Source: Altererythrobacter sp.
Lineage (GTDB): Bacteria; Pseudomonadota; Alphaproteobacteria; Sphingomonadales; Sphingomonadaceae
NCBI GenBank assembly: GCA_031178065.1
Contig: JAPSJS010000034.1
Location: 1 to 37,920, forward strand
Length of the DNA stretch: 37,920 nt
Direction of reading: 5' to 3'
This document shows, piece after piece, positions 1 through 37,920 of the stretch (position 1 is the first letter of the stretch; each line of letters opens with the position of its first letter). The translations under genes were made by a program, and so were the position numbers. Below the pieces are notes generated by a model, which had not been told where the DNA came from, ran no database searches, and saw nothing but the letters and a program-made list of their open reading frames with translations.

Positions 1-61
1 GCGCGGAGGAAGCCAAGCGGCGCAGATGCGCCGCGCCCGGCGTTTGAGGGCCTAAAACCAA

Positions 62-1327
62 CTAACCCCGAGTTTGCCCATCCCCGCGCACGATGTACTT
101 GAAACTCGTGAGCTGCTCCAGGCCGACGGGGCCGCGGGCGTGCATCTTGCCGGTGGCGATGCCGATTTCCGCGCCCATGCCGAACTCCCCGCCGTCGGAG
201 AACTGGGTGGAGGCGTTGTGCATCACCACGGCGCTGTCGATCGCGGTGAGGAAGCGGCGGGCGGCGTCCGCGTCCTCGGTCAGGATCGCGTCGGTGTGGT
301 GGCTGGAGTGGGTGTCGACCCAGGCGATGCCTTCGTCGAGCCCGCCGACGATCTTCACGCTGGCGATGGGGTCGAGGTATTCGGTGTCCCAGTCCTCCTC
401 GGTCGCGGGCTTGATCCGGCTGTCGAGCGCGACCGCCTCGGCATCGCCGCGCAGCTCGCAGTCGGCGGCCATCGCGTCGGCGAGCTTGGGCACGACCTCG
501 CCCGCGACCGCGCGGTCGATGACGATCGACTCGGTCGCGCCGCAGACGCCGGTGCGGCGGAGCTTGGCGTTGCGGATGACCTGCACCGCCTCGTCGATGT
601 CGGCCGCCTCGTGGACGTAGCTGTGGCAGTTGCCGTCGAGGTGGAGGAGGGTGGGGACCTTGGCCTGATCGCGCACCAGCTCCACCAGCCCGCGCCCGCC
701 GCGGGGGATGACGAGATCGACGTAGTCGACCGCGCGCAGCAGCTCGGCGACGGCCTCGCGATCGGTGGTCTGGACGGTCTGCACCGCGTCTTCCGGCAGG
801 CCGGCGGCGGCGAGGCCCTTGCGCATGGCGGCGACGATCTCGCGGGTCGAGTTGCGGCTCTCCGAACCGCCGCGCAGGATGATCGCGTTGCCGGACTTGA
901 GGCATAGCGCGGAGGCGTCGGCGCCGACGTTGGGGCGCGATTCGTAGATCATGCCGATCACCCCGATGGGGACGGCGACACGCTCGATCTTCAGGCCGTT
1001 GGGCCGATCGAAGGTGGCGAGCTTGCGGCCGACCGGGTCGGGCAGCTCGGCGATTTCCTCGAGCGCCTTGGCCATGCCCTCGATGCGCTCTTCGGTCAGG
1101 CGGAGGCGGTCGATGAAGCTGTCGGGCTTCTTGCCCTCGACGCTCGCGACATCGGCCGCGTTCACCTCCAGCAGCGCGGGCATGGCATGGCGCAGCGCCT
1201 TCGCGGCCTCGCGCAGCGCCGCGTTCTTCGCTTCGGTGCTGGCGGCGAGCAGCCCGCGCGCCGCATCGCGCGCGCGGCGGCCGAGCTCATGGATGTGGAT
1301 CTGCGGGTCGAGTGTCTGGTCGTTCAT
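62..1327 (-). CDS. proA: Glutamate-5-semialdehyde dehydrogenase (gamma-glutamyl phosphate reductase)
   Basis: Second enzyme of proline synthesis: NADPH-dependent reduction of gamma-glutamyl phosphate to glutamate-5-semialdehyde in the cytosol. The 421-residue protein has the usual family length and shows the aldehyde-dehydrogenase-type segments [28 protein letters not shown] and the catalytic-cysteine segment [12 protein letters not shown]. The start is placed at the ATG at 1327 (MNDQTLD), which has an AGGA-type ribosome site in front. An open extension to 1372 lacks one and looks spurious. proA lies 46 nt downstream of proC on the same strand, so the two are probably cotranscribed, while proB diverges nearby; all three de novo proline genes sit together. 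Nothing abnormal was seen. Assignment is secure. Confidence 0.96.
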
Positions 1328-1373
1328 CGGAATCCTCGTGTCGTTCGTGTCATGAGCGGGAGCGCGCCGCAAG

Positions 1374-2174
1374 TCAGCGCAGCTCGACCGCCCGGTCGTA
1401 GGCCGCCTGCAGCGTCACGCGCATCAGGCGCGAGAGCGTCTCGTCGCCGTTGAGCGCGGCAAGGCCGGCGGCGGTGGTGCCGCCCTTGCTGGTCACCGAA
1501 TTGCGCAGCGTTTCGAGGTCGGGTGCGCCGTCCTCCATCGCCATGGCGAGCGCGCCGGCCATAGTGCCCAGCACCATGGCGCGGGCATCTTCGGCGCTGA
1601 AGCCCTGTTCCTGCGCGGCGGCGACATAGGCGCGGGCGATCTCGAACACATAGCCGGGGCCGGAGCCGGCGACGGCGGTCACGCGGTCGAGCCGGTCCTC
1701 GTCGTCGACGGTCACGACGGTGCCCGCGCGCTCCATCATCGCGGACGCGTGGGCGCGCTGGTCCGCGTCGATTTCCGGGCCGGCATAGAGCCCGCTGACG
1801 CCCTGGCCGACGGCTGCCGGCAGGTTGGGCATGACGCGCACGACCGGCGCCCCCTCTCCCGCGCCGGCCATTGCACGGGCGATGCGCTGGGCCGACAAGC
1901 CGGCGGCGATCGACAGCACGTAGCCGCCCTCGGCCAGCCGGCTCGCATAGTCGGGGAGCACGTCGTCGATCATCTGCGGCTTGATCGCGACGATCACGAC
2001 ATCGAACTTTTCCTCGCCGAGAGCGTTGAGATCGGAAACGAGCCGAGCGGGCGAAGGTGCGGACTCGAGCGCGGGATCGACGATGGTAAAGTTCTCCCCG
2101 CCGCTCATCCAGTGATTGAGAAGTGCACCACCCATCTTGCCGCAGCCGATCATGAGTATGTTATTGAAATTCAA
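1374..2174 (-). CDS. proC: Pyrroline-5-carboxylate reductase
   Basis: Last step of proline synthesis: NAD(P)H-dependent reduction of pyrroline-5-carboxylate to proline. The N-terminal Rossmann motif [14 protein letters not shown], the segment [12 protein letters not shown] and the C-terminal [12 protein letters not shown] are diagnostic of the family. The reading frame is open back to 2303, but the Rossmann strand normally begins within a few residues of the start. The TTG codon at 2174 ([10 protein letters not shown]) has a GAGGGG ribosome site 5-7 nt upstream and gives 266 residues, the normal length, so a TTG start is preferred. It heads the proC-proA unit and diverges from proB across about 180 nt that hold a 15-nt palindrome. 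Confidence 0.94.
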
Positions 2175-2288
2175 GTGTCGCCCCTCGCTATAAATGAATA
2201 GTTCGATGGATGTGGCCGCGGCTCGATAACGAATTCGATCGCAACGGTCGAACGCCGCGCCGCAAGTGAACTTTTTCCGTGTTCCCGG

Positions 2289-2303
2289 TTGTGCATTGCA
2301 CAA
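2289..2303. promoter_or_regulatory. Perfect 15-nt palindrome in the proC/proB divergent spacer
   Basis: TTGTGCATTGCACAA is a perfect inverted repeat, with 7-bp arms around a central T. It lies between the divergent proC-proA and proB genes, about 45-65 nt before the proB start region. The symmetry and position suit an operator for a dimeric regulator. The regulator is not identifiable from sequence alone. Confidence 0.5.
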
Positions 2304-2353
2304 TGGCTATCTACGTACCGACCGGAATTTTTCAAGGAGTGGATTTTATCGTC

Positions 2354-3505
2354 GTGGCCGAGAATCGAAACATCGTCGTCAAGATTGGTTCCGCCCTGCT
2401 TGCGAATTCGGACCTGCTCACCCCGCGCTTCAGCTTCATTCAACGGCTTCTGGAGGATGTCACCCGCCTTCGCAACGAAGGTTACAACGTGATCCTCTGT
2501 TCTTCGGGAGCGGTCGCGCTGGGTCTCAAAACTGTCGGCGAAACGCCGGAGAGCGCGGGCGTCAGCGACAAGCAGGCCGCCGCCGCCTGCGGCATGCCGC
2601 TGCTCCTTAACGCCTACAAGCAGGTCGGCCACGAATACGGTTTTGACATCGCGCAGGTCCTGCTGACGCTGGGCGACTTCGAACACCACCGCCGCTTCCT
2701 CAACACCCGCAACACCGTGCACCGGCTGCTGGAGGCGGGCGTCGTGCCGATCGTCAACGAGAACGACACGATCACGACCGAGGAGATCCGCGTCGGCGAC
2801 AACGACCGGCTGGCCGCCAAAGTGGCGCAGATGGTCGGCGCGAAGGACTTCATCATCCTGACCTGCGTCGACGGCCTCTACGACCGCAATCCCAGCGAGC
2901 CGGGCGCCAGGCTGGTCGAAGAAGTCCACGACGTGGGCGAGTACATGGCCGCGACCACCGGCACGAGCACGCTCGGCACCGGCGGCATGACGACCAAGCT
3001 CAAGGCCGCGAACATGGCGCAGGAAGCGGGCTGCATGACCTATATCGCCAACGGCGAGTACGAGCGCCCGCTGTCCGCCGTGCTGAACGGTGAGCGGCGC
3101 TGCACCCGCTGCCTTCCCAACCCGAATCCCATGTCCGGAAAGGACGGCTGGATCGCCAATCGCCTGCAGATGGCCGGCAGCGTCGAGGTTTCGAAGGAAC
3201 TCGCCGACGAGCTGGTTCAGAACAAGCGCTCCATCCGGCGTGAGGACATTCAGGCGATGGACGGCGACTTCACCCGCGGCGACGTGCTGCACCTCTACGA
3301 CACCGACGGCGTGGAGCGCGCACGCGGCCTGAGCGACTTCACCTCGGAAGAAATCCGGGTGATGATCGTCAATCCCGACACCCCGCCCGAGCAGCTGCTG
3401 GGCTACAAGACCAAGGGCGAGATCATCCGTGCGAACAATCTCGTCATGCTGGATAACCGGCATCTGCTGTGGGACGCGCCTGCGGGGATGACTGCGTCGT
3501 CGTGA
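2354..3505 (+). CDS. proB: Glutamate 5-kinase
   Basis: First enzyme of proline synthesis: ATP-dependent phosphorylation of glutamate to gamma-glutamyl phosphate. The amino-acid-kinase domain starts with NIVVKIGSALLA and continues with CSSGAVALG, VPIVNENDTI and LGTGGMTTKLKAA. A C-terminal PUA domain covers roughly residues 280-365 (AGSVEVSKELAD to MDGDFTRGD). The start is uncertain. GTG at 2354 gives 383 residues, but its AAGGAG site (2334-2339) is 14 nt away. An in-frame ATC at 2348 has ideal 8-nt spacing. ATG codons at 2279 and 2303 have no ribosome site and give an N-terminus unlike the family. It diverges from proC-proA and completes the pathway. Confidence 0.93.
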   Translation: MAENRNIVVKIGSALLANSDLLTPRFSFIQRLLEDVTRLRNEGYNVILCSSGAVALGLKTVGETPESAGVSDKQAAAACGMPLLLNAYKQVGHEYGFDIAQVLLTLGDFEHHRRFLNTRNTVHRLLEAGVVPIVNENDTITTEEIRVGDNDRLAAKVAQMVGAKDFIILTCVDGLYDRNPSEPGARLVEEVHDVGEYMAATTGTSTLGTGGMTTKLKAANMAQEAGCMTYIANGEYERPLSAVLNGERRCTRCLPNPNPMSGKDGWIANRLQMAGSVEVSKELADELVQNKRSIRREDIQAMDGDFTRGDVLHLYDTDGVERARGLSDFTSEEIRVMIVNPDTPPEQLLGYKTKGEIIRANNLVMLDNRHLLWDAPAGMTASS

Positions 3506-3514
3506 CCGGCTTGT

Positions 3515-3595
3515 CGTCATCCCGGCAAACGCCGGGATCGCGTGCAGCGAACGACGACCTGGTGGAGGGCGATCCCGGCTTTCGCCGGGATGACG
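3515..3595. repeat. 81-nt paired-hairpin intergenic repeat, copy 1
   Basis: The element is bounded by a perfect 12-bp inverted repeat (CGTCATCCCGGC and GCCGGGATGACG). Each end also folds as its own hairpin (CCCGGCAAACGCCGGG and CCCGGCTTTCGCCGGG). A second element of the same length and architecture lies at 10038-10118. It fills the spacer between proB and bamD. It resembles REP-type dispersed palindromes; it may also act as a transcript end or stability element. Confidence 0.75.
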
Positions 3596-3672
3596 CGCAT
3601 AATTGATGACCCGGACAAGTGATGGCGGGATTGGATGACCGGATGGCGGCCCACTCCCTCGCCAACTTCACT

Positions 3673-3700
3673 TTGCGTTCAGCGAGTGCGGCGGTATAGG
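3673..3700 (+). promoter_or_regulatory. Candidate sigma-70 promoter of bamD
   Basis: TTGCGT, a 16-nt spacer and TATAGG. The -10 hexamer ends only 8 nt before the bamD ATG, so the transcript would start at or within 1-2 nt of the start codon. Confidence 0.45.
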
Positions 3701-3708
3701 CCGCTGCC

Positions 3709-4515
3709 ATGACCACACGTCCGCGTTCGCCGCTCAAGCTCGCTTTCGCCGCCACTGCCTGCGCGGCCACTGTCCTCACCGCAGGTTGTGCCGGCGGTGG
3801 CGGCGGACCCCAAGATTCGCTCGCCTATGTCGCGCGCGACGTGGAGACGCTCTACGCGGAAGCCAAGCGGCGGCTCGACAGCGGCAACGCCAAGCTCGCC
3901 GCCGCGCTGTTCGACGAAGTCGAGCGTCAGCATCCCTATTCGCCCTGGGCCCGCCGCGCGCAGCTGATGAGCGCGTTCAGCTATTACGTGGCGAAGGATT
4001 ACAACCAGGCAATCCAGAGCGCGCAGCGCTTCCTGTCGATCCACCCGGGCAACAAGGACGCGCCTTACGCCTATTACCTGATCGCGCTCAGCTATTACGA
4101 GCAGATCAGCGACGTGCACCGCGACCAGGCGATCACCGAGCAGGCGCGCACCGCGTTGAACGAGGTCGTGCGGCGTTTCCCGCAGACCGAATACGCGTCC
4201 GACGCACGGTTGAAGCTGGACCTCGTCAACGATCACCTCGCCGGCAAGGAGATGGAGATCGGGCGTTTCTACCAGCGCAGCGGCAACTGGCTGGCGGCGC
4301 AGATCCGTTTCCAGAACGTGGTCGACAACTTCCAGACCACCAGCCACGCGCCCGAAGCGCTCTACCGCCTGACGGAAAGCAGCCTGGCGCTCGGCATTCC
4401 CGAGGAGGCGGTGAAGTACACCGCCGTGCTCGGTGCCAACTATCCGGGCAACGAGTGGTACGAGAAAGCCTACGACCTGGTGCAGGACCACGCAGCCGGC
4501 GTGACCGCCAGCTGA
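3709..4515 (+). CDS. bamD: Outer membrane protein assembly lipoprotein BamD
   Basis: Lipoprotein subunit of the BAM complex, which folds beta-barrel proteins into the outer membrane. A lipoprotein signal peptide ends in the lipobox LTAGC with Cys27 as the lipidated residue. After a short Gly-rich linker come TPR-like helices typical of BamD, including YAEAKRRLDSGNAKLAAALF, HPYSPWARRAQLMSAFSYY and ALNEVVRRFPQTEYASDA. The 268 residues are normal for the family. The ATG has no ribosome site and sits directly behind a -10-like TATAGG, so translation may be leaderless. recN follows after 71 nt, and bamD-recN-ligA order is common in Sphingomonadales. Confidence 0.94.
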   Translation: MTTRPRSPLKLAFAATACAATVLTAGCAGGGGGPQDSLAYVARDVETLYAEAKRRLDSGNAKLAAALFDEVERQHPYSPWARRAQLMSAFSYYVAKDYNQAIQSAQRFLSIHPGNKDAPYAYYLIALSYYEQISDVHRDQAITEQARTALNEVVRRFPQTEYASDARLKLDLVNDHLAGKEMEIGRFYQRSGNWLAAQIRFQNVVDNFQTTSHAPEALYRLTESSLALGIPEEAVKYTAVLGANYPGNEWYEKAYDLVQDHAAGVTAS

Positions 4516-4586
4516 TCGCGCCTGTTCGCAAGCGCGCGCCGGTTGGTGACGTGCTTTCTCATTCCGGCTAGAGAATCGGGCCAGTC

Positions 4587-6251
4587 ATGCTGACCCGCCT
4601 GTCCATCCGCAACGTCGTGCTGATCGAAGCGCTCGATCTCGATTTCGGGCGTGGTCTCGGTGTGCTTACCGGCGAGACGGGTGCGGGCAAGTCGATCCTG
4701 CTCGACGCGCTCGGCCTCGTGCTCGGCAACCGGGCGGAGACCATGCTGGTGCGCGCCGGCGAGGACCGTGCGAGCGTGACTGCGAGCTTTGAATTCGCGC
4801 GGCTGCCCGATGCGATGGCCGAAGCGCTCGATGATGCGGAGATCGCGATCGAGCCGGGCGAACCGCTGATTATCCGCCGTCAGGTGCGCGCCGACGGGGG
4901 CAGCAAGGCCTTCGTCAACGATCAGCCGGTCAGCGTCGCGCTGCTGCGCACGCTCGCGCCCGCGCTGGTCGAGCTGCACGGGCAGCACGACGACCGCGGC
5001 CTCGTCAATCCGCGCGGGCACCGGGCGCTGCTCGACCGCTATGCCGGGGCCGATGCCGCCGGTGTCGCCGCCGCATGGGACGCATGGCGCGCGGCGGACG
5101 AGCAGCTGGAGAGCGCGCGCGCGGCGATCGAGCAAGCCAAGGCCGACCAGGACCTGCTGCTGGCGCATCTCGCAGAGCTGACGGCGCTCGAGCCGCAAGC
5201 CGGTGAGGAGGCGCGGCTGGCGGAGGCGCGCGCGGCCATGCAGAAGGGCGAGCGGCTCTCGGGCGACCTCGAGGAGCTGCGCCACGTGTGGGACGGGTCG
5301 GATTCGCCGCTCGCCTCGCTCCGGGTGGCGGCGCGGCGGCTCGACCGGATCGCGCCCGAGCACCCGCTGCTGGCCGAAGCGCTCACGGCGCTCGACCGCG
5401 CGGTGATCGAGGCGGGCGAGGCCGAGGAGAAGCTGCAGGCTGCGGCCGAGGCGCTGGTCCACGATCCCGCCGCGCTGGAAGCCGCCGAGACCCGCCTGTT
5501 CGACTTGCGCGCGCTGGCGCGCAAGCACCGCTGTGAGGTCGACGAACTGCCCGACAGGATGCGCGCGTTCCGCGCCGCGCTCGATGCCATCGAGGGCGGG
5601 GAGGCCGAGCTCGACGCACTCGAAGCCGCCGCGCGCGAGACCGGCGAGCGTTACCGCGAGCGAGCGGGCGCCTTGCACGAGGCGCGCCTTGCTGCGGCCG
5701 CAAAGCTCGACGAGGCGGTGGCGCAGGAGCTGGCCCCGCTCAAGCTCGACGCGGCGCGCTTCCGCACCGCGGTTGCCCGGTTGCCCGAGGAGCGCTGGGG
5801 GCCGCACGGGCTGGACAGCGTCGAGTTCCTGATCGCGACCAATCCGGGTGCCGACTTCGCGCCGCTGGCCAAGATCGCCAGCGGGGGCGAGCTGTCGCGC
5901 TTCATCCTCGCGCTCAAGGTTGCGCTGGCCGAGCAGGGCGGGGCGGCGACGGTGATCTTCGACGAGATCGACCGCGGCGTCGGCGGCGCGGTCGCGAGCG
6001 CGATCGGCGAGCGTCTCGCGCGGCTGGCGAGCGGCGGGCAATTGCTCGCAGTGACGCACAGTCCGCAAGTCGCCGCGCGCGGCCGCGTGCATTACCTGAT
6101 CGCCAAGTCGAGCGAGGGGACCGTCACCAAGACCTCCGTCCTGCTGCTCGACGAGAGCGGACGGCAGGAGGAAATCGCCCGCATGCTCTCGGGCGCCGAA
6201 GTGACGCCCGAGGCGCGCGCGCAGGCGGACCGACTGCTGGAGGGGGTGTGA
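4587..6251 (+). CDS. recN: DNA repair protein RecN
   Basis: SMC-like ATPase acting in recombinational repair of double-strand breaks. The N-terminal Walker A GETGAGKS is at residues 29-36, with HGQHD further on. A long Ala/Glu/Arg-rich coiled coil spans about residues 150-380. The C-terminal ATPase half has the signature ASGGELSRFILALK and Walker B TVIFDEIDRGVGG, followed by AVTHSPQVAA. The 554 residues match the usual RecN length. Its stop codon overlaps the GTG start of the next gene (GTGA), suggesting translational coupling into an unusual repair-plus-enzymes operon ending in ligA. Confidence 0.96.
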   Translation: MLTRLSIRNVVLIEALDLDFGRGLGVLTGETGAGKSILLDALGLVLGNRAETMLVRAGEDRASVTASFEFARLPDAMAEALDDAEIAIEPGEPLIIRRQVRADGGSKAFVNDQPVSVALLRTLAPALVELHGQHDDRGLVNPRGHRALLDRYAGADAAGVAAAWDAWRAADEQLESARAAIEQAKADQDLLLAHLAELTALEPQAGEEARLAEARAAMQKGERLSGDLEELRHVWDGSDSPLASLRVAARRLDRIAPEHPLLAEALTALDRAVIEAGEAEEKLQAAAEALVHDPAALEAAETRLFDLRALARKHRCEVDELPDRMRAFRAALDAIEGGEAELDALEAAARETGERYRERAGALHEARLAAAAKLDEAVAQELAPLKLDAARFRTAVARLPEERWGPHGLDSVEFLIATNPGADFAPLAKIASGGELSRFILALKVALAEQGGAATVIFDEIDRGVGGAVASAIGERLARLASGGQLLAVTHSPQVAARGRVHYLIAKSSEGTVTKTSVLLLDESGRQEEIARMLSGAEVTPEARAQADRLLEGV

Positions 6252-7155
6252 GGCATGCCGCGCTCGGGAACGCCTTGCTGATGGCGGCGAGCTCGTCCTC
6301 GGCCGAGACCGTGCCGGTTGCGCCCGCCAGTGGCGACAGGTTCGGCACCGATGTGCATCTCGCGCCGTCGGAGCCCGATGCGGTGCTGCGCTATGCCGAT
6401 CATCCGCGCGGGTTTGCCGAGTTGCGGTTGCCGGAAAGGGCCGAGGCGGGGCAAGGGCCGTTCCCGCTCGCGGTGATCTTCCACGGCGGGTGCTGGAAGG
6501 CGGGCGTGGCCAACCAGGCCTACATGGCGCCCCTCGCGACGCGCTGGCAGGGGCAGGGGATCGCCACGCTCAACGTCGATTACCGCGAGGTCGGCGACGG
6601 GGGCGGCTGGCCGGGCAGCTTCGCGGACTGGCAGGCGGCGGCTGCGCTGATTGACGAGGTTGCAGCCGCGCATCCGGTCGACCGCGCGCGGGTGGCGCTG
6701 GTCGGCCATTCGGCGGGCGCGCTGCCGGCACAGTGGCTGGCGATGGCGCAGGGGAGCGACGGCCCGCTGGGCGCGCGCGCGCCGCTGTCGGTGCGCGCCG
6801 CGATCGTCCTCGACGGCCCCGCGGATATCGGGGCCGAGCGCGCGGCGTTCGACGCCCTGTGCGAGTTTTCCGCGGTCGATCCGTTCATGGGCGGCGACCC
6901 GGGCCGCCACGCCGCGATCTCCCCGCTCGCGCACCCGCCGAAGCTCGACGAGCTGCTGTTCGTCCAGGCTGTCCTCGCGTCTCCGCCTGAACCCGCGCAG
7001 GCGGCAATCCGCGCTACGGGCACGCGGCTGGAGGTTCGAGAGAATCCCGGCGCCAGCCACTTCGACGTCCTCACGCCGGGCTCCGAAGCCTACGCCGCCA
7101 ACGAACCCGCCATGCTGAAAGTGCTGCGTGGGGAGAACTCCGCAGGAGAGACACC

Positions 7156-7159
<4 letters not shown>
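6248..7159 (+). CDS. Alpha/beta hydrolase, esterase or formamidase-like, probably exported
   Basis: An alpha/beta-hydrolase-fold enzyme of the BD-FAE/kynurenine-formamidase-like group. The oxyanion segment is VIFHGGCWKAG, the nucleophile elbow is VALVGHSAGA (Ser) and the probable catalytic His is in NPGASHFDVL. The GTG start at 6248 overlaps the recN stop and has a GGAGG site 4 nt upstream. It gives an N-terminus with an Arg, a short hydrophobic stretch (AALGNALLMAA) and a small-residue run ending SSSSA, which looks like a signal peptide. An ATG at 6281 is an alternative that would give a cytosolic protein. Substrate is unknown. It overlaps the next gene by GTGA. The family call is firm; function is not inferable. 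Confidence 0.85.
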
Positions 7160-9997
<2,838 letters not shown>

Positions 9998-10030
9998 GGG
10001 GGACGGCGCCGATCAGCGCGCCCCCTTAAC
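9998..10030 (+). terminator. Candidate terminator of the recN-ligA unit
   Basis: Immediately after the ligA stop, GGGGG (9998-10002) and an inner GGCGC can pair with GCGC and CCCCC (ending at 10025). TTAACTTT follows, a weak U-rich tail. The stem has internal mismatches. Confidence 0.45.
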
Positions 10031-10037
10031 TTTCTCC

Positions 10038-10118
10038 CGTCACCCCAGCGAAAGCTGGGGTCGCGTGCCGCCAGGTCGGCCAGTGCGGCCAGCGATCCCA
10101 GCTTTCGCCGGGATGACG
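10038..10118. repeat. 81-nt paired-hairpin intergenic repeat, copy 2
   Basis: Same length and layout as the element at 3515-3595: CGTCACCCCAGC at one end, GCCGGGATGACG at the other, with GCGATCCC(A/G)GCTTTCGCCGGGATGACG-type sequence shared at the right arm. Two of the 12 outer positions have changed on the left arm. The centre differs from copy 1. The rest of the 310-nt gap between ligA and the CBS gene (10119-10307) shows no gene and no clear promoter. Confidence 0.72.
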
Positions 10119-10307
10119 GGAGGGTGGAGGAGATCCGGCCAGTCTCCCACCACCGGGCCGAGCCGTGGCCTGCCTGCGGCGGCGCACGCAACGTTATCGG
10201 CGGCCATCCATTGGCCGGATAGACGCGGACATTTCCGCGCCCTTGCTCCGCGCGCCGGCCGCGGGTCGCCGCGCCGGGCAAGTCACCCAGCCAAGCGGAG
10301 ATCAGCA

Positions 10308-10733
10308 ATGCAAGTCAGCGAATGTATGACGAGAGACGTCCAGGTCGCGAGCCCGGACGACACGATCCAGCAAGCCGCGCGGATCATGGAACGGATCGAT
10401 GCCGGCGTGTTGCCGGTAGGGCAGGACGAGCGCCTCGTCGGGATGATCACCGACCGCGATATCGCGATCCGCGCCGTGGCGAAAGGCCGCGAGTGCGACA
10501 CGCCCGTGCGCGAGACGATGAGCGGCGAGGTCCGGTACTGCTACGCCGACGACGACGCGGAGGAAGTGCTCGAGAACATGGGCGACCAGCAGCTTCGCCG
10601 CATGCCCGTGGTCGATCGCGACAAGCGGCTGGTGGGCATCGTCTCGATCGGCGATCTCGCCAAGAAGGACGAGCGCGATACGGGCGAAGCGCTGAGCCAG
10701 ATCGCGCAGCCCGGTGGCCTTCACGCCACCTGA
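10308..10733 (+). CDS. CBS-domain pair protein
   Basis: A 141-residue cytosolic protein made almost entirely of two CBS motifs: residues about 8-60 (VQVASPDDTIQQAARIM to GMITDRDIAIRAVA) and 75-125 (DDAEEVLENMGDQQLRRMPVVD to GIVSIGDLAKKDE). Tandem CBS pairs bind adenosyl nucleotides and sense energy or stress state; the partner is unknown. The ATG at 10308 has a GGAG site 7 nt upstream; an open extension to 10065 would translate the repeat region and is rejected. A DUF2267 gene follows 23 nt downstream, a pairing often seen among alphaproteobacterial stress genes. Confidence 0.9.
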   Translation: MQVSECMTRDVQVASPDDTIQQAARIMERIDAGVLPVGQDERLVGMITDRDIAIRAVAKGRECDTPVRETMSGEVRYCYADDDAEEVLENMGDQQLRRMPVVDRDKRLVGIVSIGDLAKKDERDTGEALSQIAQPGGLHAT

Positions 10734-10756
10734 CGCGCCAACCAAGGAGAAGACCG

Positions 10757-11194
10757 ATGAGCGCCAACGGCCTCGAGGTATTCGACAAGACCCTGCAGAC
10801 GACCAACATCTGGCTCGACCAGATCATGGAGCGGCTCGGCCCCGATCGGCAGGTCGCGTGGAAAGCGCTGAGCACGGTGCTGCACAAGCTGCGTGACCGC
10901 TTGCCGGTGGAGGAGGCGGCGCACCTCGGCGCGCAGCTCCCGCTGCTCGTGCGCGGGGTCTATTACGACCAGTACCAGCCGGCGCGTCAGCCGATCCGCT
11001 GCAACCGGGAGGAGTTCGTCGCCGAAGTGACCGAATGGCTGGCCGACACGCGCCCGGTCGATCCGGAGGAGGCGATCCGGGCGGTGTTCGACGTGCTGTC
11101 GCGCAATATCGACACCGGGCAGGTCGAGAAGGTCAAGGCCATCCTGCCCGAAGGCATCCGCGACCTCTGGCGCAGCGCCGAGCAAGTGGCCTGA
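10757..11194 (+). CDS. DUF2267 domain protein
   Basis: A 145-residue, probably soluble, all-helical protein. The pattern TTNIWLDQIMERLG, AWKALSTVLHKLRDRLPVEEAAHLGAQLP, VRGVYYDQ and a repeat-like C-terminal half (VDPEEAIRAVFDVLSRNIDTGQVEKVKAILP) is typical of DUF2267, a family with no settled biochemical role that is frequently found beside CBS or osmotic-stress genes. Strong AAGGAG site 8 nt before the ATG at 10757. It follows the CBS gene by 23 nt and is probably cotranscribed. The function is not inferred. Confidence 0.88.
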   Translation: MSANGLEVFDKTLQTTNIWLDQIMERLGPDRQVAWKALSTVLHKLRDRLPVEEAAHLGAQLPLLVRGVYYDQYQPARQPIRCNREEFVAEVTEWLADTRPVDPEEAIRAVFDVLSRNIDTGQVEKVKAILPEGIRDLWRSAEQVA

Positions 11195-11201
11195 GCATCG
11201 C

Positions 11202-11226
11202 GCCGGGGGCTCCTCGCTAGCCCGGC
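11202..11226. terminator. Candidate bidirectional hairpin between convergent genes
   Basis: GCCGGG (11202-11207) pairs with CCCGGC (11221-11226), lying between the DUF2267 stop and over the stop of the convergent NTF2-like gene. No U-tract on either strand, so it is only a weak terminator call. Confidence 0.3.
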
Positions 11227-11567
11227 CGGTCGACGTCGAAGTGGATGATCTGCACCGCAATAAGCCCGTCTTTGACCACAAAGGCGTCGGCGCCATGGCG
11301 GGTGCGTGCGCCATTGACGGCTTTCGCGGTCCAGCCCAGCAGGGCATAATCCTCCGCGACCTGGACCAGTTCGTAGCGGTACGTCGCATCGGGCAGGTTT
11401 TCGCGCAGGATCTTCGCCGTCTGGCGAATCCCGTCCTTGCCGTGGAACACGCCGTCTTTCGAAAGCACGACCAGATCGTCGGCGTAGTTCCGGTCGATAT
11501 CGGTTTCCAGGTCGTGCTCGCGGCGTAGCGCGAGATGATCTTCGATAACGTCCCTGGTCGACCGCAT
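11217..11567 (-). CDS. NTF2-like / SnoaL-like small protein
   Basis: A 116-residue protein with the cone-fold pattern of NTF2-like polyketide-cyclase/SnoaL proteins: an N-terminal helix (TRDVIEDHLALRREHDLETDIDRNYADDLVVL), then GVFHGKDGIRQTAKIL, TYRYELVQVAEDYALLGWTA and a final strand DGLIAVQIIHFDV. Such proteins are often stress-associated and may bind small ligands; no catalytic assignment is possible. The ATG at 11567 is chosen because AAGGAG stands 6 nt upstream. It is preceded by an EcfG-like general-stress promoter. It converges with the CBS-DUF2267 unit and is separated from ettA by a hairpin, so it is probably monocistronic. Confidence 0.82.
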   Translation of the reverse strand: MRSTRDVIEDHLALRREHDLETDIDRNYADDLVVLSKDGVFHGKDGIRQTAKILRENLPDATYRYELVQVAEDYALLGWTAKAVNGARTRHGADAFVVKDGLIAVQIIHFDVDRPG

Positions 11568-11588
11568 CACGTTCTCCTTTGATGAGAG

Positions 11589-11613
11589 AACGCCGGCGCC
11601 GGGTAACTGTTTC
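11589..11613 (-). promoter_or_regulatory. Candidate EcfG (general stress sigma factor) promoter
   Basis: Read on the minus strand: GAAAC, 16 nt, CGTT. The EcfG consensus in Alphaproteobacteria is GGAAC-N16/17-CGTT, so only one -35 base differs. A start about 7 nt later would leave a short leader containing the AAGGAG site of the NTF2-like gene. Confidence 0.45.
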
Positions 11614-11667
11614 ATAAGTGGCGAGGGCGGCGGAGCTCGCCCGCTCCCGATCGAGAGTTAGATCGCG

Positions 11668-11697
11668 CTTGCCCCTCGCGCGAGCGGGAGGGGCAAG
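11668..11697 (-). terminator. Hairpin behind ettA
   Basis: A perfect 10-bp inverted repeat, CTTGCCCCTC (11668-11677) and GAGGGGCAAG (11688-11697), begins 4 nt after the ettA stop. No U-tract follows on the minus strand, so it may end transcription poorly or protect the 3' end. Confidence 0.5.
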
Positions 11698-11701
11698 GCG
11701 G

Positions 11702-13381
11702 TCAGCGCGTCAGCTTCTTGTACGCCAGGCGCGTCGGTCGGTCGGCTGCGTCGCCCAGCCGCCGGCGCTTGTCTTCCTCGTAGGCTTCGAAGTTGCCTTC
11801 GAACCATTCGACGTGGCTGTTGCCTTCGAACGCGAGGATGTGGGTCGCCAGGCGGTCGAGGAAGAAGCGGTCGTGCGAGATGACCACGGCGCAGCCGGCG
11901 AAGTTCTCGATCGCATCTTCCAGTGCGCCGAGCGTCTCGACGTCGAGGTCGTTGGTCGGCTCGTCCAGCAGCAGCACGTTGCCGCCGGTCTTGAGCATCT
12001 TGGCCATGTGGACGCGGTTGCGTTCACCGCCCGACAGCTTGCCGACGTTCTTCTGCTGGTCCTGGCCCTTGAAGTTGAACGCGCCGACGTAGGCCCGCGT
12101 GCTCGCGTCGTTGCCGTTCACTTTCATGTAGTCGAGCCCGTCCGAGATTTCCTCCCAGACGTTCTTCTTCGGATCGAGATGGTCGCGGCTCTGGTCGACG
12201 AAGCCGAGGCGTACCGTCTCGCCGATCTCGATCGTGCCGCTGTCGGGCTGTTCCTGGCCGGTGATCAGCTTGAACAGCGTCGACTTGCCGGCGCCGTTCG
12301 GCCCGATCACGCCCACGATCCCGCCGGGCGGCAGCATGAACGAAAGATCCTCGAACAACAGCTTGTCGCCATAGGCCTTGGAGATGTTCTTCGCCTCAAT
12401 GACCTTGCCGCCGAGGCGTTCGGGGACCTGGATGACGATCTGCGCCTTGCCCGGCTTGCGGTCGTTCTGCGATTCCTGAAGCTGCTCGAACTTGCGGATA
12501 CGCGCCTTGGACTTCGTCTGGCGCGCGGCCGGCGTCTGCCGGATCCATTCGAGTTCGCGGCTGAGCGACTTCTGCCGCCCGCTTTCCTCGCGCGATTCCT
12601 GTTCGAGGCGCTTGGCTTTCTTCTCGAGGTAGGTCGAGTAGTTGCCTTCGTAAGGGAAGTAGTTGCCGCGATCGAGCTCGAGGATCCAGCCGACGACATG
12701 GTCGAGGAAGTAGCGGTCGTGGGTGATCATCAGCACCGCGCCGGCGTATTCCTTGAGGTGGTTTTCGAGCCATTCGACGCTTTCGGCATCGAGGTGGTTG
12801 GTCGGCTCGTCCAGCAGCAGGATGCTGGGCTTCTGGATCAGCAGGCGGGTGAGCGCCACGCGGCGCTTCTCACCGCCAGACAGATCGGTGACCGGCCAGT
12901 CGCCGGGCGGGCAGCGCAGCGCCTCCATGGCGATTTCGAGCTGGTTGTCGAGCGTCCACCCGTCGACCGCGTCGATCTGCTCCTGGAGCGTGCCCATCTC
13001 CTCCATCAGCGCGTCGAAGTCGGTGTCGTCCTGCGGATCGCCCATCTCGGCGCTGATCGCGTTGAAGCGGTCGACCATGTCGGCGACCTCGCGTGCGCCG
13101 TCCTTGACGTTCTCGAGCACCGTCTTGCTTTCGTCGAGCTGCGGCTCCTGCGGCAGGTAGCCGACGGTGATGTTCTCGCCCGGCCAGGCCTCGCCCGTGA
13201 AGTCGGTGTCGATGCCGGCCATGATCTTCATCAGGGTCGACTTGCCCGCGCCGTTGGGGCCGACGATGCCGATCTTGGCGCCCTGGTAGAACTGCAGGTT
13301 GATGTCCTGCAGCACCGGCTTGGGAGCGCCGGGGAAAGTCTTGGTCATGTTCTTCATGACGAATGCGTATTGGGCGGCCAT
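11702..13381 (-). CDS. ettA: Energy-dependent translational throttle protein EttA (ABC-F)
   Basis: Soluble ABC-F ATPase that binds the ribosomal E site and couples translation to energy state. Two nucleotide-binding domains are present: Walker A GPNGAGKS in each, signatures LSGGEKRRVAL and LSGGERNRVHM, and Walker B LLLDEPTNHLD and LLLDEPTNDLD. A charged linker with the arm region lies between them (YLEKKAKRLEQESREESGRQ onward). The opening YAFVMKNMTKTFPGAPKPVL and YLPQEPQLDE match EttA rather than Uup. 559 residues, against about 555 in E. coli. The ATG at 13381 has an AAGGA site; longer upstream frames are spurious. It diverges from the M28 peptidase gene over 112 nt. Confidence 0.95.
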   Translation of the reverse strand: MAAQYAFVMKNMTKTFPGAPKPVLQDINLQFYQGAKIGIVGPNGAGKSTLMKIMAGIDTDFTGEAWPGENITVGYLPQEPQLDESKTVLENVKDGAREVADMVDRFNAISAEMGDPQDDTDFDALMEEMGTLQEQIDAVDGWTLDNQLEIAMEALRCPPGDWPVTDLSGGEKRRVALTRLLIQKPSILLLDEPTNHLDAESVEWLENHLKEYAGAVLMITHDRYFLDHVVGWILELDRGNYFPYEGNYSTYLEKKAKRLEQESREESGRQKSLSRELEWIRQTPAARQTKSKARIRKFEQLQESQNDRKPGKAQIVIQVPERLGGKVIEAKNISKAYGDKLLFEDLSFMLPPGGIVGVIGPNGAGKSTLFKLITGQEQPDSGTIEIGETVRLGFVDQSRDHLDPKKNVWEEISDGLDYMKVNGNDASTRAYVGAFNFKGQDQQKNVGKLSGGERNRVHMAKMLKTGGNVLLLDEPTNDLDVETLGALEDAIENFAGCAVVISHDRFFLDRLATHILAFEGNSHVEWFEGNFEAYEEDKRRRLGDAADRPTRLAYKKLTR

Positions 13382-13493
13382 CAGTCGTCCTTCGGGTACA
13401 AACGGGTGTTTTGAGAGTTGGCGCGCAGATAGGCGTTGGCGAGGGCGCGGGCAAGCTGGACTTGGCCGCAAGACGCCGATAGCAAGCGCGGCC

Positions 13494-14873
13494 ATGAGGA
13501 CTCTGGCACTGGCGCTCGCCGCCGCATCGCTCCCGACGCTCGCCGCCGCGCAGACCGTCGCTTCCGAAACTCCCGCCGCTGCCGCCAGCGCCGATGCTGC
13601 GCTCGAAAGCGACACGCTCGCGTGGGACTTCGTCGAGGGAATCACGACCGAGGTCGGGCCGCGCCAGGCCGGCACCGAGGCCGAGAAGCGCGGGCGCGAC
13701 TGGTCGGTCGCATGGCTCAAGGCCAACGGCTTCGCCAACGTGGCCGACGAGCCGTTCGAGATGGAGACCTGGGTCCGCGGCATCGAGACCGCCGAGATCG
13801 TCAGCCCGTTCCCGCAGCCGTTCCATGTGACGGCGCTCGGCGGCAGCCCCTCGACCGGGCCGGAGGGAATCACCGCCGAAGTGGTCGAGTTCGAGAGCGT
13901 CGCGGCGCTCCAGGCCGCGCCGGCGGGGAGCCTGGAGGGCAAGATCGCCTATATCAGCCACGACATGACGCCCACGCAGGACGGCTCGCAATACGGCTTT
14001 GCCGGCCCAGCGCGCTGGGTCGGTGCGGGGATCGCGGCGAGCAAGGGCGCGGTCGGGAGCGTGATCAAGTCGGTCGGCACGGACTATCACCGCAACCCGC
14101 ACGCGGGCGGCACCTCGTTCCCCGAAGGCGTGGCGCCGATCCCGGCGGGCGCGCTGTCGCTGCCCGACGCGGCGAACCTCGAGCGGATGTTCGACCGCGC
14201 CGAGGGGCAGCCGATCCGCATGAAGCTCGTGTTCACGCCGCGCGATCTGGGGACCACCACGAGCGGCAACGTCGTCGGCGAGATCGTCGGGCGCGATCCC
14301 TCGCTGCCGCCGGTGCTCGTCGCCTGCCATATCGATAGTTGGGACCTCGGCACGGGCGCGATCGACGACGGCGCGGGCTGCGGCATCGTCGCCGCGGCCG
14401 CGAAGCACGTGGCCGCCGCGGGTCAGCCGCTGCGCACGATCCGCGTGCTGTTCGCAGGGGCGGAAGAGACCGGGCTGTGGGGCTCCAAGGCCTATTCCGC
14501 CGCGCATATCGATGAGCCGATCGCGGTCGGCCTGGAAAGCGATTTCGGCGCGGACCGCATCTGGCAGTTCGAGAGCAATTTCCGCGAGAGCAATCCCGAC
14601 CTGCACGCGAAGATCGCGGCGGCCGTCGCGCGCTTCGGCGTCTCCAACGGCACCGGCGTCGCTACCGGCGGAGCGGACATCAACATCGTGCGCGATCAGA
14701 ACAGCGCGATCATCGATCTCGCGCAGGACGGCACGCGCTACTTCGACCTGCACCACACGCCCGACGACACGCTCGACAAGGTCGATCCGGTGCAGCTCCG
14801 CCAGAACGTGGCGGTGTGGACCCAGGTGGTCGGCATCCTCGCCAACGAGCCGGGACCGATCAAGGGCGAGTGA
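13494..14873 (+). CDS. M28-family zinc metallopeptidase, exported
   Basis: Predicted secreted aminopeptidase or carboxypeptidase of the M28 family, close to the plasma glutamate carboxypeptidase type. A signal peptide covers residues 1-20 (MRTLALALAAASLPTLAAAQ). The PA-like insert precedes a co-catalytic zinc site: ACHIDSWDLGTGAIDDGAGC supplies His and the bridging Asp, FAGAEETGLWGS supplies the Glu pair, GLESDFG a further acidic ligand, and DLHHTPDDTLD the last His. 459 residues. The ATG at 13494 fits the signal peptide; an upstream open stretch to 13299 overlaps ettA and is rejected. The DUF421 gene follows closely. Natural substrate is unknown, presumably peptides in the periplasm. Confidence 0.88.
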   Translation: MRTLALALAAASLPTLAAAQTVASETPAAAASADAALESDTLAWDFVEGITTEVGPRQAGTEAEKRGRDWSVAWLKANGFANVADEPFEMETWVRGIETAEIVSPFPQPFHVTALGGSPSTGPEGITAEVVEFESVAALQAAPAGSLEGKIAYISHDMTPTQDGSQYGFAGPARWVGAGIAASKGAVGSVIKSVGTDYHRNPHAGGTSFPEGVAPIPAGALSLPDAANLERMFDRAEGQPIRMKLVFTPRDLGTTTSGNVVGEIVGRDPSLPPVLVACHIDSWDLGTGAIDDGAGCGIVAAAAKHVAAAGQPLRTIRVLFAGAEETGLWGSKAYSAAHIDEPIAVGLESDFGADRIWQFESNFRESNPDLHAKIAAAVARFGVSNGTGVATGGADINIVRDQNSAIIDLAQDGTRYFDLHHTPDDTLDKVDPVQLRQNVAVWTQVVGILANEPGPIKGE

Positions 14874-14935
14874 CGTTGATCGGCCGGTAACGAAAGGACC
14901 GGCCGATCCTGTTTGCGAACGATACGCTCGACATA

Positions 14936-15436
14936 GTGGCGCGCGGCCTGCTGCTCGCGGTTGCCGCTCTTGCGTGGGTGGTACTGCTCGTCAGGGTCAA
15001 CGGGCTGCGCTCGCTGTCCAAGATGACGAGCTTCGACTTCGTCATGACCATTGCACTGGGCAGCCTCGTCGCCGGAGCATCGCAGGCCGACACCTGGAGC
15101 GGTTTCGCCCAGCCGCTGGTGGCGATGGCGGGGCTGTTCCTAGCACAATGGGGCGCGGCACGGCTGCGCAGGATTTCCCCGGCGGTCGAGAAGATCATCC
15201 AGAACGAACCGGTGCTGCTGATGCGCGACGGCGAGATTCTGCGTGACGCGCTCGACCGGACCCGCGTGGCCGAGAGCGACCTGTTCGCCAAGCTGCGCGA
15301 GGCTGACGTTCGCGATCTCTCGCAAGTGCGCGCGGTCGTGCTCGAGACGACGGGCGACGTCAGCGTCCTGCAGGGTGAAAGCGGAAGCGAACGCCTGCTT
15401 CGGGGTGTGGATCGGGCTGGTGGCTCGAGAAGCTAA
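14936..15436 (+). CDS. DUF421 / YetF-like membrane protein
   Basis: A 166-residue integral membrane protein with two or three N-terminal helices (LLLAVAALAWVVLLVRV; FDFVMTIALGSLVAGA; FAQPLVAMAGLFLAQWG) and a cytosolic alpha/beta tail (VLLMRDGEILRDALDRTRVAESDLFAKLRE). The segment NGLRSLSKMTSFDFVMTIALGS is the DUF421 hallmark. GTG 14936 is the first conventional start, but the frame stays open to 14891 and upstream codons read PILFANDTLDIVARG, which resembles the true DUF421 N-terminus. An AAAGGA site at 14893-14898 stands 7 nt before an ATC (14906) and 10 nt before a CTG (14909), so a non-AUG start is likely. Its stop overlaps the convergent MATE stop in CTAA. Function is unknown. Confidence 0.82.
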   Translation: MARGLLLAVAALAWVVLLVRVNGLRSLSKMTSFDFVMTIALGSLVAGASQADTWSGFAQPLVAMAGLFLAQWGAARLRRISPAVEKIIQNEPVLLMRDGEILRDALDRTRVAESDLFAKLREADVRDLSQVRAVVLETTGDVSVLQGESGSERLLRGVDRAGGSRS

Positions 15437-16770
15437 GCTGCGGCAAACCCGCGGCGCATGAGTGCCGGAAGCATTGCCGCCTGGATCGCCGCACGCGCGA
15501 CGAGGAACAACGCGAAGGCGAGCCACAGGCCCCAGTTGCCGTGCGGCCAGGCGAGCCACAGCACGCCGGCATAGACCGCCGCCGCGCCGAGCATCGAGAC
15601 GAGCAGCGCCCGCGTCCAGCTCGCGCCGACGAAGACACCGTCGAACACGAAGCCGGCGACACCGGCGAAGGGAATCAGGACCAGCCAAAACGCCTGCTGC
15701 CGGGCCGCCTCGGCCACGGCGTCGGTTGCGGCGAAGCTCGCGAGGATCGGATCGGCCAGCAGCGCGAAGGCGAGGGCGACCAGCGCCGCCGCGCCGAAGC
15801 CGCGCAGCAGGATCGCCTTGATATAGCGCGCGAAACCCTCGCGGTCGCGGGCGCCCGCGCGTTCGCCGTTGAGCACTTGCGCCGCGTTCTCGAACCCGTC
15901 GAGCAGCAGCGCGGTGAAGACGAACATCTGGTAGAGGATGCCGTTCGCCGCGAGCACCACGGCGCCACGCTCGGCGCTCAGCCGGGTCAGCGCGGCCAAG
16001 GCGACCATCAGGACCACCGTGCGCAGGAACAGGTCGCGGTTGAGCGAGAGGAACGGGCGCAGGCTGTTCCAACGCAGCACCGTGCGCTCGCGCGCGGCGT
16101 CGAGGATCGTGCGCCCCTGCTCGCCCCGCAGCACGAAGATCGCGACCGCGGCCAGCTTCGCATATTCGGCGGCGAAGCTCGACCAGCCGACACCGGCGAT
16201 TCCCATGTCGAGGCCGAGCACGAACCACAGCCCCAGCGCGACGTTGAGCAAGTTGTAGGCGACCTCGAACACGAGCACCGCCGCCATCCGCCGCCGCCCC
16301 ACGAGATAGCCGATCAGCGCGAGGTTGAGCATGACGCCCGGCGCGGTCCAGTAGCGGATCTCGGCGTAGGTGCGCGCGGCCGCGAGCACCTCGCCCTCCG
16401 CGCCCAGGAGGCCGAGCAGCGCCGGCATCAGCACCGGCTTGGCAATCAGCAGCATGGCCGCGATCGCGATCCCGATCGTCGCCCCGCGCAGCAGTATCGC
16501 CGCCTGTTCCTGCGTGCCGCTGCGCGTGCCCGCCTGCGCGACGAGCCCGGTCGTGCCGGTCTTGAGGAAGTTCATAACGGTGAACAGCACCGCGAACAGC
16601 CGCGCGCCGACGTCCACCGCGCCTTGCGCCGCGGCATCCTCCAGCCGCCCGACGATCCACATGTCGCCGACCCCGATCAGCGCGGTCGCGACATTGGTGA
16701 CCATCGCGGGCAGGGCGATGGCCCAGATGACCCGGGTGTCGAGCGTGGCGGCGGGGGAGGGGGTGGAAAT
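15433..16770 (-). CDS. MATE-family (DinF-like) multidrug/metabolite exporter
   Basis: A cation-coupled exporter with about 12 membrane helices in two six-helix halves. The N-terminal signature WAIALPAMVTNVATALIGVGDMW is characteristic of DinF-type MATE proteins, as are LNLALIGYLVGR and ILYQMFVFTALLLDGFENAA. The first ATG (16704) would cut helix 1 in half: upstream codons continue in frame as TLDTRVIWAIALPA. No ATG, GTG or TTG lies between, but an ATT at 16770 has an AGGAG site exactly 8 nt upstream (16779-16783) and gives 445 residues. An ATT start is therefore proposed. It is 91 nt behind the PepSY gene on the same strand and may be the third gene of the TonB-receptor unit. Substrate is unknown. 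Confidence 0.88.
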   Translation of the reverse strand: MSTPSPAATLDTRVIWAIALPAMVTNVATALIGVGDMWIVGRLEDAAAQGAVDVGARLFAVLFTVMNFLKTGTTGLVAQAGTRSGTQEQAAILLRGATIGIAIAAMLLIAKPVLMPALLGLLGAEGEVLAAARTYAEIRYWTAPGVMLNLALIGYLVGRRRMAAVLVFEVAYNLLNVALGLWFVLGLDMGIAGVGWSSFAAEYAKLAAVAIFVLRGEQGRTILDAARERTVLRWNSLRPFLSLNRDLFLRTVVLMVALAALTRLSAERGAVVLAANGILYQMFVFTALLLDGFENAAQVLNGERAGARDREGFARYIKAILLRGFGAAALVALAFALLADPILASFAATDAVAEAARQQAFWLVLIPFAGVAGFVFDGVFVGASWTRALLVSMLGAAAVYAGVLWLAWPHGNWGLWLAFALFLVARAAIQAAMLPALMRRGFAAA

Positions 16771-16861
16771 CGCCTTGGCTCCTCGCAGCCTCCGCCGCAG
16801 GTCCGGCCGGAGCGCGCCAGCCGTAACCGCTAATCCGGTGCCGCGCTACGGGGCCGTGCGG

Positions 16862-17971
16862 TCAGGGCAGGTCCGCCTGGCGCGGCACCAACGCGCGCGC
16901 CGCGGCGGCCTGCGGGCGCTTCCGCGACTTCGACCGCTTGCTGCCGAACCAGAAGCTCCAGGTCGCGAGCGTGCCGAGGAGTACGAGCGCGAGGCCGGAG
17001 AATGTCAGCACTACCCGCCAGGCCGTGCCGCCGACCTTGCCGGCGTGGACCGGGTAGTACTTCTCGGTGATCGCCGAGGCCGTGTCGCCGGCGGCCGGAT
17101 CGTCCGTCCCGAGAACGGTGCCCGTGGCGGGATCGAGATAGACGTAGGTCCGGCCGTTGGGAGTCCACTCGAAGCTCTGCTTCAGCCGCAGCGTGAGCGG
17201 CGCGCCCGGCTCCTGCGGCAGTGTCAGACGGCGCGGGAACGCGTCGGGGAAAGCGGCCTGCGCATTGGCCATGACGGTCGGCCAGTCGGCCGCGGCGGTG
17301 CCCTGGGCGGACGTTTCCGGCTGGACCAGCGCGGCCGCCTCGGTAGGCTCCGCCCAGGGCGTCAGTAGCGCTTCCGACACGGCGGGGAATATCATGAAGG
17401 CGCCCGTCAGCGCGCTCAGGATCAGCACCGGCGAGGCGACCGCGCCGATATCGCGGTGCTGGCGGATGATCGCGCCCTTGGTGAACCGCGCCGGCCAGAG
17501 GCGGAATTCGAAGGACCTGCGGGTGCGCCACCAGAGGATCAATCCCGTCACCGCGAAGGCCAGCAACAGCAGGCCGAGAGCGCCGGTCAGGTATTCGCCG
17601 ATCTCGCCCATGAACAGGTAGTGGTGCAGGTCGAACAGCCACAGTTCCGGCCGGCCCCACATGTTGTCCCAGCGGTCGACGACCATGCCGGCCTGCGTGA
17701 GATAGGCCCCGCCGCCGTCGGCGTAGATCGCCTGGTGGAGGCCCATGTCGTCGTTGGCGAAGGTGATGCGCGAGAGCGCCGGATCCTCCGCGATCGCCGC
17801 TGCCACGGCCTGCCCGATCAGGGCCGGGTCCGCCGTCAGCGGATCGTCCGCTCCCGGCAGGCCGATCCAGCTCTCCTCCCACACCAGCACCGTGCCGCTG
17901 AGGCCGATCACCGCCAGCAACAGGCCGAGGATGCCCCCGGCCCAGCCGTGCAGGAGGGCGAGCAGGCGCAT
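16862..17971 (-). CDS. PepSY-associated membrane protein (iron-uptake type)
   Basis: A 369-residue inner-membrane protein with four predicted helices: LLALLHGWAGGILGLLLAVI near the N-terminus, YLTGALGLLLLAFAVTGLI, ASPVLILSALTGAFMIF, and a C-terminal WRVVLTFSGLALVLLGTLA. Conserved HHYLFMGEIGE and KYYPVHAGKVGG fit the PepSY_TM (PiuB-like) family, whose members accompany siderophore receptors and are thought to help reduce or release ferric iron; that role is inferred from context. The ATG overlaps the stop of the TonB receptor gene by one base (TGATG), so the two are translationally coupled. The tail is basic (GSKRSKSRKRPQ). Confidence 0.87.
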   Translation of the reverse strand: MRLLALLHGWAGGILGLLLAVIGLSGTVLVWEESWIGLPGADDPLTADPALIGQAVAAAIAEDPALSRITFANDDMGLHQAIYADGGGAYLTQAGMVVDRWDNMWGRPELWLFDLHHYLFMGEIGEYLTGALGLLLLAFAVTGLILWWRTRRSFEFRLWPARFTKGAIIRQHRDIGAVASPVLILSALTGAFMIFPAVSEALLTPWAEPTEAAALVQPETSAQGTAAADWPTVMANAQAAFPDAFPRRLTLPQEPGAPLTLRLKQSFEWTPNGRTYVYLDPATGTVLGTDDPAAGDTASAITEKYYPVHAGKVGGTAWRVVLTFSGLALVLLGTLATWSFWFGSKRSKSRKRPQAAAARALVPRQADLP

Positions 17972-20187
17972 CAGAAAGCACCGCGCCAGCTCAACGTGAA
18001 GGTGCGCCCACGGCCGGCGTAGAAGCGGTTGTTGTCCGTCGTGCGCACGGTGTCGCTGTCGTAGGTGAGGTAGTACTTGTCGGCCAGGTTCTGCACCGCG
18101 AGTGCGAATTCACCAGCGCCCGTCTGATAGGCCAGATAGGCGTCGAGCAGCGTGTAGCCCTCGAAGTCCGTGTCCACGCTAACGTCGTTGAAGGTGCGCG
18201 ACAGGTAGAAGCGCGACTGCAGCCGGGCGCTCAGCGGGCCGCTGCGATAGTCGGCGGAGAGATTGAGCCGGTCCGGCGAGATATTCGCGCCGTCCAGATC
18301 GTTGTTCACCAGTTCGTCTTCATCGTTGCTGTCGGTCTGGCCCTCGATATCGCTGTAAGCCGCGCTGAGCGTGAGGCCGGGCAGCGGCGTGCGCCAGGCG
18401 ATATTCGCCTCCAGCCCCTCGATCTGGATCGGCTGGCGCGAGACGCTGAAGATGCCGTCCTGGCCGAGCACGAGCAGCGATCCCAGATCACTCGACGACC
18501 AGAAATAGCTGACGCCGGCGTCGATCGCCCCGCGCTTCCATTCCAATCCGATTTCGCGGTTGTTGGAGATGACCGGCTCGAGCGCGAGGTAGCTGTCGAT
18601 GTCGACGCCTTCGTCCTCGATCCCGCGCAGGATGCGTCCGACGTCGGCGATCGTGTAGCCTTCGGCATAACTGCCGTAGGCGCGCAGACCCGCGATCGGC
18701 TCGACTATCACGCCGCCGTTCCACAGCACGTCGTTGAACGAGGGGCTGCCGCCCGCGACGGGGACGGGGCGATAAGTGCCGAGATTGTCGGGGACGCCGT
18801 CTCCGTTGTCGTCTTCGTCGTTGCGGCCGTCACCGTCGTGATCGGGAACGCGGCCGTAAAAGGCCAACGTCTCGAAATCGCCCACCTTCAGTTGCACGTC
18901 CTCGTAGCGCGCGCCGCCTGCCAGGCGCACGGCACCGCCGAACAGCGCGAGGTTCGCCTGCGCGAACGGCGCGAGGCTGCGGAAGTCGGTTTCCGGAACC
19001 CAGGTGCGGCCGGTCTGGGCCAGATATTGCTCGGTGCGGTCGAACAGCGCGTCGAAGCCGGCGGTCACGGTCAGATCTTCGAAACCGGGCACGGCGCGCT
19101 CGTAGCTGATCTTGCCGCCGATCTTGCGCGACAGGTTCGCCGACTGGTCGAACAGATTGCCGGTCGGATCGATGGCCGGATCCTGGAACGTGTCGGTGAC
19201 GAGGCCGCCGAACACGTCGCGCGTGCGGCTGAAGAAGGCCTGCACGGCGAATGCGCCGCCGCCGAGATCATCGTCGGTCAGGGCGGCGGAGAGCAGCTCG
19301 GCGCGGTTCGTCGGCGGATCGCCCTGAATGACCCCACGCTCGCTGCTGGCGGGGATGCCTTCGTCGCGATTGCCGGGCACGAGCACGTAGTTGCCGTTGC
19401 CCTGCAGCTCGAACCGGTTGGCGATCACTTCCAGCCGCGCGCTCGGGCTGAGCTGGTAGCCGAAGCGGCCGAACACCGACCAGGAGTCGCTGTCCTGGAC
19501 CTCGCCCTGGGTGCCGTCGACGCCGATGTTGTTGCCGTGTCCGTCCCGATAGGCACCGCGCTGCTCGAACGTCGCGCCGATCGTCGCATCGAAGGCGCCC
19601 GCGCGGTAGCCGACGAGCGAGCCGATCTTGCCGCCCATCGCCGAGCCGTCGAAGCCGTCGGCGGCCGAAGCCTGCAGCAGCGTGCGCGCGGCGACACCGT
19701 CCTCAGCCGGGGCGCCGACGGTGACCTGGTTCACCACGCCGCCGGTGCCGCCGATGCCCTGCAGCGCGTTGGAGCCGTAGATCACCTCGACCCGGTCGAT
19801 GAAGAACGGATCGATCGTGTATCCGTCGCGCGAGCCGTCGCGGACCGGGGTCGACTGCGGGATGCCATTGATCGCGTAGAGCGGCGAGCGGCCACGCAGG
19901 CTCTCGCCCGAACCGGAGAGCTTCTCGCGCGTGGGGGAGAACGAGGGCAGCAGGGCCGAGACCGCATCGACCGTCGAGCCCGAGATCTGCACCTGCTGCT
20001 GCAGCGCTTCAGTGCCGACGACGTCGATCGTCAGCGGCAGGGCGCTGGGCGGAAGCTGGGTACGCGTGGCGCTGACGATGATCTCCGCGTCGCCTTCCGC
20101 TTCCTCGGCGCTGGCCGACTGAGCGGCGGCACCGCCGGACCAGGCAAGTGCAACGGCGAGAGCAGGCAACGAAACGCGGACAAACAT
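17971..20187 (-). CDS. TonB-dependent outer membrane receptor, probably ferric siderophore
   Basis: A 738-residue outer-membrane gated barrel. Signal peptide of about 22 residues ending GGAAAQ, then a TonB-box-like AEIIVSATR, a plug domain (LRGRSPLYAINGIPQSTPVRDG; DRVEVIYGSNALQGIGGTGGVVNQV) and a 22-strand-type barrel ending in the typical aromatic residue (FTLSWRGAF). An unusual Asp-rich loop at about residues 447-470 (DHDGDGRNDEDDNGDGVPD) resembles tandem calcium-binding repeats and would lie in an external loop. A ribosome site AGGGGG precedes the ATG, and a Fur-like half-palindromic box lies 41-55 nt upstream. Coupling to the PepSY gene supports siderophore uptake; the actual ligand is unknown. 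Confidence 0.9.
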   Translation of the reverse strand: MFVRVSLPALAVALAWSGGAAAQSASAEEAEGDAEIIVSATRTQLPPSALPLTIDVVGTEALQQQVQISGSTVDAVSALLPSFSPTREKLSGSGESLRGRSPLYAINGIPQSTPVRDGSRDGYTIDPFFIDRVEVIYGSNALQGIGGTGGVVNQVTVGAPAEDGVAARTLLQASAADGFDGSAMGGKIGSLVGYRAGAFDATIGATFEQRGAYRDGHGNNIGVDGTQGEVQDSDSWSVFGRFGYQLSPSARLEVIANRFELQGNGNYVLVPGNRDEGIPASSERGVIQGDPPTNRAELLSAALTDDDLGGGAFAVQAFFSRTRDVFGGLVTDTFQDPAIDPTGNLFDQSANLSRKIGGKISYERAVPGFEDLTVTAGFDALFDRTEQYLAQTGRTWVPETDFRSLAPFAQANLALFGGAVRLAGGARYEDVQLKVGDFETLAFYGRVPDHDGDGRNDEDDNGDGVPDNLGTYRPVPVAGGSPSFNDVLWNGGVIVEPIAGLRAYGSYAEGYTIADVGRILRGIEDEGVDIDSYLALEPVISNNREIGLEWKRGAIDAGVSYFWSSSDLGSLLVLGQDGIFSVSRQPIQIEGLEANIAWRTPLPGLTLSAAYSDIEGQTDSNDEDELVNNDLDGANISPDRLNLSADYRSGPLSARLQSRFYLSRTFNDVSVDTDFEGYTLLDAYLAYQTGAGEFALAVQNLADKYYLTYDSDTVRTTDNNRFYAGRGRTFTLSWRGAF

Positions 20188-20227
20188 GGGATCCCCCTGA
20201 ACTGTGTGGCGGGTCCGCTAGCAGTAC

Positions 20228-20242
20228 TGCAACTAGCTCGCA
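20228..20242 (-). promoter_or_regulatory. Candidate Fur-like box before the TonB receptor
   Basis: Read on the minus strand, TGCGA-GCTAG-TTGCA is an imperfect inverted repeat (one mismatch) with 5-bp arms and a 5-bp centre. This is close to the TTGCGA...TCGCAA style reported for alphaproteobacterial Fur sites. It is 41-55 nt ahead of the receptor ATG. Confidence 0.35.
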
Positions 20243-20553
20243 ATAGCATCTTTGGGCATGTGCCGGGGGAAGCCGCAGCCGGGGAACGGGGCTGGTCGGT
20301 CTTGGTGAACTGTCGAGACCGAAATTCATGCATCGGGTGGACCGCCGAACCGGGCGCGGGAGCTCGGTTCGTCATCGCCGCTCGGGCGGGCCGGCGCGCT
20401 GCACGAAGTGGCACAGGCGGCTACTCGGTGACGAGGCCTCATACTGTACCGGGCCCTGCTCGATGTTTCGGGCGGTCGGTGATGGATGCCGACTCTGGCC
20501 ACCGCGCATGTGCGCACGATCCATCGAGTGTGAGACGGTTTGTCGAGGCGGCG
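20243..20553. other. Divergent spacer without a gene
   Basis: The 466-nt region between the two divergent TonB-receptor genes (20188-20653) holds the Fur-like box at one end and the Pho-like direct repeat at the other. The middle shows no supported coding frame or RNA gene. Frames that are open here lack ribosome sites and recognisable protein features. A small palindrome GCGCATGTGCGC lies at 20504-20515. Confidence 0.6.
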
Positions 20554-20571
20554 CTGACTTACGCCTGACAT
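20554..20571 (+). promoter_or_regulatory. Candidate Pho box before the TonB receptor/phoD unit
   Basis: CTGACTT-ACGC-CTGACAT is a direct repeat with the 7-4-7 spacing of a PhoB box (consensus CTGTCAT twice). The halves match 5/7 and 6/7. It lies 83-100 nt before the receptor ATG. The PhoD phosphatase gene downstream independently suggests phosphate control. Confidence 0.5.
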
Positions 20572-20653
20572 CTTCCCGACCTCGAACCGAAACACCGCGC
20601 GCTTAGGCCCCCGGCCGACCGGCTCTTCCGGCGGTTTCGATTGAAGGGGTCTC

Positions 20654-23284
20654 ATGTCCATCACCGTTCCCGTGCTCGCAAACGCGGGCCGCACGCTTGC
20701 GCCTCATCTGCTTTTTGGCACCTCGATTTTAGCCCTCGGTGCCTCATCCGCGCTTGCGCAGGATGCGTCTGCCAATGCGGAAATCGCCGAGATCGTGGTC
20801 ACCGGCTCCGCGCTGCAGAATCAGGCGGAGATCGAGACACGCCGGCAGGCGACGGCGATCGTCGATTCTCTCTCGCGCGACGAGATCGGCGCGCTGCCCG
20901 ACATCACGATTGCGGAATCGCTGCGCCGCATCACTGGCGTCAGCACGGTCTACAATGACGACATCGGCCAGTTCGCGTCCATTCGGGGTACGCACCCCGA
21001 TTTCGTGCCGGTGACGATGAACGGGCTGACCCTGGCCACGACCGGCGATCACGGGGAGGGCACCCGCAAGGTCAATCTGCAGGTCATTCCCGGCGAGGCC
21101 GTTCAGCAGCTGCGCGCCTACAAGACACTGTCGCCGGATCTGGATGCCGGGGCGCTGGGCGGGCTGATCGATATCGTCACCGTTAGCGCGTTCGATCCGC
21201 TGCGGGCCCCGCTGAGCGTCACTGCGGGAGCCAGCTACACCAGCTATATGGACGTGCCCGACGACAACAGTTTTGCGGATCAAAAGGACAGCCCGATCGG
21301 TCCGTCGCTGAGTGCGATCTGGTCCCCGCGCTTCGGCGCCGACGAGAGCTGGGGGCTGGTGGTGACCGGGATGTACGAAGTGCGTCCGCGCACGCAGTCG
21401 AACAACGCCATCGCCAACCGGCTCTACTTCAACGACGCGGGTCAGCAGACGACGCCGGACTCCGAGGACTGGAACGGATTTGCCGCGCCCAATTCCTTCG
21501 TCTCGCACAACTACACCAACAAGTTCACCAAGTTCGGGGGCACGGCGCGTCTGGAGTACCGGCCCAGCGACCGCGTCAGCTCAAGCTTGTTCGGCTTCGC
21601 CTATTTCTCCGACGAGCAGGAAACCCGCAACACCAACCGAGTCTATCGTCTCGACCAGGCGCAGGATCAGACCGAGAATACCGGCACCATGCGGGTGCGC
21701 AACGCAGACACCCAGTGGCGCTACAACAGCTTCGAGCGCGATCAGCGGGGCCTGCAATGGTTGAACGACATTGCAATCGGCGATCGTGGCCATCTGTCGG
21801 CAGACCTCGGCTATTCCTACGCCTGGTATCGTTCATGGCGGCCCTTCGTCGCGTTCGACTACGCGGCGGGCACGCGGCTTACCTACGACCTGACCAACGA
21901 AAGCGTGCCGTTCATTCTCGACAACGGCAATGCCTATCTCGAGGCGGCCAACTACGCGACCAACAATCATTACGAGGATGTGCGGGAGGCCACCGCCCAT
22001 GTCTACGAAGGCCGCTTGGATTACGGCTTCAACAATCGTCGGGACGATCGCGGTATCGGCTTCGCGTTGGGCGCATCCTACCGGGACATGGACCTGGAGC
22101 GCGACAACAGCGCCATCGTCTACGAGAACGGCACCAGCCTCGCCGGCTACGCTTTCACTCCAGACTTTAACACGCCTGGTTACAGCCATCCCGCGCTCTG
22201 GCTCGATCGCGGTCGGTTTTACGCCGAGGTTGTTCCCGGTGTGCCCGTTGACGACGCGGAAAGCGACCGCCGCACTCGCGTCAACGATTACAGCTATCGG
22301 GAAAAGATCGCCGCAGCCTATGTGAACGGGACTTTCACCTCGGATATGCTGCGGCTCGATGCCGGCGCCCGGCTCGATCATGTCGATTTCACTGCCGACA
22401 TGGCGCAGGTGCTCGACGGCGTGCTGCAGTCGGACCAGGTCCGGTACGCAGGCAAGGACACCCACCTGCTTCCCTACGCGACGGCCAATCTCGCGCTAAC
22501 ACCGTCGCTGCGCATCAAGGCTGCAGCCAGCCAGACGCTCGGTCGCCCCAATCCCGAGACGATCGCCACCGTGGAAGACGTCGACCGGACCGAACTAGTG
22601 ATCACTCGCGGCAACCCGCATATCCAACCGCGCAGGTCCACCAATCTCGATCTCGGCCTCGAATACTACTTCAACGCCGGGCGAGGCATGGCGACGCTGA
22701 CCGGCTTCTACAAGAAGATCACGGACGACATCCTGACCGTCAGCTCGCAGGAGGTGATCGGGGGTGAGGCCTATACGGTTTCCCAACCGATCAATGGCGA
22801 GGACACGACCTACCAGGGCATCGAAATCGGCCTGATCAACAACAGCTTCGGCAACGTCTATCATGCGCTCGATCGCATCGGCGCCCAAGCCAACTTCATC
22901 TGGACCGAGGGCTCGACCACCTACCTCGAAGGAGAGGAACTGCTCGAACGCGATCAGTTGCAATACCAGTCCGACATCGCGGCGAACGCGGCCGTCTTCT
23001 ACGATCTGGGCGGCGGGTCGGAACTGCGCCTCGCGATGAATCACCAGGGCGGATACGTCGAGAGCTTTGCCGCCAATGCCTGGCAGGACATCTACATCGA
23101 GCCGTTCACGACGTTCGACCTCACGGCGCGCTGGGCGGTGACGCCGCGTCTGCAACTGCGCCTCGAGGGGCGGAATATCTTCGGAGCCGATCGGCGGCGC
23201 ACCACCGGCCCCGATCACGAATATTTCCGGGCCGGTCTCGAGGTGGGGAACACCTGGTACCTGCGCGCCAACTTCCGCCTCTGA
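20654..23284 (+). CDS. TonB-dependent outer membrane receptor linked to PhoD
   Basis: An 876-residue receptor of the Caulobacter/sphingomonad long type. The signal peptide ends near GASSALAQ (residue 36), followed by the TonB box AEIVVTGS. The plug has the DALPDI-like motif IGALPDITIAESLRRITGV with SIRGTHPDFVPVTMNGL and GLIDIVTV. The C-terminal barrel shows ASQTLGRPNPETIA and LRLEGRNIFGADRRRT. It ends in Leu (RANFRL) rather than the usual terminal Phe or Trp. AAGGGG ribosome site before the ATG. A Pho-box-like repeat lies upstream and a PhoD phosphatase 69 nt downstream, so uptake of a phosphate ester or its product is inferred. Ligand not determined. Confidence 0.9.
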   Translation: MSITVPVLANAGRTLAPHLLFGTSILALGASSALAQDASANAEIAEIVVTGSALQNQAEIETRRQATAIVDSLSRDEIGALPDITIAESLRRITGVSTVYNDDIGQFASIRGTHPDFVPVTMNGLTLATTGDHGEGTRKVNLQVIPGEAVQQLRAYKTLSPDLDAGALGGLIDIVTVSAFDPLRAPLSVTAGASYTSYMDVPDDNSFADQKDSPIGPSLSAIWSPRFGADESWGLVVTGMYEVRPRTQSNNAIANRLYFNDAGQQTTPDSEDWNGFAAPNSFVSHNYTNKFTKFGGTARLEYRPSDRVSSSLFGFAYFSDEQETRNTNRVYRLDQAQDQTENTGTMRVRNADTQWRYNSFERDQRGLQWLNDIAIGDRGHLSADLGYSYAWYRSWRPFVAFDYAAGTRLTYDLTNESVPFILDNGNAYLEAANYATNNHYEDVREATAHVYEGRLDYGFNNRRDDRGIGFALGASYRDMDLERDNSAIVYENGTSLAGYAFTPDFNTPGYSHPALWLDRGRFYAEVVPGVPVDDAESDRRTRVNDYSYREKIAAAYVNGTFTSDMLRLDAGARLDHVDFTADMAQVLDGVLQSDQVRYAGKDTHLLPYATANLALTPSLRIKAAASQTLGRPNPETIATVEDVDRTELVITRGNPHIQPRRSTNLDLGLEYYFNAGRGMATLTGFYKKITDDILTVSSQEVIGGEAYTVSQPINGEDTTYQGIEIGLINNSFGNVYHALDRIGAQANFIWTEGSTTYLEGEELLERDQLQYQSDIAANAAVFYDLGGGSELRLAMNHQGGYVESFAANAWQDIYIEPFTTFDLTARWAVTPRLQLRLEGRNIFGADRRRTTGPDHEYFRAGLEVGNTWYLRANFRL

Positions 23285-23291
23285 CCAATCG

Positions 23292-23317
23292 GGCCCGGGC
23301 TTGAACACGCCCGGGCC
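23292..23317 (+). terminator. Strong hairpin between receptor and phoD
   Basis: GGCCCGGGC (23292-23300) and GCCCGGGCC (23309-23317) form a perfect 9-bp GC stem with an 8-nt loop, followed by TCTCCTTTCC. It lies 8 nt after the receptor stop and 37 nt before the phoD ATG, so it may attenuate transcription or stabilise the receptor mRNA. Confidence 0.55.
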
Positions 23318-23353
23318 TCTCCTTTCCTGGAACGCTTTGAAAGAGACGAGATC

Positions 23354-24892
23354 ATGCCCACGACCCGCCGGGATCTTCTGCTTCGCGCCTCTATCGTCGC
23401 CGGTACGGCATTGCTCCCCACCTATGGCCAGCGTCTCCTGGCGCAGCCGCGATTTGCCACGCACCCGTTCACGCTCGGCATCGCTTCGGGCGATCCGGAG
23501 GCCAACGGGGTGGTTCTCTGGACGCGCCTGGCGCCGTCCCCGCTAGATGACCATGGCGGCATGCCGGCTGAGGCCGTTATGGTCGGATGGGAAGTGGCTG
23601 AGGACGAAGCGTTCACCCGCGTGGCACGCAAAGGCACGGCCTGGGCACTCCCGCAGGCGGCGCATTCGGTGCATGTCGAAGTCGACGGCCTCCGCCCCGA
23701 CCGCGTCTACTATTACCGCTTCCACACTGCCGGCGAGACGAGCGGTATTGGTCGTACCCGCACCGCGCCTGCCCCGGATGCCGATGTGCAGGCCCTGCGC
23801 TATGCCTTCACGGCCTGTCAGCACTACGAAACCGGATACTACGGTGCCTATCGGCAACTCGTTGCGGACGATCCCGCGCTCGTGCTGTTTCTGGGCGACT
23901 ACATCTACGAGCGGCCGGGACGGGACCGGGGGCCGCGGCGCCATCCGGACGAGCATGCTGCGGACCTGGCGAGCTATCGCCGCCGCCATGCGCTGTACAA
24001 GACCGATCCCGACCTTCAGGCCGCTCACGCGGCCGCGCCCTGGCTCACGATCTGGGACGATCACGAGGTCGAGAACAACTACAGCGGCGATGTATCGCAG
24101 GATGGCGGCGACAGCCCCTCGTTTCTGGTCCGCCGCGCGGCCGCCTACCAAGCCTATTACGAACACATGCCTCTTCGGCGGCGGTCGATCCCGGTGGGGC
24201 CGCAGATGCAGCTTTACCGCAGTCTCGCCTGGGGCAATCTGGCGCGATTCCAGATGCTCGATGCCCGTCAGTACCGCGATCACAGGCCCTGCCCGGACCT
24301 GTCGCCCGACCGCAAGACCGTTTCGGATTGCGCCGAACGCCTCGACCCGTCGCGCAGCATGCTGGGCTCCGAGCAGGAACGCTGGCTGTTCGGCGAGCTT
24401 GCTGGGAGCAATGGGCGCTGGAATGTCATTGGTCAGCAATTTGCCATGGCTGAATCCTCGCAGATCGATCCGCAGACTGGCGACCCTCGTTTCGGGGTCG
24501 ATGGGTGGGACGGCTACCCCGCCGCGCGTGACCGCATCCTCGCCTTCCTGCGCGATGCGCAAATATCCAATCCGGTCGTGATAGGCGGCAACAGCCACGC
24601 CTTCATAGCCTCTGAACTCTCGCTCGAACCCGAGGGTCCCGTCATCGCGCCGGCCTTCGTCGGTGGGTCGCTCAGCTCGACAAGCGGCTCGGCACCTGAC
24701 GATCTACTGCGCAAGACCCCTCAGATGCGGTTCGCAGAAACCCAACGCCGCGGCTACTCGATCGTCGATGTCACGCCGGAAAGTAGCATACTGACAATGC
24801 GCGCCGCCGCCGACGCGACCGATCCTCAGACAACAACTTCTACGCTCAGAACCTTCGCCATCGAGAGCGGGGTGCCCGGTTTTGGCCTTTAG
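23354..24892 (+). CDS. phoD: PhoD-family alkaline phosphatase/phosphodiesterase
   Basis: An exported calcium/iron-type phosphatase releasing phosphate from organic esters. The N-terminus carries a twin-arginine signal (TTRRDLLLRASIVAGTALLP, Arg5-Arg6), so it is folded before export. A PhoD N-terminal fibronectin-like domain (FTLGIASGDPEANGVVLWTRLA) is followed by the metallophosphatase domain: TACQHYETGYYGAY (about 153-166), FLGDYIYE (179-186), WDDHEVENNY (234-243), and GGNSHAF near residue 415. The 512 residues are normal. It follows a TonB receptor and a Pho-box-like site, consistent with phosphate-starvation control. The specific substrate is unknown. Confidence 0.93.
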   Translation: MPTTRRDLLLRASIVAGTALLPTYGQRLLAQPRFATHPFTLGIASGDPEANGVVLWTRLAPSPLDDHGGMPAEAVMVGWEVAEDEAFTRVARKGTAWALPQAAHSVHVEVDGLRPDRVYYYRFHTAGETSGIGRTRTAPAPDADVQALRYAFTACQHYETGYYGAYRQLVADDPALVLFLGDYIYERPGRDRGPRRHPDEHAADLASYRRRHALYKTDPDLQAAHAAAPWLTIWDDHEVENNYSGDVSQDGGDSPSFLVRRAAAYQAYYEHMPLRRRSIPVGPQMQLYRSLAWGNLARFQMLDARQYRDHRPCPDLSPDRKTVSDCAERLDPSRSMLGSEQERWLFGELAGSNGRWNVIGQQFAMAESSQIDPQTGDPRFGVDGWDGYPAARDRILAFLRDAQISNPVVIGGNSHAFIASELSLEPEGPVIAPAFVGGSLSSTSGSAPDDLLRKTPQMRFAETQRRGYSIVDVTPESSILTMRAAADATDPQTTTSTLRTFAIESGVPGFGL

Positions 24893-24918
24893 AGCGCCGC
24901 CGACGCCCTTAATAAGGC

Positions 24919-25149
24919 GTGATGCTTTCGGGGTTGCGCCAAAGATTCTTAGCGTCCGGTATTCGGCCTCATGCACGGCAAGTGCAGGCCCTCTCAATGT
25001 TTCTCTCAGCAGCGGCGCTGGATCGTCCGGTGGTGTTCGGGGGTGACTTCAACCTGCGTGGCTCGCAGCAGCGCTTCGACGTGTTCGAGGCGGGAAACAC
25101 GCTCCGCCTCGTGCACCGGTATTGCGCTGCGTGGGAGGCACGGTTTTAG
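24919..25149 (+). pseudogene. Remnant of an endonuclease/exonuclease/phosphatase-family gene
   Basis: A 76-codon frame whose middle reads RQVQALSMFLSAAALDRPVVFGGDFNLRGS when taken in pieces. RPVVFGGDFNLRGS is the metal-binding GDFN block of the endonuclease/exonuclease/phosphatase superfamily, and the helix before it fits the same fold. The first 150 or more and last 60 or so residues expected of such an enzyme are absent, and no convincing ribosome site is present, so it is read as a decayed fragment. Its position directly behind phoD suggests that a third phosphate-scavenging gene was once part of this unit. Confidence 0.6.
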
Positions 25150-25199
25150 CGCGCCTCTCATCACTATTGTTCGGCTCTAGGAGGAATTCGCCTTCCGCC

Positions 25200-25230
25200 G
25201 GTGATACGTCGGCCCGCGAGGGGTGTCACC
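25200..25230 (+). promoter_or_regulatory. Leader hairpin upstream of uppP
   Basis: GGTGATAC (25200-25207) pairs with GTGTCACC (25223-25230) with one wobble. It lies 28 nt before the proposed uppP start. A strong AGGAGG at 25179-25184 upstream of it has no start codon at a usable distance. The rest of the 366-nt gap between phoD and uppP is the pseudogene. Confidence 0.35.
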
Positions 25231-25258
25231 TTGCTCGTTCGTGCGCCATGGCATGCCC

Positions 25259-26101
25259 ATGACCTTCCTGGAACAACTTCTACTCGCCCTCATTCAAGGC
25301 GCTACCGAGTTCCTGCCGGTAAGCTCGTCCGCGCATCTTATTCTGGGCCGCACGTTGATGCAGTGGCTCGGGCTGGCCAGCGGCGAAATGTCCGCAGCGG
25401 AAGAACTGGCATTCGATGTTGCGCTACACCTCGGCTCCCTTGGCGCGGTCCTGATCTACTTTCGCGGCGAGGTCCGCATGATGGGGGCCGGTCTGTTCGA
25501 TCTGGCCACCGGTGTCCGCTCGGCGAACGCCTGCACGCTGATAAATGTAGCGGCCGCAACTGCTCCCATTCTCGGTGCAGGCTTTCTCCTGAGGGGCGCC
25601 GTCACCGACATGGCACGCAGTGTCGAGCTCATCGCCGCCACGACCATTCTCTTCGGTCTCCTCCTGTGGAGTGCGGACCGCCGAGCCGAGGAGATCCGCC
25701 ACATCGATAAGATGAAGCTACGTGACGCGTTGCTCATCGGGGCCGCTCAATGTGTGGCTCTCGTTCCAGGAGTCAGCCGAAGCGGCATATGTATGACCGC
25801 CGGACGCTTTCTCGGGCTCGATCGAAGTCTTTCGGCGCGTTTCGCGATGCTGCTATCGATTCCCACCATCCTTGCGGCCGGACTGTTGACGTCCTTCGAT
25901 CTGGCCAGAGCAGGGAACGTCAGGCTTACAGCCGACGCAGCAACGGGTGCCGTTTTCGCCTTCTTCAGTGCATGGGCGGCGATCGCTCTGCTCATGCGTT
26001 GGCTGAAAACCGGATCCTACTTGCCATTCGTTCTCTACCGCCTGGGCTTGGGGGCTCTGCTCGTGCTCCTCCTCGCAGGCGGTGCGCTGAGAACCGGCTG
26101 A
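25259..26101 (+). CDS. uppP: Undecaprenyl-diphosphatase
   Basis: Inner-membrane enzyme that dephosphorylates undecaprenyl pyrophosphate to recycle the lipid carrier for peptidoglycan and other envelope polymers (BacA type, bacitracin tolerance). The two signature segments are present: ALIQGATEFLPVSSSAHLIL with the catalytic Glu, and VALVPGVSRSGICMTAGRFLG with the conserved Arg-Ser. About eight membrane helices. The ATG at 25259 (MTFLEQLLLAL) gives 280 residues and the usual family N-terminus. ATG 25253 and GTG 25223 are also open, and none has a clear ribosome site. The gene stands alone between the phoD region and nhaA. It may be an additional copy, since most genomes encode one elsewhere; that cannot be judged from this window. 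Confidence 0.92.
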   Translation: MTFLEQLLLALIQGATEFLPVSSSAHLILGRTLMQWLGLASGEMSAAEELAFDVALHLGSLGAVLIYFRGEVRMMGAGLFDLATGVRSANACTLINVAAATAPILGAGFLLRGAVTDMARSVELIAATTILFGLLLWSADRRAEEIRHIDKMKLRDALLIGAAQCVALVPGVSRSGICMTAGRFLGLDRSLSARFAMLLSIPTILAAGLLTSFDLARAGNVRLTADAATGAVFAFFSAWAAIALLMRWLKTGSYLPFVLYRLGLGALLVLLLAGGALRTG

Positions 26102-26166
26102 GCGATCGTCGGCAACCGCCGCTGCCTGCAGTCTCGCAGGATCGGAGAAGTGATTCGTGCGGGCGG

Positions 26167-26195
26167 TTGCGCTTCGCATATTCCGATGCGATAGG
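26167..26195 (+). promoter_or_regulatory. Candidate promoter of the nhaA leader
   Basis: TTGCGC, 17 nt and GATAGG. The predicted start falls near 26202, exactly where the folded nhaA leader begins. Confidence 0.4.
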
Positions 26196-26202
26196 CTCAA
26201 GC

Positions 26203-26284
26203 GGGTGTTCGCCGTCCAGAGGTGAACAGGGTTGATCGTTGGTCGGGCCGCCAGCGAGAATGCAACTGCCCGGAGAACACCTCG
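26203..26284 (+). promoter_or_regulatory. Structured leader RNA of nhaA, probable nhaA-I (Li+) class riboswitch
   Basis: The 82 nt before the nhaA ATG can fold in competing ways. GGTGTTC (26204-26210) is fully complementary to GAACACC (26275-26281), which lies between the GGAG ribosome site (26272-26275) and the ATG. The same bases GTTC also start an alternative hairpin, GTTCGCC (26207-26213) with GGTGAAC (26221-26227). CGGGC (26244-26248) pairs with GCCCG (26268-26272), covering part of the ribosome site, and GTTG (26238-26241) with CAAC (26263-26266) makes a crossing pseudoknot. Position before a Na+/H+ antiporter gene matches the known nhaA-I RNA class, reported to sense lithium. The class name is from context and memory, not from a covariance search. 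Confidence 0.65.
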
Positions 26285-27469
26285 ATGGCCCCCAAGCATC
26301 ATCGCCCCAGCGCCTTGCGCCAGTTTCTTGAGGGACAGTCCTCAGCCGGACTTGTCCTCATGGGGGCGGCAGCGCTTGCGCTTTTGCTCGCCAACTCGCC
26401 TGCTGCGGCGGCTTATGAGACGATCCTGCACACCTACGTGGGTCCGTTGTCTCTCAGCCACTGGATCAACGACGGCCTGATGACGGTATTCTTCCTGCTC
26501 GTCGGTCTGGAAATCAAGCGCGAGGTGCTGGATGGACAGCTGTCCACCTGGCCGCGCCGCGCTTTGCCGGGGATCGCCGCTGTTGGCGGAATGGTGGTGC
26601 CCGCCCTGATATACCTTGCGTTCAATACCGGCGCGACGGCTCGTGGCTGGGCGATCCCGGCGGCGACCGACATCGCTTTCGCTCTTGGCGTCATCTCTCT
26701 CCTGGGCGACCGCGTCCCGGCATCGCTACGGGTGTTCCTGGCAGCGCTCGCCATCATCGACGACCTCGGCGCCGTGATCATCATCGCCTTGTTCTACACG
26801 GCGGGGCTGTCCTTGCCGGATCTGGCTGCCGCAGCTGCCATCACCGTTGCCCTGATCGCGCTCAACCGGTTCGGCGTACGCCGGCTCGCACCTTTCCTCC
26901 TCCTGGGACTTGTGTTGTGGCTGTTCGTCCTGCGCTCAGGGGTGCATGCCACGCTCGCCGGCGTGATCCTCGCTTTTGCGATCCCGCTGCAGCCCACGCC
27001 TGGCCGCTCCGACGCTGAGAACCGCGGCCCTCTTCATCGACTGGAGCACGCGCTTCACATACCCGTGGGCTTCCTGATCGTGCCAATCTTCGGGTTGGCA
27101 AACGCTGGCGTGCCGTTCCTCGGATTGCCAGCAGCGGCGCTTGCGGCGCCAGTCACGCTCGGCATCGGGCTCGGCTTGCTCGTGGGCAAAGTTATCGGTG
27201 TGTTTGGCTTTTCGATGGTGGCCATTCGCTTGGGCCTTGCCGACATGCCCGCCTACGCGAGCCGCGTTCAGATGGCGGGAACCGCACTGCTATGCGGCAT
27301 CGGCTTCACCATGAGTCTCTTCATCACCCTTCTTGCATTTCCCGGTGATCCGCTCATCCAAACCGAGGCCAAGATCGGCATCCTGGCGGGCTCCCTGGTG
27401 TCGGGGCTCATCGGCTTTGCACTACTTCGATGGGCTCGCAGTGACTGGCCGCCTTCTCCGTCGCGCTGA
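26285..27469 (+). CDS. nhaA: Na(+)/H(+) antiporter NhaA
   Basis: Inner-membrane antiporter exporting Na+ or Li+ in exchange for protons, for salt and alkaline tolerance. About 12 helices in 394 residues, close to the 388 of E. coli. Functional landmarks are present: PAATDIAFALGVISLLGDR (the unwound helix IV region with its Asp), ALAIIDDLGAVIIIALFY (the ion-binding Asp pair) and GLLVGKVIGVF (the conserved Lys). ATG 26285 (MAPKHHRPSALRQFLEG) is chosen over an upstream ATG at 26222 because GGAG stands 9 nt before it and the upstream region folds as an RNA. Expression is probably controlled through that leader. Confidence 0.95.
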   Translation: MAPKHHRPSALRQFLEGQSSAGLVLMGAAALALLLANSPAAAAYETILHTYVGPLSLSHWINDGLMTVFFLLVGLEIKREVLDGQLSTWPRRALPGIAAVGGMVVPALIYLAFNTGATARGWAIPAATDIAFALGVISLLGDRVPASLRVFLAALAIIDDLGAVIIIALFYTAGLSLPDLAAAAAITVALIALNRFGVRRLAPFLLLGLVLWLFVLRSGVHATLAGVILAFAIPLQPTPGRSDAENRGPLHRLEHALHIPVGFLIVPIFGLANAGVPFLGLPAAALAAPVTLGIGLGLLVGKVIGVFGFSMVAIRLGLADMPAYASRVQMAGTALLCGIGFTMSLFITLLAFPGDPLIQTEAKIGILAGSLVSGLIGFALLRWARSDWPPSPSR

Positions 27470-27569
27470 GTTAGAGATTGTGCTGGCGCTCCGGTGCAGG
27501 TGGCAGACGGCTTGCGAGCAGATCCTTCCTCGCTCGTTAATAAAGGCGTTTTCAAAGGCTTAGAAGGTT

Positions 27570-27646
<77 letters not shown>

Positions 27647-27674
27647 ACCTGATCTGGCCGTTGCAGGTATCCGG

Positions 27675-27748
27675 TGGGCCCGGCAGGACTCGAACCCGCG
27701 ACCTAGCCGTTATGAGCGGCCAGCTCTAACCAACTGAGCTACAGGCCC
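27675..27748 (-). tRNA. tRNA-Ile2 (CAU, lysidine-modified)
   Basis: A 74-nt cloverleaf on the minus strand with loop CTCATAA, anticodon CAT. The acceptor GGGCCTG/CGGGCCC and the anticodon arm GCCG/CGGC style match tRNA-Ile2 (anticodon C34 modified to lysidine by TilS) rather than elongator or initiator tRNA-Met. The CCA end is not encoded (ACCG). It sits 28 nt upstream of tRNA-Pro(UGG) and may be cotranscribed with it. Elongator tRNA-Met is the alternative, judged less likely. Confidence 0.9.
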
Positions 27749-27791
27749 ATGGATACCGTTCAGCGTGTCGCGCGTAGCTTGCGGCCCGGCA

Positions 27792-27821
27792 GGTGGCAAG
27801 ATGGCTTGCTACGTTGCCACC
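27792..27821. terminator. Hairpin at the 3' end of the deacetylase gene
   Basis: A perfect 8-bp inverted repeat, GGTGGCAA (27792-27799) and TTGCCACC (27814-27821), spans the stop codon of the minus-strand deacetylase gene. No U-tract follows. One arm would also hold a possible -35 (TTGCCA) for the tRNA pair, with a poor TACGCG -10. Confidence 0.4.
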
Positions 27822-28807
27822 GATCGCATGATCTCCGCCACGGTCGTCGGCTTCACGCCATGCTGGCCAAGATAGGCGTAAACCGCGCGAAACCAATCGT
27901 AGAGCGCGTCGAGATCGGCGTCGGTCTCGACATAAGAAGTATATCCGGGCGCGAGCGAGGGGCTGTGGAATGACAGCACGATCAGCGGCAGCTCGTCGTC
28001 CAGCGCCATGTCGAGCGCGCGGATCGCCTCGTCGATCGTGGTTCCTTCGGGCGTCAGCGGGATGCGTTCGAGCAGGCCGAGGTTGGCAAAGGCGCCGCTC
28101 ATGCGCGGCATGCGCGCGATCATCGGATGCAGCAGCCGCCCCTGCCGCCGCAGCATGCCCCAGTAGACTGTCGTCAGCGGCAGCTCGAGCACGGACCTCT
28201 CGCCATCGAGCCAGAACGGTTCGAGCGGATAGGCGCTGTAGTCGGGGCCGTGGCGGTGGCTGTAGTCGAACAGCGGGCGGAACGAGGTGTCGATCCCGAC
28301 CCCTGCGTCGCGCAGCAGCTCGGTGGTCTCGGGACCGAAGCCGTAACGGCCCGCGCGGTAGAGCTGGGGGCTCGCGCCGAAGTTCTCCGCGATCGCGTCG
28401 CGCAGGCGCAGGAACTTGGCGCGCTCTATGTCGGGCGCGAGATTGCCGGCGAACGAGTTGCGCTCGCTCACCTCCTCCTCGAACGGAGGATTGACCCACG
28501 GGTGGAGCTGGATGCCGACTTCCGCCGTGCCCTGGCTGACCGGCCCCGCGAGAATGTCCTTCGCCAGCGAGGACGTGGCCACGGGCCAGTCGACCAGATA
28601 GCTAGGCACGACGCCGAGGCGCTCGCAGAACTCCTGGAAGTTGCGCAGGCGCGGCAGGTGATCGAGCCCGTGTCGGTCGCGGGTGAACGGGCCGTCCCAG
28701 TCGAACTCCTCTTCGGTATCGACGGTGAGGAGGACGCGCCGCCCGAATCCGTTCACGAAGCGCGCCTTGGGGCCGGGTGGCGGCGGGGCAGTCCTCGGTT
28801 GGTTCAT
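27809..28807 (-). CDS. WalW-like polysaccharide deacetylase-family protein
   Basis: A 332-residue protein of the NodB/polysaccharide deacetylase superfamily in the variant called WalW in sphingomonads and rhizobia. The first motif is VLLTVDTEEEFDWDGPF, with the catalytic-type Asp and extra acidics. VGIQLHPWVNPPF corresponds to the metal-binding His motif, YRAGRYGFG to motif 3, and VLSFHSPSLAPGYT to a late His motif. It has no signal peptide, so it may act in cytosolic or membrane-associated polysaccharide synthesis; the substrate is unknown. ATG 28807 has a GGAG site 9 nt upstream, preferred to 28837. The gap to the upstream histidine kinase gene is 33 nt, so they are probably cotranscribed. 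Confidence 0.82.
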   Translation of the reverse strand: MNQPRTAPPPPGPKARFVNGFGRRVLLTVDTEEEFDWDGPFTRDRHGLDHLPRLRNFQEFCERLGVVPSYLVDWPVATSSLAKDILAGPVSQGTAEVGIQLHPWVNPPFEEEVSERNSFAGNLAPDIERAKFLRLRDAIAENFGASPQLYRAGRYGFGPETTELLRDAGVGIDTSFRPLFDYSHRHGPDYSAYPLEPFWLDGERSVLELPLTTVYWGMLRRQGRLLHPMIARMPRMSGAFANLGLLERIPLTPEGTTIDEAIRALDMALDDELPLIVLSFHSPSLAPGYTSYVETDADLDALYDWFRAVYAYLGQHGVKPTTVAEIMRSVAT

Positions 28808-28840
28808 GCGCTGCACTCCCGGACGCGAGGGCCGCATCGT

Positions 28841-30544
28841 TCAGCGCGCTTGCGGTCGTCGCCTTTCTTGGCGGTTCGAACCGGGGCTAGGATCGCCCCT
28901 CGCAGCGGTCAATAGCGGCAGCGTGAGCCGCAGCCGCTCGTCCACATGTTCGAGGTCGCCGCCGGCCGCGCGGGCTTCGGCGCGGACCAGGCGCAGGGCG
29001 AAGCCCGCGCCGAACATCCCGGCGCTCAGGGCGCCCGGTGCGGGGCGCGGAGCGGCGGCGAACACGTCCTCTTCCGTCGCCAGCACGGCCGGCAGTGTGG
29101 CGGTCAGCGCCATCGCATCGCCCTCCGCGCGCATCGCGACCTCCACCGCCTCGCCCGCGCCGAGCGCGGTCGCCAGCGTGGCGAACAGGCGCCAGGCGAG
29201 CGCCTCCCCCTCGCGCAGGGCCATCGGCACGACCAGCGGGGAGAGCGGAATGTCCGCCTCGAACTTCGCCATGCGCGGCGCGAGAACGCCTTCGAGTTGC
29301 TTCGCCAGCCCGCGGCACAGCAGCGCGAAATCGCAGTCGCCCTCGAGCGGTTCGAGCGCGCCGGTTTCCAGCTGGGCAAGGCGGTCGAGTTCGTCGAACC
29401 CGGCCAGCATCCGCGCGCTATCGGCGGCAATGTTGGCGGCGAGCGCGCGGTATTCGTGCGGCACAGGGCCGAAGACCTGCTGCTGGATGACCTCGGCGAA
29501 GCCCTGGATCGCGTTGACCGGCGTGCGCAACTCGTGGAGCAGCTGGCGAATGCGGTCCGCCTCGATCGCGGCATCGGGCGCGGCGCCGGCGACCCGGTGC
29601 GGCGCCGGACGGCGGAACTTGCCCGCGAGACCGTAGAACCGGCCGCCAAGCACGGTGAAGCGCGGGGCGGCGTCGACGATCCACTCGCCCGCGATCTGGG
29701 GCGCGCCGCGCAAATCGACCGGCGCGCGTTCGACTCGCTGCCAGGCTCTCAGGGCGCTGCGGATTTCGTCGGTCATAAGATGCGTGCCGACGACCATCGG
29801 CGCGACCTGCGGTTCGGCCCAGTCGATCCGCCCTTCGCTGTCGGTGGTGAAGGCGAAGCCCATGAGCGGCGGGCGCGCCGTCTCCTCCTGTTCGCCGAGG
29901 GGCAGGCGAGGGGAGGTGTCGGCCGTGGCGCTCTTCGCGCGGGCGCGCTGGAACGCCTCGATCCGCCGGACCAGCGCGCCGATCGCGCTTTCCTCTCCGG
30001 CTTCGCCGCTGTCGTTCGCCGGAATGGTGAGCTCGAGCGGCTCGCGTGAACGCGGATCTTCGCGCTGGATCCGGCTTTCGCTGGCGGGCTGCACGACGAG
30101 GTCAGGGACGGGGAGCCCGCGATCGTGGATGCCCAGGCGGTCGAGCAGGTTCGTTGCGCGCGGCGGCAAGCCGCTGCGCAGGCGCAGGAATCCGCGTGCA
30201 CGGATCGGCAGGCGCGGGATCAGCGCCTCCCAGTCCTCTTCGGCGAGATCGGCGCGCGCGAGGGCGGCGGCCGCCACTTCGGGCTCGTCCTCCGCGAGGT
30301 GTGCGGCCAGCTCCGGATTGCGGAAGCGCCAGCCGGTATCGCGAATCATCGCCGCGCGGTCAGGCGCAGGGATCGTCTCCCCCAGCGCGCCAAGCCGCAG
30401 CCAGGCGGCGGAGAGGAGGTTGCGGTCGTAGGCGCCGCGCCGGGCGCCGAGCAGGTCGAGCAATTGCCGGAACTGCGTGCGCGCGGCACGTCCGTCGCTC
30501 GCGCGGTGGCGCAGCACTGTGGCAAGGCGATCGTCGAACTGCAT
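28841..30544 (-). CDS. Soluble histidine-kinase-like protein with degenerate ATPase domain
   Basis: A 567-residue protein without membrane helices. Residues about 1-135 are helical and repeat-like (RNPELAAHLAEDEPEVAAAALARADLAEEDWEALI in pieces), resembling DUF2336/HEAT-type repeats. Residues about 225-315 look PAS-like (FAFTTDSEGRIDWAEP; GRFYGLAGKFRRP). A normal H-box follows, LLHELRTPVNAIQGF, with His337. In the ATPase region the N-box asparagines are not seen (LAWRLFATLATALGAG), no DxGxG motif is present, and only a G2-like GAGFALRLVRAEARAAGG remains. It may therefore relay phosphate rather than bind ATP, or regulate by binding. Ribosome site GTAGGA precedes the ATG. Confidence 0.8.
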   Translation of the reverse strand: MQFDDRLATVLRHRASDGRAARTQFRQLLDLLGARRGAYDRNLLSAAWLRLGALGETIPAPDRAAMIRDTGWRFRNPELAAHLAEDEPEVAAAALARADLAEEDWEALIPRLPIRARGFLRLRSGLPPRATNLLDRLGIHDRGLPVPDLVVQPASESRIQREDPRSREPLELTIPANDSGEAGEESAIGALVRRIEAFQRARAKSATADTSPRLPLGEQEETARPPLMGFAFTTDSEGRIDWAEPQVAPMVVGTHLMTDEIRSALRAWQRVERAPVDLRGAPQIAGEWIVDAAPRFTVLGGRFYGLAGKFRRPAPHRVAGAAPDAAIEADRIRQLLHELRTPVNAIQGFAEVIQQQVFGPVPHEYRALAANIAADSARMLAGFDELDRLAQLETGALEPLEGDCDFALLCRGLAKQLEGVLAPRMAKFEADIPLSPLVVPMALREGEALAWRLFATLATALGAGEAVEVAMRAEGDAMALTATLPAVLATEEDVFAAAPRPAPGALSAGMFGAGFALRLVRAEARAAGGDLEHVDERLRLTLPLLTAARGDPSPGSNRQERRRPQAR

Positions 30545-30556
30545 GGATCCTACGGC

Positions 30557-30590
30557 AACATATAGGCGCCCGAAGGCGTTCCGGGAACGC
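30557..30590 (-). promoter_or_regulatory. Candidate EcfG-like promoter with overlapping palindrome
   Basis: On the minus strand, GGAAC (30578-30582), 17 nt and TGTT; the consensus is GGAAC-N16/17-CGTT. The -35 lies inside a perfect palindrome, GCGTTCC-G-GGAACGC on the plus strand (30576-30590). A sigma-70-like TATATG (30559-30564) is an alternative -10. It precedes the histidine-kinase-like gene. Confidence 0.4.
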
Positions 30591-30646
30591 GCCGTTTAAC
30601 ACTTTCCCCCAGCAGCGGGAGCGGCACGCAGAGCGCGTTGCAAAGC

Positions 30647-30675
30647 GGGACAATTGCTGGCAAGGATAATAAAAT
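30647..30675 (+). promoter_or_regulatory. Candidate sigma-70 promoter of the Lrp-family gene
   Basis: GGGACA, 17 nt and TAAAAT (4/6 and 5/6 matches to consensus). An inverted repeat AACTGG (30681-30686) / CCAGTT (30698-30703) covers the expected start site and may be an operator. Confidence 0.45.
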
Positions 30676-30756
30676 TAGCCAACTGGTGACGATGGGGCCA
30701 GTTTAGTTCATTACGTGCCGTGCCTTCGTGCGCGGAGTCCGTTGGGGGCACCCACA

Positions 30757-31221
30757 ATGGCGAATCTGGACGACATTGACCGGCGTTTGCTGGCCGAGCT
30801 GCAGAACGAGGGGCGCGTGACCAACGTCGAACTCGCGCACCGCGTCGGCTTGACCGCGCCGCCTTGCCTGCGCCGCGTCCGCGCGCTCGAAGAAGAAGGC
30901 GTCATCAAAGGCTACCACGCCGAGCTCGACGCATCGAAGCTGGGCTTCGCGATCACCGTGTTCGCGATGGTCAGCCTCAAGAGCCAGGCCGAGAACGCGC
31001 TCCGCGAGTTCGAGGAGCACATGCGCGGCCTCCCCGAAGTGCGCGAATGCCATATGCTCAACGGCGAGATCGATTTCATCCTGAAGATCGTCAGCCGCGA
31101 CCTGCAGAGCTTCCAGGAATTCCTGACCAGCAAGCTGACGCCCGCCCCGAACGTGGCGAGCGTGAAGACCTCGCTGACGATCCGGACGGCCAAACATGAG
31201 CCTGGGGTGCCGTTGGAGTAA
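30757..31221 (+). CDS. Lrp/AsnC-family transcriptional regulator
   Basis: A 154-residue regulator with an N-terminal winged helix (LDDIDRRLLAELQNEGRVTNVELAHRVGLTAPPCLRRVRALEEEGVI in pieces) and a C-terminal RAM ligand-binding domain (FAITVFAMVSLKSQ to LKTSLTIR). Members bind amino acids, assemble as octamers and often control their own gene. The ATG at 30757 is chosen because the helix-turn-helix starts within ten residues; a longer frame from 30715 has no ribosome site. A good promoter and an inverted repeat lie upstream. Targets are unknown. The proline-gene palindrome in this window is one possible target of an amino-acid regulator, but nothing links them directly. Confidence 0.92.
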   Translation: MANLDDIDRRLLAELQNEGRVTNVELAHRVGLTAPPCLRRVRALEEEGVIKGYHAELDASKLGFAITVFAMVSLKSQAENALREFEEHMRGLPEVRECHMLNGEIDFILKIVSRDLQSFQEFLTSKLTPAPNVASVKTSLTIRTAKHEPGVPLE

Positions 31222-31270
31222 CGGCGGCTATTGGGCGGAAAGAGGACAGTCGGCTGGCTGGGTTCCCCCG

Positions 31271-31762
31271 ATGAGACGCTTGTTTCTTCCAATCGCGCTT
31301 GCGATCATCACGCCCGGCTGCGCTTCAAACTCGGTCGACCCGCTCGCTGGGGCAGCACTAAAAGACTCAGCGGTAGGCCGCTGGGCAGTTAGGCTTGACG
31401 GGAAACCCGTGATAATTCTCGCCCTGGAGCGGGATAGCACTTCGCCTGGTGGCTGGAGCGGAGTCTCTACCGTTGCAGCCTTCCGAATGACGGAAGAGCA
31501 TTCATTCTCCAGCATCAATGGACCTGGACGGGAGCGATCGATCGTTTGGTCCAATGCCCTCGACGACGGCACTTTGGAATTCAGGGTTGAGCCCGATAGC
31601 GAAACCTACACGTTTCGAGTGCAGCCGAACGGCACCGGTTTGATGGGATGGAAGGGCGTTTCAGTTCCACCGCTAGTTCTCAGTCGTGCGCAAGAGCACG
31701 AGGAAGTTCCAGCCACGTGGGATTCCAATCGGGTGTATCGCGCCGAGGACGGACACCTCTAG
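31271..31762 (+). CDS. Small hypothetical lipoprotein
   Basis: A 163-residue protein, not recognised. It starts with a lipoprotein signal, MRRLFLPIALAIITPGC, with Cys17 as the lipidation site, followed by SNSVDPLAG. The mature part is predicted mostly beta (GRWAVRLDGKPVIILALERD, TLEFRVEPDSETYTFRVQPN, GLMGWKGV), suggesting a lipocalin-like or small beta-barrel fold. A frame from 31196 is open but would bury the signal peptide, so ATG 31271 is preferred although its ribosome site is poor. GC content and codon use look lower than the neighbours, so it may be accessory. It converges with accC. Confidence 0.65.
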   Translation: MRRLFLPIALAIITPGCASNSVDPLAGAALKDSAVGRWAVRLDGKPVIILALERDSTSPGGWSGVSTVAAFRMTEEHSFSSINGPGRERSIVWSNALDDGTLEFRVEPDSETYTFRVQPNGTGLMGWKGVSVPPLVLSRAQEHEEVPATWDSNRVYRAEDGHL

Positions 31763-31809
31763 ACAAGCTTTGGAGGATAGAACGTCTGCAATGGGGTCGT
31801 AAGTCACCG

Positions 31810-33159
31810 CTACCCCTCCCGCTCCTTCAGCCATTCCTCGAGCCATTTGATTGAGTAGTCGCCGTTCAGCACGTCGGGCTGCTTGATCAGTTCCTGGTGG
31901 AGCGGGATCGAGGTCTTCACGCCTTCGACCACCATTTCCTCCAGCGCGCGGCGCAGGCGCATGATGCAGCGTTCGCGGGTGCGGCCGTAGACGATCAGCT
32001 TGGCGATCATGCTGTCGTAGTAGGGTGGGATTGAATAGCCGGCGTAGAGGCCGCTATCGACGCGCACGTGCATGCCGCCAGCCGCGTGATAGTAATTCAC
32101 CCGGCCGGGGGAGGGGGCGAAGGTGAACGGGTCTTCCGCGTTGATGCGGCACTCGATCGCGTGGCCCTTGAACTCGATGTCTTCCTGGCGGCACGACAGG
32201 TCCTTGCCGTCGGCGACGCGGATCTGCTCGCGCACCAGATCGATGCCGGTGATCATCTCGGTCACCGGATGCTCGACCTGCAGGCGAGTGTTCATTTCGA
32301 TGAAGTAAAACTCGCCGTCTTCCCACAGGAACTCGACCGTGCCCGCGCCGCGATAGGCCATCTTGGCCATGGCGTCAGCGCAGATCATGCCCATGCGGTC
32401 GCGTTCCTCGGTCGTCAGCACGGGGGACGGCGCTTCCTCGAGCACCTTTTGATGGCGGCGCTGGAGCGAGCAGTCGCGCTCGCCCAGATGGATCGCGTTG
32501 CCGCGCCCGTCGCCGAACACCTGGAACTCGATGTGGCGCGGATTGCCGAGATACTTCTCGATATAGACGGTCGCGTCGCCGAAGGCGGACTTGGCCTCGT
32601 TCCCGGCCTGCTTCATCAGCGTTTCGAGCTGGTCCTCGGCGGTGCAGACCTTCATTCCGCGCCCGCCGCCGCCGCTCGCCGCCTTGATGATGACCGGATA
32701 GCCGATCTCGGCCGCGATCCGCCGCGCCTCGTCATAGTCGGAGACCGCACCGTCCGAACCGGGCACGAGCGGGAGGCCCAGTGCACCGGCGGTGCGCTTG
32801 GCTTCGACCTTGTCGCCCATGGTGCGGATATGTTCGGGCTTCGGGCCGATCCAGGCAATGTCGTGCGCCTCGACGATCTCGGCGAACTTGGCGTTCTCCG
32901 AAAGGAAGCCGTACCCCGGATGGATCGCGTCCGCCTGGGCAATCTCGGCCGCCGAGATGATATTGGCGACGTTGAGATAGCTCTCCGCCGCCGGCGGCGG
33001 GCCGATGCACACCGCATGGTCGGCAAGCCGCACGTGCATGGCATCGGCATCCGCGGTCGAGTGAACCGCGACCGTCTCGATCCCCATCTCGTGCGCCGCG
33101 CGGTGGATACGCAGCGCGATCTCGCCGCGGTTGGCGATCAGGATGCGTGAAATACCCAT
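31810..33159 (-). CDS. accC: Acetyl-CoA carboxylase, biotin carboxylase subunit
   Basis: Carboxylates the biotin on AccB with ATP and bicarbonate, the first half of malonyl-CoA formation for fatty-acid synthesis. The N-terminal domain starts ILIANRGEIALRIHRAA and has HPGYGFLSEN (residues 80-89). The ATP-grasp glycine loop is GGGGRGMK (163-170), with ERDCSLQRRHQK and EMNTRLQVEH following. The 449 residues are exactly the usual length. The ATG is 3 nt behind the accB stop, with no independent ribosome site, so translation is probably coupled. Last gene of the holin-aroQ-accB-accC string. Confidence 0.97.
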   Translation of the reverse strand: MGISRILIANRGEIALRIHRAAHEMGIETVAVHSTADADAMHVRLADHAVCIGPPPAAESYLNVANIISAAEIAQADAIHPGYGFLSENAKFAEIVEAHDIAWIGPKPEHIRTMGDKVEAKRTAGALGLPLVPGSDGAVSDYDEARRIAAEIGYPVIIKAASGGGGRGMKVCTAEDQLETLMKQAGNEAKSAFGDATVYIEKYLGNPRHIEFQVFGDGRGNAIHLGERDCSLQRRHQKVLEEAPSPVLTTEERDRMGMICADAMAKMAYRGAGTVEFLWEDGEFYFIEMNTRLQVEHPVTEMITGIDLVREQIRVADGKDLSCRQEDIEFKGHAIECRINAEDPFTFAPSPGRVNYYHAAGGMHVRVDSGLYAGYSIPPYYDSMIAKLIVYGRTRERCIMRLRRALEEMVVEGVKTSIPLHQELIKQPDVLNGDYSIKWLEEWLKEREG

Positions 33160-33162
33160 GGT

Positions 33163-33648
33163 TCAGGCGATGACGATCAGGGGCTGGCCGAATTCGACCG
33201 GTTGCGCGTTCTCGACCAGGATCGCCTTGATCGTGCCGGACTTGTCGGCGGCGATCGGGTTCATGACCTTCATCGCCTCCACGATCAGCAGGGTATCGCC
33301 CTGCTTCACGCTGTCGCCGACCTTCACGAAGGGATCGGCGCCGGGCTCGGCCGCGAGATAGACGGTGCCGACCATCGGCGACTTGAGCGCGCCGGCGTGA
33401 TCGTCCTGGGCGGGGGCGGACTCGCCCGGCGCGGCGGCAGGAGCAGGCGCTGCGGCGGGGGCGGGCGCTGAGTAGGTCATCGGGGCTGCGGCCATGCCGC
33501 CGCGCGCAACGCGAACTTTGCGGTCGCCGTCTTCCACCTCGATCTCGGTCAGCCCGGTTTCCGCGAGCAGTTCGGCCAGTTCGCGGACCAGCCCGGTATC
33601 GACGTCCATGCCGGACTTGCGCCCGGCGCTGCCTTTGTTTTCGGCCAT
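33163..33648 (-). CDS. accB: Acetyl-CoA carboxylase, biotin carboxyl carrier protein
   Basis: Carries biotin between the carboxylase and the carboxyltransferase. The N-terminal helical part ([25 protein letters not shown] in pieces) is joined by an Ala/Pro-rich linker (residues about 57-80) to the biotinyl domain, with [10 protein letters not shown] and the attachment site EAMKVMN (124-130, biotin on Lys127). The E. coli form of this motif is EAMKMMN, a tolerated difference. 161 residues from the ATG at 33648, which has an AAGGG site; a TTG two codons earlier is an unlikely alternative. It lies between aroQ and accC, the order usual in Alphaproteobacteria. Confidence 0.96.
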
Positions 33649-33725
33649 AAACAACCCTTGTTCGCTACAGGCGGACGCCTATGCGCGGCTCCGGGCGGAC
33701 TGGCAAGGGGTGGGCCGCGCCGAAG

Positions 33726-34172
33726 TTACAATTCCGCGACGGCCTCCAGCGCCACCAGATAGGACCGCGCGCCGAGGCCCTGGACGGTCTTCACCGCCGC
33801 GAGCCCTACGTAGGAGTGGTGGCGAAACGGCTCGCGGGTCGAGGGATCGGAGAGGTGCACCTCGATCACCGGCGTGCGGATTGCCTTGATCGCATCGAGC
33901 AGCGCGATCGAGGTGTGGGTATAGGCCGCTGCGTTGAGCAGCACCGCCCTGGCCCCTTCGGCCTGTGCCTCGTGCAGCCAGTCGACCAGATGCCCCTCGT
34001 GGTTGGACTGGCGCATCTCTATCTCGAGGCCCAGCTCGCGGGCGCGGTCATCGAGCATGGCCGCGATGTCGTCGAGCGTGTCGGCGCCGTAGATCTCGGG
34101 CTCGCGCGTGCCGAGCAGGTTGAGGTTCGGTCCGTTGAGGACATAGACGGTATTGGTGATCGGCACGCTCAT
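33726..34172 (-). CDS. aroQ: 3-dehydroquinate dehydratase, type II
   Basis: Third step of the shikimate pathway: dehydration of 3-dehydroquinate. A 148-residue flavodoxin-like enzyme with [19 protein letters not shown] (catalytic Tyr in the flexible loop), [31 protein letters not shown] and [20 protein letters not shown] (catalytic His region). The usual HLSN reads HLSD here. The gene is 25 nt behind the holin gene and 77 nt ahead of accB on the same strand. AroQ beside AccB/AccC is a conserved arrangement. Confidence 0.96.
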
Positions 34173-34197
34173 TCCGCCCGCTTAGCGCGAGGGGGCC

Positions 34198-34611
34198 TCA
34201 ACTGTCGACGCCCTTCGCCTTGCCCCATTGACGGGCGGCGGTGTAGCCGAGGTAGCCGGTGCCGAAGAGGGTGTAGAGTTCGGTCGGCAGGGCGCGCAGG
34301 TAGGCGGTCATGCCGGCGCTGACGTTCTGCGCGGCTTGCGGGTCGAAGGCGGAGATCACCCCCATCGGCAGCGCGAAAAGCATGAGCGCGTACATCACAT
34401 AAAGGAAGCTCGGCCGTGCGCGGCTGGTCCATGGATCACGCGAATTGGCCTCGGCGACGATGGCGGCAAGGCGCGCCTCAATCTGCTTCAGCTCGTGCGT
34501 GCCCTCCAGTGCGAGCAGCTCGAGCTTGGCCTTCGCTCGGGCTTCCTTGTCGGGAATGATCTTGTCGATGATCGAGGCGATTGGGCCGATTAGCGATTCG
34601 ATAATGGGCAT
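34198..34611 (-). CDS. Holin of the 3TM gene-transfer-agent release family
   Basis: A 137-residue protein matching the Holin_3TMs family, described for release of gene transfer agents in Alphaproteobacteria. The N-terminus (MPIIESLIGPIASIIDKIIPD) could be an amphipathic or first membrane helix. It is followed by a charged helix (EARAKAKLELLALEG), then FLYVMYALMLFALPMGVISAF as a clear membrane span and ELYTLFGTGYLGYTAARQWG as another. No capsid, portal or endolysin genes are nearby. The spacer before it (34612-34686) is AT-rich with AACCA/TGGTT and a TATAT stretch, a possible promoter. The family match is by eye; holin function is not shown by sequence. Confidence 0.75.
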   Translation of the reverse strand: MPIIESLIGPIASIIDKIIPDKEARAKAKLELLALEGTHELKQIEARLAAIVAEANSRDPWTSRARPSFLYVMYALMLFALPMGVISAFDPQAAQNVSAGMTAYLRALPTELYTLFGTGYLGYTAARQWGKAKGVDS

Positions 34612-34686
34612 GGCTGCGCTCCGCTCCTTGCGATTCGCCCAGCCATATAACCAAAATGGTTCATGTAGGAAAATAATTTTATCGGA

Positions 34687-35577
34687 TCAGGTGTCGATTC
34701 CTGCGTCCGCCAGCAGCGCCTGCGCCAGCGTGAGGTGCGGCCGATCGAGCATCGCGCCGTCGAGGCCCACCGTCCCCGCACCCGGATTCGCCGCGAACGC
34801 CGCGATCACCGCGCGAGCATGGGCGATCTCGTCCTCCCCGGGTGTGAAGGCCTCGTTGATCACCTCGACTTGCGCCGGGTGGATCGCGAGCATCCCGCGG
34901 TAGCCCTGGCCACGCACCGTTCTGGCACGTTCGCGTAGGCCGTCGAGATCGCGGAAGTCCGCCTGGATCGTCTCGATCGCCGCGACGCCGGCCGCCGCGG
35001 CGCCGAGCAGGCACAGGCTTCGGGCGAGCTCGTAAGTCGGCATGTAGCCGCCGTCGGGCCGGAACTGGACGCGCGCGCCGAGCGCGGAGGACAGGTCTTC
35101 CGCCCCCCAGCTCATCGCGACGAGCCGCGGCGCGCCCTGGTAGTCGCCGGTGCGGAACATCGCCTTCGGCGTCTCCGTCACCAGTGCGGCGACCCGGGTA
35201 GCCCCGCGCGGGATCCCGTGCGCTTTTTCCAGCCGGATGAGAAATGTGTCCAGCGCCTCCAGGTCCTCGGGACCTTCGGCCTTCGGCAGGAGCAGTCCGC
35301 CCGGCGCGGATGGCATGACCGCTTCCAGGTCGTGCAGCGCTTCGCTGCTCGCGCGCGGGTTGATCCGCACCCACAGCCGCTCGCGGTCGGCGCGTCCGGC
35401 CAGGAAATCGCGGACCATCTCGCGCGCCAGGGGCTTGCGCTCGGGAGCGACCGAATCCTCGAGGTCGAGCAGCACGATGTCTGCCGGCCCGTCGGCCGCC
35501 TTTGCCATCTTCTTTTCGCTGTCGCCGGGGGCGAACAGCCATGACCGCATGCGGGGGCGGGTGCTTGATGCGTTCAT
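34687..35577 (-). CDS. HpcH/HpaI-family, citrate-lyase beta-like (CitE-like) aldolase
   Basis: A 296-residue TIM-barrel lyase or thioesterase of the CitE/malyl-CoA group. Characteristic segments: RSWLFAPGDSEKKMAKA, VLLDLEDSVAPERK (metal Asp/Glu pair), LWVRINPRASSE, LLLPKAEGPEDL, MSWGAEDLSSALGA and AIHPAQVEVINEAFTP. These fit CoA-ester C-C lyases; substrate could be malyl-CoA, methylmalyl-CoA or citramalyl-CoA, and no citrate-lyase alpha or gamma partner is present. The ATG at 35577 has an ideal AGGAGG site 6 nt upstream; the longer frame runs through the tRNA-Pro gene and is rejected. Spacing to the downstream holin gene is 75 nt. Confidence 0.88.
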   Translation of the reverse strand: MNASSTRPRMRSWLFAPGDSEKKMAKAADGPADIVLLDLEDSVAPERKPLAREMVRDFLAGRADRERLWVRINPRASSEALHDLEAVMPSAPGGLLLPKAEGPEDLEALDTFLIRLEKAHGIPRGATRVAALVTETPKAMFRTGDYQGAPRLVAMSWGAEDLSSALGARVQFRPDGGYMPTYELARSLCLLGAAAAGVAAIETIQADFRDLDGLRERARTVRGQGYRGMLAIHPAQVEVINEAFTPGEDEIAHARAVIAAFAANPGAGTVGLDGAMLDRPHLTLAQALLADAGIDT

Positions 35578-35651
35578 CGGCAAATCCTCCTGCGCGCCGC
35601 GCCTAGGTGCGAAGCGGCGGAGGTGCAATATCGGCGATGAAGCTGGGCCAC

Positions 35652-35728
35652 TGGTCGGGACGACTGGATTCGAACCAGCGACCCCCACACCCCCAGTGTG
35701 ATGCGCTACCAGGCTGCGCTACGTCCCG
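35652..35728 (-). tRNA. tRNA-Pro (GGG)
   Basis: A 77-nt minus-strand cloverleaf: acceptor CGGGACG/CGTCCCG, D-stem GCGC/GCGC, anticodon stem TCACA/TGTGG with one wobble, loop CTGGGGG (anticodon GGG), T-arm GCTGG-TTCGAAT-CCAGT, discriminator A, encoded CCA. Confidence 0.96.
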
Positions 35729-35746
35729 TATCCAGTGGAGGGCGGC

Positions 35747-35775
35747 CCTATAAGGCGGGGGTGCGGTGCTGGCAA
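35747..35775 (-). promoter_or_regulatory. Sigma-70-type promoter of tRNA-Pro(GGG)
   Basis: On the minus strand TTGCCA (35770-35775), exactly 17 nt, then TATAGG (35747-35752). The predicted start is about 10 nt before the mature tRNA 5' end. Confidence 0.65.
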
Positions 35776-35939
35776 GCGTCGATCTTCCGGGCGTTGCGCC
35801 CGCGCGATTCGTTGCCCTCCACTTGCAATGCTGCTAGGCGCGCCCACCTGATCGCCGGGGAGGCGAGGGGTCCGGGAAACGATCGGGCCACGCGTGTTCC
35901 CGCGACACTCCTGGTCTCAACCTCGATAGGCTCATTTTC

Positions 35940-36260
35940 ATGCTCGATTTCCTTGCCGCGGCAGCCAGCGCAGATGCGCCGCCTGCGTGGATCAGCTGGC
36001 TCCCGATCGTCGGCATGATCGCGATCTTCTGGTTCCTGATCATCCGTCCGCAGATGCGCCAGCAGAAGCAGCACCGCGAGAAGATCGCCGGCATCAAGAA
36101 GGGCGATCAGGTCGTCACCGCTGGCGGCCTCGTCGGCAAGGTGGTCAAGATCGACGATCACTACGCCGAGATCGAACTGGCGCAGGGCGTCCGCGTCAAG
36201 GCGGTGAAGAGCACGATCGGCGACATCGTTCCGCCCGGCGGCACTGCAGCCAACGACTGA
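35940..36260 (+). CDS. yajC: Preprotein translocase subunit YajC
   Basis: Accessory subunit of the Sec translocon that associates with SecDF. A 106-residue protein with one N-terminal membrane helix (WLPIVGMIAIFWFLIIRP), the conserved RPQMRQQKQHREKIAGIKKGDQVVTAGGLVG in pieces, and a beta-rich tail (VVKIDDHYAEIELAQGVRVKAVK). Standard length. It begins 14 nt before secD and heads the yajC-secD-secF operon. The 211 nt upstream (35729-35939) includes the divergent tRNA promoter; a TTGCCC...TAGGCG pair is a weak promoter candidate for yajC. Confidence 0.96.
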   Translation: MLDFLAAAASADAPPAWISWLPIVGMIAIFWFLIIRPQMRQQKQHREKIAGIKKGDQVVTAGGLVGKVVKIDDHYAEIELAQGVRVKAVKSTIGDIVPPGGTAAND

Positions 36261-36274
36261 GCGGGAGATAGCGA

Positions 36275-37870
36275 ATGCTCGATTTCCCGCTGTGGAAGAA
36301 GGGGTGGTTCTGGGGCCTGACGCTGGCGCTCTCGGTCCTCGCGCTTCCGTCCCTCTTTTCCCTTTCGGGTGCTCGCTGGCCGGCGGCTCTGCCTGATCCC
36401 GAGGTCAATCTCGGTCTCGATCTTGCGGGCGGCAGCCACATCCTGCTCGAGGCCGATCCGGCCGAGATTGTCACTCAGCGCCTGCGCAACATGGAGGAGT
36501 CCGTCCGCTCGACGCTTCGCCGCGCAGAGCCGCAGATTCGCGTCGGTGACGTGTCCACCGCCGACCGGCGGCTGAGCTTCATGGTCGAGAGCGTCGCCGA
36601 CGTCGACCGTGCGCGGCAACTGCTCGAGCCGTTGCTGAACGGCGAAGGCATGGTGCGCGAATGGGACCTCTCCGTGCTCGACGAGACGCGGATCGTGCTG
36701 ACGCCGACCGACGCCGGTCTTGACGCCGCACTCAATGCGGCGATGGATTCCTCGCAGGACGTGATCGATCGGCGCATCAACGCGCTCGGCACCCGCGAGC
36801 CGACCATCATCCGGCAGGGCGACAACCGCATCGTGGTGCAGGTGCCGGGCCTGCAGGATCCGGAGCAGGTCAAGGAACTCGTCGGCCGGACGGCCAAGCT
36901 CGAGTTCAAGCTCGTCAACGAGAATGCGCTCCCCTCCGACCTCGTCCAGGGCGTTGTCGAACCGGGGCAGCAGATCGTTCCCTACGCGCCCGACAGCCCC
37001 TTTGCAGGGCAGAGCCTCGCGGTTTACCGCCTCGGCGGGATCGACGGCAGCACGCTGGTCCGCGCGCAGGCGAGCCGCAACCAGGAAAACCAGGACGTTG
37101 TCGTCATCCAGTTCGACCAGCAGGGCGGCAACCGTTTCGCCAAGCTGACCTCGGAGAACGTCGGCAAGCAGTTCGCGATCATCCTCGACGGCGAGGTGAT
37201 TTCGGCGCCCGTGATCCAGGACCAGATCCTGGGCGGCGTGTCGGAGATCTCGGGGAACTTCACACCCGAAACCGCGCAGCAACTGGCGATCTCGCTCCAG
37301 TCGGGCGCGCTTCCGGTGGATCTTACAGTGGTCGAGGAGCGCACCGTCGGCCCCGACCTTGGTGCGGAATCGATCCGGCTCGGGATCCTCGCAATGATGG
37401 TCGGCTCGATCGCCGTGGTCGTGCTGATGATCGCCACGTATGGCCGGTTCGGCGTCTATGCGACGATCGCGCTGATCTTCAACGTGCTGATGATCCTCGG
37501 GATCATGGCGGCGATGAACACCACGCTCACCTTGCCCGGCATCGCCGGCTTCGTGCTCACGATCGGCGCGGCGGTCGATGCCAACGTGCTAATCAACGAG
37601 CGCATACGCGAAGAGCGAAAACGCGGGCGGCGCGTGATCGCCGCGGTGGAGAACGGCTACAAGGAAGCCAGCCGAGCGATCTTCGACGCCAACATCACCA
37701 ACTTCATCGCCGGCGCGCTGCTGTTCATGTTCGGGACCGGGCCGGTGCGCGGCTTCGCCGTCGTGCTCGTGATCGGCCTGTTCACCAGCGTGTTCACCGC
37801 CGTATCGCTGACCCGACTTTGGGTCGCTGGCTGGCTGCGCAGGGCGCGGCCGCAGGACCTTCATCTGTAA
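36275..37870 (+). CDS. secD: Protein translocase subunit SecD
   Basis: Proton-driven subunit that pulls preproteins into the periplasm after SecA. One N-terminal helix, then GLDLAGGSHILLEAD (the SecD signature), periplasmic P1 domains (ALGTREPTIIRQGDNRIVVQVPG in pieces; FAIILDGEVISAPVIQ) and five C-terminal helices containing TYGRFGVYATIAL, GIAGFVLTIGAAVDANVLINERIREE and FMFGTGPVRGFAVVL. 531 residues, usual for Alphaproteobacteria. GGGAGA ribosome site before the ATG at 36275. secF follows after 13 nt. Confidence 0.97.
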   Translation: MLDFPLWKKGWFWGLTLALSVLALPSLFSLSGARWPAALPDPEVNLGLDLAGGSHILLEADPAEIVTQRLRNMEESVRSTLRRAEPQIRVGDVSTADRRLSFMVESVADVDRARQLLEPLLNGEGMVREWDLSVLDETRIVLTPTDAGLDAALNAAMDSSQDVIDRRINALGTREPTIIRQGDNRIVVQVPGLQDPEQVKELVGRTAKLEFKLVNENALPSDLVQGVVEPGQQIVPYAPDSPFAGQSLAVYRLGGIDGSTLVRAQASRNQENQDVVVIQFDQQGGNRFAKLTSENVGKQFAIILDGEVISAPVIQDQILGGVSEISGNFTPETAQQLAISLQSGALPVDLTVVEERTVGPDLGAESIRLGILAMMVGSIAVVVLMIATYGRFGVYATIALIFNVLMILGIMAAMNTTLTLPGIAGFVLTIGAAVDANVLINERIREERKRGRRVIAAVENGYKEASRAIFDANITNFIAGALLFMFGTGPVRGFAVVLVIGLFTSVFTAVSLTRLWVAGWLRRARPQDLHL

Positions 37871-37883
37871 AGGGGATCGGGAA

Positions 37884-37920
37884 ATGAAACTGCTCAAGCT
37901 CGTCCCCGACGACACGAACA
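37884..37920 (+). CDS. secF: Protein translocase subunit SecF, 5' end only
   Basis: The first 12 codons of the next gene (MKLLKLVPDDTN) are visible before the window ends. An AGGGG site lies 9-10 nt upstream. Identity rests on position directly behind secD and on the typical short N-terminus before helix 1. Confidence 0.8.
   Translation, partial: MKLLKLVPDDTN

Follow-up and report, generated by a model that had tools for sequence, protein, structure and literature searches.

A predicted Li+-I riboswitch upstream of an accessory nhaA gene in Altererythrobacter, and a ribosome-site element that may be shared with mrpA leaders

The leader of an nhaA gene in Altererythrobacter sp. holds several mutually exclusive pairings, and raises the question of which of them belong to a conserved switch, to which ion that switch would respond, and how it could act on the gene. 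The locus lies in the window analysed here, a stretch of 37,920 nucleotides (assembly GCA_031178065.1, contig JAPSJS010000034.1). An initial annotation had taken the leader for an nhaA-I class, Li+-sensing RNA with four helices that controls translation of NhaA. The gene downstream (26285..27469, + strand, 394 aa from the ATG at 26285) does encode NhaA, a Na+/H+ (Li+/H+) antiporter; its product matches PF06965 in Pfam (E 1.6e-138), and exceeds the cut-offs of NF007111 (535 bits, cut-off 423) and TIGR00773 (420.2 bits, cut-off 254). A second, divergent UppP/BacA-like gene occupies positions 25223-26101, immediately 5' of the riboswitch.

When the whole window was searched against Rfam 15, four matches exceeded the curated cut-offs, three tRNAs and nhaA-I. 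The nhaA-I model, RF03057, matches 26203-26256 on the + strand with 48.0 bits against a cut-off of 37 (E 1.2e-6), which bears out the proposed class. In a permissive scan of 25900-26500 the alignment spans the full model (positions 1-55), and nhaA-II and DUF1646, whose models belong to the Rfam library, were absent among the three matches up to E 10; the other two, ASpks and COG2908, were weak and both well under cut-off. The aptamer has the conserved GGGUG, CAGG and UGGUCGGGCCGCCA elements and both hairpins, with all pairs checked: P1 (26207..26227, pairing 26207-26213 with 26221-26227) and P2 (26237..26256, pairing 26237-26243 with 26250-26256 around the loop CGGGCC at 26244-26249, from the model alignment). 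It is the sole copy found in this genome, and ends 28 nt upstream of the nhaA ATG. The nhaA-I RNAs that have been tested are Li+-selective ON switches, named Li+-I (White et al., 2022, PMC9646797), so the lithium sensing ascribed to the class is published. The nhaA leader is a further member of this class, with Li+ binding itself predicted. Because RF03057 matches above cut-off, an intact NhaA follows directly, and the class has been validated as a Li+-selective ON switch, the whole is very probably best explained as an nhaA-I (Li+-I) riboswitch that switches NhaA translation on at high Li+.

A variant of the Na+-II type would have the same platform and fold and would sense a different ion. 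The nhaA-I collection does contain such variants, which are distinguished by the single reported position C54U, with U in Li+-I and C in Na+-II (D. propionicus RNA numbering; PMC9646797), and NhaA carries both Na+ and Li+. However, the Na+-II variants reported there have terminators, come from Deltaproteobacteria and precede genes of unknown function, whereas the window RNA precedes nhaA, a scan of 26095-26300 found no terminator-like site, and the RF03057 alignment retains both U residues of the conserved UGGUCGGGCC, although the mapping of position 54 is uncertain; we consider Na+ sensing unlikely. We think it very improbable that the leader, as part of an acquired unit, has decayed and lost its function. 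Its score is the eighth among 13 family-search hits, it has G instead of the consensus U after CAGG, and the unit is accessory, but the conserved core, P1, P2 and nhaA are all intact and the ribosome-site element has been retained.

Relatives of the aptamer were gathered by a family search and an exact-pattern scan, the latter contributing at least 119 stretches. Since the search pattern fixed most bases of P2 and its loop together with the first pair of P1, only P2 pair 4 and P1 pairs 2-8 count as evidence of covariation. Among the matches listed we retained 134 distinct aptamers, including four further below-cut-off hits (L136, L137, L149, L150); where matches overlapped, the longer one was removed (L107, L123, L127), as were three weak hits (L012, L013, L151). 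P1 pairs 2-8 are standard in 126, 104, 98, 105, 91, 95 and 97 of these, against permuted means of 115.1, 89.5, 73.7, 90.1, 60.1, 60.1 and 77.7; at every pair the observed count exceeds the highest of 500 permutations, a procedure that leaves relatedness in. P2 pair 4 is standard in 122 of the 134 listed aptamers (permuted mean 105.3, maximum 111). P1 is thus supported by covariation across related aptamers, and it is the GTTCGCC/GGTGAAC hairpin (26207-26213 and 26221-26227) of the initial annotation. With P2 it makes up the conserved fold, so that of the four-helix drawing P1 stands, while the fold reduces to two hairpins.

The leaders were then compared around the ribosome site. Among the matches listed, 154 aptamer places were present in 151 loci, 109 of them followed within 600 nt by NhaA in the same orientation; in 102 of these a start was called within 60 nt, which gave 65 representatives below 80% identity, and 63 once two longer duplicates were dropped. 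These comprise 20 short-spacer leaders, with the ribosome site directly after P2, and 43 with a long spacer (18-40 nt in 42 of them), the latter mostly from sphingomonads and Roseomonas relatives and including the window leader. The motif RYCYGGA is found in 24 of the 31 long-spacer leaders (of 42) with GGA at the right distance, compared with 1 of 67 other gene starts with GGA suitably placed, of 243 starts taken from these loci and from the window (Fisher 1.3e-15, relatedness not corrected). In the window the ribosome site GCCCGGAG (26268..26275, + strand) lies inside this element, and complements the P2 loop at 26244-26248 and the 5' GGG. The initial annotation had paired CGGGC (26244-26248) with GCCCG (26268-26272) across the GGAG ribosome site, of which G26272 is the first base; that helix sits on the enriched element, but its partner is less certain, as RYCYGGA can pair with the P2 loop CGGGC or the 5' GGGUG, and these hardly vary, so the comparison cannot tell which of the two it pairs with. 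As raw counts, 30 of the 43 long-spacer leaders and 5 of the 20 with a short spacer have a five-base complement of the P2 loop. The additional crossing pairing drawn between GTTG (26231-26234 or 26238-26241) and CAAC (26263-26266) can be read in the window; CAAC is found in only 3 of the 43 long-spacer leaders and in none of the 20 with a short spacer, so that homologous leaders break the pairing without compensation; it is not a conserved element and was ruled out as a fourth helix. In three Sphingomonas nhaA leaders (L021, L025, L028) there is no ATG, GTG or TTG at the usual place after the ribosome site, where ATC stands.

The remaining pairing of the initial annotation, GGTGTTC (26204-26210) with GAACACC (26275-26281), competes with P1 for strand 26207-26213. 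This helix can extend across the ribosome site, as GGGUGUUC-G-CCG with CGG-A-GAACACCU, and forced-fold and duplex energies mark CGGAGAACACCU (26271..26282, + strand) as a putative OFF-state partner of GGGUGUUCGCCG (26203-26214). Nested energies for 26202-26320 are -42.8 kcal/mol for the free fold, -40.8 with the aptamer forced and -40.1 with the alternative forced. The duplex with its CCG/CGG extension has an energy of -16.8; among 243 other gene starts 4.5% do as well, and among 5975 31-mers drawn at random from the window 5.3%, which is only suggestive of a pairing beyond chance. Across 42 long-spacer leaders, 5' strand and start region score -12.36 for complementarity, against -10.40 in shuffled sequence (p 2e-6), and long-spacer leaders also differ from other gene starts (-12.33 vs -10.64, p 1.5e-4); helices of at least 7 pairs are present in 19 of 43, compared with 27% of shuffles. 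Short-spacer leaders have no such excess of helices with 6 or 7 pairs. Exchanging start regions between leaders changes nothing (fraction as good 0.225, 42 leaders), and over 63 leaders own start regions pair no better than swapped ones (-10.58 vs -10.99); lineage-specific compensation between 5' strand and start region was accordingly rejected. The best tenth of local controls is reached by 15 of 63 leaders for the 5' strand and 15 of 63 for the P2 loop. Hence the GGTGTTC/GAACACC proposal keeps a strong duplex in this leader and loses the compensatory change expected in its relatives; what remains is an apparent conserved complementarity of the 5' strand, in long-spacer leaders only. A nested fold test on 59 of the 63 leaders (four were dropped as lacking a ribosome-site motif) gave p 0.07 for the accessibility difference, p 0.15 for pairing with the first 14 nt and p 0.02 for the energy gap. 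In the window the ribosome site is unpaired at 0.28 in the ON and 0.34 in the OFF state, opposite to the expected freeing, while in the OFF state it pairs with the first 14 nt at 0.65, compared with 0.30 for shuffled sequence.

We infer a masking model for the window leader. In the absence of Li+, the ribosome site would be masked by pairing of its region GCCCGGAGAACACC with the 5' strand GGGUGUUCGCCG, the P2 loop CGGGC or both; Li+ would hold P1 and P2 together, occupying those strands and freeing the site, and NhaA would then export Li+ (or Na+). The model gains support because the aptamer and masking folds are near equal in energy and share strand 26207-26213, P1 covaries, RYCYGGA is enriched at the ribosome site, and 5'-strand complementarity exceeds that of shuffles and other starts. 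It is weakened because swapped start regions do equally well, the aptamer fold does not free the window site, and short-spacer leaders lack the helix excess. Furthermore, a published loop double mutant lowers the Li+ response (PMC9646797), which counts against the loop acting only as a mask, since breaking a mask should raise expression. The authors of that study speculate that most nhaA-I members control ribosome access. Rare relatives use terminators (PMC9646797), and a switch acting mainly on transcription, by termination or RNA decay, would be the alternative to control of ribosome access; given that the scan of 26095-26300 yielded no terminator-like site and that the conserved element lies on the ribosome site itself, there is little chance that this applies here. 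The promoter-like pair of the initial annotation (TTGCGC, 17 nt, GATAGG) was a reading by eye that a sigma-70 consensus scan of 26095-26300 did not reproduce (0 promoter-like sites), and the start near 26202 is putative.

The same aptamer also precedes genes other than nhaA. Among the matches listed there are 176 distinct loci, of which 126 have NhaA, 21 MrpA and 29 neither by this test. Pfam searches with seven proteins from loci without NhaA identified four MrpA (L014, L087, L105, L121), one PF07399, one DUF389 and one glycosyltransferase-like protein; at L092, nhaA-I lies 22 nt upstream of a 507-codon ORF with a DUF389 domain. In the 21 mrpA loci (L014, L017, L048, L051, L063, L072, L087, L093, L094, L096, L105, L121, L167, L179, L188, L197, L200, L213, L218, L219, L239) the mrpA start is 87-442 nt after P2; at L167 the called start has no start codon. 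Seventeen of them have the long-spacer platform and, at the position of the nhaA start, a TTG (14) or CTG (3) from which an ORF of 15-142 codons runs. The other four have a GTG ORF of 2-3 codons, and the ATG at its end begins a leader ORF of 31-34 codons. These start criteria, with CTG admitted, were fixed after the loci had been seen. The leader ORF from the riboswitch's ribosome site ends at most 19 nt from the mrpA start in 21 of 21 loci, and at most 16 nt in 18, which suggests translational coupling. The other two frames end likewise in 7 of 42 cases, and shuffling of the stretch predicts 5.3 of 21, the shuffle null being high (0.39-0.77) at seven loci, including all four ATG cases. In the stretch leading to mrpA, 19 of the 21 loci are below 70% identity, though still kin.

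We favour, by a modest degree, a reading in which sphingomonad and Roseomonas-type Li+-I switches share one platform, an RYCYGGA ribosome site that would pair with invariant G-rich aptamer strands, and in which the same platform before mrpA in Sphingomonas-type genomes would drive a leader ORF abutting the mrpA start. If so, Li+ would switch on the whole Mrp antiporter through translational coupling, and with the mrpA loci the known lithium response would extend from a single-protein antiporter to one of several subunits, by way of a leader ORF.

In the Bosea nhaA loci L049 and L076 a leader ORF of 30-35 codons finishes at the nhaA start, like the mrpA overlap; unlike these, the leader ORF of L135 ends 108 nt short. 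The TTG of an mrpA-type leader is in frame with nhaA in L027 and L123, as an N-terminal extension. In Aureimonas (L107, L119, L129) a 53-codon ORF that encodes a hydrophobic stretch takes the place of an nhaA start after nhaA-I, and in L066 and L071 the nhaA frame after the riboswitch stops at 66-68 codons, through a broken copy or sequencing error.

How the unit came to this genome is a separate question. Matches to nhaA-I were found in 13 of 397 genomes of the family (11 above cut-off), 6 of 385 at class level and 16 of 398 at phylum level, the window genome being in each count; in the genus of G355, 79 of 295 genomes have one. Under strict filters the match is absent from the six congeners of the window genome. 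All seven genomes of the genus carry NhaA relatives with 52-54% identity to the window's, that of the window genome on contig C28, and the riboswitch-linked copy is present only in the window genome among the seven. The nearest proteins to the window NhaA are of Roseomonas type (81.6% to L034); in a tree of 37 chosen rows it groups with seven Roseomonas-type rows with support 91/92 (unstarred by the program), and the Pseudoroseomonas row L058 is outside this group. The unit lies in a 7.3-kb block (20279..27561) with a TonB receptor, a PhoD-like phosphatase and the second UppP/BacA-like gene. In congener G282 (L262) the block is absent between tRNA-Pro and 20278, and blastn places window segments 14346-20278 and 27562-29838 only 65 nt apart; in congener G209 the gap begins at window 16799. 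The block is edged by tRNA-Pro (TGG; 27570..27646, - strand), and homology to three congeners stops at 27569, 27562 and 27570, the end of this gene. The PhoD gene is found elsewhere in G160 at 95% identity, with a DNA match to 21845-24898, and the block is therefore not wholly private to the window. Relatives of the UppP-like protein in congeners, and the genome's other copy, are only 29-31% identical. In nhaA and uppP, GC3 is 0.75 and 0.70; the two genes beyond the tRNAs have 0.87 and 0.86, although other window genes are low as well. We read the block as acquired at the tRNA gene, with no integrating element found: no integrase was among the 10 ORFs (of 29 listed) searched against Pfam, and a search of the window for a second attachment repeat met the tRNA-Pro 3' end again only in another tRNA-Pro gene. 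The locus thus adds one more nhaA under a known ion switch, with gene and switch together on an accessory block.

In comparison with known systems, the window RNA resembles the Li+-I class of RF03057 (PMC9646797) in its whole-model match, both hairpins, the conserved bases, the nhaA gene downstream and a ribosome site soon after P2, and nothing places it outside this family. The main text of PMC9646797 contains none of the words 'sequester', 'pseudoknot' or 'mrp'; a base-paired model of the translational platform was not found in that source, nor a link between a Li+ riboswitch and an mrp antiporter in the literature examined. The RYCYGGA platform comes from the present comparison, is not described in that literature and may be new, as may the mrpA leader ORFs alongside it. 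The Na+-I riboswitch (DUF1646 motif; PMC9337991) is also an alkali-ion ON switch, with an architecture similar to nhaA-I according to PMC9646797, and nhaA-II RNA (Li+-II) also controls nhaA in response to Li+ (PMC9646797) through another fold; the window leader differs from both in giving no match to their models in the permissive scan. Translated leader ORFs under a riboswitch have a precedent in the B12 riboswitch before ppe2 of M. tuberculosis, where the next gene needs the translated leader ORF (PMC11260477). That system parallels the mrpA loci, not the window, and differs from them in ligand, fold and gene, and in being an OFF switch.
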